Assembly (NCBI RefSeq): GCF_000007345.1
Contig: NC_003552.1
Location: 4,278,001-4,342,000, forward strand
DNA: 64,000 bases
Direction of reading: 5' to 3'
DNA from: Methanosarcina acetivorans C2A
GTDB lineage: Archaea > Halobacteriota > Methanosarcinia > Methanosarcinales > Methanosarcinaceae
Translations under genes and position numbers: made by a program
Shown: in pieces, positions 1 through 64,000 of the stretch
Numbering within the stretch: the first letter of the stretch is position 1
How the letters are laid out: each line of letters begins with the position of its first letter
Notes under the pieces: generated by a model
Told to the model about the DNA's origin: nothing
The model's input: only the letters and a program-made list of their open reading frames with translations
The model's database searches: none

Positions 1-1088
1 CGGACCGATTTTTCAAGCTTGTTGATTCTTCCGTTCGGGGTCTGAGGGAGTTCAGGCTCATTGCTGCAGCGATTGAACTTGGGGTATTCGAAGCTCTAAA
101 AGTTCCTCTATCAGCAGGGGTCCTGGCTGAAAAGCTTGGCTGTGACCCGGTGCTTATGCCTCACTTCTGCGAGTCTCTCCACAGCCTCGGGCTCCTTGAC
201 AGGTTTGAGGAAGGGGTACATGAGAACGGAAAAGCGCAGATGCGGGAAAAAGGTGAATCTGAAGCCGGTACTGAGAACCTGAACCATGATTCCGGGGGAA
301 CAAATGTGGGGGCAGTGTACCTGGTCTCGGAACTGAGTGCAACGTATCTTCTGGAGAGCTCTCCTTTTTCCCAGCAACATTACCTTGCCGAAAGACTCAG
401 GAATGCTGAACTCTGGACCCGGCTTCCGGAGATTATGATGAAGGGGCCTGAGATCGTCGAGAAAGGGCATTTCTTCGGAGAGGTAGTCCACTGCATGGCT
501 GAAAATGCGCACTGCGGGCTTCTTCAGGATACGATCCGGGTTGTGCTGGAAAATGTAGATTTTACAAATGTCAAAAAGATGCTAGACCTCGGGGGAGGAC
601 ACGGGCTTTATGCAATCGTTTTTTCTAAGTTGAATGAAAGCCTTCAGGCTTTTGTTTTTGACCTTCCTCCGGTTACTCACAAGACTAAATATTTCATAGA
701 AAAGTATGGAGCCTCAAATGTGGACATAATTCCAGGAGACTTTTTTACTGATGAAATCGGAAGCGGGTATGATCTTATCTTTTCTTCCTTTAATCCCGGG
801 GGAAAAGTTCCTTCCCTTATCCCGAAGATTTCCGAAGCCCTCAGCCCCGGAGGCGTTTTTGTAACCCGGCAGGTCCCTGATGAAAAAATGAAATCCAGCC
901 CCCTGATAAGCCTTGATTGGAACCTCTGGACCTTTGAGGATGTAAAGAAAGGAGGATCAGGATACAGTTTCGAAAACAGCGTACCCTTTTCCGAATATAT
1001 AGAGATGCTGGGCAATTACGGGCTTGAAGTCTTCCGGGCCCTTGATATGAAAGACGGGTCAAGGATCGTATTTGCCTGGAAAGTATGA
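1..1088 (+). CDS. SAM-dependent methyltransferase (O-methyltransferase-like), 5' truncated by window edge
   Basis: The reading frame is open from base 3, so the gene begins left of the window; the internal GTG at 150 is not the true start. The visible N-terminal part (RLIAAAIELGVFEAL... LAEKLG) matches the winged-helix dimerisation domain of class I O-methyltransferases such as hydroxyneurosporene-type enzymes. It is followed by a Rossmann SAM-binding domain with the glycine motif LDLGGGHG near base 585, an acidic residue at the end of strand 2 (FVFDLPP) and PGDFF. The frame ends with TGA at 1086-1088. The substrate cannot be deduced. The gene lies beside a convergent DtxR-type regulator and upstream of an iron-related region, but no shared operon is visible. 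Family confidence is high, function low. Confidence 0.85.
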   Translation, partial: DRFFKLVDSSVRGLREFRLIAAAIELGVFEALKVPLSAGVLAEKLGCDPVLMPHFCESLHSLGLLDRFEEGVHENGKAQMREKGESEAGTENLNHDSGGTNVGAVYLVSELSATYLLESSPFSQQHYLAERLRNAELWTRLPEIMMKGPEIVEKGHFFGEVVHCMAENAHCGLLQDTIRVVLENVDFTNVKKMLDLGGGHGLYAIVFSKLNESLQAFVFDLPPVTHKTKYFIEKYGASNVDIIPGDFFTDEIGSGYDLIFSSFNPGGKVPSLIPKISEALSPGGVFVTRQVPDEKMKSSPLISLDWNLWTFEDVKKGGSGYSFENSVPFSEYIEMLGNYGLEVFRALDMKDGSRIVFAWKV

Positions 1089-1367
1089 GGGGAATTTTAC
1101 GGGAAAAGGGAGCCTCATCAAACCTGTACAGGTCAAAATTCTATATAGCAGGAATTCTCTACTCACGAATTCCATGCTTACCATTTTCTTCCTGAATTTC
1201 CTGTGATCCGGAGCTTTAGACCAGGGGTGCTCCTTCCATGGCGCTTCTTCTATCAGCTAAAATGGTTCCAGCATTTACATACTTCTTATACCCTTTGATT
1301 TTCTTCATAGATTCTCAGGTCAGTATGGAAAAAGCCCTGTTTAAGTCAAAAAAGCCCGAAAAATATC

Positions 1368-1850
1368 TCAATTTCCTTTACCATGAACTGGACACTTATC
1401 CCTGTTTTCAGGGGAGCAGCTTATATATTCACCTGTCTGGACAAAATATCTGAAATGTTCTATCCAGATTCTTGATTCATCTTCTTTATCCGTAAATTCT
1501 ATGAATTTTTTTAATGCCTGTGCCGTTTTTGGATTCAGGATATGTTCAATTTTGCACGCGTCTTCTTCTGCGGTCTTTTCATCAATCCCCAGATGCATGA
1601 GAAAATCCTTTAACATGCTGTATTTTTCCCTTGTTTTTCTGGCGATTTCCATACCTTTTTCGGTAAGGGTTACTCCACCGTACTTTTCATAATTTATGTA
1701 ACCTTCTTTATCCAGTTTTTTGAACATACCTGTAACAGTTGAAGGGCCGAGTTCCAGCTCGTTTGCTACATCTTTAACTTTAGCGTACCCTTTTTCTTCT
1801 ACAATTGATGCAATAATTTTCAGATAGTCTTCATCTCTTTCCGTTGTCAT
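1368..1850 (-). CDS. DtxR/MntR-family metal-dependent transcriptional repressor
   Basis: A 160-aa protein with an N-terminal winged helix (residues about 5-65, DYLKIIASIVEEKGYAKVKD... GPSTVTGMFKKLDKEGYI, then the wing YGGVTLTEKG) followed by the dimerisation/metal-binding helices (EEDACKIEH). This is the usual DtxR/IdeR/MntR two-domain layout. The SH3-like third domain is absent, as in MntR-sized members. The C-terminal tail has a short Cys pair (SCSPENRDKCPVHG) that may bind metal. Such proteins bind palindromic operators when loaded with Fe2+ or Mn2+. Three near-identical 26-bp palindromes in this window (3312, 19110, 27464), one in front of feo, are plausible targets, but that link is inferred. 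A TATA-like stretch sits at about 1879-1886, so the leader is short. Confidence 0.9.
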   Translation of the reverse strand: MTTERDEDYLKIIASIVEEKGYAKVKDVANELELGPSTVTGMFKKLDKEGYINYEKYGGVTLTEKGMEIARKTREKYSMLKDFLMHLGIDEKTAEEDACKIEHILNPKTAQALKKFIEFTDKEDESRIWIEHFRYFVQTGEYISCSPENRDKCPVHGKGN

Positions 1851-3311
1851 AAAACTCGAACCCTTTTTTGAGTACCGAATATATTTCGATTACTACATTC
1901 AGTTATGCGGGAAAGACATATAAGGATAGCTGTATGAAAGTGATGGTTATGTGAAAGGTGGCTATGTAATTGAAATGAAAAAGGTCGGAATATGACTGAA
2001 AAAAGTAAAATTGATACTGAATAATTGAGTACGGAATAAATTAACGAAAAACGAAAGAGAAGCCTGCTAATCAGCTCTCTCTTGAAACGTAAACCCATTA
2101 AAATTATATTAAAAATTCCTCAAGATGGTGATATTCTTAAAAGCCTTAGTACCTGCTTTTAAAAAAGAAATTTATACGATAAGAAATTATATTCAAACAC
2201 TCATTTATTAAATATTTTTCAATTCTCTCCGATTTCTTTTCTGAATTCTATGTAATCTCGCTCGACTTCTTCAAGTTCGTATTCCATTTTATATCACCAT
2301 TTTGGATTATTAGGATTAATTAGAGGATTATTAGGATTATAGTTCTTCCTAAAGATTTTACAGTCGGGAATTAATACGGCTGAATGGGTAACAATAGCAT
2401 AGGATTCGGTGACAGAGAATTCCTGGGATTTGCACGTTAAAAGGTCATTTCTGAACACAATTTGCTTTTTACACATATGCACCTCGTTTTTCACGGAAAA
2501 GGAATACAGGACAGAAATTATCGGGAGTTTTTCAAAGTTAGCGGAGGCGTCTCTATCCTGCTCTTCCTTCCCGTTGGTCTGAAAGAGTTCAAAAGCCTGG
2601 AATTTGTAACCTGTTGTCAAAGTGTTATATACCTGCATTTCTTCTTAGTCGTGATCTCGTATCTTGTCCATTGAGGTAGATTTGCCAGCACTCAGTTTAG
2701 AGATGTTCCTTGCTTTTGAACTCCGTTTCTTGTTTGTCGAGTTTTATCATACGCCCCGAGAGTTCAAACCTCCTGGTTAACTTCTTTTAATATAAGCTAT
2801 GGCAGTGTCGTGAGTTTGCTGTAAATCCTGTATCGTATATTTTAATTCTGTTCTTTTATTTCTTAATGTGTGGAACTTTTTGACTAAACAATTTCCGGTA
2901 TTTGGAACTTTGGTACTTGGAACTTTACATCTAAACCGGACATTGCCAAGGGTGTGTCTTTTGTGACTTTTTCAGTTAACCTTCTTTTGGAATTTATATT
3001 CCCATATTTTTTATTTTGGAGTATCAGTTTTTAGCTTTTTGTGAGATGCAATTTAGGAGTTAAGTTGCTGTTTAATAGTTCATCAATTCTTATTTCCTCA
3101 GTTCTAGTTTCACCTCCTTTTTCCTGAAAATATTATATCTATTTGGTTTTATTCCGCCAAGCTTTAAGTGGTGTTTTTTGGTTAAGCACCGGCGGACTCC
3201 CATATTCCCATCGTATTCGGTTTCCCCTATTTTTCAGCCATTTTCTATGTTGCAAACCTATTTCGGCTTACTAATCTTTTCCACATATTTGTAATGCACC
3301 GGGAACTATTT
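1851..3311. other. AT-rich intergenic region with decayed repeat copies
   Basis: No convincing full-length gene. The stretch 2219-2640 shares two blocks with 23660-23960 (see the mini-ORF entries), so it is one copy of a duplicated, decayed segment. The rest shows short broken frames only, with poly-T rich runs. Confidence 0.5.
2219..2287 (-). CDS. 22-aa mini-ORF, one of two conserved copies
   Basis: The frame MEYELEEVERDYIEFRKE... ends in GEN and TGA. A GGTGAT ribosome-binding-like motif lies about 6 nt before the ATG. A second copy at 23665-23733 preserves the amino-acid sequence better than the DNA, but its first codon is ATA rather than ATG. It could be a real small protein or the C-terminal tail of a lost, larger gene. 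No family is recognised. Confidence 0.35.
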   Translation of the reverse strand: MEYELEEVERDYIEFRKEIGEN

Positions 3312-3337
3312 ATAATTTTCGGATATACGAAAATTAT
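3312..3337. promoter_or_regulatory. 26-bp palindromic operator, DtxR-type candidate (copy 1)
   Basis: Near-perfect palindrome with core TTTTCGGATATACGAAAA. It is the exact reverse complement of the site at 19110-19135 and close to the perfect palindrome in front of feo at 27464. A TATAAATA-type box directly follows on the minus strand, which suggests a minus-strand promoter overlapping the operator. No intact gene follows it; the downstream region is decayed. Confidence 0.7.
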
Positions 3338-3484
3338 TCTTATATATGAAATAAAATCTGAATAGAAAATATTATTTGTAATAACAAATCTTTTTGTGTA
3401 TCCAAATAAAAGTTGTTTTGGCATTTTATTGCAAGCATAAGATATGCCCGCACCCACCTCAAAAACGCACATGAAATTCCTGAA

Positions 3485-4063
3485 TTACAGGCACAAAAAA
3501 TGAAAGTATGCATGGACTTTCATGCCAAATGCCTGTCCTGTCAGTATCGCACCCTTTTGTGCTACTCTGCTTTTACAACCTGATGAGGGTAGGGCTTCCT
3601 GTAACGGCTGCTTGCAGGGATATTTGTCTGTACCGTTTTCAAAATACCCTATTTGTTTTATTTTCCTGTGGCATGCCCAGGTTAGCGTGCTGGTGCAATT
3701 CTCTAATGTCGAATTAAGCGTAGCCCGCAATGCTGCCTAATCTGGAGCCACAGGTGATGGTTCCCGATGTGCTGCAGTCCGTAATTCTATAAAACGAAGG
3801 TACCGGTCTCACCGATTTATATTTCTCATGCTAGAAGCCTCCGCCAGCTAACCCCCGATACGTATCGCGTTGCATGATACCGAGATTGTGGCATCTGCCA
3901 AGCAGTTAGTTAAGAGGATAGGTTTATTCACATCATACGTGCCTGTATATTCCAACAGCCCTCCTGTCATAAGATTGTCTTCTCCTGGCGCCCTTATCCT
4001 AACTTCAGCATGGCATTATTTGATATCCAGGCCATCGAACACGCAACCTGCCAGGCATTAGGG
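3485..4063 (-). pseudogene. Decayed GLUG-repeat fragment, 3' remnant of the giant gene
   Basis: Minus-strand translation in shifting frames gives pieces clearly homologous to repeat units of the giant protein at 4879-17635. Bases about 4060-3855 read LAGCVFDGLDIK, stop, CHAEV... then MTGGLLEYTGTYD and NCLADATISV. Bases about 3845-3730 read SFYRITDCSTSGTI... LGSIAGYA. Bases 3728-3640 read [12 protein letters not shown] and QIGY. In-frame stops and frameshifts show it is dead. The sense direction and order match the giant gene, from which it is separated by the IS66 remnant, so it is most likely that gene's severed 3' part, with a deletion of the intervening chelatase and repeat sequence. Confidence 0.75.
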
Positions 4064-4881
4064 CCGAAAAAGAATGCTTTGAGAATTTAGAGGTTTTTGA
4101 AAGCATTATTCTAGAGAAGTTGCTGGCTTCTCCCGTTATTTATTTTGACGAACCCCGTATGAAAATTAAAGAAAAAAGGCACTGGCTTCATGTAGCCCCT
4201 ACTGACAAATACACCTGTTATTTCTCTCACCCCAAAAAAGGATATGAGGCAAAATGTTATGGGAATTCTTCCTGAATTTAGGGGAGTAACTGTTCACGAT
4301 GGATGTAACCCCTACAACGCTTATGATTGTGATCATGTTCTGTGCAATGCTCATTTACAGAGAGAACTTACTGGAATTGAAGAGAACTATAAACAGCAGT
4401 GGGCTAAAGAAATGAATGAATTGCTCACTGAGATGAAAAAGTATACTGACGAATGCAAAAAGCAAGTCAAAGAACTGGATTTTGAGCAAATTAAAGCATT
4501 GGAAGAAAGGTTTGATGCTATAGTCATAAAAGGAATTGAAGAAAATCCACAATCTCTAAATCCTGAAAAGCAAGGAAAACGTGGAGAAGCCAAAAACCAA
4601 GGCAAGGAATCTGCTGGATAGGTTTATAGAACACAAAGAAAAGACCCTGAGATTCCTCACAGATTTAAAAGTTCCTTTTGAGAACAATCGAGCAGAAAAA
4701 GATGTCAGGATGGTGAAACTACAGCAGAAAATATCAGGAACTTTCAGAAAACAAACGGAGTGCAAGCTTTCTGCAGAATTAGAGTGTACATTTCTACAAT
4801 CAGAAAGAATGGGTTGCCTGTTTTGGAGAGTATTATAGCGGCGCTCAAGGGAGCGCCGTTAACTCATACCCTGAATAGTTA
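4064..4881 (+). pseudogene. IS66-family transposase remnant (frameshifted, internally deleted)
   Basis: Frames joined across shifts read VIYFDEPRMKIKEKRHWLHVAPTD (about 4137-4207), GILPEFRGVTVHDGCNPY... CNAHLQRELTGIEE (4262-4385), and [20 protein letters not shown] (about 4670-4725). These are the RNase-H-like core and C-terminal signature of IS66 transposases. A frameshift near 4240, another near 4580, and a shortened N-terminus show decay. The right end carries a GC-rich hairpin (GGCGCTCAAGGGAGCGCC, 4842-4859), and ends near 4881, where the minus-strand sequence GTAACTATTCAGGG begins. That boundary creates the premature stop of the giant gene's fourth chelatase domain. Confidence 0.85.
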
Positions 4882-7800
4882 CTTGATTTCTTCAATATGG
4901 CCCGAAGCCGAGGTCACAAGTATCGGCACGGTGATAATGTGTTCAACACCCTGCTCTTCCAGACTGGCAATTGCCGTCCAGATATTTTCACCTTCAACAA
5001 ATTCTAAGAAGCCCAATTCTACAGGATACGGACAATCAATAGCTTCTACGGCATCCCGTATAGGTTGGTTCCACTCATCTTCCGGGGAGCCGGGCGCTAC
5101 TATCAGTATCCCGATTGTTGAGGACTCACCTCCTGACTCACCTCCTGACTCACCTCCTGACTCACTTCCTGTTTCTTCCTTCCCTATCTGGGGTGCATCG
5201 GATGCGCCGTTGATGGTCAGGGTACTGGTACAGTTTTCAATGGTGGAATCGTAGGCGTATCCTGCGATGCTACCCAATGTAGAACCTCCGCCTGTAATGC
5301 TGCCCGAAGTGGTAGAATCCTCAATTGCATAGGATGAAGGTATTGGCCTCTCATCTGCATAAAACTCATGATAAAAGCTCCCACCGACAAGACCTCCTAT
5401 GAGCTCGGTGCTGTTCACCACTGTGATGTTGACATTCGCCGAACACCCCTTTATCTCTGCGGGGGCATCATCACCAAAGGTACCCGTGAAGCCTAGAAGT
5501 CCCCCTACCAGGGTATTGTTTTCACCTAAAACCATGATGGAAACATCGGCATGGCAGTTTGTGACCTCGGTTCCTTCCTGGGCGTAGCCAGCGTTGCCAG
5601 CCAGTCCACCCAAGCCAAAGCAATTGTCTCCTTCTGCCGTTATCGTGCCTGTCGCCGTGCAATCCCGGACCGCAGAGTTCCCTTCCTGTCCGCCGAGTAT
5701 AACACCTGCGCAACAGCCATCGCCCAAGACCACAATATCCGCAACAGCGTCACAGCCAATAAGATCTCCAAAGGTACCTCCAGTTATGCCACCTGTTGCC
5801 TGATAGCCCTGGACTGTATTAATGCCAGTCAAAGTTACATTCTCCAGGGCGCTATCCAGAGCCTGGAATCCGATTACGCCACCCACCAAAAAGTTTCCGG
5901 TCACGTTCACATTTTCCACTTTCAGGTCGTATATGGAGCTTGGATTTTCCCCGTCTCCGACAGTGCACCCGAATAAACCCACTGCTGTGCCTGCAGGCTG
6001 GTCGATAGTCAGGTTGGAAATGGTATATCCGTTGCCGTTAAAGGTGCCGCTAAAGGCTAGTTCCGGATCCGGCGTCTCTTCATCCTCCGGGTCGTCGGAC
6101 AAAGGCTGGAAAATACCGATGGGTTCCCAGTTTTCATAGCCAGAGAGGTCGATGTTCGCCGTTAAAACGAAGTCTTTATCCAGATAGTTGCGCACCTGGT
6201 CAAGCTGTTCCACTGTTGAGATCCGGTACGGATCGGACTCCATGCCGCTGCCGCCCTCAAAGACGGTGCTTTCCCCTATGATCAACAAGTTATCGGCATC
6301 TTCCCAGCGCAATTTTTCCACTACTTGAGCCCGGAGAGCTTGAAAGGTCTTTTTTTCCTCAGAGCTTGCGGTATTATCTTTAACCTTGTTTTTTAAGGCA
6401 TAGAAGTTCTCCGGAAATACCTCGGGACGCGCCTTTACGGTTAATGTCCTGCCACTTTCATGATCAGTAATCTGATAACTATAATAATCTTCATTATGAG
6501 GCCGTTCTTCCAGACGATATCTAGCGGTACCCAGTATGGTTTGCAGTGCCGCTTCAGTGCCTTCTGAGTTTGGTCCGACTGCTGTAAAACGACTGCGCTC
6601 AGCAACAGCTCCAGGGCTCAAAACCTCAAGTGCTTCCTGCATAGCCCGGTAAGCAAAGGAACCGCAAACACAAACCTTTCCTCCTTCCTCCAGAGCAACA
6701 TCGGAATACTGGATTACATGTATCTGTCCTGATTCCTGCAGTTTTATGTCTCCCATAATCGCATCATTGGCACGAAATGCAATATATTGGGCCATGTTGG
6801 CATGAGGCAATAGTGCCCTTTGCCCGGCGTCGGGGTACAGGTAGGTTATACCCTCTAGGCTGGTGGGTATTTTACTGTCAGTATAAACTCCTTCACTCAA
6901 CATAACCGGCATTACTATAACTGTGCAGTCAGGATTATTCTTTTTTACCTCTTCGACCACGGTTCTTATGTTTGGTGTTCCAGCTCCCACAAATCCGTAA
7001 TATACTTGCTTGAATCCCTGTATTTGCTGCAGTTTATCCCCCAGGGATGCCATCTTTTCTTGCCAGACAGCTAGATTTTCCGGATTAGATGTACCGTGAG
7101 CAACCAGAACCACTATTTCTTTCTCAGCATCCTGGCTAAGGTTTTTCAATCTTTCATCGAGAATTTCGGCAATCAATAAATGATCATCTAAAGCGGAAGT
7201 CAATTCCACAGTGGTGGTTTTTTCGATTCTTTCCAAACCTTCTTCTTGTGCTGCTGCATCTTCCAGCGTGCTGGGTAAACCGAGCATGTATTTTATTTCT
7301 TCCATGTGGCTAGAAGCAGAACATACGAAAATCGGAACAGCCACAATTCGTTTCACTCCCTTTTCCTCCAGTGCCTGCACGGCCATGGCTATGTTTTCTG
7401 TTTCCGCATCCAAAAAGCCTAATTCTACTGGATAAGGCACTTCAACCTCGGCTACTGATTCACGTACACGCTGGTTCCAATTTTCATCTGACCCATGGGC
7501 TATTACTAATATTCCTATATCGGCAGTCTGCTCTTCATTTACAGCATAGCCAATCTGTTCAAGAGCGCCATCATTCCATGTCATAGTGCTGGTGCAGTCT
7601 TCTACGGTGGAATTATAGGCATAACCCGCTATGCTTCCCACTGATTCCGAACCGCCATTGATAGTGCCCGATGTGGAGCAATTATCTATGGCAAAAACAG
7701 AAGGAATTTTCTGAGTAAAACCCGTTGTGCTGCCGCCTACCAGACCGCCGACACAGGTCGTGCTGTCCGATACGTTGATGGTTGCATCCGTAACCGTACA

Positions 7801-10800
7801 TCCCGTTACCGAAGTGGGGGCGTCCTGGCCATAGGTGCCGACAATGCCTATCAGTCCTCCAATCAGACGATCGCCTGTACCCGAAGCTGTAATTGTCACA
7901 TTTTCAGCTGTGCAGTTCGTTATCTCCGGTGCCGCATAAGGCGCGCCGCATACTCCGCCCAGCGCCCAGCAGTTATTTCCTGTCGCCGTTACCGAACCGC
8001 CGGTTGCCCTGCAGTTGATCAACGAGCCTCCGTCCGTGCCGCCGACCACAACCCCGGCGCATATGCCGTCATCGCCTATAACTACGACGTCCGCAGCAGC
8101 GGTGCAGCCTTGCACGGTGTCAAAACTGGTTCCGACCACGCCGCCAATGCCCTGCAAGCCCTGAACCGTATTCAAGCCGGTCAAGGCTACGTTTTCCACC
8201 GTAAAATTCGTATGCTGGAGGCCGACAACACCGCCTACCAGATAGTATCCGGTTACATTCACATTTTCCACTTTCAGATCATGAATGGAGCCGGGATTAC
8301 CTTCCGCGCCCACAGCACAGCCGAACAAGCCTACCGCCAAAGACATAGGCTCATTGATGGTTACATTTGAAATAGTGTGATTGTTACCATCAAAAGTACC
8401 GGTAAAGGCTACCGCAGGCTTGGGAACCTCCGCATGCTCCGGTGCGTCCGACAAAGGCTCAAAGGCGCCGATGGGCTCCCAGTTCCCGTAGCCTGAGAGG
8501 TCGATATCCTCTGTCAGGATAAAGTGCTGGTCCAAATAATTGCGCACCTGATCAAGCTGCTCCGGCGTGGCGATCAGGTACGGATCCTCAACCGTGCCTG
8601 ATCCTCCTGCAAACGGCGATATTATGCTGGTCTGCTTGATATAGGAGATCGTAAAGGCCTGCCCCTCATCTTCTCCGGTTAACGTGAAAATGGTTTTACC
8701 CGCACTGTTTGTTGTGATGGTATACTTAGCCGCCTGCGGTTCATCGACTCTGGCGACATAGATACCGGACTTGACAGAAGCGGACCCGTCGTTGTCATAG
8801 GCGAAAACCTGATAATCGAGGGCGTGCTGCCCCATAGAATAGGTGCGGCCGTTTCCGTTCGCATCTACCACAAAGTACAGCGTATCAGGCTGAGCCTGTC
8901 CGTCTATATAATAATCCCAAGTGCCTACCAGATCGCTGATCTGGGACAGGGAACTGGATGTACGAGCCGCGGTGTAGTCCATATTTTCCAGGCAGAACAG
9001 GGCGATGACCGCTTCAATTTCGGTCTCTTCCGGGTCGCTCATCGCGGCCGTCGGGATTCCCGCCGCCATCCAGTAGGCATATGCGCCCCCGTAGAGTTTT
9101 AACAGTTCATCCAGATCGCTGCCGTAGCGGAACTCGATGTGGTGGGTGGTGTCCGGCGTATCCGGGGCCATTGCGAAATATTTGTATTCGTCCGCGTTGC
9201 CATCCAGACTTTCAAAAATATAGAAGCCGAATCTCGTCTCGTCGGTCGCTGTTTCGTAACCGACACAGCGGTAGGCATGGGAGAACAGTTCCCCTCCGCT
9301 TGCATTATAACCGCTGATCTGCGAGCCGTTGAAGATAACGGTCGCAACATCCCCGGTGAAGCCGCAATAGAACTGGGTGCTTTCGGGATTCTCAGTATAG
9401 GCCGCTACCGCCTCCGGACCGTAAAGCGTGCCACCGATGCTCGCCTTCATCGCGGCCGCCGTGTAAGCCGCATTGTCTTCGCCGACAATGACCGCGCAGT
9501 AATCGTGCCAATAATTGCTGTATTCCTCATTGAAGATCGCGCCTTTAAACAACGGCTGATAGGTGTCGGTCAGGCCGTACAACAGGGCCCCGCCGTCCGT
9601 GTCGCCCTCGCTCTCATACTGGTCCGCGCTCTCGTACATGAGCTGGTTGGCGCCGACTTTATTCGTCGCAACCGCTCCGTTGATCGTAAGACCTGTAAAC
9701 GTGCAACCGTCCACGTTGCTGCCCACCGCGCGGCCGGCCACCGCGCCGGGAATTGTCACACCGTAAGAGGAGGTGGCGTCCGTTCCGGCGATGATGGTGC
9801 CCGTCACCGTGCAGTCGGTCACATTAAACCGGTCCTCCATGCCGTAAAAGTAAAGGCCGGTACCCACCAGGCCGCCCACATGCGTCGCGCCGGGAGCGTT
9901 GATGGTCACATTTACGATGTTGTTTGAGATCTCGCAGGGAGGGGAAACCGTACGGAGGTCGGCATTATAGTTGCCATCCTGATCGTAGCCGCTGCCGTCG
10001 TCGCCCGTGCCGGCATAGCCGCACAGGCCGCCGATGGCGTGGCCGCCCTGTTCCGTCGTGATGACGACAGTCGCCGTGTTGCCGGAGATCCCGGTCATGC
10101 ACTGCAGGGCGCCGCCGATGCCACCCAGTCCCACCGGCTCGTTGCCCGCCGCGGTGACGGTACCGGTCGCCGTGCAGTTCTCAACGCTACCGGTGAAGCC
10201 GCCACCCACTACAAGGCCGCCACACTCGGCCACATCGCACTGGATGATACGCCCCTTGGTCTCGGAGTCCTCCGCATGGAAGTCATTGTCGCCGATCACG
10301 ATGATGTCCACGGTGTTCACCGTGCACCCGCTTATATCGGCTCCGTCGCTGCCGCCCGCGATGCCGCCGACGCAGTTGGTGCCGGTGACGGTGTTGGTGC
10401 CTGTCAGGGTAACGTTTGAAATCTCACCGCCCATGGCATAGCCGACCACGCCGCCAGCCGCTAGGGTGGTTTCATCGCCATTAACGGTCACGTTTTCCAT
10501 CGTCAGATCTTTGACGGTGCCAGTGGAGCAGGCGAACAGACCGCTCACCGCTACCATATCCCCGTCGGTGGCGGCCGTCATGTTGGAAATTTTGTAATTG
10601 TCGCCGTCAAAGCTGCCGGAGAACACCTTGGCCATATCCATCTCGCCGGTTTCCATATTCACATCGCTGGAATAGGTCAGAACGCCGATGGGTTCCCAGT
10701 TTTCGTAGCCAGAGAGGTCGATGTCCGCCGTCAAAACGAAGTCCTTGTCTAGGTAATTGCGCACATGGTCAAGCTGTTCTGCCGTAGCAATTTGATAGGG

Positions 10801-13800
10801 GGATTCTGTTGTTCCGTTTCCGCCCTCAAAAACTCCGATGGAATCATAGGCACGGGCAACAATCAACTGAGAAATTTTATCATGGGGCAGTAAAGAACGC
10901 TGTCCTTCCTCCGGATATACGTAAGTTAACCCGGCCAACACTTCAGGAATCTTGGTACCTGTGAATGTGCCTTCGGAAAGCATTACCGGCATAACAATAA
11001 TGGAAGCTCCGGGATTTTCCGCTTGCTTTGCTTCTACCACTGCCCTGGCATTCGGTTCACCTAACGCCACGAAGCCATAATCGACATCCAAAAATTGATA
11101 GTTCTCTTTAAGCTGCTGCCCTAAAGATGCCAGATTATTTTTCCAAACGGCCAGGTCTGCCTCTGCAGAAGTCCCGTGAGCGATCAGTACCACGATTTCC
11201 TGACCTGCCTGCTGGCTAACCGTTGCAATACGGTCACCTAGAATTTCTGCTACCAAGGGGTGGTCATCCAGGGCCGATGTCATTTCAATCTCGGCACTGT
11301 GCGAAACTACTTCCAGCCCTTCCTCACTTGCTTCTTCTGTAATGGCACTGGAGATTCCCAGTATGTATTTGATTTCTTCAATATGATCTGAAGCCGAAGC
11401 CACAAATATCGGAACAGTAATGATGCGTTCAACACCCTGCTCTTCCAGACTGGCAACTGCCGTCCCGATATCTTCCCCTTCAACAAACTCCAGGAAACCC
11501 AATTCTACCGGATACGGACAATCAATACCTTCTACGGCATCCCGCACCGGTTGGTTCCACTCATCTTCCGGTGAGCCATGCGCTACTACCAGTATCCCGG
11601 TTGTTGGGGTCGATATTCCTGTTTCTTCCTTTCCTACCTGAGGTACATTCTCCAACGCATAGTAGGTGGTTATGGTGCTGGTGCAGTTTTCTATTATGGA
11701 ATTGTAGGCATGGCCCGCAATGCTGCCTATGGCTTCAGAGCCGCCGATGATCCTGCCCGAGGTGCTGCAATTCGCGATCCTGTACATGGTTGGCGTGGGG
11801 TAATACTCCTTGTATTGCTCCAGGTAAAACCCGCTGCCCACCAGGCCACCGACACGGCTCGTGCTGTCCGATACGGTAATGGTGACATCAGCCGAGCAGC
11901 CCGTCACCTGGGTTTTGTGCTCCGCGTCAGAGGCTCCCGTATGCCCTAATAATCCGCCGATCATGGCATTGTTTTCACCCAAAGCTGTGATGGTCACACC
12001 ATTAGCATGGCAGTTGGCGACCGCCTCTCCCTCAATTACGCAGCCGGCCAGGCCTCCCACACCATAGCGATTATCTCCTTCCGCCGTTACCGTGCCAGTG
12101 GCCGTGCAGTTGAGTAACGAACCGTCCTCCAGTCCTCCGCTCAACACACCCGCATGGTTCGCGCCATCACCCCGGAGCACGATGTCCGCCGCAGCGTGGC
12201 AGTCTTTCATATCATTCAGGCTGCCGCCCGTAATGCCGCCTATATTGGCATTTCCCCGAACTGTATTGCTTTCGCCGGTTAAACTTAAGCGCTCCAGGTT
12301 ACCGTTCAAAAACTGAACACCGACCACACCCCCTACAAAAGCGGATCCGGTAACATCCACGTTTTCCACCTTTAGATCATGAATGGAGCAAGGATTTTCC
12401 GGTGTTCCGACAACGCACCCGAACAAGCCCACCGCCATGCCCTCAGGCTGATTGATGGTCAGGTTGGAGATGGTATGACCGTTGCCGTCAAATGTACCAG
12501 AAAAGGCCACTTCGGGATCGGGATTTTCCTCATCCTCCGGCGCGCTGGAGGCAGGCTGGAAAATTCCAATCGGTTGCCAGTTCTCATATCCGGCAAGATC
12601 GATATCTGCCATCAGAACGAAGTCCTTATCCAGATTATAGCGCACCTGGTCAAGCTGCGCCGCTGTTTCGATCTGATAAGGGGATTCATCGCTCCCATCC
12701 CCACCCGCAAAGGCATTATTGATGCCAAACAGGCATTCTAGCATAGCCACCTTATCAGCTGTACTGAACTCATCGCCCATCTGGAGCATGGTCGGCATCC
12801 AGCTGCTGAGTGTTATGCTGTCCGGTTTGTAAGTACTCAGCGTATTCTTCGTTTCGGCATAGTAGAAGTGGACGTGGGCGGGCATAGTGGTCTCATCCAT
12901 ACCCTCGTCAAAGTGGGGTTTGAGCATTGCAATATAGGTCAGCACACCCGCATCGTCATCCGCCTTGAATACATAGGTTGTCTCTCCGGCCAACATTCCC
13001 AGACTGTTGTTGCTCTCCACAAAGGTGTAAGGGTGAGACTCAATGACATTGCCGTCCTGGTCACAGAAATAGATGGTCTTGCAATCATAACCAAATTTAA
13101 TCTGGTAGATCTGCGAACCGTTATTTGCTGGAGCCGATGCCATATTTGCAAACATGGCCTTTAGAGATGCGCCATCAGTGACATTCACGCCAAACATTCC
13201 TGCCATCATTTGTGCCGTCTCGGAGGAAGCTGCGGTGTTCCACACGTTGCTTAGAGCATCGTCGTTTACATAATTGACAAGCGATTCAAAGCTGCCGCTG
13301 CCGCTATTTGCCCAGGCGGAAAGATCCTCCACGCTTTCCGGCTGGTCGGAACTTTCGTACATTCTATCGGTGGTACCAATCTTTGCCAGGAGAGGATTAC
13401 CGTCTAACTTTACGTCGTAGCTGATTTCACTGCCGATGGTGCAGTTCTCTGCGCGTCCGGCAATCGCACCCGGAGTGACCGCTCCGTTTATTTGACCCTC
13501 GATGGTGCAATTGTCGATGGAAAACACTGTTTCCATTCCCATGTAGTAAAGTCCCGTGCCTACCAGCCCGCCGATGTGTGTGGCGTTGGCCGTGTTCATT
13601 ACAAACTTGACCGAGCAATTTTCGATGACTGCCGGATTTTCCGTGTCCCCGGTGCCCGCGTATCCGCATAAACCTCCGACCGCATGGGCCGAATTAGGCG
13701 CGGTAATAGTCACGTCCGCCGTGCATCCTGTGATGTTCTCCATATATTCGAGGCAGCCACCTATACCGCCAAGGCCAACGGGCTCGTTACCCTCGGCAAT

Positions 13801-16800
13801 TATCTCGCCCAGGGCAGAGCAATTCTCAATGCTGCCGGTAAAAGCGCCGCCTATGATCAGACCGCCGCATTCGGCCACATCGCACTGGATGATGCGCCCG
13901 CTTGAAAAGTCGTTATCGCCCAGCACGTTAATCGTTACATCTTCAACCGTGCAGTTCTTAACGCTTCCAAATCCGTGTCCACCGATAATGCCGCCGATGC
14001 AGTTGATGCCGGAGATCGCATTTTCACCTTTAAGCGCCAGATTTTCCACCAAGCCGCAGTTAAGGCCGATGATGCCTGCAGCTGACATGTAGCCGGTAAC
14101 CGAGGCATTTTCCACGGTCAGGTTTTTAATCACTGCATCGGAGGATGCCACACTGAACAGGCCGACACCGACAAGATCCTGGTGAGTTGCGGTCAGATTG
14201 GAGACGGTGTGGCCGTTGCCGTCAAATGTGCCGGAAAAGGCAATATCACTATGGCCGTCGTTTTCGAAAATATTTTCGTCAAAGGTTCCGATGGGCGTCC
14301 AATTTTCATATCCGCTGAGATCGATATCTGCTATCAGGACAAAGTGCTTGTCCAGATAGTATCGAACCCGGTCAAGCTGCTCTGCCGTTGTGATCCGATA
14401 AGGAGATTCTTCAGTTCCGTTTCCACCCTCAAAGGCACTTTCATACAACCCTACCTGAGATACATTTCCCGACACTCTGTTTATAGTCATAGTGCTGGTA
14501 CAATTTTCCACGGTGGAATCGTAGGCATAGCCCGCGATGCTTCCTACTTCGTTTCCACCTCCAGTGATGCTGCCCGAGGTGTTACAGCTGTTGATCGCAT
14601 AGTGCGCAGGCACCGGCCTAGCTTCTGCAGCCAACTCATGATAGAAACTGCCGCCGACAAGACCACCCACACGCTCAGTGCTGTTCAACACTGCGATAGT
14701 GGCATTAGCCGAGCAATCTGTTACTTGGGTTGGGAGTTGCTTACCATAGGTTCCAGCATAGCCAAGAAGCCCACCGACCATGGTATTGTTTTTACCGCAA
14801 GCTGTAATGGAAACATTATCGGCATGGCAGTTTATGACTTCTATTCCTTCAAATGCGCCACCGATCAACCCTCCCAGCGCAAAATAATCTTCTCCTTCCG
14901 CTATCACAGTGCCTGTCGCAGTGCAGTCAATAACTGAACAAGCGTTCAGAGCCCCGCCTAAAACACCCGCGGAATTGGCGGCATCGCCCACGAGTACGAT
15001 ATCCGCTGCAGCGTTGCATTCTCTCAGCTCCGCAGAACCTCCGCCTATATCGCTGCCTCCTAAAATGCCACCCACATAAATGTTGCCCTGAACTCTGTTA
15101 TCGCCAGTAAGAGTTATATTCTCCATGATACTGTCCGCATACTGAAAACCAACTACTCCGCCGACACAAAAGTTTCCGGTCACATTCGCATTTTTCAGAG
15201 TTAGATCGTATATGTGAATGGGACTTTCCTGTTCCCCGGCAACACAGCCGAATAAACCAACCGCCATGCCCTCCGGCTGATCGATGGTCAGGTTGGAGAT
15301 GGTATATCCGTTGCCGTTAAATGTGCCAGTAAAGGCCAGTTCCGGATTCGGAGTCTCCTCATCCTCCGGGTCGTCGGACAAAGGCTGGAAAGTACCTATG
15401 GGCTCCCAGTTTTCATAGCCAGAGAGATCGAGGTCCGCCGTTAAAACGAAGTCTTTATCCAGATAGTTGCGCACCTGGTCAAGCTGTTTCACTGTTGCGA
15501 TCTGATAGGGGGATTCAGTTGTTCCGTTTCCACCCGCAAAAACTCCGATAGCATCATAGGCACGGGAAACAATCAACTGAGAAATTTTATCATGGGGAAG
15601 TAAAGAACGCTGTCCTTCCGCCGGATATAAGTAAGTTAATCCGCTTAGAACTTCAGGAATTGTAGTACTGGTGAATGTGCCTTCAGAAAGCATCACCGGC
15701 ATAACAATAACGGAAGCTCCGGGATTTTCCGCTTGCTGTGCTTCTACCACTGCTCTAACATTCGGTTCACCCATAGCCACAAAGCCGTAATCTACATCCA
15801 AAAATTGATAGTTCTCTTTAAGCTGTTGCCCTAAAGATGCCAGGTTATTTTTCCAGACTTTCAGATCTTCCTCTTCAGAGGTCCCATGAGCGACCAGTAC
15901 CACGATTTCCTGATCTGCCTGCTGGCTAACCGTTGCAATACGGTCATCTAAAATTTCCGCTACCAATGGATGGTCATCCAGGGCCGATGTCATTTCAATC
16001 TCGGCATTGTGCGAAACTACTTCCAGCCCTTCCTCAATTGCGTCCTCTTCCGTAATGGAACTGGAGATTCCCAGTATGTATTTGATTTCTTCAATATGAC
16101 CCGAAGCTGAAGCTACAAATATCGGCACGGTGATAATGTGTTCAACACCCTGCTCTTCCAGACTGGCAACTGCCGTCCCGATATCTTCCCCTTCAACAAA
16201 CTCCAGGAAACCCAATTCGACTGGATACGGACAATCAATACCTTCTACAGCATCCCGCACCGGCTGGTTCCACTCATCTTCCGGTGAGCCATGCGCTACT
16301 ACCAGTATCCCGGTTGTTGGGGGCACCACTCCTGTTTCTTCCTTCCCTACCTGAGGTGCATCGGATGCGCAGTTTACGGCCATAGTGCTGGTACAGTTTT
16401 CTATGGTGGAATTGTGGGCATGGCCCGCGATGCTGCCTATGGATTCAGAGCCGCCGGTAATGCTACCCGAAGTGCTGCAGTTCACGATACTATACATAGT
16501 CGGCGTGGGGTAATACTCCTTGTATTGCTCCAGGTAAAACCCGCTTCCCACCAGTCCGCCTACCCTGCTCGTACTGTCTGACACGATAATGGTGACATCA
16601 GCCGAGCAGCCCATCACCCGGGTGGGGTGCTCCGCGTCAGAGGCTCCCGTATGCCCCAATAACCCCCCTATCATGGAATTGTTTTTACCACAAGCTGTAA
16701 TGGAAACATCATCAGCATGGCAGTTGGTGACCGCCGCTCCCTCAATTACGCAGCCGGCCAGTCCGCCCACTCCATAACGATTGTCTCCTTTCACCGTCAC

Positions 16801-17559
16801 CGTACCTCCCGTCGCCGTGCAGTTGAGCAACGAACCGTCCTCCAGGCCGCCGCTCAAAACACCCGCGTGGTTCGCGCCATCGCCCAGGAGCACGATGTCC
16901 GCCGCAGCGTTGCAGTCTTTCATATCACTCAGGCTGCCGCCTGTAATTCCGCCTACGTTGGTGTTGCCCCTAACCGTATTTTGATCGCCGGTCAAACTCA
17001 GGCCTTCCAGGTTTCCGTTCAAATACTGAACGCCAAGCATGCCCCCCACAAAAGCGTATCCGGTCACGTCTGCATTTTTCACTGTCAGGTTGGATATGGA
17101 GCTTGGATTTTTCTCATCGCCGACGGCGCACCCGAATAAACCAACCGCCGTGCCTGCAGGCTGATTGATGGTCAGGTTGGAAATGATATATCCGTTGCCG
17201 TTGAAGGTACCGGTAAAGGCTGCTTCCGGATCCGGGGTCTCTTCATCCTTCGGGTCGTCGGACAAAGGCTTAAAAGTACCGATAGGTTCCCAGTTCTCGT
17301 AGCCGGAGAGGTCGATATCTGCAGTCAGAATAAAGTGCTTATCCGGATAGCATCGCACCCGGTCAAGCTGCTCTGCTGTCGCAATCTGGTACGGATCTGA
17401 CTCCGTTCCGCAGCCCTCTGCGAACAACGACACTGCTATCTCTTCCTTGTCCTGTATAAGATGCGTTTTCCAACGTACAGTTGATGGTCGCAGTGCTGGT
17501 GCAGTTTTCCGCCGCAGGATCGAAGGCATATACAGTGGCTGGAAGTAACGAAAGAACAA
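4879..17559 (-). CDS. Giant secreted multidomain protein: GLUG-like repeats, CbiX-type chelatase, ZinT-like and FmdE-like domains (5' frameshift, 3' truncated)
   Basis: This 4226-aa frame has no own signal peptide; the true N-terminus is in another frame at 17446-17635. It is built of about 340-aa blocks opening FxGGxGTxxSPYxIxTxEQLDxVRxYLDKxFVL and closing ENCTSTMT, filled with GLUG-type repeats (GGLxG, NCHA, CSAD). Between blocks are two-lobed CbiX/sirohydrochlorin-cobaltochelatase-like domains: residues about 412-673, 1984-2240 and 3345-3600, each starting GILVxAHGS. A fourth (4146-4226) is cut and reads VAPGS. ZinT/YodA-like metal-binding segments lie near 1423-1610 (HVHFYY) and 2656-2856 ([15 protein letters not shown]). 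An FmdE-like segment with [12 protein letters not shown] lies near 3603-3763. Known relatives of these domains bind or insert metals; a cell-surface role in metal or metal-tetrapyrrole capture is inference. Base composition looks richer in G+C than neighbouring genes, which suggests transfer, probably from Firmicutes. The 3' end is broken by an IS66 remnant. Confidence 0.8.
5125..5169 (-). repeat. 12-bp tandem repeat encoding ESGG linker
   Basis: Three and three-quarter copies of CTCACCTCCTGA on the plus strand, encoding SGGE repeats. They form a flexible linker in front of the truncated fourth chelatase domain of the giant protein. Confidence 0.9.
10840..12610 (-). repeat. Long intragenic direct repeat, copy 2 (GLUG block plus CbiX domain)
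   Basis: This stretch and 15540-17340 encode nearly the same GLUG block followed by the same CbiX domain, with long identical DNA runs, for example around 11791-11833 and 16501-16544. They are about 4.7 kb apart in the same orientation, a substrate for recombination that could add or remove whole modules. Confidence 0.85.
15540..17340 (-). repeat. Long intragenic direct repeat, copy 1 (GLUG block plus CbiX domain)
   Basis: Partner of 10840-12610. It encodes the first GLUG block and the first chelatase domain of the giant protein, with only scattered substitutions relative to copy 2. Confidence 0.85.
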
Positions 17560-17635
17560 CTGCCATCGTTAATAGCATGGTGAGAATTCTTCTCAATTGC
17601 CACTGATTACTTAAGGTAATGTGTGGTTTTTCCAT
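17363..17635 (-). CDS. True 5' end of the giant gene: signal peptide plus start of mature protein, in a different frame
   Basis: Starts ATG at 17635 with a strong ribosome-binding site (GAGGGG, 17642-17647). It encodes a basic N-region, a hydrophobic core ([21 protein letters not shown]) and an Ala-type cleavage site at about residue 37, then [11 protein letters not shown], which matches the closing motif of the giant protein's repeat blocks. The frame stays homologous to about base 17455. After that, homology ([19 protein letters not shown]) continues only in the 4879-17559 frame, so a single frameshift near 17400-17460 separates the two. The signal peptide style resembles Clostridia cell-surface proteins. 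The start of the mature region being the tail of a repeat suggests an N-terminal deletion by recombination. Confidence 0.75.
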   Translation of the reverse strand: MEKPHITLSNQWQLRRILTMLLTMAVVLSLLPATVYAFDPAAENCTSTATINCTLENASYTGQGRDSSVVVRRGLRNGVRSVPDCDSRAA

Positions 17636-17641
17636 AATAAA

Positions 17642-17647
17642 CCCCTC
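17642..17647 (-). promoter_or_regulatory. Ribosome-binding site deciding the giant gene start
   Basis: GAGGGG on the minus strand, 6 nt before the ATG at 17635. No comparable site precedes the first ATG of the long frame at 17559, which supports the signal-peptide start. Confidence 0.7.
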
Positions 17648-17935
17648 TTCATGTCATTCTTTGGAAATCATTTGTCAAAGTGTGTAAATAGCTGATATTC
17701 TGGTCGATAGCATACGCTAATCTGTTCAAATTCACGTTTCTTTGATGATATCCGATCAACTGAACGGTATCATAATCGTATTCTGTACTTTATTCCTCTG
17801 GGTTTCTGAAAATTCGTCCCTTATTATCACCTCTTCTCTATAATATCAATGATGTTTCTGGCGCGATGCGCCACCATACTAGAGTTATGCATTGCAGCAA
17901 CGATGATCTGGCAGTATACGCAGGAAATTCCGGTC

Positions 17936-18778
17936 TTAAGTGAATTGCAAATGGACTATCCTGTTATTGAAATGATTTTTAAAAGCGGGAATAACAGCCA
18001 GCCAGCCCAGCCAGCCCCACCTGTCTTTATGATAATCGAAGTAATTCCACTCGTTGACCACTTTAATTTGCTTATTGTAGGTTTCCAATTCCTGGCTATC
18101 TTTTACTCCCCATCGAAATTTAGCATCCATTCTGCCTATAGTATCATGTCGCTTGCTCATCTTCACGATGTCCGGGCTCATAACTTCCAGAAGCATTTCT
18201 GCTCCCGGGAATTCGGAAATCAGTTTATTCAGCAGGGTTTTGACTTCCTGCACGGTAAAATACATCAGTAGCCCTTCGGCAATGATCAAAACCGGTTCGT
18301 CTGTTACACTAATTTCGTCCATCCAGGAATCATCAAAGACCGATTTGGCAATCATCCTGTAGTGGTCAGTTTCGACAAAAAAATTCTGTCTGATGCGGAT
18401 TACTTCCGGTAAATCCAAATCGTACCAGTGTATCTTACCATTATCTACCTGCACAAAGCGTGTATCCAGTCCACAGCCTATGTTAACCACTACAGCGTCG
18501 GGGTACTTTTGAATGAAACACCGCACAGCTTGATCCAGAAGCTTGGTTCTCACCACAACCCCGATCTGGGATTTCCATGCATTGGCAAATTTCGTGAAAT
18601 CATAGTCTACTCCGTTCATTATCTCCGCTGCTTTTGTATCTTTAATTATCGGGCAGGTTTGTTCTGCTTCAACGGCCCGCGCCCACAACGGGATAAGCAA
18701 GGTCTCAGATATACCCTGTAAATTCGGTGTTATATCCTGTAAATCCGGCTTATTAGCCATACTTATAGAATCCCCCAT
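17936..18778 (-). CDS. Class I SAM-dependent methyltransferase, leucine carboxyl methyltransferase (LCMT) type
   Basis: 280 aa. The LCMT/PPM-type signature is present: KAAEIMNGVDYDFTKF near residue 48, an early RTKLLD helix near residue 77, the SAM motif VVNIGCGLDTRF near residue 96, an acidic strand end WYDLDLPEV, and VLIIAEGLLMYF near residue 163. A WGW stretch and aromatic C-terminus follow. In bacteria such proteins occur with metallophore or polyketide-type clusters, but the substrate is not deducible here. It lies downstream of the giant gene's start (both on the minus strand) and of a palindromic operator at 19110 pointing the same way, so it may belong to that metal-regulated unit. 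Coding from ATG at 18778; the first in-frame alternative is MANKPD. Confidence 0.85.
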   Translation of the reverse strand: MGDSISMANKPDLQDITPNLQGISETLLIPLWARAVEAEQTCPIIKDTKAAEIMNGVDYDFTKFANAWKSQIGVVVRTKLLDQAVRCFIQKYPDAVVVNIGCGLDTRFVQVDNGKIHWYDLDLPEVIRIRQNFFVETDHYRMIAKSVFDDSWMDEISVTDEPVLIIAEGLLMYFTVQEVKTLLNKLISEFPGAEMLLEVMSPDIVKMSKRHDTIGRMDAKFRWGVKDSQELETYNKQIKVVNEWNYFDYHKDRWGWLGWLAVIPAFKNHFNNRIVHLQFT

Positions 18779-18887
18779 CTTTCAATTGAGAGTCAGTCTA
18801 GTCGGATAAGTTCGGAAGATTCTCCTCTTCTTCATCTACCCTTGATCAAGATTGACACATTTCCATCTCAAACCTTAATTTTTCTGA

Positions 18888-19052
18888 TTATCGCCCACCT
18901 TGGAGTCGAATTAACCTCTCTGTTTCCCAGCAAACCTCGTTTTTGCCATCTTCTTCAAAGCCTCCTTCAATTGGCATTAATATGAGTCTTATTCCGTTTT
19001 TCGCATCTGAAAAGATTTTCCAATTTTTCGGAATTTCCTCACATTTTTCCAA
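18888..19052 (-). CDS. Possible 54-aa small protein or gene remnant downstream of the operator
   Basis: A continuous frame from TTG at 19052, reading EKCEEIPKNWKIFSDAKNG... then LILMPIEGGFEEDGKNEV and a stop at 18888-18890. It also extends upstream without a stop but without an ATG. It lies between the operator at 19110 and the LCMT-type methyltransferase. The amino-acid composition is protein-like, but no family is recognised. It may be a short gene or the surviving end of a larger one. Confidence 0.3.
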   Translation of the reverse strand: MEKCEEIPKNWKIFSDAKNGIRLILMPIEGGFEEDGKNEVCWETERLIRLQGGR

Positions 19053-19109
19053 ATTTATTTTTGGGATGCGAATATTTTCCTCAAACTTGAAATGTTGTAG
19101 TAACTATTT

Positions 19110-19135
19110 ATAATTTTCGTATATCCGAAAATTAT
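19110..19135. promoter_or_regulatory. 26-bp palindromic operator, DtxR-type candidate (copy 2)
   Basis: Core TTTTCGTATATCCGAAAA, the exact reverse complement of the 3312-3337 site. On the minus strand it is followed by TTATAAATAGTT, as at copy 1. The flank (TTGAAATGTTGTAGTAACTA on the plus strand) is shared with the feo promoter region, so these are related promoters, not chance palindromes. It faces the small frame at 18888 and the methyltransferase. Confidence 0.75.
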
Positions 19136-19498
19136 ACTAGAATATGAAATACTATTTGTTAGAAGAAATTAATTTGTAAAATAGTATATTATTTGCATGT
19201 ACGAAAAACTCCTTTTGCTCTGCTCGGGATCTCAATAAACCCCTGAGAAATATCCAGAAATACTGTCCAGTCAGAGATACAAGAGTTCTTCAAGAAGGAA
19301 AATCGTATCTTTTCAAATTGTACGGGCAAAAGTAAATTTGGCTCTTCGCTGTTTTAGACTCAGTTCCATAATCCAGTGAGTTCATTATTTCCTTTTCTCT
19401 GGATCTGACTATTCCAAAAATATTTTCATCAGTTTGTTAATTTTATCCTCTATCTCCACCTTAAGTGCCAGATTTTTTCAAATCCTCAAAAAGACACT
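19136..19498. other. Intergenic, no gene seen
   Basis: AT-rich; upstream flank of operator copy 2 resembles the flank at 3338-3400. Nothing else is recognised. Confidence 0.4.
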
Positions 19499-19695
19499 TC
19501 AAAATCTAAACATTTTTAACTTTTTCATAGGACTAATTCGATATGCTCCGCTATTTGGACGGCAAATACTTACCTTAAAACCGTTCACTATATCTGGAAT
19601 ACCTTGTTGATGTTGGAGAGCAGACTCTCCAGTGTGAACCCTCTTACATTCCTGCCGGACAGCAGGATGCAGTCCTAATTCACATCCCAAAAGTA
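19499..19695 (-). mobile_element. Possible IS200/IS605 right-end remnant (TnpB C-terminal tail with hairpins)
   Basis: Minus-strand frame LGCELGLHPAVRQECKRVHTGE... starts immediately after the stop of the ABC gene and contains two short GC-rich hairpins (CTGCTGTCCGGCAG and GGAGAGTCTGCTCTCC). A CELGL... tail over hairpins resembles the end of some archaeal tnpB genes, where the guide RNA scaffold lies. No other part of tnpB is present. Identification is tentative. Confidence 0.3.
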
Positions 19696-21429
19696 TTAAT
19701 TACTTTGATATTGCGCCTTTAACATTGAGGAAAAAATTCCTTGATTTTCTTTTAATTCAAAAGGTGTGCCTGTTTCTGCGATAACCCCGTCTTTAATGAC
19801 AACAATCTTATCAGCCCCTGAAACTGTTCTCATACGATGCGCAATAATCAAAACGGTTTTGTTTTTTATAAGCTCACTGAGTGCTCTTTGGATTTTGCTC
19901 TCATTTTCCGCATCAAGAGATGCTGTAGCCTCGTCAAGCAGGATAATTGGAGCGTCTTTTAGTATTGCTCTGGCTATTGATATACGCTGTCTTTCGCCTC
20001 CCGATAATTTTTCTCCGTTTTCTCCTATTAAGGTGTCATATCCTTGCGGAAGCTTCTTTACGAACTCATCGCATTGGGCCAGTTGTGCCGCCTTCATTAC
20101 TTCTTCATCCGGTGCGTCTTCCTTCCCAAGACGGATATTATCCATAACGCTTGAATTAAAAAGCGTAACATCCTGAAAAACGATTGAAAAATTGTTCAGA
20201 AGGGTTTCAGGATCAACCCTGGAGATATCTTCTCCGCCCATGGTGATGACCCCTTTGTCGATATCCCAGAAACGAGCAGACAGCTTTGCAACCGTGCTTT
20301 TCCCGCCGCCGGAAGGTCCTACAAGCGCCGTTACTTCACCTTGCTTTGCGGTGAAGTTTACATTCTGCAATGTTTGCACACCGTCTTGATAGGAGAAGTC
20401 CACGTTCTTGAATTCGATATCGTAGTTTTTCGGATGAAATTCAGTTCTTCCTTCCTGTCTTGGCATTCCATCCATCTCTTTCATGCGGTTTATCCGCACG
20501 TTGAGATATATAAGCGCTGCAAAGTTGTTCAAAGCGTCCGTAATCGGATTATAAATGCGCGCAGTGATGACAAGAAAAACAATGTAAGTAAAAATATTTA
20601 TGGTCCCGGTTGACAAAAGATATGCTCCGACCAATATGACACTGGGAAGACCAAGCTTTAAAACAGCGTAAGAAAGGTTGATGAATGCGCCTATCAAAAG
20701 CTCTGTTTTGATCAAAAACTTTTCGTAGTTATCCAACTTTGCGTTTAACGCCTTTGAAAAAGCCTCTTCTCTGTTGTAGGACTTTACTTCGTGGACTGAA
20801 TCAAGTCCCTCTTGAATATTATCCGAGATATCTCTTTTTATATTATATATTCTCACCTGTGTACTATTTTGAAACTTTCTCGAAAGATAAAAAACCAGGG
20901 CGGCAACCGGAACTACCCAGAATACGGCAAGGGACAGCTCCCAGTTATAGAAAAACATCATCATCCCCATGATCAGAAGAGTCAATCCCGCTGCATAAAG
21001 CTGGGGAACCGTATGGGAAAAGAGCGTCTCTATCTGTGTTACATCTTCCATGATGGTAGAGCTTAAATCGGCAATATCTTTTTTGCCAAAAAAAGCTAAT
21101 GGAAGCTTTCTTAGCGTTTCAGCCAGACTGATCCGTCTTTGAGCACTTTCTTCATAAATTTTCGTGTAGGCCGAGTCGTACTGAAAGGTGGCGATAACAA
21201 ACATTATCAGGAAGGACACGGCAGACAGAATAACGTAGTAGAGAAAGCTGCTTTTCTGGCTGGTTGAAGAATTTATCAGGGAGCTTATGTGTTCATCGAG
21301 GAAATAAAAGCTGAGGATTACCGGAGCCAGAAAGCTGATGTCCATCACTACGGTCCAGATTATCGAGTGAAGAAGGTCTTTTGCGCCTTTTTCAGACATA
21401 GCATATTTATTTTGAAAATATTTTATCAT
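19696..21429 (-). CDS. ABC transporter half-molecule (membrane domain plus ATPase), second of a pair
   Basis: 577 aa: six-helix exporter-type membrane domain (about 1-310), then the nucleotide-binding domain with Walker A GPSGGGKST near 372, Q-loop FQDVTLF, signature LSGGERQRIS near 480, Walker B IILLDEATASLD and H-loop AHRM. It starts 15 nt after the partner gene at 21445, so the two are co-transcribed and probably form a heterodimer of the IrtAB/YbtPQ kind, which import siderophore complexes despite an exporter fold. That substrate assignment rests on the neighbouring iron genes and general resemblance to Firmicutes pairs. Alternatives are peptide or drug export. Confidence 0.88.
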   Translation of the reverse strand: MIKYFQNKYAMSEKGAKDLLHSIIWTVVMDISFLAPVILSFYFLDEHISSLINSSTSQKSSFLYYVILSAVSFLIMFVIATFQYDSAYTKIYEESAQRRISLAETLRKLPLAFFGKKDIADLSSTIMEDVTQIETLFSHTVPQLYAAGLTLLIMGMMMFFYNWELSLAVFWVVPVAALVFYLSRKFQNSTQVRIYNIKRDISDNIQEGLDSVHEVKSYNREEAFSKALNAKLDNYEKFLIKTELLIGAFINLSYAVLKLGLPSVILVGAYLLSTGTINIFTYIVFLVITARIYNPITDALNNFAALIYLNVRINRMKEMDGMPRQEGRTEFHPKNYDIEFKNVDFSYQDGVQTLQNVNFTAKQGEVTALVGPSGGGKSTVAKLSARFWDIDKGVITMGGEDISRVDPETLLNNFSIVFQDVTLFNSSVMDNIRLGKEDAPDEEVMKAAQLAQCDEFVKKLPQGYDTLIGENGEKLSGGERQRISIARAILKDAPIILLDEATASLDAENESKIQRALSELIKNKTVLIIAHRMRTVSGADKIVVIKDGVIAETGTPFELKENQGIFSSMLKAQYQSN

Positions 21430-21444
21430 ATTGACCTCCTTAGT

Positions 21445-23229
21445 TTACCTGGCTTTTGCGGCAATTTTCCAGGCAACAGATTTTTGGTATTCATCCCACA
21501 TGGTTTTGTAGATGCCACCTTTATTCAGCAACTCTGCGTGCGTTCCTTCCTCTGCAATCCTTCCGCTTTCGATAACCAGAATTCTGTTGACCTCCCGTAC
21601 GCTGGTAAGACGATGTGCAATCATAAGAGTTGTTTTGCCACGGCTAAGCTCCTTAAGAGCTTTTTGGATTAAATGTTCATTTTCAGGGTCTACAAAGGCA
21701 GTGGCTTCATCTAAAAGCACGATCGGAGCATTCTTGACCATGGCTCTGGCAAGCGCAATTCTCTGTTGTTCTCCCCCTGAAAGATAGGTTCCTTTTGAGC
21801 CTATTATCGTATCAAGTCCGTCAGGGAGATTTTCGATAATTTCTCTTGACTGCGAAAAATCAATTGCTTTATTTAGTTCTTCTTCTCCGACGTTATCTTT
21901 TCCAAAAACTATATTTTCTTTTAGTGAACCTTTAAACAGCCTGGTGTTTTGAAAAACAAAGGAAATATTGTCCATTAGTTCTTTTTTAGGAATATCCTTG
22001 ACATTTATTCCTCCGACTAATACTGCGCCTTCATCTGCATCCCAAAAGCGAGCGGCCAGCCGGGAAATGGTTGTTTTTCCGCCTCCTGAAGGACCTACAA
22101 GTGCGACCGTTTCACCTTCGTTTAATTTAAAGCTGATTTTATCGACGGCGCGTTTGTCGCTTCCTTCATATGAAAACGCTACGTTCCTAAACTCCAGGCT
22201 GTGATTTTGGATGTTTTTTGTGTTTTCGCTATGGCTCATGCTTGGATAATCTAATAGGTTATCCAGCCTGTCAATGGCTTGCTCCGCAATCAAAGTATTT
22301 TGCTGAAAATACATCGATTTCATCAAAAGCATAGTGAAAATTGGCGATATCAGAATGTAAAAAACAAAGTCCGCAAGCACAAGGGGAAGGTTTTCTCCTC
22401 TTCCTATTAAAAAGATAGCCACTGGAATTAAAAAGAATGCGGCTGATTGCATAATTACGGTGTAAAATGACATTGGTTTTCGCCAAAGAAGGGTATACGC
22501 ATGAACCATCTCTTTATATTTGATTATGCTGTCATAGAACCGCTTAAAAGAAAATACTGTTTGGCCGAATGTTTTTACAACCGGAATACCGCGGACATAT
22601 TCCACGGATTCGGAGCTCATTTCCTCTAAAGAATCAAAATACATTTTTTGAAATTTTTTACCTTCGGAGTTCATCATGAACTTCATTGTTATGAAGCCCA
22701 AAATAATTGGAACAAAAGAAGCAAGTCCCATTCTCCAGTCTACGATAAAAGTCAGAGCTATAAGAATAATGGGGGAGACGACGCTGCCTGCCATATCCGG
22801 GAGCTGATGTGCTAAAAATGTATGAGTTGTTCCCGCTCCGTCATTTACAATCTTTCGTATTTTCCCGCTTGAATGCTTATCAAAAAAACCAAGCGGCATA
22901 GACATTATTTTGTTCATGCCAACTTTTTGTATCCCGACCTCTACGTGAAAAGCCGCAAGATGCGAGCTCATAAGTGCGCAAAAATATACTATTATTCCTC
23001 CTATTGCACTTGCAAAGGCTAGCCACGCATAAAAACTGACATTTGAAATGTCAATCGATTGGGGAGCTGATAATATATCACGTGTTATGTACCATATAAG
23101 CACAAAAGGCAAGATGTTAAGAACTGCGGAAATTCCCGACAATACCAATGATAATGGCAAAAGTACTTTCTTCTTGCCCATGTAAGGCGTGAACCTTTTT
23201 AAAATAAAAATTTTTTTCTCTTTCGGCAT
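21445..23229 (-). CDS. ABC transporter half-molecule (membrane domain plus ATPase), first of a pair
   Basis: 594 aa with the same layout as its partner: transmembrane domain to about residue 320, then Walker A GPSGGGKTT near 378, Q-loop FQNTRLF, signature LSGGEQQRIA near 483, Walker B IVLLDEATAFVDPENEH and H-loop AHRLT. The signature differs slightly from the partner (GGEQ versus GGER), and the two are only moderately similar, as in heterodimeric exporters. The start ATG at 23229 has no strong ribosome-binding site. Upstream sequence to 23440 shows a weak open frame that may be a remnant. The pair lies between the methyltransferase/operator region and feo, which suggests a role in metal or metallophore transport. 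Confidence 0.88.
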   Translation of the reverse strand: MPKEKKIFILKRFTPYMGKKKVLLPLSLVLSGISAVLNILPFVLIWYITRDILSAPQSIDISNVSFYAWLAFASAIGGIIVYFCALMSSHLAAFHVEVGIQKVGMNKIMSMPLGFFDKHSSGKIRKIVNDGAGTTHTFLAHQLPDMAGSVVSPIILIALTFIVDWRMGLASFVPIILGFITMKFMMNSEGKKFQKMYFDSLEEMSSESVEYVRGIPVVKTFGQTVFSFKRFYDSIIKYKEMVHAYTLLWRKPMSFYTVIMQSAAFFLIPVAIFLIGRGENLPLVLADFVFYILISPIFTMLLMKSMYFQQNTLIAEQAIDRLDNLLDYPSMSHSENTKNIQNHSLEFRNVAFSYEGSDKRAVDKISFKLNEGETVALVGPSGGGKTTISRLAARFWDADEGAVLVGGINVKDIPKKELMDNISFVFQNTRLFKGSLKENIVFGKDNVGEEELNKAIDFSQSREIIENLPDGLDTIIGSKGTYLSGGEQQRIALARAMVKNAPIVLLDEATAFVDPENEHLIQKALKELSRGKTTLMIAHRLTSVREVNRILVIESGRIAEEGTHAELLNKGGIYKTMWDEYQKSVAWKIAAKAR

Positions 23230-23441
23230 TTATAGTCACGCTCGTAATTGCAGCAACAAAGAAAACACTTTGTAGCTCACCTAATGTTGCATTATTTAGC
23301 TTCTTGACTGTAGCTTGACTTCCTGAATACTTGGACCCTAATTGGTTATATTCAATATTCCCATTGGTTCGGGAGAGTAAAGTCTGGTCATTTTGCAACC
23401 GATTGGCTTAAAGTTTTAAAGAATGTTTTCAGTTCTCGTTT

Positions 23442-23645
23442 TTTTATTTCAGTTGAATACCCCGCTAGCTTGCTGCGGGAATGGAATACTTACCCGGTAA
23501 CCGTTAATGATAATATGTTTTATCAATTCCATTTTCTGGTTGTTAACTTCTGCTTAAACTAAATTGTTCAGGGCTATTGCTTTCTTTAACGGAATATTGA
23601 GCGGGGACGCGAACATACCCCGTTGCTTGCAGCGGGGCGCGCCAG
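23442..23645. repeat. Hairpin-bounded dispersed element, copy 1 (complete)
   Basis: About 200 bp nearly identical to 62996-63182. It begins with hairpin CCCCGCTAGCTTGCTGCGGG (23460-23479) and ends with hairpin CCCCGTTGCTTGCAGCGGGG (23618-23637). It has no coding capacity. This resembles palindrome-ended, transposase-less elements mobilised by IS200/IS605-type enzymes, but that origin is inference. Confidence 0.7.
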
Positions 23646-23664
23646 CGCAACTTTGATTTCCTGT

Positions 23665-23733
23665 TTAATTCTTTCCCATTTCTTTTCTGAATTCTATGTA
23701 ATCCCTTTCGACTTCTTCGAGCTCGTATTCTAT
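23665..23733 (-). CDS. Second copy of the conserved mini-ORF (start codon not conserved)
   Basis: Reads IEYELEEVERDYIEFRKEMG... and ends KN then TAA, matching 2219-2287 in 19 of 22 positions or so. The position of the ATG in the other copy is ATA here, and no ribosome-binding site is evident. The next block, 23870-23960, also matches 2540-2640. It may be a decayed copy or the tail of a lost gene. Confidence 0.3.
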   Translation of the reverse strand: MEYELEEVERDYIEFRKEMGKN

Positions 23734-24117
23734 TATTGTACCGCCAGTTAAGAGTAATGTAATTATGGCACAAAAATTGAAATTTATTCTTTCAGTTTAT
23801 AAGTACCGGGATATTTTGTGGATCGGAAGACAGGATCTAATTTCCCGGGAATTTTCCAGGTTGGGAGGCGTCTCTGTCCGGTCTTCCTTTCCGTTGAGCC
23901 GAAAAATTTCAAAGCCCTGGCTGCTTTGTAACCTGTAGTCTTAAAGCTTTAAAGTCTGTTTTCGACTTTCGTTTTTTATTTCAGGTCTTTACTGATCCTG
24001 TACGGTTGTTTGCTTTTTGGTCTGTCTATGCAGCTTTAAGTTCAGGAAGGCTGCTCTCAGGCTTTTGAAATCTCCGGTTTCTGTTCATCAAGATTTTTTT
24101 ACAAAGGTTTTTCGGGT
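23734..24117. other. Intergenic, repeat blocks
   Basis: Contains the 23870-23960 block shared with 2540-2640, and a block at 23930-23990 similar to 23391-23455. No gene is seen. Confidence 0.5.
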
Positions 24118-24429
24118 TCAGCCTGTCCGGTTGTGACAAACTCTCCGTCCCTTTTCGGTCAACCTGTAAATTTTACCGCTTGATAAGGTAATTTTTCCTG
24201 AACATTCGCAACACCCGCAATTTTTACAGGAGCCGGAGCAGGAAGAAGACCAGTCAGGATTTGTCTCCGTAACTTTTTCAACATGTCCCATTCCTTCCAT
24301 AATTTCGAGTAAACCTTTAAGCTGCTGCGTACTCATTTTCAAATGTCTCGAAATCTCATTGAAAGAGATACTGCCTTTCTTTTCCGCTTCTTCCATCTGT
24401 TTCAGTACATATATGTATCCGAGTACCAT
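24118..24429 (-). CDS. FeoC-like iron-sulfur winged-helix regulator
   Basis: 103 aa, last gene of the feo cluster, overlapping the preceding gene by one base. It has a winged helix in the first 55 residues (KGSISFNEISRHLKMSTQQLKGLLEIMEGMGHVEKV), then a cysteine-rich loop SCSGSCKNCGCCECSG, and a short C-terminal strand pair. FeoC proteins carry such a loop and bind an Fe-S cluster; they modulate FeoB stability or feo transcription. The cysteine count is higher than in the enterobacterial form. The context makes a feo role very likely; the DNA-binding versus FeoB-binding role is open. Confidence 0.8.
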   Translation of the reverse strand: MVLGYIYVLKQMEEAEKKGSISFNEISRHLKMSTQQLKGLLEIMEGMGHVEKVTETNPDWSSSCSGSCKNCGCCECSGKITLSSGKIYRLTEKGRRVCHNRTG

Positions 24430-24884
24430 TATCTTGGTTCCCCCCTTTCCTGAAGTTTGAATTTATTTTCCCAGCCCATGTATATTACAAAAGAAATCAG
24501 GCCAAGGTACAGTGCAGGCTTGAAATCTACAAGTGGTGTCCACTCCTCAAATCCCTCCGCAAACAAAACCCACGCATTAATAAGGTCGGCAATAAAGTTC
24601 AGGGAATACAGAGCTCCGAAGAGCATGGAAAGTACGATCCCTACATATGCGTAGGCTCTTCCTTCCAGGGAACCATTTGAAAGTTCAACAGTTCCGTATA
24701 AGTAAACCGCCCCTATGACTACAAGTACCAGCCCTCCGGCAAGTTCCGGAGGAAGCAGGTTTGCAGTTATAAAGTTTTCAGGCAAAAGCCCGGCTCCTTT
24801 CAAAATCTGCAGGCCTCCGATTACCAGATAGGTTATCCCCCAGAGGAGGGTAAAATAGGTTAGAGTTTTCTTCTTATTTTCCAT
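24429..24884 (-). CDS. Four-helix membrane protein of the feo operon
   Basis: 151 aa with about four hydrophobic segments (LTYFTLLWGITYLVIGGLQIL, LAGGLVLVVIGAVYLYG, YAYVGIVLSMLFGALYSL, ALYLGLISFVIYMGW). No known domain is recognised by eye. It sits between feoB (13 nt upstream) and the FeoC-like gene (1-nt overlap), so it is co-transcribed and probably helps ferrous iron transport or its control. Function is inferred from position only. Confidence 0.75.
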   Translation of the reverse strand: MENKKKTLTYFTLLWGITYLVIGGLQILKGAGLLPENFITANLLPPELAGGLVLVVIGAVYLYGTVELSNGSLEGRAYAYVGIVLSMLFGALYSLNFIADLINAWVLFAEGFEEWTPLVDFKPALYLGLISFVIYMGWENKFKLQERGEPR

Positions 24885-24897
24885 TTACATCGCCTCT

Positions 24898-26910
24898 TTA
24901 TGCCAATATGTTACTCCCTATTTTTACCGTCACAAAGGCCATTATCCACGCCACAGCTGTCGAATAAGCTGCTGCAAAAAGCATCCATTTCCAGGATCCC
25001 GACTCTTTTTTGATTACTGCAACTGCTCCTATGCAGGGTACGTAAAGCAGGGTAAAAACCATGAGCCCGAGTGCAATCGCGGGTGTGAATGTAGGGTCTG
25101 CTGCAAGAGTCGAAGACAATATTCCTTCATCTTCCCCTGTGCCGTATAGGGTACCGAGAGAACCGAGGACAACCTCTTTGGCAAGGAACCCGAAGATTAG
25201 GGAAATTGCAATTTTCCAGTCAAACCCTATCGGAGCTACGAGAGGTTCGATCAGTTTTCCCAGGCTGCCTATGTAACTTTCCGCACTTCCGTATTCGACT
25301 CCCTGCGGGAAGTATGCAAGTAGCCATATAATCACCACTCCTCCGGTGATCACGGTACCTACCCGTTTCAGGTAAAGAGAGCCCTGGTTCCACATATGTT
25401 TCAGGGAATTGCCGACCGAAGGCAAGTGGTAAGGAGGCAGTTCCATTATAAAGGAAGAAGGTTTGCCTTTGAAAATGACACTCCGGAATAGCTTGGCAGA
25501 CAGGATTGCCACAATTATGCCGAGCACGTAAAGCCCGAAGATAACCGATCCTGCCTGTTTCCCGAAAAACGTCCCTGCAAGCAGCACGTACACAGGCATC
25601 CTGGCTCCGCAGGACATGAAAGGCGTAACCATCATCGTAATAAGGCGGTCTTTTTCATCTTCAAGGGTGCGAGTTGCCATAATAGCCGGGACCGAACATC
25701 CGAAGCCCATAAGCATAGGGATAAAAGATTTCCCCTGGAGTCCCATTGAATACATCAACCTGTCCATAATAAAGGCGGCTCTTGCAAGATATCCGCTGTC
25801 TTCCAGCAAAGCCAGGAGGAAGAACAGGATGAAAATATTGGGTACAAAAAGTATAACTGATCCCACTCCTGCAATTATCCCATCTCCGAGCAGGGATGCA
25901 AGCCAGGAAGAATCAATGTTTGCAGCAACAGTTTCGGCAAGCGAACCGAAAAACATGTCTATGAGTTCCATGAAGGGAGAGGCGAAGGTAAAGGTAAGTT
26001 CGAACATACCCCACATCAGGGTAAGGAAGATAGGTATTCCAAGATACCTGTTTGTAAGTACCTTATCGACCATGTCGGAAGGTGACATTTTTTCAACACA
26101 GGTCGTACATGCCTGAGACAGTATACTGCTTATGAACTCATACCGCTTATCGGCCATTTCAGCTTCGTATCCCTCCGGGTCCAGGCCGGAAAGGAATTTT
26201 TCAACTTCAGGCTTTACACTTGACTGAGAAAGTTTTGAGCGAGCATTTTCGTCTCCTTCGAGTAGTTTTATGCTCAACCATCTGGAAGGGTATCTGTTCA
26301 GAAGGGTCATGTCTTTAACGAGAATATTTTCCAGATGACGTATCTTCTCTTCAACATCTTTCCCGTACCCTATCTCATGAGGCAAGTGTGCTTCGGAATC
26401 GGCTTTTGTGATTATTGCGTCAAGGAGGGCGTTGATACCTTTGCCTTCGTTTGCCGTTGTCTTTATCAAAGAGGTTCCAAGTAATTTTTCAAGCCTGAGG
26501 ATATCTACCTCATCTCCTCGTCTTTCCGAAAGGTCGGACATATTCAGAGCAAAGACAAGATTCGTTCCCATTTCCAGTAGCTGGGTGCTCAGGTACAGGT
26601 TGCGTTCCAGGTTTGTCGAGTCAAGAATCTGGACTACAACATCCGGTTTTTCCTCAAGGATGTAATCTCTGGCAACAACTTCGTCTGCCGAATAGGCTGT
26701 GAGGCTGTAGGTTCCCGGAAGGTCTACAATTTCAAGGACATGCCCAGCATATTCTTTTGTACCTACTTTTTTCTCGACCGTTACTCCTGGCCAGTTTCCC
26801 ACTTTTTGCCTGGCCCCGGTAATAGCATTGAAAACGGTCGTCTTGCCCACATTGGGGTTTCCTGCAAGTGCAACCCTGATTTTATTCTCAACCAAGTTCC
26901 ACACCTTCAC
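24898..26910 (-). CDS. feoB: Ferrous iron transport protein B
   Basis: 670 aa. N-terminal G-protein domain: G1 GNPNVGKTTVFN near residue 17, G3 DLPGTYSL near 62, G4 NMSD near 122. A helical GDI-like spacer follows, then gate-type membrane domains with the duplicated Cys/Gly-rich motifs (GFGCSVPAIMATRTLEDEKDR and MSCGARMPVY), and C-terminal helices (YVPCIGAVAVIKKE). It couples GTP hydrolysis to Fe2+ import across the cytoplasmic membrane. It starts with GTG at 26910, overlapping the upstream feoA by 23 nt, so translation is probably coupled. The length is near the usual for archaeal FeoB. Confidence 0.97.
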   Translation of the reverse strand: MKVWNLVENKIRVALAGNPNVGKTTVFNAITGARQKVGNWPGVTVEKKVGTKEYAGHVLEIVDLPGTYSLTAYSADEVVARDYILEEKPDVVVQILDSTNLERNLYLSTQLLEMGTNLVFALNMSDLSERRGDEVDILRLEKLLGTSLIKTTANEGKGINALLDAIITKADSEAHLPHEIGYGKDVEEKIRHLENILVKDMTLLNRYPSRWLSIKLLEGDENARSKLSQSSVKPEVEKFLSGLDPEGYEAEMADKRYEFISSILSQACTTCVEKMSPSDMVDKVLTNRYLGIPIFLTLMWGMFELTFTFASPFMELIDMFFGSLAETVAANIDSSWLASLLGDGIIAGVGSVILFVPNIFILFFLLALLEDSGYLARAAFIMDRLMYSMGLQGKSFIPMLMGFGCSVPAIMATRTLEDEKDRLITMMVTPFMSCGARMPVYVLLAGTFFGKQAGSVIFGLYVLGIIVAILSAKLFRSVIFKGKPSSFIMELPPYHLPSVGNSLKHMWNQGSLYLKRVGTVITGGVVIIWLLAYFPQGVEYGSAESYIGSLGKLIEPLVAPIGFDWKIAISLIFGFLAKEVVLGSLGTLYGTGEDEGILSSTLAADPTFTPAIALGLMVFTLLYVPCIGAVAVIKKESGSWKWMLFAAAYSTAVAWIMAFVTVKIGSNILA

Positions 26911-27142
26911 ACGGATCCGGTTCGACCATAATTTTCATAGCCATACCCTTTCCAAGGGCGTAACGTGCTCCATTCACGTTGACAAGCAGATTCCCTCTCT
27001 CGCATCCTATAAGCCGGACAGAAGACGAAGGCGTAAAACCCATTTCTGTCAGCCTTCTCTTGAGCTCCAGACCTGCTCGAACTTCTTTGATCCTGCAGCC
27101 TTTCCCTTCCGAAAGCATGGTAAGAGGCATCCGTGCGGTCAA
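26888..27142 (-). CDS. feoA: FeoA-family SH3-like protein (second copy)
   Basis: About 84 aa; the SH3-like FeoA fold is seen in LKRRLTEMGFTPSSSVRLIG... RYALGKGMAMKIMVEP. Start chosen at TTG 27142 because GGAGG lies 6 nt upstream, inside the end of the first feoA; ATG at 27130 is the alternative. It overlaps feoB at its 3' end. FeoA is a small cytosolic partner needed for FeoB-mediated ferrous uptake. Confidence 0.9.
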   Translation of the reverse strand: MTARMPLTMLSEGKGCRIKEVRAGLELKRRLTEMGFTPSSSVRLIGCERGNLLVNVNGARYALGKGMAMKIMVEPDPCEGVELG

Positions 27143-27143
27143 A

Positions 27144-27392
27144 TTAATCCTCCAGTACTTCAACAACAACTGCCTCTGCCTCAGTCTTCCTGAGAGAGAG
27201 GTTGTATCCTTTCAACTTGAAATCCACAGGGTCTCCCAATGGGGCTTTTTTGGTGACATTCAGAACTGTCCCGGGAACCATACCCATATCAAGGAGCCGT
27301 TTGCGGGAACTCCCTCTTCCTCTTACCTGGATAACGCGGGCTCTTTGGCCTGTTTCCAGCATATTCAGGGTTTTATCTCTCGTTTCTATCAT
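27144..27392 (-). CDS. feoA: FeoA-family SH3-like protein (first copy)
   Basis: 82 aa, first gene of the feo operon. Typical FeoA features: ARVIQVRGRGSSRKRLLDMGMVPGTVLNV, then DPVDFKLKGYNLSLRKTEAEAVVVE. Adjacent paralogous FeoA genes are common in archaeal feo operons, and the two differ enough to be old paralogues. The operator at 27464-27489 lies 72 nt upstream. Confidence 0.92.
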   Translation of the reverse strand: MIETRDKTLNMLETGQRARVIQVRGRGSSRKRLLDMGMVPGTVLNVTKKAPLGDPVDFKLKGYNLSLRKTEAEAVVVEVLED

Positions 27393-27463
27393 TTTTATCT
27401 CACCCTTTAATTTTCGGATAACCTAATATTTTTCTTAGTCTTGAAATGTAATAGTAAATATTT

Positions 27464-27489
27464 AAAATTTTCGTATATACGAAAATTTT
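27464..27489. promoter_or_regulatory. Perfect 26-bp palindromic operator of the feo operon
   Basis: Perfect palindrome with core TTTTCGTATATACGAAAA, flanked by AAAA/TTTT arms. On the minus strand it is followed by a TTTAAATATTTA box, so it overlaps the promoter upstream of the TATA element. A half site (ATTTTCGGAT) lies at about 27411-27420. Position in front of feo and presence of a DtxR-type gene in the window suggest Fe2+-dependent repression. Confidence 0.8.
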
Positions 27490-27689
27490 GTGGGCAAATG
27501 AATTATTATCTATTTATAAAAATATTCTTTGGAAGAATCTGGAAATCTTGTACAACCGGTTGAGTCTGTTTCTTTCAGCCCGATATTTGCAAAGCTATTC
27601 CCTGAAAAATGAATTTCTGCGGGTCAAGGGAAAAAAGGAGTCCATACATTTTTGCCGCAGGCAGACCAAACAGATAACTGCTAATTGAA

Positions 27690-28433
27690 ATCGATGTTTA
27701 GCTGTTTTTGCTTGACCTGCTGTTTTTCCTGGGGCCTTCTTTAATTCTTACGGTTCACATGAGTGTTGACAGTTATCCGGACCTGCTTGTTTCCGGGGTA
27801 ACATCCGGATACAGGATTCTCCGAGTCATCGGAGTGGCTCTTGTCTACAAGTTGATAGAGGGGCTTTCCCGTTACACGCTTGCACAGGAGGAAGATATTT
27901 TCAGGGGTTTTCGCACACTTTCTATTTATGGGGCCACTCAGGTCATTCCCCTTGATGAGGCGTTTATCAACTTTAGGGATCTCGGCCCCATGATTGCCGG
28001 ACTGTGCTGGGAGACCCTTACTTACTTGGAGGTCTTGTAGGACTGATAGGAGGGCTCTATCGCTATTCTCCGGGAGGCTGGACTTCCCTGTGCGGTTGCC
28101 ACCATTGCTGCAGGGATTGTTGGAGGAGGCTTTTCGATTCTCTGAAAGCGGAAACTTAACTACTTCAAGGTCATTTTTTAGGGGTACCGGTAGAATGAAT
28201 GCCTCCATCTTCTGGTCATTTTCCCGCTACTTGTCTATCCGGATCCACTGGAGGATCTCCTTAACGTAATTAGGAACAGCCTCCCTTCAATTCTTCCGGT
28301 AAACGGGCTTGGTCTGATCCTCTTTTTGTATATCCTGCGGGAACGGGGACCTGATCCAGAAGGGCGCAAAAAAGAGCTTCAAAGCGAGATATTTTCCGCT
28401 CCTCACAGTCCAGTCAAAGATACGATTCTTTGA
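27690..28433 (+). pseudogene. LytS-type 5-TM sensor domain pseudogene
   Basis: Joined frames read DSYPDLLVSGVTSGYRILRV... FINFRDLGPMIAGLCW (27767-28012), GLVGLIGGLYRYSPGGWTSL (about 28027-28090), VATIAAGIVGGGFSIL (about 28098-28145), and GLILFLYILRERG... KKELQSEIF (about 28309-28395). These fit the 5TM-5TMR_LYT membrane sensor domain. At least three frameshifts and several stops break it, and no kinase domain follows. The neighbouring sensor kinase on the other strand is a different type. Confidence 0.65.
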
Positions 28434-28470
28434 GTGTGAGCTTTAAAAGGACCTATTTTTTTAGATTTTC

Positions 28471-28521
28471 GGAGCAGGGGCGCGAACATACCCGTTGCTT
28501 GCAGCGGGGTGAGCCCCGCCA
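28471..28521. repeat. Hairpin-bounded dispersed element, partial copy (right end only)
   Basis: GGAGCAGGGGCGCGAACATA followed by the hairpin around GTTGCTTGCAGCGGGG matches the right end of 23442-23645. Confidence 0.55.
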
Positions 28522-28547
28522 TTTTGATTATGTTTTTATTTTCGCTT

Positions 28548-30671
28548 TCAATTTCCTACCTTTCCGAACAGGATTCTGAATTCCGTTCCTTCATCCCTGT
28601 TAAGTTCGATGCTCCCGTTTATCTGTTCTACAAGAATGCTTACAAGCTGGAGTCCAAGAGAATCCGTATTCCTGAAATCGATATTTTGAGGAAATCCATT
28701 TCCGTTATCAGCTACGATCAGCATAAACACTGGATCTTTTTCACTCTTTTCAATGCCCCTTTTGCTCCCGGAACACCTTACTATTCCCTCTTCACTTTTC
28801 TCTATACCCATTTCATCCGGTTCTATGCTCCGTGAGCCCGTTTCGATGTACCTTTCTACTTCGAAATTACCGTTTTCATGTCTTTTTTCGTAATTCTCCG
28901 ATCTTGAGAGGCTTATACGGATTTCTCCTCTCTTTCCTGCGGGGAAAGCGTGCTTTAAGGAATTCGAAACCAGTTCATTTACGACGATGCCGAGAGGAAC
29001 TGCGGTATCCATTCCCAGATAAATCTGCTTAAGGTCCAGTTTCAGGTCAATTTCCCTGTTTCCTACGGTATATGAACTGAGAAGGTCTCCGATAAGCCTG
29101 CGAAGGTAAACTGCAAAATCAAGAGTCTCCATATCCTTTCCTTCGTAAAGTTCCTCATGAATCAAGGCCATGGAAGTTACACGGTTCTGGCTTTCCCTGA
29201 AGGCTTCAAGGGTTTCTTCGTCACTGAACTTTTCCGCCTGGAGGCTAAGCATCGAGGAGATCACCTGCAGATTATTCTTAATTCGATGGTGGATTTCTTT
29301 TATGCGGGCTTCCTCTGTTCTGGAAAGAGTTTCTTCAGCCATTTTACGCTGGGTGATATCACGAATAAAGCCCTGGAATTGCCCCGGCATTCCGGAATCC
29401 TCGGGAAGGGGCTGCATAATTTCCCTGACCCACCTAATTTCCCCATCTTTTCTCCTGACCCTGTATTCCAGCTCATGCGAGGATTCCGGGCTTAACTCTG
29501 CTTTTTTCATACTATCAAGGATCAGCGGTCGGTCTTCAGGTACAACTATTTCGGTCCACTTCATTTTACCGGAAATAAAGTCTTTTTTTCCGTAACCTGT
29601 GATTGCTTCCACAGCCCCTTCCATAAATATCGGAACGCCTTTCTCATCGAGTCTGAAGCCGATAATCCCCTGTACGTTCTGCAGCAGGGAGCTGTAATGT
29701 TCAGCTTTTGTTTGCAGATCCTCGTATGCAGGTTCACCGGCAGGCGTACATTTCTCCAGTCCAAGCATCCTGTAAATTCGTCCCTGGTCGTCCTTCAGGA
29801 AAGTAGCTTCCCTCCTGAAAGCTTCCTCCCTGAATTTAAGGTCCCTGAAAAAAAGGCTGCAAGGTTCCTCAAACCCCGTTTCCACGATTGCTATATAGAT
29901 CAGGTAAACAGACAGGACATTAAAAATATGCCCGATAAAGTTGAAAAACTCCTCCGTATACGTATAGTAGGTAAGAGCCAGTTCGGTCAGGATTGATAGC
30001 GCTATCGATGCCATAAGGATTCTGAAAACATGTTTTTCGAAGCTGTTTCTTTTCTGGTACAGGAGCATCAACGAACATATGAATAAGAAAGAGATGAAAT
30101 ACTCACTGTATATTTTAAAATGAGTAAGTCCGTAGTTTTCCACATAGCAGTCCGGAAAGTTCCCGTAATGAAAGATTGAGAGCAGAAGAGCTGCCGTAAT
30201 AATAGCATATACAAGAAAAACTTTCCGGGCAAACAGGTCATTTCCTGAAGGTTTTAGATTACTTTTTCCGTCCCATACATTACGGGTCAAAAGCAAAGGG
30301 GCTACAAAAAAGGAAACACCTCCCATATACCTTATAGAGATCCAGAGCTGGGCGGGGAGGTTTGCCCCGTATCCCGAAAATACGCCTATTCTTTCATAGG
30401 AAAATGCACGCAAAAAGCCAAGGCATGCTATGAAAAAAAGTGCTGTCCCGACAAATGTAAGGTACCGGTTTTCCGAAATGACTTTTGATTTCCATACTAT
30501 TATGAAAACCATGTAAGCGATTATGACATTAAACTGATTTACCACAATACGAAAGAGCAGGTAGTTCTTGAGACTGATTATGTAAAGTAAACCTGCTATG
30601 ATAAGGAATAACCCCAGCTTGATAAGAGAAGACTTAAGGGGCATATCAAATGTTTTTTCCCCATAACGCAT
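28548..30671 (-). CDS. MASE3-PAS-HisKA_2 membrane sensor histidine kinase
   Basis: 707 aa. The N-terminal third has eight or so transmembrane helices of the MASE3 type (ending near EEPCSLFFRDLKFREEAFRRE, residue 280). A PAS domain follows at about 320-435 (GFRLDEKGVPIFMEGAVEAITGY... EYRVRRKDGEIRWVREI), then an HisKA_2 box EIHHRIKNNLQVISSML near 455, and an HATPase domain with NELVSNSLKHAF and DNGNGFP. A roughly 50-residue charged insertion precedes the latter motif. Archaeal kinases of this type are common in Methanosarcina and often lack an adjacent response regulator; none is seen here. It is divergent from the radical SAM gene at 30896. The signal is unknown. Confidence 0.9.
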   Translation of the reverse strand: MRYGEKTFDMPLKSSLIKLGLFLIIAGLLYIISLKNYLLFRIVVNQFNVIIAYMVFIIVWKSKVISENRYLTFVGTALFFIACLGFLRAFSYERIGVFSGYGANLPAQLWISIRYMGGVSFFVAPLLLTRNVWDGKSNLKPSGNDLFARKVFLVYAIITAALLLSIFHYGNFPDCYVENYGLTHFKIYSEYFISFLFICSLMLLYQKRNSFEKHVFRILMASIALSILTELALTYYTYTEEFFNFIGHIFNVLSVYLIYIAIVETGFEEPCSLFFRDLKFREEAFRREATFLKDDQGRIYRMLGLEKCTPAGEPAYEDLQTKAEHYSSLLQNVQGIIGFRLDEKGVPIFMEGAVEAITGYGKKDFISGKMKWTEIVVPEDRPLILDSMKKAELSPESSHELEYRVRRKDGEIRWVREIMQPLPEDSGMPGQFQGFIRDITQRKMAEETLSRTEEARIKEIHHRIKNNLQVISSMLSLQAEKFSDEETLEAFRESQNRVTSMALIHEELYEGKDMETLDFAVYLRRLIGDLLSSYTVGNREIDLKLDLKQIYLGMDTAVPLGIVVNELVSNSLKHAFPAGKRGEIRISLSRSENYEKRHENGNFEVERYIETGSRSIEPDEMGIEKSEEGIVRCSGSKRGIEKSEKDPVFMLIVADNGNGFPQNIDFRNTDSLGLQLVSILVEQINGSIELNRDEGTEFRILFGKVGN

Positions 30672-30895
30672 CCGGAAATATATCTGTTTACTGTAGTATA
30701 AAGTAGTTTCGAATTTTATGCCGGCTGATATATAAAAATCAGGATTGAGTGCTTACATTGCAAAAACCATTGAATTCGAATGGATATTGTTACCGGTGGC
30801 AGAGACTGTCTTAAGAACATGATTCTTCTGCTCCTTTTCGTTGAACGGAAAAATCTCCAACAGTAACGTTATTACCCAAAAAAAACAATCACTCT

Positions 30896-31954
30896 ATGGG
30901 GATTGTTGTGATTCGCGAAGCCATGTTCTACGAGAAACTCGAAGCTGACAAAGTACATTGCGGGCTCTGCGCCCATAGGTGCAAAATCGCTCCCGGAAAG
31001 AGAGGATTCTGCGGAGTCAGGGAAAATCGGGGAGGTAATCTTTATTCTCTTATTTACGGGACAGTTTCCAGCGAAGCTGTGGACCCTATCGAGAAAAAGC
31101 CGCTCTACCACTTCTATCCGGGGTCTTATGTCTACTCGGTGGGGACTATCGGATGCAACTTCCGCTGCAAGCACTGCCAGAACTGGTCGATTTCTCAGGT
31201 TTGTCTTGAAGACTCTTACACAACAGATATCCTTCCGGACGAGCTGGTAGGAAGGGCGCTTTTCTCAGGCTCGAAGTCCATTGCCTGGACGTATAATGAG
31301 CCCACAATCTGGCACGAGTATACGTACGAAAGCGCAAAAATGGCAAAAGAAGCCGGGCTTGCTACAGTATATGTGACCAACGGCTACATGACTCCCGAAG
31401 CCCTCAGGCATATTGAACCCTATCTGGATGCTGCCAATATCGATATCAAGGCTTTCACCGAGAAGTTTTATCATGATGTTGCCAGTGCAAAGCTGGCCCC
31501 GGTACTTGAGGCTTCTGCCCTTGCAAAAGAGCTCGGGATTCATGTAGAGATAACCAATCTCATCATCCCGCATCAGAATGACTCTCCAGAAGAACTCAGG
31601 GAACTTTCGAAGTGGGCTTACAAAAACCTCGGACCTGAAACTCCCCTCCACTTTACACGCTTTCACCCCCAGTACCAGATGCAGGACCTCCAGCCAACTC
31701 CGGTAAAAACCATGGAGGAAGCCTGTAAAATCGCAACGGAAGAAGGAATGAAGTATGTCTATATGGGCAACGTTCCGGGAAGCGACCGCAATAATACCTT
31801 CTGTCCGAATTGCGGCAAAATACTGATCACCCGAGGATTTTTCGATATAGAAAAGTACGAAATTACGCCTGAAAAGACCTGCCCGGTCTGCGGGGAGAAT
31901 ATTCCTATCATCGGAGAGTATGTAAAACGGGAATTTAATGAAGCGGAAGACTGA
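30896..31954 (+). CDS. amrS: AmmeMemoRadiSam system radical SAM enzyme (PFL-activase-like)
   Basis: 352 aa (possibly starting at ATG 30923). Early cysteines HCGLCAHRCKI near residue 22, then the radical SAM motif GCNFRCKHC near residue 84, a partial TIM barrel (ITNLIIPHQND, LHFTRFHPQYQM), and a C-terminal zinc-ribbon-like pair CPNCGK... CPVCGE. This layout matches the radical SAM member of the AMMECR1-Memo-radical SAM gene set, found across archaea. Its reaction is not established. The AMMECR1 and Memo partners are not in this window. Confidence 0.9.
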   Translation: MGIVVIREAMFYEKLEADKVHCGLCAHRCKIAPGKRGFCGVRENRGGNLYSLIYGTVSSEAVDPIEKKPLYHFYPGSYVYSVGTIGCNFRCKHCQNWSISQVCLEDSYTTDILPDELVGRALFSGSKSIAWTYNEPTIWHEYTYESAKMAKEAGLATVYVTNGYMTPEALRHIEPYLDAANIDIKAFTEKFYHDVASAKLAPVLEASALAKELGIHVEITNLIIPHQNDSPEELRELSKWAYKNLGPETPLHFTRFHPQYQMQDLQPTPVKTMEEACKIATEEGMKYVYMGNVPGSDRNNTFCPNCGKILITRGFFDIEKYEITPEKTCPVCGENIPIIGEYVKREFNEAED

Positions 31955-32450
31955 AAGTGATCCCCGATTAAGTGGCGGCTCTATTCCGGAATCCCGGAAA
32001 TTTTTTTCATTTTTTTTCTCTTCCTGCGTAGCACGAGATCTGAGCCGGGCTGCCTGCCAGATGAAAAGTTACATGCAGCAGGCACCGCAATTAAGGGAGA
32101 TTAGTTATACTGAAGAAACTCCCCTCTGGACTGAGAGAATATTGTGCTCTTACCTTGGAAGCCGATTTTCAATTCTGGTAAACATCAGCGCCTCCGCCAG
32201 CCTGTCTTGCGGCTCTGCAGAAAAAGCTGAGAACAGATTTGAAAGAGGACTTAGACCGAAATTTCAGCCTATTTGAGCTGCTGGAGTAGCTCCGGCTCAC
32301 AAGTACCCTCGACAGTTTTTACTTTTCTCTTTCTGTTTTGTAGGAAAGACGCTCTCCTGCGTCAAGGGGACAGGAACGACACGATATAGCTAATGATGTT
32401 GCACTGGTCAGAGATATTGTAATTTAAGTCCTTTTTAGTCCTCTTAAATG
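31955..32450. repeat. Intergenic with partial copy of a dispersed hairpin repeat
   Basis: About 32190-32420 contains GCGCCTCCGCCAGCCTGTCT and CGCTCTCCTGCGTC, matching the inverted repeats that flank the TPR gene at 51 and 53 kb. No convincing gene; an open frame at 31938-32276 overlaps the previous gene and looks spurious. Confidence 0.5.
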
Positions 32451-32972
32451 TCAGAAAAGATATTTTTCGCGCCCTTCTTCAAAGATTTTGATTATCCCTG
32501 CCTTCAGGGAAGGCGTATAGCTGTCAGGCTCGATTTTAACAGCCCTGTACAGTTCTTCGAGCTCCACCCACTCAACGGAAACGGCTTCCTCGGGGTCATA
32601 CAGGATAAGGCTGGCAGTTCCTTCCGAGCATCTGCCTGAGAATACCGTATGGTAAGCTCCTTTGTTTTCCAGGATGCAGGGGATTTTGAACAATTTCCTG
32701 AAAGGGACTGAGATTCCTATTTCTTCGAGCATTTCCCGCGCAATGCAGGCTTCGTAGGACTCGTCTGCGACAGTGCCGCTTACGGAATAGGTGTAGCGGT
32801 TGGGAAACCAGTATTTTCCGGGAGCCCGCTTCTGAAGGAGCATTCTGTTTTCGGGGTCAAGGAGGATGAGCTGGGAAGCCCTGTGAATATGATTTCCCGA
32901 ATAAAATTCTTCCCTAGGGCGCAGTCCAAGAAAATTATCATCTTTGTCAACTTCACTGATCAACTCTGTCAC
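32451..32972 (-). CDS. NUDIX hydrolase
   Basis: 173 aa. The NUDIX box is complete: GTVADESYEACIAREMLEEIG near residue 66 (G-x5-E-x7-REMLEEIG). Upstream, HRASQLILLD... LLQKRAPGKYWFPNRYTYSVSG resembles the isopentenyl-diphosphate isomerase-like subfamily. Key IPP isomerase residues cannot be confirmed by eye, so a generic nucleoside-diphosphate-linked hydrolase is equally possible. It stands alone, convergent with the preceding genes. Confidence 0.85.
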   Translation of the reverse strand: MTELISEVDKDDNFLGLRPREEFYSGNHIHRASQLILLDPENRMLLQKRAPGKYWFPNRYTYSVSGTVADESYEACIAREMLEEIGISVPFRKLFKIPCILENKGAYHTVFSGRCSEGTASLILYDPEEAVSVEWVELEELYRAVKIEPDSYTPSLKAGIIKIFEEGREKYLF

Positions 32973-33139
32973 AGGAAACCTCCGGGTCAGTTCTGGATCT
33001 TTAACACGAGTATTTTAACATGGGTATTTTAACGCAGGTATGCATTTCGGGAGCATTTCGGGAAGACAAAAAATGAAATTCAAAAAATGAAATTCGATGA
33101 AATAATATGAAAAATGACAATTTAGCTTTTCAGACGCTT

Positions 33140-33454
33140 TCAGGGCTCAGAGACTTCTTTTGGTTTCTCTGCGACTTTCTGGATCTCTTCAAGCAGCTGG
33201 TCGTCGGTCTTGCTTTTTATGTCAATCCCGAGCTTTGTAGCAGTCTCCTGTACCTTGGTCTTTGGAGTTATGGGTTCCTTTAAGGATTTCTCAAAATCCT
33301 TCAGGTTCTGTTCGGATTCTCTCTGGGCTTTTTTGAATTCTCCCACCGAACTTCCCATAGACCGTGCAAGTTCCGGGAGTTTGCTTGCCCCAAAAAGGAG
33401 TATAGCTATTGCGAATATAAACATCAGTTCCATGGGACCTGGCATGCCAACCAT
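33140..33454 (-). CDS. tatA: Sec-independent translocase subunit TatA/E
   Basis: 104 aa from ATG 33454 (MVGMPGPMELMFIF); a longer frame upstream adds basic residues that do not fit. One N-terminal transmembrane helix (MELMFIFAIAILLFG), the hinge and amphipathic helix SKLPELARSMGSSVGEFKKAQRE, then a charged tail. TatA forms the translocation pore with TatC for folded twin-arginine proteins. Part of a minus-strand group with a second tatA and tatC. Confidence 0.93.
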   Translation of the reverse strand: MVGMPGPMELMFIFAIAILLFGASKLPELARSMGSSVGEFKKAQRESEQNLKDFEKSLKEPITPKTKVQETATKLGIDIKSKTDDQLLEEIQKVAEKPKEVSEP

Positions 33455-33674
33455 ATCTATACCTCGAATTTTTACTTTTTTCTGGTTTTTCAGGCTTATC
33501 AGCAAATAATGTTTGTCAGCAAATTATAATAATTTTAGTAGAACAAAAATTATTCTGAATACTGCTGTTAGTAGAGAATGAGGATTTACTTCTACTATAT
33601 ATACCTTTTATTTTTCAATTATTATTTGTCAGATTTTTATCTATTCACTCTTATATTGACCTGCATTGTAAGCT

Positions 33675-34022
33675 TCAGTTTTCCGGAATTTTTCCATTGG
33701 CTCCAGAAGCTTCGGGATTTTCCGTTTCTGGAATGGAAGACCTGGCTTCCAGTGAGTCTTTAAGGCTCTGGTCCGCTCCAGTTTTTGTATTCAGGTCTTC
33801 AGTTTCTTTTTTCGTTGCTTCCTCTTTTGCCCCGGCAGTAGCCCCCTCGGTTCTCCGGGTATATGAATCGAAAGTCGTAAGCTCCAGTTCAGCAGCTCTC
33901 TGGGCTTTTTTGAACTCTCCTACCGCACCTCCAAGCGACCTTGCAAGTTCGGGGAGCTTCGTTGGCCCGAAGAGAAAGAGTGCAGCGCCAAGGATTGCAA
34001 GTAATTCAAGGGAACCTATCAT
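33675..34022 (-). CDS. tatA: Sec-independent translocase subunit TatA/E (second copy)
   Basis: 115 aa: helix LELLAILGAALFLFG, the TKLPELARSLGGAVGEFKKAQ amphipathic segment and a longer acidic tail rich in Thr/Glu. Similar to the first copy across the functional segment but different in the tail. It follows tatC by 83 nt on the same strand. Confidence 0.93.
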   Translation of the reverse strand: MIGSLELLAILGAALFLFGPTKLPELARSLGGAVGEFKKAQRAAELELTTFDSYTRRTEGATAGAKEEATKKETEDLNTKTGADQSLKDSLEARSSIPETENPEASGANGKIPEN

Positions 34023-34105
34023 TGTCGGTTATTATCAGCGACCAAATATAAAAATTCTTGCAAAAGGCAGGGCTGGCAGTTTTATCCAAGCCCGTTTCCA
34101 GGATA

Positions 34106-34891
34106 TTAAAAAAGCCTTACCAGCAGCAGGCTGAATTCAAAGAGGACTGCAAGCAGAAGCGCGACCAGAATTTGGGCAATGAATGTAGGGTCGGGTGAAA
34201 GGAACAGGGAAAGCGTTACAATTGCGCTGTAGACCAGCAAACGCTGTTTCTTGAGGGTCTGGTACTTTACAAGCCCCAGTTTCACGGCAAATACCACAAG
34301 GAGGGGAGCCTGAAATACGACCCCGAAGCCTGCAAGGATCGTTGTCACTGCCGAGAGAGTATTCTGGACGGAGAGCTGGGCTGAAGCCACATCCCCTGAA
34401 TAAAAGAAAATGTACCTGAACATCACAGGCAAGACAATGAAGTAGCCGAGGGCGGCTCCCAGGATAAAGAGGAGGAACGAAGCAGGGACAACTTTCAGGA
34501 AAAAGCGCTTCTCATGAGGATAAAGCCCTTTGCCTGCAAACCTGTAGAGCTGGTAGAAGAACTGGGGGATTGAGACTGCAAGGGCAAAGACCAGGCAGAG
34601 CTTGAGGCGGGCAAAGATCCATTCAAGTGGGGAATAGACCGCCATATCCAGTTCCGGACTTATGAATTCCTTCCAGACAAGCATCATCCCTTTTTCCGAG
34701 AAGGGATATGCAACCAGCATAGACAGAAAGAGCCAGACCAAAACTACGGCAAGCCGGTTCCTGAGCTCATACAGGTGAGCCATAAGGGGTTCTTCGAAGT
34801 CTCCAGGTACCCCGGAAGAATAAGTATTAGTGCTTCCATTAATTTTGTTTCCTGTATCAGGGAGCTGGTTTCTGGTATTATGGGAGTTCAT
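34106..34891 (-). CDS. tatC: Sec-independent translocase subunit TatC
   Basis: 261 aa with six transmembrane helices. The N-terminal cytosolic motif EEPLMAHLYELRNRLAV and the conserved periplasmic-loop segment (SPLEWIFARLKLCLVF, YRFAGKGLYPHEKRFF) identify TatC, the twin-arginine signal receptor. The first 35 residues are a Ser/Thr/Asn-rich extension. It heads a minus-strand group with both tatA genes. Confidence 0.93.
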   Translation of the reverse strand: MNSHNTRNQLPDTGNKINGSTNTYSSGVPGDFEEPLMAHLYELRNRLAVVLVWLFLSMLVAYPFSEKGMMLVWKEFISPELDMAVYSPLEWIFARLKLCLVFALAVSIPQFFYQLYRFAGKGLYPHEKRFFLKVVPASFLLFILGAALGYFIVLPVMFRYIFFYSGDVASAQLSVQNTLSAVTTILAGFGVVFQAPLLVVFAVKLGLVKYQTLKKQRLLVYSAIVTLSLFLSPDPTFIAQILVALLLAVLFEFSLLLVRLF

Positions 34892-35772
34892 GGTTTCATC
34901 TGAATTTTTAACTGTTTTTCTACTGGTCCGCTATCCGGTTTTCTGTCGGTTTCTATCTGAGCTCATCCCAAAACCTATTTTTAATCTCACTTATCAGAAT
35001 TATTCAGGATTGCTTTCATAATCAGAAGCTCGATTTGTTACTCAAATACGAGACCCAAAGAAGCAAATTTTGATTTTTGGGATAGGCTCTCTGTTTATCT
35101 GTTGGGTTTTTCTCTTTTTGCTGGCTTGATAGCTATTTTTACTTAGCTTACTATCTGTATTTCTGCTGTTCTATCTGTTTTTTTGCTGTTCTATCTGTTT
35201 TTCTGCTGTTTTACCTAAGGTTTTTCTGTCTTACACTGCATTTTAATAAATATATTAATATCGGAACTTCCTATTACATTTACATCTAAGGGTCCGATAA
35301 TATCCCGCATATCCGGACGTGCCTGATATATCAGGTATGCTGGATGCTTTGGATATTCCGAAGCCTGACTGCTCCAAAACTATAGAGCCAAGATATGTAT
35401 TTACCGTACTTAATATTTACAGTGATTATTCGTATTAACAGTATCAGCTTCCGTGTTTTAGTTCCCATGCTTAAGTTTCATGTTAAATCCTTAAAACACA
35501 AAGCTTGAAATATGATGCTTTGATCTGGAAGCTTGCATTTACTACACCCGAGCATAACAAAACATATAACAGGATAATCAATCCCTAAGGAAATCAATCC
35601 CTGAGGGAATTAATCCCTGAGGAAATTAATCCCTAAGGAATCAGTCCCTGAGGGAATCAATCCCTGAGGAAATCAATCCCTAAGGAATCAGTCCCGGAAG
35701 GAAATTGACTCCCAAAGAAAATTAATTCCTGAAGGATAATCAGTTCCTTTATTTGCCGGATAGGTACTCGAT
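34892..35772. other. Divergent intergenic region between two tatC genes
   Basis: 880 bases between oppositely oriented tatC genes. Pyrimidine-rich repeats (CTATCTGTTTTTCTGCTGTT, about 35150-35210) and a tandem array at 35575-35745; no gene. Confidence 0.6.
35575..35745. repeat. Tandem degenerate 16-18-bp repeat upstream of the second tatC
   Basis: About ten units of AATCAATCCCTGAGGGA with variations (AATTAATCCCTAAGGAA, GTCCCGGAAGG), ending about 30 nt before the tatC-like gene at 35773. CCCTGAGGG cores are self-complementary, so each unit can form a small hairpin. Confidence 0.85.
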
Positions 35773-36552
35773 ATGTCTGAAGCAATTGAAAACTTAAGTG
35801 TAATTCTGCTGACCCTGCGAAAGAAATTGACTGTGGTTGCTGCAGTTCTCTTCACAGGCGTCGTTCTTTCTTTTCAGTTTACGGGTCCGCTGATTGAGAG
35901 GATGAAAGAGGACCTCTTACCTGAGGGTGCTAAGCTGGTTTATGTGTCCCCTCTCGAAGTAATGATGCTGAAGCTCAAGCTCTCATTTATAATAGGTCTG
36001 CTCTTAACCTTGCCCTTTATCGCATTCTATGCCTACCGGGCTGTATCGAGGCGTTTTTCTTTACGAAATCCTATACAGATCGGGAAAAGTCAGTTTTTAC
36101 TTTTGAGTGTAGCTGCTCTTGTAATGTTTGTTATCGGGGCTTCTTATGCTTACTTCTTCATGCTTCCCCTTTTTCTGGACTACCTCTACCTGAACGCAGC
36201 AGGTTCGGGGGTAACTGCAACCTATTCGATCTTCAAGTTCATCTCGTTTGCAGCTGCAGGCACGGCCCTTTTCGGGCTAATTTTCGAGCTCCCGATTGTC
36301 CTCACCTTCCTGACCCGGAACGGCTTTATCCAGTACAGTACCCTTGTGACCTACCGCAAGCACATTTATATTGTCTTCCTGGTTGCAGGAGCTATAATTA
36401 CTCCTCCTGACGTGCTCAGCCAGGTCATGGTAGCTGTACCAATGGTCATCTTTTTTGAGGTCAGCATGGTTGTTGTGAGGGTGCTTGGCGTGAAACATAA
36501 AGTCTCTCAGCCTGACCATTCATCGGCATCTCGAGTTTCCGAAAGAAGCTAA
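35773..36552 (+). CDS. tatC: TatC-family protein, divergent second copy
   Basis: 259 aa, six transmembrane helices; typical TatC layout (IENLSVILLTLRKKLTVVAAV, VYVSPLEVMMLKLKLSFI, ITPPDVLSQVMVAVPM). Compared with the 34106 copy it lacks the clear HLxELRxRL motif, replaced by LSVILLTLRKKL, so signal recognition may differ. Methanosarcina-type archaea can carry more than one TatC; this one has no adjacent tatA on its strand. It lies divergent from the first tatC. Confidence 0.88.
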   Translation: MSEAIENLSVILLTLRKKLTVVAAVLFTGVVLSFQFTGPLIERMKEDLLPEGAKLVYVSPLEVMMLKLKLSFIIGLLLTLPFIAFYAYRAVSRRFSLRNPIQIGKSQFLLLSVAALVMFVIGASYAYFFMLPLFLDYLYLNAAGSGVTATYSIFKFISFAAAGTALFGLIFELPIVLTFLTRNGFIQYSTLVTYRKHIYIVFLVAGAIITPPDVLSQVMVAVPMVIFFEVSMVVVRVLGVKHKVSQPDHSSASRVSERS

Positions 36553-36791
36553 GCCCTGTGAGGAAAGACAAAAGAAATGTAAAGAAGGAAAGAAGCAGGC
36601 AGGACAAAAGTCTCAGGAAGAGATGTATACCGGAAAAAATCAGGAAAAAATCAGGAAAAGAAGCAGGAAAAGAAGCAGGCTGGAGAGACGTAGATTGAAT
36701 ATGAAGTAGCCCGAAAGAAAAGCAAACTGAAGATACAATAGATCGGAAGACAAGTAGAAAATGCAGACATCAGAGAATTGTTGTGCCGGAC

Positions 36792-36871
36792 AGAGGCGTG
36801 CGGATTGAAGGGGACAGGCGCGCCTGGGGGTGATGTGATGATATCTGAGAAAGTAACCCAGGCACGCCTCT
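36792..36871 (+). ncRNA. Candidate structured/switch-like RNA upstream of the EamA gene
   Basis: Two mutually exclusive stems share one strand: AGAGGCGTGC (36792-36801) with GCACGCCTCT (36862-36871), ten perfect pairs; or GCGCGCCTGGG (36818-36828) with CCCAGGCACGC (36857-36867), ten of eleven pairs. The loop TGATGTGATGATATCTGAGA contains box-C-like GTGATGA and box-D-like CTGA motifs. It lies 157 nt before the EamA start. It fits no riboswitch class I can name; C/D-box RNA or a terminator of the tatC unit are alternatives. Confidence 0.35.
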
Positions 36872-37027
36872 ACAAATTCTTTTCCACACTCGCCTATCCA
36901 CTATTATTTTTGTTTCGACAGTATTTAACGTTATCGAATCTATGTTATGGTAAATAGTTTTTCATTTTTGCCTGTGAAGGCAGCACTGGAAAGCCTTATT
37001 TAAACCAACTCCTTATTTGAAGAAGTC

Positions 37028-37918
37028 ATGGAGCCCAGATATATAAGAGCAAATGCTCAGGTTATTGCCGCCTCCGTAATCTACGGATTTGCAGGAATCT
37101 TCTTCCTTTACATTAAAAACATGGCGGCGGGACCTGTTGTATTTTGCCAGCTTCTTTTTGGGTTTCTTGTTCTAGCCGCTTACCTGGCAACGGCAGGAAA
37201 ATTCTCAGGAAGCTCAAGGATCCGGCTTAGGGGAAAAAGAAAAGCCATCTTGCTGCTCGGGGCCTGGCAAGCCGGAGTGATGCTTTCCTATTACACGGCT
37301 GTGAACTTTACGAATGTCTCAATGTCCGTGCTTTTGCTTTATACGGTTCCTTTTTATGTCCTGCTGATCGCTCCTGTCATCCTTAAAGAAAAGATCAGCA
37401 CAAAAAACCTTGTTGCTCTTACTCTCTCACTTATAGGGGTAGTGGTGGTCGTGGGCCCGGCAAATCTTGTTTTCGGCACGGCAGGCTCAGGCTATCTCTA
37501 CGGTGTGCTTATGGGACTTTTTTCGGGCTTTTTTTATGCCTGCATAATCATGACCTCCCGCTACCTCAGAGACGAATATTCAGGCCTGGAACAGCTTTTC
37601 CTCTCAACAGGCGTGACTCTTGTGATCCTCCTCCCCTTTATGCTGCAGATATCCTCCACAGCCCTGCTTGAAAACCTGCCAGTCCTGCTCTTCCTCGGGG
37701 TAATGATAACCTCTTTCGGATCCATTCTCTATTTCACAGGACTTGAGCATGTAAAAGCTCAGAATGCGAGTATAATCTCCCTGCTTGAGCCTGTAAGTGC
37801 CATTTTTTTTGCCTACCTCATCTTAAACGACCCGGTTTCCCAGGCAACCCTGTTCGGATGTATCCTTATTCTCGCAAGCTCTCTCCTTATGAGTCTGGAA
37901 AGTGAAAGCAAAATATGA
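37028..37918 (+). CDS. EamA/DMT-family transporter
   Basis: 296 aa with ten transmembrane helices in two EamA repeats (about 8-140 and 155-290; YGFAGIFFLYIKNM, SIISLLEPVSAIFFAYLILNDPV). Inner-membrane drug/metabolite exporters of this fold move small metabolites or amino acids; substrate unknown. Monocistronic by appearance, with a structured candidate RNA in the upstream region. Confidence 0.9.
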   Translation: MEPRYIRANAQVIAASVIYGFAGIFFLYIKNMAAGPVVFCQLLFGFLVLAAYLATAGKFSGSSRIRLRGKRKAILLLGAWQAGVMLSYYTAVNFTNVSMSVLLLYTVPFYVLLIAPVILKEKISTKNLVALTLSLIGVVVVVGPANLVFGTAGSGYLYGVLMGLFSGFFYACIIMTSRYLRDEYSGLEQLFLSTGVTLVILLPFMLQISSTALLENLPVLLFLGVMITSFGSILYFTGLEHVKAQNASIISLLEPVSAIFFAYLILNDPVSQATLFGCILILASSLLMSLESESKI

Positions 37919-38742
37919 AGTGAAAATCTTCTGAAAGGGCGGCACGTTCAAGAGGATTTATTCCTTGGATAAGTAACGTTACTTTTCTCTTTGTCAGAAG
38001 AATATGATCGGTTAAGGGCTACCAATAAATTCTAATACCAAGTAAATAATTTCAGATGTATTCCCTTATGTGTACATGTATTTTTCAAAGAGGTAATATA
38101 CAATCACTTACACAATCCTTTCTTAAAAAAGATAAAGCCTTGAAAGTAAAGCAGAATAAACTTTGTAAAAATCAGAGACAAAATAGGTTTGCCAAATAAT
38201 ATCGGAAGATATGTTGTAAACTATTTCAAAAGATATTTTGGAAATTACTTACAAACTATTTTGTGGAATCGGTTTGAAGTTTAATCAAGGAACCATACTC
38301 AGAATAAGGTTTTTTCCGGTACAACATTCAGCAAGTCAACAGTAAATCCGACAATAAATCAATACAGCAGTATACTCAGCTGTAAATCGTCAGTAAATCA
38401 ACAATTAATCAACAGTAAATGGTCAGTAAATCAAAACAGTAAATGGTCAGTAAATCAACAGTAAATAGTCAGTAAATCAACAGCGAATCAACATTAAAGT
38501 ATCTGGTAAAATATTTTATACTCTTACATCAATATTCTACAGTTGCGGATTCATGGGATCAGATTATTTCAGAACTATGTGAGACTTACAGAGGAGTTCG
38601 ATCTCCTTTCAGCAGAATTCATTTGCAATTTGAAGTTTTGTTTTCCGACAAGACATCAACAAAATTTATTAACAATCATCCTGTATTCTTATTCGTATCT
38701 TAAATATATTTTCTTGATTATTTGAAAAGGGCCTGGTATTTT
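37919..38742. other. Intergenic, AT-rich with tandem repeats
   Basis: 824 bases without a gene. Contains the tandem array at 38340-38490 and scattered direct repeats such as AAACTATTT (38217-38265). Confidence 0.6.
38340..38490. repeat. Degenerate tandem repeat (CAGTAAAT units)
   Basis: Repeated CAACAGTAAATGGTCAGTAA units with variations, about six to seven copies, upstream of the DUF4011 helicase gene. Confidence 0.75.
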
Positions 38743-41700
38743 ATGGTAGACATAGTAAAGGAACTGGAATCATTAAGACAAAACTTGCTTGATCTATCCC
38801 TTCGTAATAACCTTCTCAATTACCGCCCTTCCACGAGACGGACGATCTCAATTACGGGCAGAACCCCGGAGGAGGTCTATGACCTTTTTGTTCTTCAGGA
38901 AAAATCAATGAAGTTCCGGGCAGTAAAGACCAGGCCCAAAAGGGGAAGAAAAAGTGGAAACGGGGAGGAAGGGGAAGACGACGCTGCGGAAAGTGAAAGC
39001 AGGCTTCTGAAAACGATAGGAAGAATCCTTGCTTCGGAAGATAAAAGCAAACCCCAGAATTCCCGGTTCGAACCGTTCCTTGAAACTTCTGATGACAGCG
39101 ATGCCCTTGATAGGAAACTTTTTTACGTCTACAACCAGGCCAATTCTATTTTTGAAGAGCAGGGTTATCCTGTCCTCTATCTTGCGATGGGTTTTCTTCA
39201 GTGGAGTGAGATTAAATCTTCAGTAAAGAACCCGAAGGCTCCTCTTGTCCTTGTCCCTGTCGAACTCAAGAGGATAGGAAAAGGCAGGAACTTCAGTATC
39301 CAGTGGACCGGGGACGAAATCTTCACCTCCATTACCCTGCAGGCAAAGATGAAAGAATTCGGGATAGAGATTCCCGAGTTTGAAATGCCTGAGGATGCTT
39401 CCGGGATTCAGGAATACTTCAGGGCCGTGCTCGGGGCAATCCGCGAAAAACCGGAGTGGAAGATCATTCCTGAAGTCTGCCTTGACCTCTTCAACTTCAG
39501 AAAATTTGTCATGTACAAGGACCTGGACCCTGCAACCTGGCCTGAGGACATGTCCCCTGCCGAGCACCCCCTGATCCAGAAGGTCTTCAACCCCGAAGAG
39601 CCCGAGTGCGAGGTTCAGGGCTTCCGGGAAGAGGAAGTCGACCTGAAGCTTTCGGCAAAAGATACCTATCACATAATGGATGCGGATTCCTCGCAGATTG
39701 CAGTCGTTGAGGATGTGAAGGCCGGAAAAGACCTTGTTGTGGAAGGGCCTCCGGGTACGGGAAAATCCCAGACCATTGCAAATACGATTGCAGAACTGCT
39801 TGCTCAGGGCAAAAGCGTACTCTTTGTGAGTGAAAAGATGGCTGCCCTGCAGGTTGTAAAGAGCAGGCTCGATAATGCCGGGTTAGGAGAGCTCTGTCTT
39901 GAGGTGCACAGCCACCAGACCCGGAAAAAAGCCGTGCTTGAAGAACTGGAAAAAGCCCTCAACCGGCCTGTTCCTCCTGCCATCAGTGCTGAGAGGGATC
40001 TTAACGAACTTGAAAAACTTAAACAGGAACTCAACGGGTATGCAGAAACTCTTCGGGAACCTGCAGGAAAGATCTATCCAAGCCTCTATGCCCTTTACGG
40101 AGTAAAAGAAGAAACCCGGATTTACTTTGAGTCAAAGGGCCTGAAAATGCCCCGTTTTAAGTTCCAGGACCCTGATACCTGGGAACCCAAAGCCTGGTTG
40201 GAAGCCGAGTCCATTCTTGAAAAAATGGGGCAGGTGCTCCCAGCTCTCGGGCCGGTAAGGAAAAATCCCTGGTACGGCTGCGAGCCCGGGCTTGTGCTGC
40301 CTTCGGATCTGGGGGATATCGGGTCGGCTGCGGATGAATGTGCTTTTGCTTTTGAAAGCCTTGAGAAGGCAACAAAAACCCTTAACGACCTCTCTGCAAC
40401 CTCAAAGCCCCAGACACTTAAAGATATTGCAGGCATAACCGAAGCTGCAAAAATTATAGGGAAATCAAAGCCCCTGCCCGAAAAACTGCTCAAGAACCCT
40501 GCCTGGGATTCCGAGACTTCAAACTCCGAAGCCGAATCCCTGGTCTCAAAAGTCAGGCAGTACGGGGAACTGAAAACCTTTGTAGACAAAACTTTCCATC
40601 CTGCGGTTTTTGACCTCAATACCTCGGAGTTTAAAGACGTTTCAGGTAAACTATTCAGTGTTTTAAATTCAAAATACAGGAAACTGAAAAAGGAGATTTC
40701 AGCCTGCTATCTTTCAGGGGCACCTTCAAAGGACAGCAGAATCCTGCTTGACCTTGCATGTGTTTCCGAGTTAAAAGCCCACAGGCAGGAGCTTGAAGGC
40801 GCCGAACTGTCTGGCAAAAAGTTCTTCGGAGACTACTGGAAAGGCTTTGAAAGCGACCCTGTCCTGCTGGAAGAGCACCGCAAGTGGCTGGTCCCCTTCC
40901 GCAGGCTAGTCAGGGAAGGGGCTCTTACTGACAAATCAGTCACACTGGTAGGAAATGGGGTTGACGCAGTCTCCGTTGAAGCTGCCATAAACGAAGTCCT
41001 GGAAGCAAAACAGGCTTTCCTCTCCTCTCTCAAAAATTTCGGACCCCTTATAGGGGCAGATTTCGGGAAAATGTTCGGAAACGATCCGGAAACCGTAAAG
41101 CTCAGCCAGTTGAAGTCCCGTGTAAGCAAATGGAAAGACGAGACTTCATCCCTCGTTTTCTGGAGCCAGTACCTGGGATACCGGCAGACCTGCCTTGAAA
41201 CCCTTGCCGAACCCATGATGGAGGATCTCGAAGCCGGAAAAATAGAGCCCGAAGACATGATCCCGGCTTTTGAAGGCAACTACGCCGAAAGCATGCTGCA
41301 TCGGGCTTTCAGGGAAAGGCCTGAGCTCTCTGCTTTTATCCGGGAACTCCATGAAGGCAAGATCAGCAAGTTCACCGAGCTTGACAGGAAAGTCCTGCTA
41401 GAGAACAGGAAGAGGATTGTCTGTTCTGCTTATGAGGAAACCCCAAAACTGACCTCGGGTGCCTCGAGGGCTTCCGAAGCCGGAATTCTGCTCAATGAAT
41501 TCAACCGCAAACGCGGGCATATGCCCATCCGGACCCTGATGAAAAAAGCAGGCAGCCTTGTACAGAAAATAAAGCCCTGCTTCCTGATGAGCCCGCTTTC
41601 CATTGCCCAGTACCTTGACCCGCGGAGCACAAGGTTTGATGTGATTATCTTTGACGAGGCAAGTCAGGTCAGGCCCGAAGATGCTGTAGGCGCCCTCCTG

Positions 41701-44541
41701 CGCGGAAAGCAGGTAGTGGTAATGGGAGACTCAAAACAGCTTCCTCCGACAGACTTTTTCGATACGGTTGTCGATTCTCCCGAAAGCGAGCCTGACGACT
41801 ATACCTCCGCAGGGGATATGGAAAGCATCCTGAACGTCTGCAAGCGCAGCTTCCCGGTAAAGACCCTGCGCTGGCACTACAGGAGCAGGCATGAGTCTCT
41901 GATTGCGATTTCAAACCAGGAGTTTTACGACAACCGCCTCTATGTTTATCCTTCCCCCATGCAGAAGGATGAGAGCCTGGGACTGAAGTTCGTCTATCTC
42001 CCTGATGCGGCTTATGACAGGGGCAAGAGCGGAGTCAACAGGATCGAGGCGAGAGCCGTTTCCAGGGCTGTTTTCGAGCATTTCCAGAAGTATCCAGGAA
42101 AAAGCCTTGGGGTCGGCACTTTCAACATTAAACAGCAGGAAGCTATCCTGGACGAGATCGAAGCCCTCCAGAAAGCGAACCCTGGTGTGGACCTCAACTC
42201 CGGAAATGACAGAGGTGAACACTTCTTTGTCAAGAACCTTGAAACCATCCAGGGAGACGAGAGGGACGTCATTCTGCTGAGTGTGGGCTTTGGGTTTGAT
42301 AATAACGGACGGCTTTCTCTGAACTTCGGTCCCCTTAACAGGGAAGGAGGAGAAAGGCGCCTGAATGTGCTTATCACGAGGGCAAGGGAAAAGTGCGTGG
42401 TCTTTTCCAATTTTACTTCAAGAGACCTGCCTATTGACGAAAATACCTCTTTCGGGCTTAAAGCCCTTAAAGTCTTCCTTGAGTTTGCCGAGAGCGGCAC
42501 ACTTCCGGTTCAGTCATGCGGGAGGCAGGAGCTTGATTCTCCTTTCGAAGAAGCGGTAGCCGAATTCCTGACTGAAAACGGATGCGAGGTACACAGTCAG
42601 ATCGGATGTGCCGGGTACAGACTTGACCTTGCAGTCCCTGACCCCCGCCATCCGGGCAGGTATGTGCTCGGAATCGAATGTGATGGGGCAAGCTACCATT
42701 CCTCTCCGGTTGCAAGGGACCGTGACCGCCTGCGCCAGCAGATCCTCGAAGGGCTGGGCTGGAAAATCTATAGGGTCTGGTCTACGGACTGGTACCTCCA
42801 CCCAAAAGAGTGCAGGGAGAAACTGCTTGAAACCGTAAAGGCAGCAGTCGAACAGGCAAAATTGCAGGCAAAATCCGAACCCAAACCCGAACTTGTGATA
42901 ATAAATGAACCTTCGGCCTGGGCAAAATCCGCCGGAGCTTATGAAATCTCCCGAACTGCTGAGGTAAATGCCGTTCCTGCTGCAAGCCTGCTTTCCCCTC
43001 AGGAAAGCAAATTTAATGCGCCTGACTTAAATTCCTTTGAAACGGCGTCCCCTGCAAAAGTTCCCCGTCAGGTAGAGTTCCTTTCGGAAGATTCCCCTGA
43101 AAAGAGTTCCCTGATAGAAGATGCTCCCGGAAAGTTTACTCCTGAAAAGGATGCCCCTGAAAAGGATGCCCCTGAAAAGGATGCCTCTGGAATGAAATCT
43201 TCCTCACCGCTTTTCTCTGAAGCGGGATATGAAGAGGAAATAAAAAGAGTAGCTGAAGAAGAAGCAGATGGGGAGGGACCTGCAACCGGAGATGGACTGG
43301 ATGATGAACAGGGTGATGAGCCACAAAGTGATGAAGCGGATTCTGATGTAAAGTATGAAACTGATACCGATACCGAAGCTGAAGATTCCCATACTGATGC
43401 CTTCTCCTCGCTGGGAGACGGGCTTTTCCCCCGGTCAGGCCCGGATTTAATTCCTGAAATTACTTCAAAAACCCGGTATCTGGCTACACTCGCTAACGAA
43501 AACTCCAGAAAGAAACCTGTCCGAAGATCCAGGAAATCGACTCTCCTTAAATTCAGTGTTGATCCACGTTCGGATTTCGAGACGGGGACGGACGAAGAAG
43601 CTGATCTCATCCCCGAACCTGAACCTGAGAAGGTAAACTTCTTCCAGGCTTATCCCGATATCGATTTCAGTGCAGGTCCGGAAAAAAAGAGAAAAAGCAG
43701 AAAAATTAATGAATTTGCTTACATCTACGGCTCAGGAGGCTTCTTTGAACCTGAAGATTCCGAGGAAGCTGATTATCCGGACTCGGAAAGGGATTTTGAA
43801 CCTGAAATTACATCTGAAACATCTGAAACTGTTTCCGTTGTCAACTCCAAAGAAAAAGCCGAATCCGATCCTGATTCAGGGCTTGAGGGTTCAGGGCTTG
43901 AGAATGAAGATCTCGAAAGTACCGAAGTTTCTTCTCCTGACACTCTGAAACCCGAAACTGAAAAACTGTCCGGGAAAGGGAATTCCCTTGAGGCTCTTGT
44001 GCCTTCTTACCAAATTTGTACCTCCTCAGGACTCCCGGAGTCAGCAGACCTTTCTGAAATTTCCGATGGGCAGCTCGAGGAAGCTATTATAAAAATTGTG
44101 GAATTCGAAGGGCCGGTTCACGCAGAGGAAATAATCCAGAGGATAAAGGCTCATACGGGAATCCCCCGCATGTTCAGCAAAATCAAACATAGAATTCTGG
44201 ACTCCCTGGCAGAGGCTGAAAGTTCGGGAAAAATTCTGGCAAGAGGCGAGTTCTACTGGCCGCTTTCGGGACCTGCAGAACTCCTGCGCAAGCGGGATAC
44301 TGAAACATATGCAAAGATCGAATGGATCTGTGATGAGGAGATAAAAGAGGCTGTCCGTTTCGTCCTTAACACCCAGTATTCGACTCCTCTGGAGGACCTG
44401 ATTATCCAGGCTTCAAGGGTCCTGGGCATAAAAACTACCCGTAAAAATACCTGGGACAGGATAGAGAAACTTATTTTGTCCGGGATAGAAAGCAACGAAC
44501 TTACCCGCACGCCCAATGAAATGATATATTTTGTGGAGTAA
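38743..44541 (+). CDS. DUF4011 / SF1 helicase / Vsr-like nuclease / DUF3320 giant defence-type protein
   Basis: 1932 aa from ATG 38743 (a TTG seven codons earlier is less likely). N-terminal DUF4011-type region (LESLRQNLLDLSLRNNLLNYRP), then Walker A EGPPGTGKSQT near residue 333, a long helical insert, Walker B IIFDEASQVRPED near 966, GDSKQLPPTDFF, and helicase motifs (TIQGDERDVI, LNVLITRAREKC). A Vsr/MTES_1575-like nuclease follows at about 1265-1375 (LDLAVPDPRHPGRYVLGIECDG, then RDRLRQQILEGLGW, YRVWSTDWY). Then about 400 acidic, low-complexity residues with PEKDA repeats, and a C-terminal DUF3320 domain (about 1770-1930). This domain set is known from anti-phage candidates; I recall a single-gene system called Hhe with DUF4011, helicase and Vsr parts, unverified here. 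It stands at the edge of a defence/mobile region. Confidence 0.88.
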   Translation: MVDIVKELESLRQNLLDLSLRNNLLNYRPSTRRTISITGRTPEEVYDLFVLQEKSMKFRAVKTRPKRGRKSGNGEEGEDDAAESESRLLKTIGRILASEDKSKPQNSRFEPFLETSDDSDALDRKLFYVYNQANSIFEEQGYPVLYLAMGFLQWSEIKSSVKNPKAPLVLVPVELKRIGKGRNFSIQWTGDEIFTSITLQAKMKEFGIEIPEFEMPEDASGIQEYFRAVLGAIREKPEWKIIPEVCLDLFNFRKFVMYKDLDPATWPEDMSPAEHPLIQKVFNPEEPECEVQGFREEEVDLKLSAKDTYHIMDADSSQIAVVEDVKAGKDLVVEGPPGTGKSQTIANTIAELLAQGKSVLFVSEKMAALQVVKSRLDNAGLGELCLEVHSHQTRKKAVLEELEKALNRPVPPAISAERDLNELEKLKQELNGYAETLREPAGKIYPSLYALYGVKEETRIYFESKGLKMPRFKFQDPDTWEPKAWLEAESILEKMGQVLPALGPVRKNPWYGCEPGLVLPSDLGDIGSAADECAFAFESLEKATKTLNDLSATSKPQTLKDIAGITEAAKIIGKSKPLPEKLLKNPAWDSETSNSEAESLVSKVRQYGELKTFVDKTFHPAVFDLNTSEFKDVSGKLFSVLNSKYRKLKKEISACYLSGAPSKDSRILLDLACVSELKAHRQELEGAELSGKKFFGDYWKGFESDPVLLEEHRKWLVPFRRLVREGALTDKSVTLVGNGVDAVSVEAAINEVLEAKQAFLSSLKNFGPLIGADFGKMFGNDPETVKLSQLKSRVSKWKDETSSLVFWSQYLGYRQTCLETLAEPMMEDLEAGKIEPEDMIPAFEGNYAESMLHRAFRERPELSAFIRELHEGKISKFTELDRKVLLENRKRIVCSAYEETPKLTSGASRASEAGILLNEFNRKRGHMPIRTLMKKAGSLVQKIKPCFLMSPLSIAQYLDPRSTRFDVIIFDEASQVRPEDAVGALLRGKQVVVMGDSKQLPPTDFFDTVVDSPESEPDDYTSAGDMESILNVCKRSFPVKTLRWHYRSRHESLIAISNQEFYDNRLYVYPSPMQKDESLGLKFVYLPDAAYDRGKSGVNRIEARAVSRAVFEHFQKYPGKSLGVGTFNIKQQEAILDEIEALQKANPGVDLNSGNDRGEHFFVKNLETIQGDERDVILLSVGFGFDNNGRLSLNFGPLNREGGERRLNVLITRAREKCVVFSNFTSRDLPIDENTSFGLKALKVFLEFAESGTLPVQSCGRQELDSPFEEAVAEFLTENGCEVHSQIGCAGYRLDLAVPDPRHPGRYVLGIECDGASYHSSPVARDRDRLRQQILEGLGWKIYRVWSTDWYLHPKECREKLLETVKAAVEQAKLQAKSEPKPELVIINEPSAWAKSAGAYEISRTAEVNAVPAASLLSPQESKFNAPDLNSFETASPAKVPRQVEFLSEDSPEKSSLIEDAPGKFTPEKDAPEKDAPEKDASGMKSSSPLFSEAGYEEEIKRVAEEEADGEGPATGDGLDDEQGDEPQSDEADSDVKYETDTDTEAEDSHTDAFSSLGDGLFPRSGPDLIPEITSKTRYLATLANENSRKKPVRRSRKSTLLKFSVDPRSDFETGTDEEADLIPEPEPEKVNFFQAYPDIDFSAGPEKKRKSRKINEFAYIYGSGGFFEPEDSEEADYPDSERDFEPEITSETSETVSVVNSKEKAESDPDSGLEGSGLENEDLESTEVSSPDTLKPETEKLSGKGNSLEALVPSYQICTSSGLPESADLSEISDGQLEEAIIKIVEFEGPVHAEEIIQRIKAHTGIPRMFSKIKHRILDSLAEAESSGKILARGEFYWPLSGPAELLRKRDTETYAKIEWICDEEIKEAVRFVLNTQYSTPLEDLIIQASRVLGIKTTRKNTWDRIEKLILSGIESNELTRTPNEMIYFVE

Positions 44542-44716
44542 ATTTCGAGAGTAAAGAGGGAAATGGATTAATTTTTTGAATCTGTTAATTGGAAGTTCTG
44601 GATATTGTAGGGGTTTGTAATTGACATTTCCAGAGGGATTAATGAGCTTTGCTTTGTACAATTACAAATATTTAACATATCCACAAATATTTAATATATC
44701 CAATTTTGATTTAAAC

Positions 44717-45959
44717 TTATTTTTTATGAGTTGCTATGTATTTGTTATGGATATTTATAATGTCGGTCGCTAAATTCTTGCGATAACTGCCTATCGCCAT
44801 CTTATTTAAATAATGAAATATTTGATCAAAATCCATTGTTTTTCCTATTAATACATATCCTAAATACAAAAGTGAAATACCTCTTTCAATTTCAGGTGCT
44901 ACGTCTGTTTCTGATATTACTCGCGGAAAATGTGGGATCTTCACCCATTCTTTTGCAAAGAATATTATTTCATCTTTGTTTTCTTCGACTGCTTTGTCCA
45001 GTTCATATATTTTATTAATATTAAAATATAATAATCCTTCAATACTCTCTGAAGCTTGTCTCTTATCAACCAATACGTGAGACAATAGATTTGCAATGAT
45101 CTCATCTATTTCTTTAATAGTTGATGATGTTGAAATGTACTCATTCAAAGAAATTGAATCAATAAAGATTTCCTCATTCATTGCAATCTCTTGATTTTTG
45201 AGACTATTTGAGTACTCTTCGATTTCAACCTTTAAGTTCGTAAACTCGTCGTCAGCCAATTCAAGAAGACCGGATAATCTATAAAATCTTCTTTTTATCT
45301 CTCTTGGAATTTCAATAGGCGATTTGTACCCTAAGAGCCTATCCGAAAAGTGTTGTGACCTATTGTAACTTACCATTAGCAATATGCAAAACCGAAGAGG
45401 ATGCCCTGCTATTATAGACCTGCTGTTACTTTTCGATCGCATTACCGACTTTTCGGATAGGCACTAAGTCATGTTCAATTTCTGCCCATGAGTGTTGTAA
45501 AATAGAACGTATTTGTATTTCACATAAAAGATCCTGACATTTCCTATACTCTAGTAGATTTTTTCTAGTTTCTGAGAGTTTTACTACATAATGCAGAGAG
45601 AGATACCCAAATCTGTCAGGGTCTAGTAGTTTCTTTTTATCTATTGATAGTTCAGGGATTATCATAAAATTTTGTTCAATGATTTTTGCTATGTGTTCAA
45701 CTTCAGATGAAAAATAACAAACAACCCTAACACCAGATAGGTCAGTAATATCTGACAGTTGATTGTAAGCATTTCCTTTCCTGCATAACTTTTCTTCTAG
45801 ATTCTCTATTCCTTTTGTACGCTTGTCAACTGAATAAGTTTTGATGCTACTTTCTTTTATAAGATTACAGATTAATTCGTAAATTTTCTTTGTATACTCT
45901 TCATACTCCGGTCTAGCTTGTTTGTACTCCTCTATAAGATTCGACATTTGTTTTTGCAT
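44717..45959 (-). pseudogene. RelA/SpoT-domain alarmone synthetase gene, split by a 128-bp MITE
   Basis: Upstream half (45959-45464) encodes the synthetase core: GIENLEEKLCRKGN, ITDLSGVRVVCYF, GYLSLHYVV, CEIQIRSILQHSWAEIEHD. Downstream half (45335-44717) continues LGYKSPIEIPREIKRRFYRLSGLLELAD, the usual follow-on of this family, then an uncharacterised helical C-terminal region of about 200 aa. Removing the element plus one 5-bp target copy restores a perfect 369-aa frame with EHD-LGYK at the junction. As it stands, the gene yields a truncated synthetase and an orphan C-terminus. RelA/SpoT-fold proteins make (p)ppGpp-like alarmones; some are toxins or defence effectors, which the location next to other defence-type genes suggests. 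Confidence 0.85.
45336..45463. mobile_element. 128-bp MITE with target site duplication CTAAG
   Basis: Terminal inverted repeats GCCTATCCGAAAAGT at the left and ACTTTTCGGATAGGC at the right, flanked by CTAAG at 45331-45335 and 45464-45468. No coding capacity. The IR and 5-bp duplication resemble IS5-type ends, but the parent IS is not in the window. Confidence 0.9.
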
Positions 45960-46667
45960 GCTATTAATGCCTTCAAATGGAATTGATTTTTAAAATCTTA
46001 TTAAGTATGCTCATAGTTATACTTTTTTATTTAATTTGAATATAAATATTCATCTCTGAAATTACCGACTCACAGAAGAATGACACGGTGTTTTGTGGTG
46101 GAGAGATTAGACAGATTAAACTGTGACCATTTGAATTGCAAAAAATTACACAATCGAATGTTCTCAAATTCACTAAAAGAAAGTGTTTATCAGTGTGTGA
46201 TTTAAAGAACTCTTTTAATTTTATGTTCAAAGTATTTTTATTATTACGAACGCGAGGTACATAACAATAATTGTTATGTTGTTTAAGATAGATTCTTTTT
46301 CTGTCATAGTTTTTATATATTTAAACCTTAGACCAAAAAAATCCTAAATATATAAAGTTCCTTGCAATCGGAATCGGTTAAACTCCTCGTAACATGTAAG
46401 TAGCCAAATAGTTACGTATATTTGTTCTTAATCGATACCAAGAATTATTTAGATCACGCTAAAAATTAGCTTATTCCTTATATAAAGAAATTTCTAAATG
46501 TTATTTTCTTTGCAATTGCCAAACAAAAAAGTAATCTGTATATTTTGAGGGAGGGTTTTCACCCTCCTAATGATCCGTATAAAAAAAGGATCAATAGGAA
46601 GATTAAACCAATCTCGGTGTGTGAAAATAGGCAAGCAAGTAACGAATAACAAATTTTATACACTCTA
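45960..46667. other. AT-rich intergenic region with two hairpins
   Basis: No gene. Consecutive hairpins GGAGGG/CCCTCC (46550-46567) and TGATCC/GGATCA (46571-46593) lie about 75-120 nt before the next gene; they may be a terminator or a 5'-leader structure. Confidence 0.55.
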
Positions 46668-47804
46668 ATGGCTATTAACCAATATATGCCCATTTCAAAG
46701 GAAAAAACTTTGGAATTAATCGACGAAAAAACCAGGCAATTTCAACATATTTTAGACACAGCTACTTATGATACTCGTTACAATGCAGAATACCGTGAAG
46801 CATATTATGGTACAAAAGGCTTATTGAATGAACTTTTTTCAGAAGAAGAAGTAAAAAGATTTAGTCGGAGCGTATCTGCGTCTATCTTGTTCAGAGTTGT
46901 AACTCCTTATATTGATTATGAAAAAGAACTACTAACATATAAAAAACATATTAGCAAATGCATCTCGCAATTAAATGTGTATAAAGAAAGAATACAAAAC
47001 TTCTGGGAAGAGCCAGAAGTAACTAAAAACACAATTAATGGTACTATGAACCCGAAAGCTGACGTTTTGTTGGTCACTGCAACTAAAGTAGAAAGTAAAG
47101 CAGTTATTGATATTTTCCAGGATGCAACTATCCAAGTGCCTCAACGAGTACCTATCGGTGACAGGATATATCACTCCATTGGCAGTGTCAATGGAGCGAA
47201 AATATTTATGGTTCAATCTGAAATGGGATCTGGAGGTCCAGGAGCATCTTTACAGACTGTTGAAAAAGGTATTCATGCTTTATCTCCTGGCATAGTAATT
47301 ATGGTAGGAATTGCCTATGGTATGGACTCAGAAAAACAGGCTATCGGCGAGATTTTGGTTTCACAACAATTAATGCTTTATGAACTCCAACGGGTTGGCA
47401 CAAAGAATGAAAGTCCTAAAATTATTCTGCGTGGAGACAAGGCACACGCATCTTCACGGCTTTTGAGCTATTTCCGGAGCGCTGATATTGACTGGGACGA
47501 ATCAAAGTGTAAAGTAAATTTTGGTCTCATACTTTCTGGCGAAAAATTAGTGGATAACATTGACTTTCGTCAACAGTTGTATGATTTATGTCCTGAAGCT
47601 ATTGGTGGTGAAATGGAAGGCTCTGGGCTGTATGTTGCCTGCTTAGACAAGAAAATCGATTGGATTCTTGTCAAATCGATTTGTGATTGGGCTGATGGAA
47701 ATAAAAATGAAAACAAAGACAATCAACAGAAGCTTGCAGCCGGAAATGCTGCTAGTTTTGTGCTGCATGTATTGCAACAAGTCCCTTTTACTGGAAAAGG
47801 GTAG
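46668..47804 (+). CDS. Nucleoside phosphorylase-fold (MTA/SAH nucleosidase-like) protein with helical N-terminal domain; ends at UAG
   Basis: 378 aa to the first UAG. Residues 1-118 form a helical domain (LLNELFSEEEVKRFSRSVS). Residues 125-375 have the phosphorylase/nucleosidase fold: ADVLLVTATKVESKAV, a Ser/Gly segment MGSGGPGASLQTVEKG, IVIMVGIAYGMD, the catalytic-type GGEMEGSGLYVA near 305-316, and SICDWADG. Such domains cleave nucleosides or NAD-like molecules and appear as effectors in STAND- and Avs-type defence proteins. The frame continues after UAG (47802-47804) for 159 codons to 48284, so the product may be 538 aa with pyrrolysine at position 379. No clear ribosome-binding site precedes the ATG. 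Next to the alarmone synthetase and an HNH gene. Confidence 0.75.
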   Translation: MAINQYMPISKEKTLELIDEKTRQFQHILDTATYDTRYNAEYREAYYGTKGLLNELFSEEEVKRFSRSVSASILFRVVTPYIDYEKELLTYKKHISKCISQLNVYKERIQNFWEEPEVTKNTINGTMNPKADVLLVTATKVESKAVIDIFQDATIQVPQRVPIGDRIYHSIGSVNGAKIFMVQSEMGSGGPGASLQTVEKGIHALSPGIVIMVGIAYGMDSEKQAIGEILVSQQLMLYELQRVGTKNESPKIILRGDKAHASSRLLSYFRSADIDWDESKCKVNFGLILSGEKLVDNIDFRQQLYDLCPEAIGGEMEGSGLYVACLDKKIDWILVKSICDWADGNKNENKDNQQKLAAGNAASFVLHVLQQVPFTGKG

Positions 47805-48284
47805 GAGTGTGAAAGTGCATCCGATCCGGAATTACTGTTAATTAACACAGGCAAGTTACACGAAATACAAAAATCAGAAAAAGTAAAAGACACTGCAAAA
47901 GCTATAGACATAAAGTTTGCAAAGTTCAGTGCTCCAAAATTTCAAAAACTTGCTGAATTGTTCAAAAATGAAAGTAAATCTACTTTAAAGTCTAACTTTG
48001 TTCCTATCGATCCATTATACTCGCAAAATGATATTGACTTTGTATCTAAGTATGACATTAGTAAATTTAACTACAATTTATCATCTGAGATACACCAATT
48101 TTTTGAGGATTTAAGTGAAGCCGAAAACGATCGTCTTTATTTAGAAAACAACTGCAGAAACACCGATCAAAGAATACAAACCTTATGTACGATTAAATAC
48201 CAAAATATGAAATCGGCTATAATATCTTGCAGTAATAAAGTAGCAAATATTAGAGCTCAACTAAATGAAATTTATAGAGAGTAA
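47805..48284 (+). CDS. In-frame continuation of the phosphorylase-fold gene after UAG
   Basis: 160 codons in the same frame as 46668-47804, open from the base after UAG, coding ECESASDPELLLINTGKLHE... IDPLYSQNDIDF... LSEIHQFF... LNEIYRE. It is mostly helical with no recognised domain. The first internal start-like codon is TTG at 47958, with no ribosome-binding site, so a separate gene is unlikely. Either UAG is read (as pyrrolysine), or a nonsense mutation or programmed stop cut a longer protein. The continuous coding composition immediately after UAG argues for a functional, or recently functional, extension. Confidence 0.55.
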   Translation, partial: ECESASDPELLLINTGKLHEIQKSEKVKDTAKAIDIKFAKFSAPKFQKLAELFKNESKSTLKSNFVPIDPLYSQNDIDFVSKYDISKFNYNLSSEIHQFFEDLSEAENDRLYLENNCRNTDQRIQTLCTIKYQNMKSAIISCSNKVANIRAQLNEIYRE

Positions 48285-48495
48285 ATATAAAATTCATTTT
48301 ATATGTAATCAAAAAAATTTTTGTATATATATTTTGCTTTGACCTGTGAGCAGCATCTTTTTCTGCTGCCTGCTCTTTGTAGAAACCGTGCAGCCAAAAA
48401 CTATGAGACTTTTTATTATTTTCTGGTTTTTCGTTTTCCCTCTATATCGTGCAAAACAATAAAATTTTAATTATATTGATATATTTTTTCTATTT

Positions 48496-49782
48496 ATGGG
48501 AAAAGGAAACATTGCAATAGATAAATCAATGATAAAAACGATAGTTGACGGCAAAATAATAATTCCTTTGCCAAAAGTTTTGGTTGAAAATCGATACTAT
48601 CCTATGTTCTCTATATTCTCCCCTACTCAGTGTGATAGTTGTGGAAGTAAATTACATGTTAACTCTCATCACACTCGTTTTATTATATCACGTTACGGCA
48701 CTATATCTCTCAATGTTACATACTGGCTTTGTCCCACTTGTAAGAAACATTATCATGATCGGGTTATTGGTGTTCAGGGTTCTGCAAATTACAGTTCTGA
48801 ATATTATGATACACAAATAAATGTCAGATACGATGGACGATGCAGTCTGCACAATTCTCGGCGAATTGGGGAAACATATACAGAAGGAGTAATAAATGTC
48901 TGTGGAAGAGCTCCTTGTCCCACTTCATTGTGGTTATATGAACAGAAACTAGCAAAACTTTCAAAGCAAGAACTTTTGAACCAAGGAGTTAGCTTTGAAG
49001 AAACATTGTATGTTGATGGGAATTGGATCAAGAATGGATGGAAAAAAAAGCTTGAAGAATTTATTGGAACGAAACTCACAAAGAAAGAATGGAAAAAAAT
49101 GCGATATAAATCTGTTTACGTTGTTGCTACCAAAGAGAAGGTCATTTTAGATTTTGAAGTAACTGAGAGGTTACCAACAATTGAGGCTCTGATGCCTCTT
49201 TTTATACGAATAAAGAACCGATTTCCTGAAGATAAAATCAAAAAGATTGTTTCTGATGAGGATAAAGCGATCATTGGAGCCGTAAAAATGGTCTTTCCTG
49301 AAGTGACTCATTCTTTTTGTGTGTTTCATCAATTAAAAAACGTTAGTAAGAGGTATTATGAGGAATTCAGTTCTGTTGAAGAGATTCCAGATAACGATAA
49401 GATTACCTACAATGAGATATCTCAATTGATACTTTCTGATACGGTTATCAGTGCTGTTGCGCATATTCAGAAGATACGAGAATTTAACTCTGATCTTGAA
49501 CTTTCTGAAGCGTCTCATAAAGCGATTTCTTATGCCGAAGAGATTTTCAGCAAGAATGTGAGCTTCTTGAAAAAAGGTTTTACACCTGAGACAGATAATA
49601 CAATGGAACAAATATTTTCTTTGATATGTGATATAGTAGACAAAGTAAGGTCATTCAAAACCGATAATGGACTAACTAATTTTTGTTACAATCTATTTAC
49701 TTTTTTCAACAAACGGTGTTTCAGCACTGGAAAATGGAAAGGTTTCTCACCTTTAATGAGAGCAAGATTCCAATATGGATAA
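48496..49782 (+). CDS. MULE-type DDE transposase
   Basis: 428 aa. N-terminal zinc-binding region (CDSCGSK near 50, CPTCKKHYHD near 78), then a DDE core with EETLYVDGNW near 170 and the MULE signature IVSDEDKAIIGAVKMVFPEVTHSFCVFHQLKNV near 250, and a C-terminal helical part (TDNTMEQIFSLICDIVDKVRSFKT). MULE-domain transposases of several IS families (IS256-like, ISH6) share this; the IS family is not certain. No clear terminal inverted repeats or target duplication were found nearby, so the element ends are unresolved. Unlike the other transposase copies in the window it is a full-length frame. Confidence 0.75.
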   Translation: MGKGNIAIDKSMIKTIVDGKIIIPLPKVLVENRYYPMFSIFSPTQCDSCGSKLHVNSHHTRFIISRYGTISLNVTYWLCPTCKKHYHDRVIGVQGSANYSSEYYDTQINVRYDGRCSLHNSRRIGETYTEGVINVCGRAPCPTSLWLYEQKLAKLSKQELLNQGVSFEETLYVDGNWIKNGWKKKLEEFIGTKLTKKEWKKMRYKSVYVVATKEKVILDFEVTERLPTIEALMPLFIRIKNRFPEDKIKKIVSDEDKAIIGAVKMVFPEVTHSFCVFHQLKNVSKRYYEEFSSVEEIPDNDKITYNEISQLILSDTVISAVAHIQKIREFNSDLELSEASHKAISYAEEIFSKNVSFLKKGFTPETDNTMEQIFSLICDIVDKVRSFKTDNGLTNFCYNLFTFFNKRCFSTGKWKGFSPLMRARFQYG

Positions 49783-50284
49783 TGCTAGAATTGGAGAATA
49801 ATTAGTTCTTAAACTTGATGGCTTATAGCTGTAGCTGTCGGAAATTCCCACAAAAATAGTTCCACAATTTGGAAAATTTTGGTGGATGCTTGTGTGAATG
49901 AATCAACATTTTTAAATGAGTGAATTGATTTGCTCAAATTGGGATAAAATTTTGTGGTTGTCTTGAGATTGAAGAAAAACCAGAAAAAATTAAAAAGACT
50001 CAAAACTATCGAAGTTTGCATCTTCATCCTTGCAGGTGCCGCACTTATAGGGTATACCATCACCATCCTTTTAGGGGCTCAGAAAAGTATTTTTCGAGAC
50101 ATGTGGGCAAGGTTCTTTCAGCCTTACATGCCCCTAAGACCGAGGGAGCTCTGACTTTTCCCATTTGTTTTCTTAAAACAGTTTATATGAGCGCGTCAGA
50201 AGCTCTTTAATCAAAAAATTTAACATTTCTAAAGTGATTGTATCTTCATTTGGTTTATTTTCCAAATTTAAAGGTGAGTTCCTG
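49783..50284. other. Intergenic, no clear gene
   Basis: A short frame at 49954-50154 has one hydrophobic segment (FILAGAALIGYTITILLG) but no ribosome-binding site and no recognised homology; treated as remnant or spurious. Confidence 0.4.
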
Positions 50285-51073
50285 ATGGAACAGCGATACT
50301 TGAGATATTACAATGGTCGATATGAAGCGGACATTGATATCACTGTAGAAGAATGGAAATCAATGCTTCAAAATGAGAAAATTTTCTATAAAGAAGCTTT
50401 AGATATGGTTTTGAAATGGTATAACGAAATCGACCATCAAGCAACATCAAAAGCAATAATGGTAAAGTATTCTCCTGAGTTGAAAGGCACTCCGTATAAT
50501 GGAATTGTTGTTGGTTTAACTAACCGAATTCTAAAATATCTAAATCGGTTTGAAGTAATAGGTACTGAAGGCAATAAATCAAGATTCATCGTGCCGTTTG
50601 AAGGGTGGCATGAAGACTACAATCCGTCTAAACATTTTGTTTGGAAGTTGAGAGATGAATTAGTCCAAGCCTTAGAAGAGCTCGGTAAGGTAGATTATCA
50701 AACTTTTCCATCTGAAAAGGATGAGCTTACAAGTTCCATTGTAGAAAGTACGCCTGAAGGTAAAAAGATACTATGTTATACTACTCGATATGAACGAAAC
50801 GCACAAAATAGACGTAATGCTATTGCAATACATGGTACTGTATGCCAGGGATGCGGTTTTGATTTTGAAAAGACATATGGTGAAATCGGGAGAGATTATA
50901 TTGAAGTTCATCATGTAAAACCTCTCTGTGAAGAAGAAGGTTCTGTTCCAATAAATGCGGAAACAGATTTAATATGTGTTTGTGCTAATTGTCATCGTAT
51001 GATTCACAGAAGAAAAGATTCGGTCCTTTCTCTAAAAGAATTGCAAGAATTACTGTTAGCAAACAAAAGTTGA
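50285..51073 (+). CDS. HNH endonuclease, McrA-like
   Basis: 262 aa from ATG 50285 (AAAGGTGAG ribosome-binding site 50269-50277; the longer frame at 50234 is not supported). C-terminal HNH/McrA-type zinc-ribbon nuclease: CQGCGFDFEKTYGEIGRDYIEVHHVKPL near 198, then VCANCHRMIHRRK near 238. The N-terminal 150 residues are helical with no recognised domain (EEWKSMLQ... EVIGTEGNKSRFIVPFEGWHEDY). McrA-type HNH proteins are usually type IV, modification-dependent restriction enzymes. It lies within the defence-like island, alone on its strand. Confidence 0.85.
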   Translation: MEQRYLRYYNGRYEADIDITVEEWKSMLQNEKIFYKEALDMVLKWYNEIDHQATSKAIMVKYSPELKGTPYNGIVVGLTNRILKYLNRFEVIGTEGNKSRFIVPFEGWHEDYNPSKHFVWKLRDELVQALEELGKVDYQTFPSEKDELTSSIVESTPEGKKILCYTTRYERNAQNRRNAIAIHGTVCQGCGFDFEKTYGEIGRDYIEVHHVKPLCEEEGSVPINAETDLICVCANCHRMIHRRKDSVLSLKELQELLLANKS

Positions 51074-51094
51074 ATATTTTTTCATCCTTTCAGG

Positions 51095-51535
51095 CCGAAC
51101 CTGTCTCGTCTGCAACGCAAAAAGAACAGAAAAACTCATATCTTGACCTGGGGGACCTTATTAAAATTCACAGATAAGTATAAGCGCCTCCGCCAGCCTG
51201 TCTGGCGGCCCTTCACAAAAAGCAGAAAAAGAAGCAGAAATTAAAGAGAAATAAGACCAAAATTTATGCCTTTTGACCTACTGTTCTTTTTTTCACACAC
51301 AAACGTCTCAGAAGCTTTTAATTGCTGGCATGTTGTTTTTATTCTTATTTACGTGCTCTTTTTCTTCGTTTTGTCTTTTTGGGACAGACCGCTCTCCTGC
51401 GTCGAGCGGGACAAGAACGACAGAATATAGTGAGTATGGTTGTACAAATCAGAATACCCTGAATTTTAGTCCGCTTGAGCGCAGCGAAACAGACCGCGTA
51501 CTCCAGAGGCGCAATTCGGGCGGGACAACCTTTTT
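51095..51535 (+). repeat. Long inverted repeat, left arm, flanking the TPR gene
   Basis: Matches the reverse complement of 52900-53405, including GCGCCTCCGCCAGCCTGTCT, CTCTCCTGCGTCGAGCGG and CTTGAGCG.AGCGAAACAGAC blocks. Shorter copies occur near 32190-32420 and 59600-59690. Confidence 0.75.
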
Positions 51536-51655
51536 GAAATTTTTTCCCTGATTCCGAGTTATATAATAAAATATTTATCGGCTGAAAACAGTGGATAAAT
51601 AAGTAGGACGCTGAAGCTTTTTCTCTGGAAATTATTTTTAAGGGATTTGATTTTT

Positions 51656-52816
51656 ATGAACCTGGATCTGATCAATAAACTTGTTTTTGATGTTGTGGAA
51701 TCGGTGAGGAAAAACAATGATGAACCCGGCGCAGCGCTTGAGTTTACAGTCCAGTTTTCAAGGAAAAACGGAATTTCTCCGGACTTTCTCCTGAACATCG
51801 CAAAGATATGCGACTCAAAGGGAATGTTCAGGGAAGAATACGTATTCATGAAAGCCTGCGCTCTTCTGGGAGAAGGGGAACAGCAAATCGAAGCTTATTT
51901 CCTTTCGGGAGTTCTTGCTTATTTTATGGGGAGGAAGGAAGCTGCTCTTCAGGAATTCGATGAGGCCCTGAAGCTTGATCCCGGACATGTCAACTCCCTC
52001 TGCAACCAGGGAATTGTCCTTGCCGAGCTTGGGAGGAAAGTTGAAGCAGAAAACCGGTATGGACGGGCTCTTGAACTTGATCCGGAGCATGTCAGCACCC
52101 ACTGCAACTATGGGAACCTCTTTTTTGAGCTTGGGAAACTGCAGGAAGCGGAACTCGAGTTCAGGACAGTCCTCGAACTGGATCCCGGAAATGCAAATAA
52201 CCGCTGCAACTACGCTAACCTCCTTGTCGAACTTGGGCGGAAAGAGGAGGCCGAAGAAAATTTCAGATTGGTGCTCGAACAGGTGCCGGAGCACGTGTCA
52301 GCCAACTATAATTATGCCAATTTCCTTAAGGAAGAAGGAAAGTTTGAGGAAGCTGAAGTTCATTATAAGAAAGTTTTGAATGTAAGCCCTGGTCATATAA
52401 GTACTCTCTGCAACTACGGGAACTTGCTCTCGGAATCCGGCCGGCCTGAGGAGGCGGCAATGCATTACAAGCTTATCCTCAGGCTGAAACCCGGAGATGC
52501 GGATACGAGGGCTAATTACGGGCAGCTCCTTTTTGAGCTAGGGCGGTATCACGAAGCTGAAATCCAGTACAAAAAGACTCTTGAAATAGACCCTCACCAT
52601 GTCCCTACGCTCTGCAAGTACGGCAATCTGTTGAAACGGCTGGGGAGGTTCAGGCAGGCTGAAGTCATGTACCGTGAAGCCCTGGAACTGGATCCCGAAG
52701 ACGTTAATACCCACTACAATTACAGCCTGTTCCTTCTCAAGCTTGAGCGCTTTGACGAAGCGAAGGAACAATATATTAAAGCCATGTCCTCGGATTCTTC
52801 ACTTATCTTTTTTTAA
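51656..52816 (+). CDS. TPR-repeat protein
   Basis: 386 aa from ATG 51656, preceded by AAGGGA at 51640-51645. The N-terminal ~75 residues are helical; from about residue 85 there are about nine tetratricopeptide repeats, each with LxLDPGHVxxLCNYGNLLxELGRxEEAExxYxxxLxL. Such superhelices bind partner peptides in scaffolding. No partner is evident. The gene lies alone between the two arms of a long inverted repeat (51095-51535 and 52900-53405), so it looks like a cassette. Confidence 0.9.
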   Translation: MNLDLINKLVFDVVESVRKNNDEPGAALEFTVQFSRKNGISPDFLLNIAKICDSKGMFREEYVFMKACALLGEGEQQIEAYFLSGVLAYFMGRKEAALQEFDEALKLDPGHVNSLCNQGIVLAELGRKVEAENRYGRALELDPEHVSTHCNYGNLFFELGKLQEAELEFRTVLELDPGNANNRCNYANLLVELGRKEEAEENFRLVLEQVPEHVSANYNYANFLKEEGKFEEAEVHYKKVLNVSPGHISTLCNYGNLLSESGRPEEAAMHYKLILRLKPGDADTRANYGQLLFELGRYHEAEIQYKKTLEIDPHHVPTLCKYGNLLKRLGRFRQAEVMYREALELDPEDVNTHYNYSLFLLKLERFDEAKEQYIKAMSSDSSLIFF

Positions 52817-52899
52817 TCCCGGAGCTTCCGTGAATTTTCTTTTTGAACTCTTTCTTTGAATTATTTTCTGGGTTATATTCGTATTTGTTCAGCCCGAAT

Positions 52900-53405
52900 T
52901 GCGCCTCGGGAGTACGCTGTCTGTTTCGGCAGAGTTGCGGCTCTGCAGTGCGCTGTCTGTTTCGGCAGAGTTGCGGCTCTGCAGTGCGCTGTCTGTTTCG
53001 CTCCGCTCAAGCAGACTACTTTATAGTAGAGTCGGGAGCTACGCTCAAGGACTAATTGCTATATATCTCACCTGTACAACCTTATTCGCTGTACTGAGTC
53101 GTTTTTGTTCCGCTCGACGCAGGAGAGCGGTCTTGCCCAAGATGACAAAAAAGAAGAAAAAAAGAAGAAAAAAGCCAGCAATTGAAAGTGAAATAAGAAA
53201 TCATGGGGGTTTAATGCCAATATCTACTGTTTTTTGTTGCTTTTTTGAGTCTGGATTTGTTTTTTTGCTTTTTCCACTTTTTGTGAAGGGCCGCCAGACA
53301 GGCTGACAGGGGCGCTTATACTTATCTGTGAATTTTAATGAGGGCTCCGGGGCAAGATATGAATTGTCTGTTCCTTTTTTGAGTCGCAGACAAGACAAGT
53401 TCAGT
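52900..53405 (-). repeat. Long inverted repeat, right arm, flanking the TPR gene
   Basis: Reverse-complement counterpart of 51095-51535 with internal divergence. Contains the 36-bp tandem unit at 52915-53000. Confidence 0.75.
52915..53000. repeat. 36-bp tandem repeat (about 2.4 copies)
   Basis: CGCTGTCTGTTTCGGCAGAG followed by TTGCGGCTCTGCAGTG, repeated exactly at 52915 and 52951, with a partial third at 52987. The unit includes a hairpin GCAGAGTTGCGGCTCTGC. Confidence 0.85.
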
Positions 53406-53550
53406 TCTGCGAGGGTAAATCAATAAAACAAAAGATCTCGGTTTCGGAGATCAGGATAATATCAACCGGTTAATACGGGACCGCCAAAAAATAAGAAAAT
53501 GAAAAAACGCTGTTGGAAAGCAGGAGTATAAGGATAAGGGGTTTAGCCCC

Positions 53551-54102
53551 TCAACATTTACTCGTAACAAAGACCATGGCAGCAACAACGGTGGTCCACT
53601 TTCCGTTCTTGTCGCCTGCTGCAGTCTGGCAGATATGAAACGTATCAAAAATGTGTCCGCTTGCCTTATACACCTGTTCGCGCTCATGCCAGGCCATTTC
53701 CGCATTGAACTCAATCCCGAGAGTTGTTGCGAGCATAGTTGCAGCCAGGTCTTCAGCGTATTCTCCGGCAATTATTTCTTCTTCTCCGAATGAGTGGTGT
53801 TCGGAAATATAGCCGTAGTTATCCTCATTTACAGGTACAGCAGTTCCTATGGCTGATGCCATCAGGCGGTGTGGCTCATTAGTGTCGTTTCTTGCGAGAA
53901 CACAGTGAACAATGGCGCCTGGCTTCAATTCGGAGAGACCTTCTTCTCTGGTTACGAGTTTGCAGTTGGGGGGCAGAATACTTGATACGCTCACAAGGTT
54001 GTATTTCTCTATTTTTGCATCTCTCAGTGCAAGTTCAAAGGATGCTAATCTGTCCTTATGGACCCCGGTACCTTTTGTCAAAAATGCTTTTCTTGGGATC
54101 AT
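53551..54102 (-). CDS. pdaD: Pyruvoyl-dependent arginine decarboxylase
   Basis: 183 aa. Sequence matches the family that forms a pyruvoyl cofactor by self-cleavage at a Ser-Ser bond, here VSVSSILPPN near residue 40. Also AIVHCVLARND and the FGEEEIIAGEYAEDLAATMLA helix. It converts arginine to agmatine, the first step of archaeal polyamine synthesis. Length is close to that of other archaeal homologues. A strong terminator-like region follows. The upstream region to 54322 holds a 20-bp tandem duplication. Confidence 0.93.
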   Translation of the reverse strand: MIPRKAFLTKGTGVHKDRLASFELALRDAKIEKYNLVSVSSILPPNCKLVTREEGLSELKPGAIVHCVLARNDTNEPHRLMASAIGTAVPVNEDNYGYISEHHSFGEEEIIAGEYAEDLAATMLATTLGIEFNAEMAWHEREQVYKASGHIFDTFHICQTAAGDKNGKWTTVVAAMVFVTSKC

Positions 54103-54257
54103 ATTAACTCCTTTAAGTTTCTGTGCTTCATACGTCTGCTAAGCGATTTTCCATTCTCTGGGCAACCAATACACAAATGAATAATTTTCAATAATTTAAA
54201 ACTTTTCTACAGTATCGAGTGAAATTCTCGAACCAACTCCGGACTTAGTTAACAATA

Positions 54258-54297
54258 TTTCATGATCCAAATGTACATTTCATGATCCAAATGTACA
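54258..54297. repeat. 20-bp tandem duplication
   Basis: TTTCATGATCCAAATGTACA occurs twice in a row between the pdaD start and the end of the hydantoinase-like gene; probably a recent slippage event. Confidence 0.9.
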
Positions 54298-54322
54298 GGG
54301 AAGTTATGAACTTTACCCTTTT

Positions 54323-56374
54323 TCACTCCCAATTTTCAGCCAGGGAAGTCTCTACTGGAGAGTTACAGTCTAGCGATTCTGTCTGTCCCCTATTTTCCTC
54401 CGGACTGTTGGAAAATTCTTTATTCCCGGAAACTGCTTTCTCGTACACGTCCGAGTTTGAAATCCCTTCGAAGATAAACCTGGTCTCAAGAGGGATATCG
54501 CCCGTATGAACTTTTATATCCTTTCTTTCCACATTGATCGTAACCTGATCCGGAGAAAGCCCTGACTCGGCCATGTAATTAAGGATGAGCTCTCTTCCGA
54601 AGCTCTCTGCAAACTCGAGCGCTTCACTCCTGAGTATAAAATGCCGCCTCCCTGTAGGAGTATAAACAAAAACCCCTTTTGTCTTCAGGTCATACTTTGA
54701 TTCACTGTAAATTGTACGAACTGTGATTTCAACGCGTTTCGTCCCTTTTCCTACAAGGGCTCCCACTGCATTTCCTACACTGGAATATTCAGGGACAAGT
54801 ATCTCAGCATCGATCAGTCTTTTCAGGTCATCCACATATGCTCTGACAGGGCCTCCCAGAAGGATTACCGGAATATCTACTTTAAAGCGGGAGAAAAAGC
54901 TGCCTTCAAGCATTTTTTCAATTTCGTTTCTGTCAACCCCTTCCATGAGGAAGGCGAGAAGGTCTTTTGCCATGTTCCGGGCAAAAAGCTGCTTCACGTT
55001 TAAACAGAATTCCTGTCTATCGGTCCCGAGGAAGTTTGCAAGCAACGTAGCCCCTATTTCCGAGGCTTCGGAATCCCACTCATTGTATTCTCCCAGGACG
55101 TGCAGGGCATCGGTCGGGGTAAAGCCGATAACCTGGACAAGCCTTCTCTGGATCAGGGAGTCCATTACTTTTTTTGAGGGGAGGACATTTCTGTCCCAGT
55201 AGACGTCTTTAAGGGAGAGCGGTTCGTTTCGTATATGGGCAAGGAGCTCCTCTTCTTCTTTGCTCAGGTTTGAAGCCTTCTGTTTTGTCCTCACAAAGAA
55301 TTTTGTGGCCTGGATATGCTCGTTTAGCTTTAGTCGGTCCGGAATCCAGCGTTTTTTCAGGGTATTCATAAATGACGGATAGAGGACAGCGGCCCTGCAG
55401 AGCGGAATCACCCGGCGGGGTCCTATGTTTGTCCTGCTGCCCTGGACCCAGATATGGCTGTCTCCGCCTATTGCCGAGGTCTCCATCCTGAGCGCCCTTA
55501 CCTTTGTCTGCCAGCCCCCCACAACAGCTCCGTTTTCACTGAGGTAAGGCAGCCCTTTGTGGATAAGCGAGACATCCGTGCTTGTCCCCCCAACATCGAT
55601 AACAGTACACGTCTCCTGGCCTGAGAGATAGGACGCTCCTAAAAGGCTTGCAGCAGGGCCCGAAAAGACCGATTCTATGGGCTTTTTCATGGCTTCCTGC
55701 ATGCTTACGACCGACCCGTCGCAGCGGAGCATCGCAATTCTGGATTCAAGCCCTCTCCTTTCGATTTCGTTTACAACGGTCTTCAGGAACCCTTCTGCTA
55801 CCGGCAGGAGCTGGGCGTTTAAGTAAGCCGTAACCCCCCTTTCATAGGCTCCCAGAGACTGGGCAAGTTCATGCCCGCAAACTACAGGAAGCCCGGTGAG
55901 TTCCTGGATAAGGGCTTTTACGCGCAGTTCATGTTCGGGGTTGCGGACACTGAAATATGAGGAGACTGCAAAAGCCGAGACCCTGTCTTTCAGCCTCAGT
56001 ACAAAGTTTTCGACTGCGGAAAGGTCGAGGGATTCAACCTCCTCTCCGCGGCTGTCGTGTCCTCCCCGAACCATTATGCAGTTTGCGACCTCCGAGTCCG
56101 CAGGGATTTCATAGTCTCCTACAAGAATAAGTCCAACCGGATATCCTGTCTTTTCCAGGATAGTATTGGTTGCAAGAGTTGTGGAAACCGAAACCATAGT
56201 CACAAGTTTCAGCTTTTCCGGGTCAAGCCCGTCAATAGAGTTCGTTATTCCTTCAAGAAGGTCGGGATATGTTGTTAGTGCCTTATTTGAACATGTAACT
56301 TTTCCATCCGAGTTCCTGATCAATATGGAATCGGTATATGTCCCTCCGGCATCGATTCCCAGACTGTATGCCAT
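54323..56374 (-). CDS. Hydantoinase/oxoprolinase (HyuA-type) family protein, copy 1
   Basis: 683 aa. N-terminal ASKHA-fold start SLGIDAGGTYTDSILIRNSDGKV with the DAGGTYTD phosphate-binding loop, SVSTTLATNTILE, a second motif TVIDVGGTSTDVSLI near 275 and the GGP loop near 510. This is the HyuA/N-methylhydantoinase A, 5-oxoprolinase alpha-like family, ATP-dependent cyclic-amide hydrolases, and also related to acetone carboxylase subunits. No HyuB partner is seen. The last 25 residues diverge from the paralogue at 56745 and run over a low-complexity tail. A 7-bp hairpin GATCACC/GGTGATC lies at 56406-56434, just upstream of the start. Confidence 0.85.
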   Translation of the reverse strand: MAYSLGIDAGGTYTDSILIRNSDGKVTCSNKALTTYPDLLEGITNSIDGLDPEKLKLVTMVSVSTTLATNTILEKTGYPVGLILVGDYEIPADSEVANCIMVRGGHDSRGEEVESLDLSAVENFVLRLKDRVSAFAVSSYFSVRNPEHELRVKALIQELTGLPVVCGHELAQSLGAYERGVTAYLNAQLLPVAEGFLKTVVNEIERRGLESRIAMLRCDGSVVSMQEAMKKPIESVFSGPAASLLGASYLSGQETCTVIDVGGTSTDVSLIHKGLPYLSENGAVVGGWQTKVRALRMETSAIGGDSHIWVQGSRTNIGPRRVIPLCRAAVLYPSFMNTLKKRWIPDRLKLNEHIQATKFFVRTKQKASNLSKEEEELLAHIRNEPLSLKDVYWDRNVLPSKKVMDSLIQRRLVQVIGFTPTDALHVLGEYNEWDSEASEIGATLLANFLGTDRQEFCLNVKQLFARNMAKDLLAFLMEGVDRNEIEKMLEGSFFSRFKVDIPVILLGGPVRAYVDDLKRLIDAEILVPEYSSVGNAVGALVGKGTKRVEITVRTIYSESKYDLKTKGVFVYTPTGRRHFILRSEALEFAESFGRELILNYMAESGLSPDQVTINVERKDIKVHTGDIPLETRFIFEGISNSDVYEKAVSGNKEFSNSPEENRGQTESLDCNSPVETSLAENWE

Positions 56375-56744
56375 TTTTTTTACTCCTTATGCATTTTTTA
56401 TTTCGGATCACCCGTAAGGTGCCATTAGGTGATCTCGTTTATGCTTTTAACTCTAAAATCGTTCGTAAGCCATTTTCTTTCAAATTTTCTTTCAATTTTT
56501 TCCAATTTCCGTGAAGTCAATTTCCATTAAATCCGTTTTTTAAATTCTGAGATCCGGAATTCTGGAGCAAGCGGATTGTTAAAGAACAAATTTAGAGCTA
56601 AAAGCAAACCCTGGGCTTAAGAACAATTTCAGTTCAAAGCTTCTATCTGGCTTACTTTCAGTCTTTACCTTTGAACCTCTATAATCCGAGTTGCAATATC
56701 TGCATTATTGAGGGAAAATATAAATGTTCCGGATGTCCCGGAAC

Positions 56745-58667
56745 TCAGACTTTCGGCATCCCGATTCCGACAAAAACGAGTTTTGATTCTATGGGTATTG
56801 CGCCTGCCTCACTCAGGGAAATATCTTTTCTGTTCATCTCTATCTGGACCTCACCCCTGTCAAGCCCGGCCCCGGTCATATATTCCATCACAAGCTGCTT
56901 TCCGAGGGCTTCGGCGTGTGCCAGGGCTTCCGGATAGCTTCCGAAAGTTTCCCTTCCCCGGGGCGAAAAAAGAAGGACAAGCCTTTTCCTTTCTTTTGAA
57001 TAGGTGTTCTTGATAAGGATTTCGATCCTTTTTATGCCTTTTCCTACAACAGCCCCTACAGCATTTCCTACTTCCGAGTGCCTGGGGACTATAATGTCAG
57101 CATCAAGAATCTGTTTCAGTTCTTCGGTATAGGCGACGACTGGGCCCCCGATAAGCACGACAGGGATTTTCATCCTGAACTGCGCAAACCTGTCGGACAG
57201 GATAATTTTTTCAATTTCCGGGGAGGGAATGTCTTTTAAGACAAAGGACATCAGGTGTACTGCCATGTTCTTTGCAACATCCCTTTTTATACGCTTGCAG
57301 AGTTCTATGTAATCTGTCTGCATATACCGTTCGAGAAGTTTTGCCCCGGCAACCGAAGCTTCCGCGTCCCAGCTCCTATATTCTCCGAGCACATGCAGGG
57401 CATCAGTCGGGGTAAAGCCAATTGCCTGGATAAGGCGTTTTCTGATCAGGGAATCTAGCAAGCCGGGGGACAGGTTTTTCTGTGTTTCCCAGAAGATATC
57501 GTTCAGGGAGGTTGGGGTATCTCCTATCCTGTCAAACAGTTCCTGCTCGTAACTCCCAAGCTTTGATACCTCGGCCCCTGTCCTTATGAAAAACTTCGTG
57601 GGCTGTACGTTCTCTTCAAGGTGCATGGTCCCGGGGATTCTTCCTTTTCTCAGGACTTCAAGAAAGCCGGGGTATTTGACAGCCGCAACACAGAGAGGAA
57701 TCACCCGGCGGGGTCCTATGTTGATTTTCATATTCTTAACCCAGACGTGGCTGTCTCCTCCCATTGCCGAGGTTTCCATACGGATAGCCTTGACCTTGGT
57801 CTGCCAGCCCCCGACTACAGCCCCCTCCGGGCAGAGTTCGGGAAGCCCGTTTTCAAGCATGGAAACATCCGTACTTGTCCCGCCTACATCTATGACCGCA
57901 CAGGTCTCAAGCCCTGAAAGGTGGGATGCCCCTACAAGGCTTGCAGCAGGGCCTGAAAAGATCGATTCTATGGGTTTTTCAAGGGCTTCGTCGATGCCCA
58001 CTACTGACCCGTCGCATTTGAGCATTAGCAGCCTTGCGTCCATTCCTCTGCGTTTGATCTCTTCCCGGATCGAAAGGATAAACTGGCTTGCAATAGGGAT
58101 GAGCTGGGCGTTTAAGTAAGCCGTAACTCCCCTTTCATACGCTCCGAGGTCAAGGGAAAGTTCATGCCCGCAGACAACAGGGAGGCCCGTAAGTTCCTGA
58201 ATACGGGTTTTGATTGCCAGTTCATGCGCAGGGTTTCGGATACTGAAGTATGAAGAGACTGCAAACGCCGAGACTCGATCTTTTACTTTCTCGACAAAAG
58301 CCTCAACTGCCTCCATATCAAGAGGCTCCAGTTCAGTTCCGTGGTGGTCGTGCCCTCCTTTTACAACGGCATAACACTCAGCATTCATTTTTTCCGGGAT
58401 TTCGTAGTCCCCGACAAGAATCAAACCTACAGGATAGCCATTTTTTTCAAGGATCGTGTTTGTAGCAAGAGTTGTGGATACCGATACCATTTTTACTTCT
58501 TTTAAGTATTTTTCATCCAGCCCGTCAATGGAATTTTTAATTCCTGCAAGAAGGTCCGGATAAGTCGTAAGTGCCTTGTTCGAGTCCATCACCTTGCCAT
58601 CGGAATCCCGGATGATGATCGAATCGGTGTACGTTCCTCCTGCGTCAATTCCCATGCTGTACTGCAT
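56745..58667 (-). CDS. Hydantoinase/oxoprolinase (HyuA-type) family protein, copy 2
   Basis: 640 aa, clearly paralogous to the gene at 54323 over nearly the whole length (SMGIDAGGTYTDSIIIRDSDGKV, CAVIDVGGTSTDVSML, VVLIGGPVVAYTEELKQIL). The motifs of the ASKHA fold are intact, so both copies may be active. The pair lies on the same strand 370 nt apart and probably arose by tandem duplication in the lineage. The substrate is not established. The intergenic region upstream, to 58972, contains TATA-like AATGCCCAAAATTATATAAT repeats (58770 and 58897). Confidence 0.85.
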   Translation of the reverse strand: MQYSMGIDAGGTYTDSIIIRDSDGKVMDSNKALTTYPDLLAGIKNSIDGLDEKYLKEVKMVSVSTTLATNTILEKNGYPVGLILVGDYEIPEKMNAECYAVVKGGHDHHGTELEPLDMEAVEAFVEKVKDRVSAFAVSSYFSIRNPAHELAIKTRIQELTGLPVVCGHELSLDLGAYERGVTAYLNAQLIPIASQFILSIREEIKRRGMDARLLMLKCDGSVVGIDEALEKPIESIFSGPAASLVGASHLSGLETCAVIDVGGTSTDVSMLENGLPELCPEGAVVGGWQTKVKAIRMETSAMGGDSHVWVKNMKINIGPRRVIPLCVAAVKYPGFLEVLRKGRIPGTMHLEENVQPTKFFIRTGAEVSKLGSYEQELFDRIGDTPTSLNDIFWETQKNLSPGLLDSLIRKRLIQAIGFTPTDALHVLGEYRSWDAEASVAGAKLLERYMQTDYIELCKRIKRDVAKNMAVHLMSFVLKDIPSPEIEKIILSDRFAQFRMKIPVVLIGGPVVAYTEELKQILDADIIVPRHSEVGNAVGAVVGKGIKRIEILIKNTYSKERKRLVLLFSPRGRETFGSYPEALAHAEALGKQLVMEYMTGAGLDRGEVQIEMNRKDISLSEAGAIPIESKLVFVGIGMPKV

Positions 58668-59026
58668 TTGAAGATCTCCTGTTTCTTTTTTCGTGAATGG
58701 GGTTCATGAAATAGTTCATTAATTGAGCTTATGAAATTTCTCATGAGATTTTATTTGCCGAATATGAATAATGCCCAAAATTATATAATAGTTAGTTGAA
58801 AAATAATGACACTCACGCCCTTAGAGACTGATTCCCGAGCTTTCGCATAGGTAGTTTCAAATTTATATCTTAGTGAGGATTTTTATCCTTATTTAATGCC
58901 CAAGATTTATATAATTGGGCTTATTTTATATATCCTTTAAGCGCATGTTCAGAAAAACCTTAAAAGGTATTTTTGACCCTGAATAGGGTCTTGGGAGCCC
59001 TTTATAAACGGATTGAGTTGATGGGT

Positions 59027-59215
59027 ATGACATTTACAGAAATTTTTTATCATTTAAAGGAACTCGAAAAAAGATTCAATGAAATCAAATACCCTCCTGA
59101 AGCTACTTTTCAGCCATCCTTTTCCTCTAAAATCCGAAAAGCAGAAAGGTACTGTTCAAAGTATAATTTGCCTGAGTTTGAAATCGAAGAATTTTTTGAA
59201 AAGGTAGAACAATGA
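59027..59215 (+). CDS. Antitoxin of a RelE/ParE-type pair
   Basis: 62 aa from ATG 59027 (ATG 59021 is an alternative). Mostly helical, MTFTEIFYHLKELEKRF... RKAERYCSKYNLPEFEIEEFFEKVEQ. It lies directly before and overlaps the toxin frame by 4 nt (ATGA), the usual toxin-antitoxin arrangement. No known antitoxin DNA-binding fold is recognised; the assignment rests on order and overlap. Confidence 0.65.
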   Translation: MTFTEIFYHLKELEKRFNEIKYPPEATFQPSFSSKIRKAERYCSKYNLPEFEIEEFFEKVEQ

Positions 59216-59493
59216 CATACAGAGTAGCAGTTCACTCCTCGGTCCGCAAAAACCTGAAAAAACTGTACAAGCTCGACAGGCCGGCATATGATTATGTTAA
59301 GGCACGCCTCCGCCTTCTGGCTTACAAACCTGAAATGGGTTATCCCCTTGAAGCTGAGTTCGGGGGGAAATGGAGAATTCATATAGGGCCATTCGTGCTG
59401 ATTTACACCTTTGATAAGGTGAACAGTACCCTCACTCTTCTAGTCTTTGAACACTATACACGGGCATATGATATGGATACAGCTTACGCCTGA
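59212..59493 (+). CDS. RelE/ParE-family toxin
   Basis: 93 aa with the RelE/ParE fold: YRVAVHSSVRKNLKKLYKL, then ARLRLLAYKPEMGYPLEAEFGGKWRIHIGPFVLIYTFDKVNSTLTLLVFEH. The R-x-H/K basic residues and the terminal strand fit the RelE-type ribosome-dependent mRNA nucleases; ParE-type gyrase poison is an alternative. It follows its antitoxin with a 4-nt overlap. Upstream lies an AT-rich promoter region. Confidence 0.8.
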   Translation: MTYRVAVHSSVRKNLKKLYKLDRPAYDYVKARLRLLAYKPEMGYPLEAEFGGKWRIHIGPFVLIYTFDKVNSTLTLLVFEHYTRAYDMDTAYA

Positions 59494-59840
59494 ACTGATG
59501 CTGCGTCTGAAATGATCCCTCTTCTTTCTGGCTATAGAAAAAGACCAAATTTGATAGATAAGTGCCTTCGTCTAACGAAAATCATATTTTTTTCCAATTT
59601 TTATGAAATACCGCTCTCCTGCACCTCTTGATTTTACTATTGTTTTTAAGTTGGTTCTCTGAGCGCAGTCCACTTCTTCCTTCAGCCCTTTCGCCGTTTT
59701 TTTTGTCATAAAAGGTCAATCACTTAAAGGTAAACGATCTATTTCACCTGAGGCTGTAAAATTCTTAAGGTAAAAGAGGATTTAAGGGCAAAGTAAGATG
59801 TGAAATTGAACGAATTTCAGGACTCAGTGAGGAACCAGCT
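59494..59840. other. Intergenic with degenerate dispersed-repeat fragment
   Basis: TACCGCTCTCCTGCACCTCTTGA around 59587-59630 resembles the repeat flanking the TPR gene. No gene is seen. Confidence 0.4.
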
Positions 59841-60578
59841 ATGAGAAAAAACGATAGTATCAAAGCTTGCGGCAGGACAATAGACTACGAGATCGTATAC
59901 AGTAAAAGAAGGAGAAAGGCTGCAATCGTAGTCCGCCCTGACCTCAAAGTGGAGTTCCGAGCTCCTCATGGGCTAAGCCTTGAGGCTATAAGGGATATGC
60001 TACAGAAGAAGGCTGGCTGGGTTCAGGAAAAGCTTGACTGGTTCGAGGCAAACCGGCTTCCAGGTCAGGAGAAGCGGTATACTGAAGGTGAAATTTATCT
60101 CTATATGGGGAGAGAGTATCCCCTGAAAATCCTGGCTGGGAAAGGTATCAAAAAACCCCTTGCTTCTTTCAACGGAGCTGAACTTACTGTTCTTATTCCT
60201 GAAGCTGTTCCTGAGGAACTGAGGCCGGTACTTGTAAAAAAGGCTGTCTGGGATTTTTATCGGGAATGTGCCGAATCAAATGTTGAAAGGCTCCTTAAAA
60301 TTTATTCGGAAAAACTGAAGATAGCCCCTCCGATTTTTAAGGTAAAGTATCAGAAGAGGCGCTGGGGGAGCTGTTCTGCTGATAATGTGATCAGGATTAA
60401 TTTCCAGCTTATGATGGCCCCTCCCGAACAGCTTGAATATGTGGTCGTACATGAGCTCTGCCACGTAAAGGAGAAAAACCATTCCTTCAGGTTCTGGAAA
60501 CTCGTTGGGGGACTCATGCCTGGTTATGAGATACACAGGAAGAGCTTGAAAAAAGAAGGCTGGAAATATGTACTTTAA
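59841..60578 (+). CDS. YgjP/DUF45-type M48-related metallopeptidase
   Basis: 245 aa. The C-terminal part has the metalloprotease motif VVHELCHVKEKNHSFRFWK near residue 210 (HExxH form HELCH with a downstream H), and the N-terminal part carries a typical SprT/YgjP beta-sheet region (RRKAAIVVRPDLKVEFRAPHGLSLEAI, and KYQKRRWGSCSADNVIRINFQLM). Family proteins are cytosolic Zn-dependent peptidases of unknown target, often next to type I restriction genes. The stop at 60578 lies 21 nt before the IS1634-type element. Confidence 0.88.
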   Translation: MRKNDSIKACGRTIDYEIVYSKRRRKAAIVVRPDLKVEFRAPHGLSLEAIRDMLQKKAGWVQEKLDWFEANRLPGQEKRYTEGEIYLYMGREYPLKILAGKGIKKPLASFNGAELTVLIPEAVPEELRPVLVKKAVWDFYRECAESNVERLLKIYSEKLKIAPPIFKVKYQKRRWGSCSADNVIRINFQLMMAPPEQLEYVVVHELCHVKEKNHSFRFWKLVGGLMPGYEIHRKSLKKEGWKYVL

Positions 60579-60599
60579 AGTTGAATCTGAACCTTATAT

Positions 60600-62273
60600 C
60601 CTGACTTCCCATCGAATTAGGCACATATTCCAAGCGCATCTAATATTTCTTTTTGCTTTTTTGTCCTTTCCATGACAATTTGTTCTCCTTCTGACAGAAG
60701 GAGAATTTTGTTCTTTTCAAGTTGCACGATCAAGCTTTCAACAGAGAACTTCTTGTTGAGTTTTGCCTCTTTCATTTCCTTCATCAGCTTCATTCTAATG
60801 ATCAAAGAAACAAAGCAGATGAACAGATGCCCTTTTAAAGTGCTGTTTTTCTTGACATTTGCCGGTGGAACTTCTATGTAATTTTTAAGGAAATAAAATC
60901 CTTTCTCAACTATATCTTTGCTTCTGTAAAGTAAAAGGCACTCATCCCACTCCAGATTTCCCCTATACAGCAGGATGAATTTTCCCATCTTGTTTACTCG
61001 TTGTGACACTGCATTCTTCTTTACTTTAATTTCAAACTTATTGTCCTTGACTTTCCATGTCAAATAAGAAGCATATCTCTTTGCCAGACTAATAAACACC
61101 ATTTTAGGATCCATCCAACGTCTTAAATCTACCTTTTCAAGCATCTCAAGCGTTGCATGCAGACCTTTGAAAAAACTATTTCTTTCCTGATGTTCTCGCT
61201 TTTGATCGTAATAGGCATAACCTTTTACGTTCAACTCTCCAACGTTAATGTCGACTTGCATCGTGAATATAGGTTCACCTTCGTAGACATTGAGATTTTG
61301 CGGGTCATATATCGTTTTGTGTATCTCGGACGTTTTTTCCTTCACACTTTTAATCGTTTGTGAAGGTGGGACTATGAAAGAAAGATCGTTGGACACAAGT
61401 GATTCTATGTTAGCTGTTGAAAAGAAGCCTTTGTCCATGATTAAAGTAAAATTATGAACTCCTTCCTCCTGAAGCTTTTTGATTGTGTTTTTTAATGTAG
61501 TTACATCCGATATGCTCCCTGGATACAGATCGTACATCACAGGAATCCCTTTTTCCTTATCCACGATCATCGAGAAGTTTATTTGTGGCAAATCGAGATT
61601 ATCTCTGTTATAACCGTACTCCAGTAGGCTGATCATCTGTGAATAGGTCGAAATGGAGGTGATGTCATAAATGAGAGTATTGGAAGTGCATACCTCTTTT
61701 ATCAAGGACTTTGAAAAATCAATGTGTACAGCACTATTTCCAATAGAGTCCAGAAGGTTTGAAATGGATTGAGAGGAAAGAGGTAGTTCAGGATGATCCT
61801 TAGAGAGAACAGTACCTTCATACCAGTCTTCAATGTGATCATAAGCTAGCGGTTTTATTATGTGATTCATCGCAAGAGTTAAAATCGACCACGCTTGTTT
61901 TTCTGAGAAGCTTTTGCTAAGCAGCAGATCAAGTTTTAACTCTTCTACGATTTTTAAGAGGGGAAGGTACTCTCCATAGGAGAGTACCTTTTCAGGGATA
62001 GATATCAGTGGTTTCTTTTGAGAGCGAACTTTTATTGGTTGGTCGTTCACAAGTTTCCCAAGATACTTGCTTTTCTGTCGGATTTTCTTTTCTACAGGAT
62101 CGTAATAAGGAGTGATCTCATAGAGGTATTCGTTTCCTTTTATTACTTTGACTCTTGTAAATGGCTTCATTATGCATAATAATTAGGCACATAAAGATAT
62201 ATACTTTTCGATAGATAGAGCACTGAAATTAAAGCAAAAAGAGGAGTTGTGCCTAAATTAGTGGGAAGTCAGG
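60600..62273 (-). mobile_element. Complete IS1634-type insertion sequence, 1674 bp, target duplication TTATAT
   Basis: Terminal inverted repeats begin CCTGACTTCCC at 60600 and end with GGGAAGTCAGG at 62273; the inner parts TTAGGCACA are also conserved. TTATAT flanks both ends (60594-60599 and 62274-62279). The element contains one full-length transposase. This is a recent insertion. Confidence 0.92.
60617..62170 (-). CDS. IS1634-family transposase
   Basis: 517 aa, intact. N-terminal region KPFTRVKVIKGNEYLYEITPYYDP, RQKSKYLG. DDE catalytic domain with DITSISTYSQMISLLEYGYNRDN, then FTLIMDKGFFSTANIE and the conserved YRSKDIVEKGFYFLKN(Y/I) glutamate helix near 420. The IS1634/IS4-related family is common in Methanosarcina. 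The element is flanked by a 6-bp target duplication and has intact ends, so this copy is probably active. Confidence 0.92.
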   Translation of the reverse strand: MKPFTRVKVIKGNEYLYEITPYYDPVEKKIRQKSKYLGKLVNDQPIKVRSQKKPLISIPEKVLSYGEYLPLLKIVEELKLDLLLSKSFSEKQAWSILTLAMNHIIKPLAYDHIEDWYEGTVLSKDHPELPLSSQSISNLLDSIGNSAVHIDFSKSLIKEVCTSNTLIYDITSISTYSQMISLLEYGYNRDNLDLPQINFSMIVDKEKGIPVMYDLYPGSISDVTTLKNTIKKLQEEGVHNFTLIMDKGFFSTANIESLVSNDLSFIVPPSQTIKSVKEKTSEIHKTIYDPQNLNVYEGEPIFTMQVDINVGELNVKGYAYYDQKREHQERNSFFKGLHATLEMLEKVDLRRWMDPKMVFISLAKRYASYLTWKVKDNKFEIKVKKNAVSQRVNKMGKFILLYRGNLEWDECLLLYRSKDIVEKGFYFLKNYIEVPPANVKKNSTLKGHLFICFVSLIIRMKLMKEMKEAKLNKKFSVESLIVQLEKNKILLLSEGEQIVMERTKKQKEILDALGICA

Positions 62274-62450
62274 TTATATATCCCTAAAATTTGCAAAAAA
62301 TCCGTAATTTTTTTTATAAAATACCTTTTCGAATTTAAAGATTAATATAGAAATTCTTTTTTGAGCATACTGGCAGTTTTGAATTTTTCGATCTAACATT
62401 CTAACATTAGTTTTTAATTACAAAAGAGTATATTATTTATTAAAGTTATC

Positions 62451-62458
62451 AGGAGGAA
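62451..62458 (+). promoter_or_regulatory. Strong ribosome-binding site
   Basis: AGGAGGAA, 12 nt before the ATG at 62471. Supports expression of the small membrane protein. Confidence 0.75.
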
Positions 62459-62470
62459 TTAGACCAAAAA

Positions 62471-62878
62471 ATGCTTTGGATAGGGAGTATTCTACTGGAG
62501 AGTGAGTCCACTTATTTGCATAGTAACAATATTGAAACTGCTATTTCAAATGGTAATAATGCACGTACAAAGAACTCTGTTACAAAGGACTCTGTTACAA
62601 AGGACTCTGTTACAAAGAACTCTGTCACAAGGGATTCTGTCACAAAGAACTCCGTTACAAAGGACTCTGTCAATCATATCTTCTCTAAATTTCTAAATCC
62701 CGGGATGGAAGAGCTGCCGATTTATCTTCTTGGTATATTATTTATGATGTCTGGATTTTTGCTGTTTATTTATGGTCTTTTTATGAGGCAAATTTACCAG
62801 TTTGTTATGGGTTTCATTTTTCTGATTTCAGGGCTTGTTTTAGACAATGCAAGAAACTCAGACACGAATGGGAAATGA
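62471..62878 (+). CDS. Small membrane protein with SVTKD tandem repeats
   Basis: 135 aa. Residues about 35-68 consist of seven degenerate pentapeptides NSVTKDSVTKDSVTKNSV, encoded by a 15-bp tandem repeat at 62573-62676. Two transmembrane helices follow (LPIYLLGILFMMSGFLLFIYG, and IYQFVMGFIFLISGLVL). No family is recognised; the strong ribosome-binding site suggests it is a real gene. The repeat number may vary between strains. Confidence 0.65.
   Translation: MLWIGSILLESESTYLHSNNIETAISNGNNARTKNSVTKDSVTKDSVTKNSVTRDSVTKNSVTKDSVNHIFSKFLNPGMEELPIYLLGILFMMSGFLLFIYGLFMRQIYQFVMGFIFLISGLVLDNARNSDTNGK
62573..62676. repeat. 15-bp coding tandem repeat (ACAAAGGACTCTGTT units)
   Basis: Seven units with A/G and T/C variations, within the small membrane protein gene. 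Confidence 0.85.
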
Positions 62879-62995
62879 AACTTGAAGAAAAAATTACCTA
62901 TGCATCTGGATAAGTAGCACTTTAGCAGATTCGGAATAAGAACAGATATCTGTGATTTTTTCAGTTTTCCATTTATAGTCCCGAATTTTTCCAAT

Positions 62996-63182
62996 TTTAT
63001 TTCAGTCGAATACCCCGCTAGCTTGCTGCGGGGATGGAAAACTTCCCCGACAACCGTTAATGATAATATGGTTTATCAATTCCATTTTCTGGGTGTTAAC
63101 TTCTGCTTAAACTAAATTATTTAGGTTTATTGCCTTCTTTAACGGAATTTTGAGCGGTGGCGCGAACATACCCCGTTGCTTG
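62996..63182. repeat. Hairpin-bounded dispersed element, copy 2 (truncated)
   Basis: Nearly identical to 23442-23645 up to GTTGCTTG, where it is cut by the IS1182-type end GGCTGTCCGACAATTAC. Confidence 0.75.
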
Positions 63183-63183
63183 G

Positions 63184-63530
63184 AGGCTGTCCGACAATTA
63201 CTGGTGGTAATAAATTAGCAGTCATCGGTTGTGAAACTGGAACTTTTTAGCTCTATTAAATTTGATTCTATCCACTATTTTTTTCTTAAAGTGAAAAGTT
63301 CCATTTATTCCATTTCTCTTTCTAATGATCTCGTTTTTATTTGAGTAAATCCATATTTTCTTTAAGTTAACTGCTGTACATACCAAATTAAATTCATTTC
63401 TGACTGATTTAATTCCCCTTGTGAGAAATTCTCTAAACCCAAGATTTTCTTTATAGTTTCCAATTGCAGGTTCTACTACCTGCTGCCTTTGTCTGTATAT
63501 TTCTTTTGCTTCTTCAGTTTTCATTTTTTC
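63184..63530 (-). pseudogene. IS1182-type transposase, C-terminal fragment with the element end
   Basis: The frame reads RQRQQVVEPAIGNYKENLGFREFLTRGIKSVRNEFNLVCTAVNLKKIW, the typical C-terminus of IS1182-like transposases, stop at 63222. The element end GGCTGTCCGACAATTAC lies at 63185-63201. The N-terminal half is lost because an IS21-type element begins at 63531. Confidence 0.85.
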
Positions 63531-64000
63531 TGTCAAGGGCGGTTAACTTTTTTCCATTTTGGGCGGTTTAGAATTTGCCAACCTTTTAATATAAATTTTA
63601 CTCAATTTTTCATAAACTTTTAGAAATTACTGGCATATATTTCCTGTTTTTATTCCCTGTTTCTTCCTTTCTTTCAGCCTGTAACTTTCCCCTTTGATGT
63701 TAATCGTAGTTGAATGGTGGAGAATCCTATCAAGTACAGCAGCCGCTATTACATGGTCCTTGAATATCTCTCCCCATTCTCCATATGATTTATTTGATGT
63801 CAAGATCGTTGAACTCTTTTCATACCGTCTTGAGATCAGCTGAAATAGGCAGTGAGCTCCTTCTTCGTCAAATGGGAGATACCCTATTTCGTCAATTATC
63901 AGCACTTTATATTTCATCAAGTCCCTTAGTTTCTTTTCAAGCATTCCTTCTCGATTTGCTATTTTCAACTTCTCGATAAGGTTTCCTGTATTGGTAAAGT
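63531..64000 (-). mobile_element. IS21-type element end, continuing past the window
   Basis: Begins TGTCAAGGGCGGTTAAC, with repeated GGCGGTT motifs (TGGGCGGTTT near 63560) as in IS21 termini, followed by an istB gene on the minus strand. The element interrupts the IS1182-type transposase at 63530/63531. Confidence 0.75.
63627..64000 (-). CDS. istB: IS21-type helper ATPase IstB, N-terminal part outside the window
   Basis: The visible frame has the AAA Walker B VLIIDEIGYLPFDEEGAHCLFQLISRRYE, then TSNKSYGEWGEIF, and the box VLDRILHHSTTINIKGESYRLKE near the C-terminus. The Walker A part lies to the right of base 64000. Upstream residues TNTGNLIEKLKIANREG read open to the window edge, so the gene is not truncated on that side. 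IstB works with IstA in transposition. Confidence 0.92.
   Translation of the reverse strand, partial: FTNTGNLIEKLKIANREGMLEKKLRDLMKYKVLIIDEIGYLPFDEEGAHCLFQLISRRYEKSSTILTSNKSYGEWGEIFKDHVIAAAVLDRILHHSTTINIKGESYRLKERKKQGIKTGNICQ

Follow-up and report, generated by a model that had tools for sequence, protein, structure and literature searches.

A giant GLUG-repeat frame with CbiX-type chelatase and FmdE-like domains near the feo genes of Methanosarcina acetivorans, and its exported relatives

Architecture of the giant frame and its surroundings

The window, the whole 64,000-nucleotide stretch of the Methanosarcina acetivorans C2A genome that was analysed (NC_003552.1, positions 4,278,001 to 4,342,000), contains an open frame in which seven GLUG blocks are combined with one FmdE domain and four CbiX-type chelatase domains, three of them full and the fourth truncated (Table 1). 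An earlier note on this DNA had described such a frame next to a DtxR regulator, ABC half-transporters and feo, and all of these neighbours are present. Its overall picture stands for the GLUG, CbiX and FmdE parts, the neighbours and the palindromes, but not for two ZinT-like segments or for the start that it gave the protein.

Table 1. Features of the locus in window coordinates.
Feature	Position	Strand	Remarks
DtxR/MntR-family regulator gene	1368-1850	-	PF01325/PF02742; presumed reader of the operators
Putative palindromic operator AATTTTCGGATATACGAAAATT	3314-3335	.	between decayed 3' end of giant gene and DtxR gene
Decayed GLUG-block remnant	3632-4054	-	stops and frame changes, past the IS fragment; tblastn E=7e-16
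IS66-family fragment	about 4057-4884	+	ends giant frame; PF03050; transposase pieces 4244-4621 and 4581-4838
Giant open frame	4879-17559	-	4226 aa; order G1-C1-G2-G3-Z1-G4-C2-G5-Z2-G6-C3-F-G7-C4 (truncated)
C4, truncated CbiX half-domain	4882-5139	-	His to Pro in AHGS motif
G7, GLUG block	5140-6273	-	PF07581
F, FmdE-like domain	6274-6762	-	aa 3600-3762; PF02663
C3, CbiX-type domain	6748-7533	-	aa 3343-3604; close Bacillota homolog
G6, GLUG block	7534-8634	-	PF07581
Z2, relative of Z1	8635-9639	-	sub-threshold ZinT
G5, GLUG block	9640-10851	-	PF07581
C2, CbiX-type domain	10852-11619	-	aa 1981-2236; 91% identical to C1
G4, GLUG block	11620-12723	-	PF07581
Z1, segment with HxH motif	12724-13377	-	aa 1395-1612; ZinT not confirmed
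G3, GLUG block	13345-14454	-	PF07581
G2, GLUG block	14455-15564	-	PF07581
C1, two-lobed CbiX-type chelatase domain	15565-16326	-	aa 412-665; both signature His present
G1, GLUG-repeat block	16327-17442	-	PF07581
Signal-peptide ORF	17363-17635	-	90 aa, out of frame with giant ORF; aligns to in-frame N-terminus of MAG165 homolog
LCM-type SAM methyltransferase gene	17936-18778	-	PF04072; upstream in giant gene's presumed operon
Putative palindromic operator AATTTTCGTATATCCGAAAATT	19112-19133	.	upstream of methyltransferase-giant operon
ABC half-transporter pair	19696-23229 (19696-21429, 21445-23229)	-	MsbA/YbtQ-like class
feoB	24898-26910	-	TIGR00437, 671 bits
feoA-type gene	26888-27169	-	called FeoA-like by eye
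feoA-type gene	27144-27392	-	FeoA model E=1.4e-11
Putative palindromic operator AATTTTCGTATATACGAAAATT	27466-27487	.	upstream of feoA

The PF07581 Glug profile matched the giant frame in 13 stretches (hmmscan, E=3e-111), confirming the GLUG-like blocks, which make up about 60% of its residues. When the whole genome was searched, all 26 matches above the cut-off fell inside this frame. The CbiX profile PF01903 gave 275 bits against the whole protein (E=3.3e-83, cut-off 22), in seven half-domain stretches that correspond to three full two-lobed modules and one half; the claim of four CbiX-type domains, three of them complete, was therefore correct. C3 on its own scored 94 bits against the same cut-off, and CbiK (PF06180) also matched the frame. 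The signature His pair of one lobe (AHGS and the His of SxSxHxxE) is kept in C1, C2 and C3, while C4 has APGS where AHGS is expected and is left without the first signature His. In a family alignment of 16 homologs from several phyla, H13-G14, H76, D116, H118, H146-G147 and E214 are invariant.

The AF2 model of C3-F has a pLDDT of 90. Its top PDB matches are SirB (E 7.9e-10, TM (target) 0.73), the periplasmic CbiK of D. vulgaris and FetB of P. gingivalis, and its second half matches the FmdE-like structure 2glz; periplasmic binding proteins match the chelatase fold weakly. By profile, signature histidines and predicted fold, the modules belong to the CbiX (PF01903) family of class II chelatases. 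The closest NCBIfam models are those of the sirohydrochlorin nickelochelatase CfbA. As a single module C3 reached 93.5 bits against NF033198, under the 120-bit equivalog cut-off, which was passed only by the summed repeats of the giant protein.

The FmdE-like segment scored 26.8 bits against PF02663 (cut-off 22.9) and is backed by the 2glz structural match. The two segments described as ZinT-like fared differently. Z1 and Z2 resemble each other (29% identity), but the ZinT profile PF09223 (cut-off 27 bits) did not match Z1, stayed below the cut-off for Z2 (13.4 bits, E=0.02-0.07) and found no match in bacterial genomes that carry a Z segment. An hhalign comparison with E. coli ZinT aligned the HxH stretch with a probability of only 1.2%, and the structure model of the Z segment was poor (pLDDT 48). 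As neither profile, profile-profile nor fold comparison confirmed it, the ZinT assignment was set aside as unproven.

The palindromes of the putative operators are real. Across the 5.75-Mb genome there are three mismatch-free copies of TTTTCGNATATNCGAAAA and no more, all of them at this locus (window positions 3316, 19114 and 27468); 0.02 palindrome matches would be expected in the window even if three mismatches were allowed. The giant gene's presumed operon and feoA share a putative feo/DtxR-regulon operator upstream. Relatives have similar sites: all three carry one 3' to the gene, two carry one preceding feoA, and two carry one ahead of the gene or of its operon. In M. spelaei and other Methanosarcinaceae, too, an LCM-type methyltransferase gene neighbours the homolog. 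Because the regulator resembles MntR (its MntR-like NCBIfam match is below the cut-off), Mn rather than Fe is possible.

Both ends of the M. acetivorans copy

The earlier note had treated positions 4879-17635 as one protein. Position 17635 is the start of the signal-peptide ORF, and the one-protein reading was rejected because this ORF and the giant frame are in different frames. In the full-length homologs read, the signal peptide is in frame; alignment to the closest relative shows a one-base difference in length at about 17450, in the stretch that joins the signal peptide to the giant frame. At the other end the fourth CbiX domain is cut at 4879 by the IS66 fragment, of which an 88% identical copy lies elsewhere in the genome. 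The copy, whose decay had escaped the earlier note, looks broken at both ends and has probably been damaged by loss of frame downstream of the signal peptide and by IS66 truncation of the last domain. The giant protein may not work in this strain, since its signal peptide is out of frame and its C-terminus truncated.

These features raise the question of whether the locus here is a relic in decay, left by a repeat gene that was acquired laterally, recombines and has no present function, and we consider this only slightly short of an even chance. The out-of-frame signal peptide argues for it, as do the IS66 truncation with the decayed GLUG remnant beyond it and the widely differing block numbers among sister-species homologs (710, 1284 and 1650 aa). 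However, there is no stop in 4226 codons, dN/dS of the giant-frame segments is low in every block against several relatives (about 0.1-0.4, mostly 0.13-0.3), the operators are perfectly kept, and an error in sequencing could account for the broken frame. A relic in this strain is compatible with the function proposed below for intact homologs.

Homologs, gene linkage and transfer

The fusion of these domains had been put forward as the novelty of the locus. It is not, because Bacillota have the same domain order, including SLH-anchored versions with Z-CbiX-FmdE arranged as in the giant frame, and simpler exported CbiX-FmdE proteins occur in several phyla; a fusion unique to this archaeon was accordingly rejected. 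We found exported CbiX-FmdE proteins in archaea, Bacillota and deltaproteobacterial MAGs. Inspection by eye showed signal peptides in the full-length homologs that were read. SLH anchors occur on the bacterial side only, where two were detected by Pfam (E to 5.7e-37) and the others by eye, and the Syntrophaceticus homolog has an LPXTG-like anchor. Two-lobed CbiX proteins of cytosolic type and ~260 aa, encoded in large genomes of Bacillota (e.g. L113, L114), were left out of consideration, since they are not exported.

FeoB, counting split FeoB, is encoded within about 7.5 kb at 17 of the 28 informative loci, which come from archaea, Bacillota and deltaproteobacterial MAGs; contigs that were too short (L033, L035, L038-L040, L046, L052, L094, L098, L108 and L112) were excluded from this count. 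At the other 11 loci FeoB is not nearby, and some of them carry a ZnuA/ZnuB-type importer instead. FecCD/Peripla_BP_2 importer genes lie near three bacterial homologs and nitrogenase-like genes near some. The family is tied to feo by gene neighbourhood in several phyla and, in Methanosarcina, by a private operator. We regard exported CbiX-FmdE chelatases linked to iron uptake as a wider, unrecognised family; no published description of CbiX with FmdE, CbiX with FeoB, S-layer chelatases or this locus was found in the mostly open-access literature that was searched.

C3 is 88% identical in amino acids and 91% in nucleotides to a Bacillota homolog (G504), in a clade with support of 100/99, a similarity implying recent gene transfer between Bacillota and Methanosarcina as judged from the sequences. 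The ABC half-transporter pair is 84-87% identical to the pair beside another Bacillota homolog (G1094), and the GC content of the giant gene is 52%, compared with 42% for the remaining window. The locus would thereby document recent movement of a surface-protein and ABC-transporter unit between Bacillota and archaea. A plasmid search yielded no homologs.

Proposed function and comparison with known systems

Little is known of how methanogens and strict anaerobes acquire iron beyond Feo (PMC8351635). The surface chelatase family offers a testable candidate for an iron source, tetrapyrrole-bound metal in anoxic sediments and digesters. We put at roughly even odds that the giant gene belongs, as a repeat-expanded form acquired horizontally, to an exported, cell-surface CbiX-FmdE family that removes or exchanges tetrapyrrole metal. 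On this reading it specifies a surface class II chelatase serving Feo/ABC uptake in the manner of HmuS, FetB or CbiK-P, a reaction whose direction we infer. Outside the membrane, the CbiX lobes would take hold of a metallated tetrapyrrole (heme, siroheme or one of corrinoid type) and extract or swap its metal by the class II reaction run in reverse or as an exchange. The FmdE and Z segments could hold the metal, with the GLUG blocks as spacers projecting the modules. Freed Fe(II) would enter the cell via FeoAB, whatever ligand or chelate is left may be dealt with by the ABC half-transporters, and low metal would switch on the locus through the local DtxR/MntR-like repressor. The earlier idea that the protein works outside the cell on metals or metal-tetrapyrroles finds support in the export signals and anchors of homologs, in the chelatase residues and fold that are kept, and in the linkage to feo and the operators common to both. 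Against removal or exchange, with its presumed substrate, direction and metal, stands the fact that class II chelatases normally insert metal. The 11 informative loci where FeoB is not nearby also count against it, as do the regulator's resemblance to MntR and the damage to the M. acetivorans copy.

A surface chelatase running forwards, which would insert Co, Ni or Fe into a tetrapyrrole, either extracellular or salvaged, that is then taken up as a metallated cofactor, is unlikely in our view. In its favour are the CfbA models and the SirB and CbiK structures as closest matches, together with the nitrogenase-like genes and FecCD-type importers, a class able to transport corrinoids or heme, near some bacterial homologs. 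What the genes are linked to, however, is FeoB and a DtxR-type regulator, the one an importer and the other a sensor of free metal, not of cofactor, and we are not aware that metal-free sirohydrochlorin is available outside cells. Rather improbable, too, is a passive surface binder of metal or tetrapyrrole whose chelatase fold hands over a chelate without catalysis, like a substrate-binding protein. Many tandem modules would suit binding capacity, and the weak match to periplasmic binding proteins and the altered C4 point the same way, but both signature histidines and E214 are invariant among the aligned homologs. That the protein is a GLUG-rich adhesin or surface-layer protein with chelatase domains as incidental passengers is very improbable: GLUG predominates and block number varies between relatives, but most family members have the chelatase-FmdE core without any GLUG block, and therefore chelatase-FmdE, not GLUG, is the conserved unit.

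Removal or exchange of tetrapyrrole metal has a functional parallel in Bacteroides HmuS, which removes iron from heme anaerobically and for which FeoB is the proposed importer (PMC12583661). The likeness is one of working by analogy only, as HmuS has a class I (CobN-like) fold, is membrane-bound and NADH-dependent and shows no sequence relation to the giant protein, in which profile and structure comparison found no CobN/ChlH-like class I sequence and matched only class II families. Tentatively, and with some doubt, we suggest that anaerobes of both prokaryotic domains may share an undescribed iron-acquisition route in which CbiX-FmdE proteins anchored to the wall or surface demetallate or transmetallate external tetrapyrroles for FeoB. 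Such a route would be a class II counterpart of HmuS, moving between Bacillota and Methanosarcina and amplified in the latter into multi-module arrays.

Among class II proteins, FetB of Porphyromonas gingivalis is likewise an exported chelatase fold concerned with iron/heme use (9b86, E 3.3e-7). To our knowledge, unlike the giant protein, it is a single module that lacks FmdE, GLUG and SLH and is neither archaeal nor a feo-regulon gene product. One published description has FetB act as a chelatase that exchanges the metal of porphyrins (PMC13402209). The FmdE-like protein Dhaf_2992 (2glz) folds like the domain C-terminal to CbiX, but stands alone and is not known to be fused to a chelatase. 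SirB, CbiX-L and CfbA share the PF01903 family, the two-lobed CbiX-L layout and the signature His in the first lobe, but are cytoplasmic biosynthetic enzymes that have no signal peptide, FmdE or surface anchor. CbiK-P, the periplasmic cobalt chelatase of Desulfovibrio vulgaris (2xvx, E 1.3e-7), is also an exported class II enzyme, but is periplasmic, consists of a single module and belongs to the CbiK, not the CbiX, family.

Architecture and state of the giant gene

Dissection of the translated giant frame gave the block order G1-C1-G2-G3-Z1-G4-C2-G5-Z2-G6-C3-F-G7-C4, in which G is a GLUG block, C a CbiX-type chelatase domain, F an FmdE-like domain and Z a segment with an HxH stretch. The G blocks are 35-77% identical in pairwise comparisons; C1 and C2 share 91% identity, while C3 is 55-57% identical to C1/C2. 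When the whole protein was run against Pfam, it matched Glug (3e-111), CbiX (3.3e-83) and CbiK (9e-17), and the F segment, scanned separately, scored above the FmdE cut-off, in agreement with an earlier note that had described GLUG, CbiX and FmdE-like parts. That note had also called both Z segments ZinT-like, which we could not confirm: the profile scan found no ZinT match in Z1, Z2 stayed at 13.4 bits, under the cut-off of 27, a profile-profile comparison with E. coli ZinT aligned the HxH stretch with a probability of 1.2%, and the Z-segment structure model was of too poor a quality to be informative. The GC content of the gene is 52% versus 42% in the remainder of the window.

A single secreted frame had been proposed for 4879-17635. 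Most of this stretch is indeed one open frame, but an ORF of its own encodes the signal peptide. In the closest relative the signal peptide and first GLUG block share one frame, and around 17450 the window and this relative show a one-base length difference; the frame break may be real or a sequencing error. At the other end, C4 stops after ~80 residues at the border of an IS66 fragment, and its first signature His is gone (APGS). The window copy may have lost its present-day function. The dN/dS ratios against relatives were 0.11-0.43 over all segments compared, mostly 0.13-0.3, which shows that purifying selection acted on the gene's coding sequence until a recent time.

Features of the giant-gene locus (window numbering)
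Feature	Position	Strand	Remarks
DtxR/MntR-like gene	1368-1850		
Palindrome TTTTCGNATATNCGAAAA	3316		exact match
Decayed GLUG block	3632-4054		beyond IS66 fragment
IS66 fragment	about 4057-4884		copy 88% identical elsewhere in genome
Giant frame	4879-17559	minus	single open frame, 4226 codons
Signal-peptide ORF	17363-17635		90 aa, frame other than giant frame's
Palindrome TTTTCGNATATNCGAAAA	19114		exact match; upstream of methyltransferase and giant gene
ABC half-transporter	19696-21429	minus	
Small winged-helix-like protein	24118-24429	minus	Cys-rich insert SCSGSCKNCGCCEC
Palindrome TTTTCGNATATNCGAAAA	27468		exact match; upstream of feoA

Exported, anchored relatives with a chelatase fold

Within the genus, signal peptides are in frame in homologs of 710 aa (SP-C-G; genome G077), 1284 aa (SP-C-G-Z-G; M. 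spelaei) and 1650 aa (SP-G-C-G-Z-C-F; MAG165), SP being the signal peptide. A simpler exported form combines a signal peptide with a single CbiX module and either one or two FmdE domains; it occurs in other Methanosarcinaceae and several more families of their phylum, as well as in Ammonifex, Syntrophaceticus, Moorella, other Bacillota and MAGs labelled Deltaproteobacteria or Armatimonadetes. Surface anchors are SLH domains in Moorella and in Bacillota genome G504, and an LPXTG-like tail, slightly under the Pfam cut-off, in the Syntrophaceticus homolog. The distribution is patchy, with matches at E<=1e-40 in 9 of 398 sampled Bacillota genomes, six of the nine being short proteins of cytosolic type. 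Residues H13-G14, H76, D116, H118, H146-G147 and E214 (family alignment numbering) are invariant in all 16 aligned members. In the AF2 model of C3-F (pLDDT 90) the first part matches SirB, periplasmic CbiK and FetB, and the second the FmdE-like protein 2glz. Two variants (L034 2102-6007 and L033 1007-4489) have an N-terminal region of ~690 aa, with an NHL/beta-propeller in L034. One archaeal family, f7 (G115, G144, G331, G276 and others), has separate FmdE-like ORFs without CbiX, sometimes in tandem, some near the chelatase gene and some distant.

Two Bacillota genomes encode versions of 1469 and 1837 aa, with a signal peptide and SLH domains followed by G-Z-C-F; the longer has one additional complete G block. 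The window C3 is 88% identical to that of G504 in amino acids and 91% in nucleotides, and the ABC half-transporters adjoining the copy in G1094, also Bacillota, are 84-87% identical to the window pair. In a tree of 42 CbiX domains, C3 groups with the two Bacillota sequences and MAG165 (support 100/99), C1/C2 fall in a clade of Methanosarcina alone, and both clades stand apart from homologs of other Methanosarcinaceae. Together with the higher GC content of the giant gene, we read this as a sign that Bacillota and Methanosarcina exchanged the gene recently; the bacterium is the likelier donor, since the bacterial proteins bear wall-binding SLH domains.

FeoB linkage and common operators

Among the 28 loci with sufficient flanking sequence, 17 have FeoB, whole or split, within about 7.5 kb; Pfam matches confirmed the FeoB identity of a split pair and of a short form, one of each. 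Four of the counted loci are non-independent Methanosarcina ones, and the others span archaea, Bacillota and deltaproteobacterial MAGs. Chance proximity was roughly estimated at a few percent at most, given one to three feoB per 2-6 Mb genome. The usual Bacillota order is DtxR, FeoA, FeoB, DUF2325, Nitro_FeMo-Co protein and chelatase gene. Peripla_BP_2 or FecCD importer genes are close to three bacterial copies, and where FeoB is absent near archaeal copies, a ZnuA/ZnuB-type importer (named by eye) is sometimes present instead. In f7 the exported chelatase adjoins split FeoB pairs, a GTPase FeoB_N gene and a Gate/FeoB_C membrane gene (L097 12668-14471, likewise L099, L102 and L103).

Palindromic operators noticed earlier near DtxR and feo proved to be exact copies of TTTTCGNATATNCGAAAA; without mismatches, this palindrome has three sites in the 5.75-Mb genome, every one in this locus, and the reversed control pattern had none. 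Sites with 0-3 mismatches recur in relatives: MAG165 and G077 have them upstream of feoA, G077 and M. spelaei have them upstream of the chelatase gene or the operon it belongs to, and all three genomes have them on its 3' side. The DtxR/MntR-like protein is the obvious candidate for their predicted reader.

Proposed function and other neighbouring genes

Exported chelatases as such are already known; in the literature searched, we found no description of the exported CbiX-FmdE family, its feo link in several phyla or its Methanosarcina amplification. We propose that the CbiX lobes, in modules spaced by the GLUG blocks, act on metal-loaded tetrapyrroles outside the membrane and release or exchange the metal, which would be held by the FmdE and Z segments. 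Fe(II) would then be imported through FeoAB, and the leftover ligand handled by the ABC pair. There are precedents for such metal release or exchange in HmuS, an enzyme that strips heme of its iron under anaerobic conditions and for which FeoB is the proposed importer (PMC12583661), and in FetB, described as a chelatase swapping porphyrin metal (PMC13402209). Instead of releasing metal, the domains may catalyze the forward chelatase reaction, or they may bind passively.

The G504 locus additionally contains a NifH-like gene and two nitrogenase-component-1-like genes (Oxidored_nitro; L129 5981-12214), flanked by a Peripla_BP_2 binding protein and FecCD permease/ATPase and ~5 kb from the half-transporters and surface chelatase gene; the set may represent a relative of nitrogenase that serves tetrapyrrole reduction or metal uptake. 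In Methanolobus-like loci (L032 7008-8588, L036 11750-13353, L037 7068-8650) the CbiX-FmdE gene is followed by a conserved ~240-aa exported protein, which had no Pfam match, and an LCM-type methyltransferase; a methyltransferase of this type also adjoins the window giant gene. The small winged-helix-like protein adjoining feoB, kept in Methanosarcina relatives, appears FeoC-like by eye and had no NCBIfam match. When the tabulated half-transporter was compared with half-size ABC proteins of the PDB, the siderophore importer YbtQ scored slightly above MsbA, so this half-transporter may work in import rather than export.
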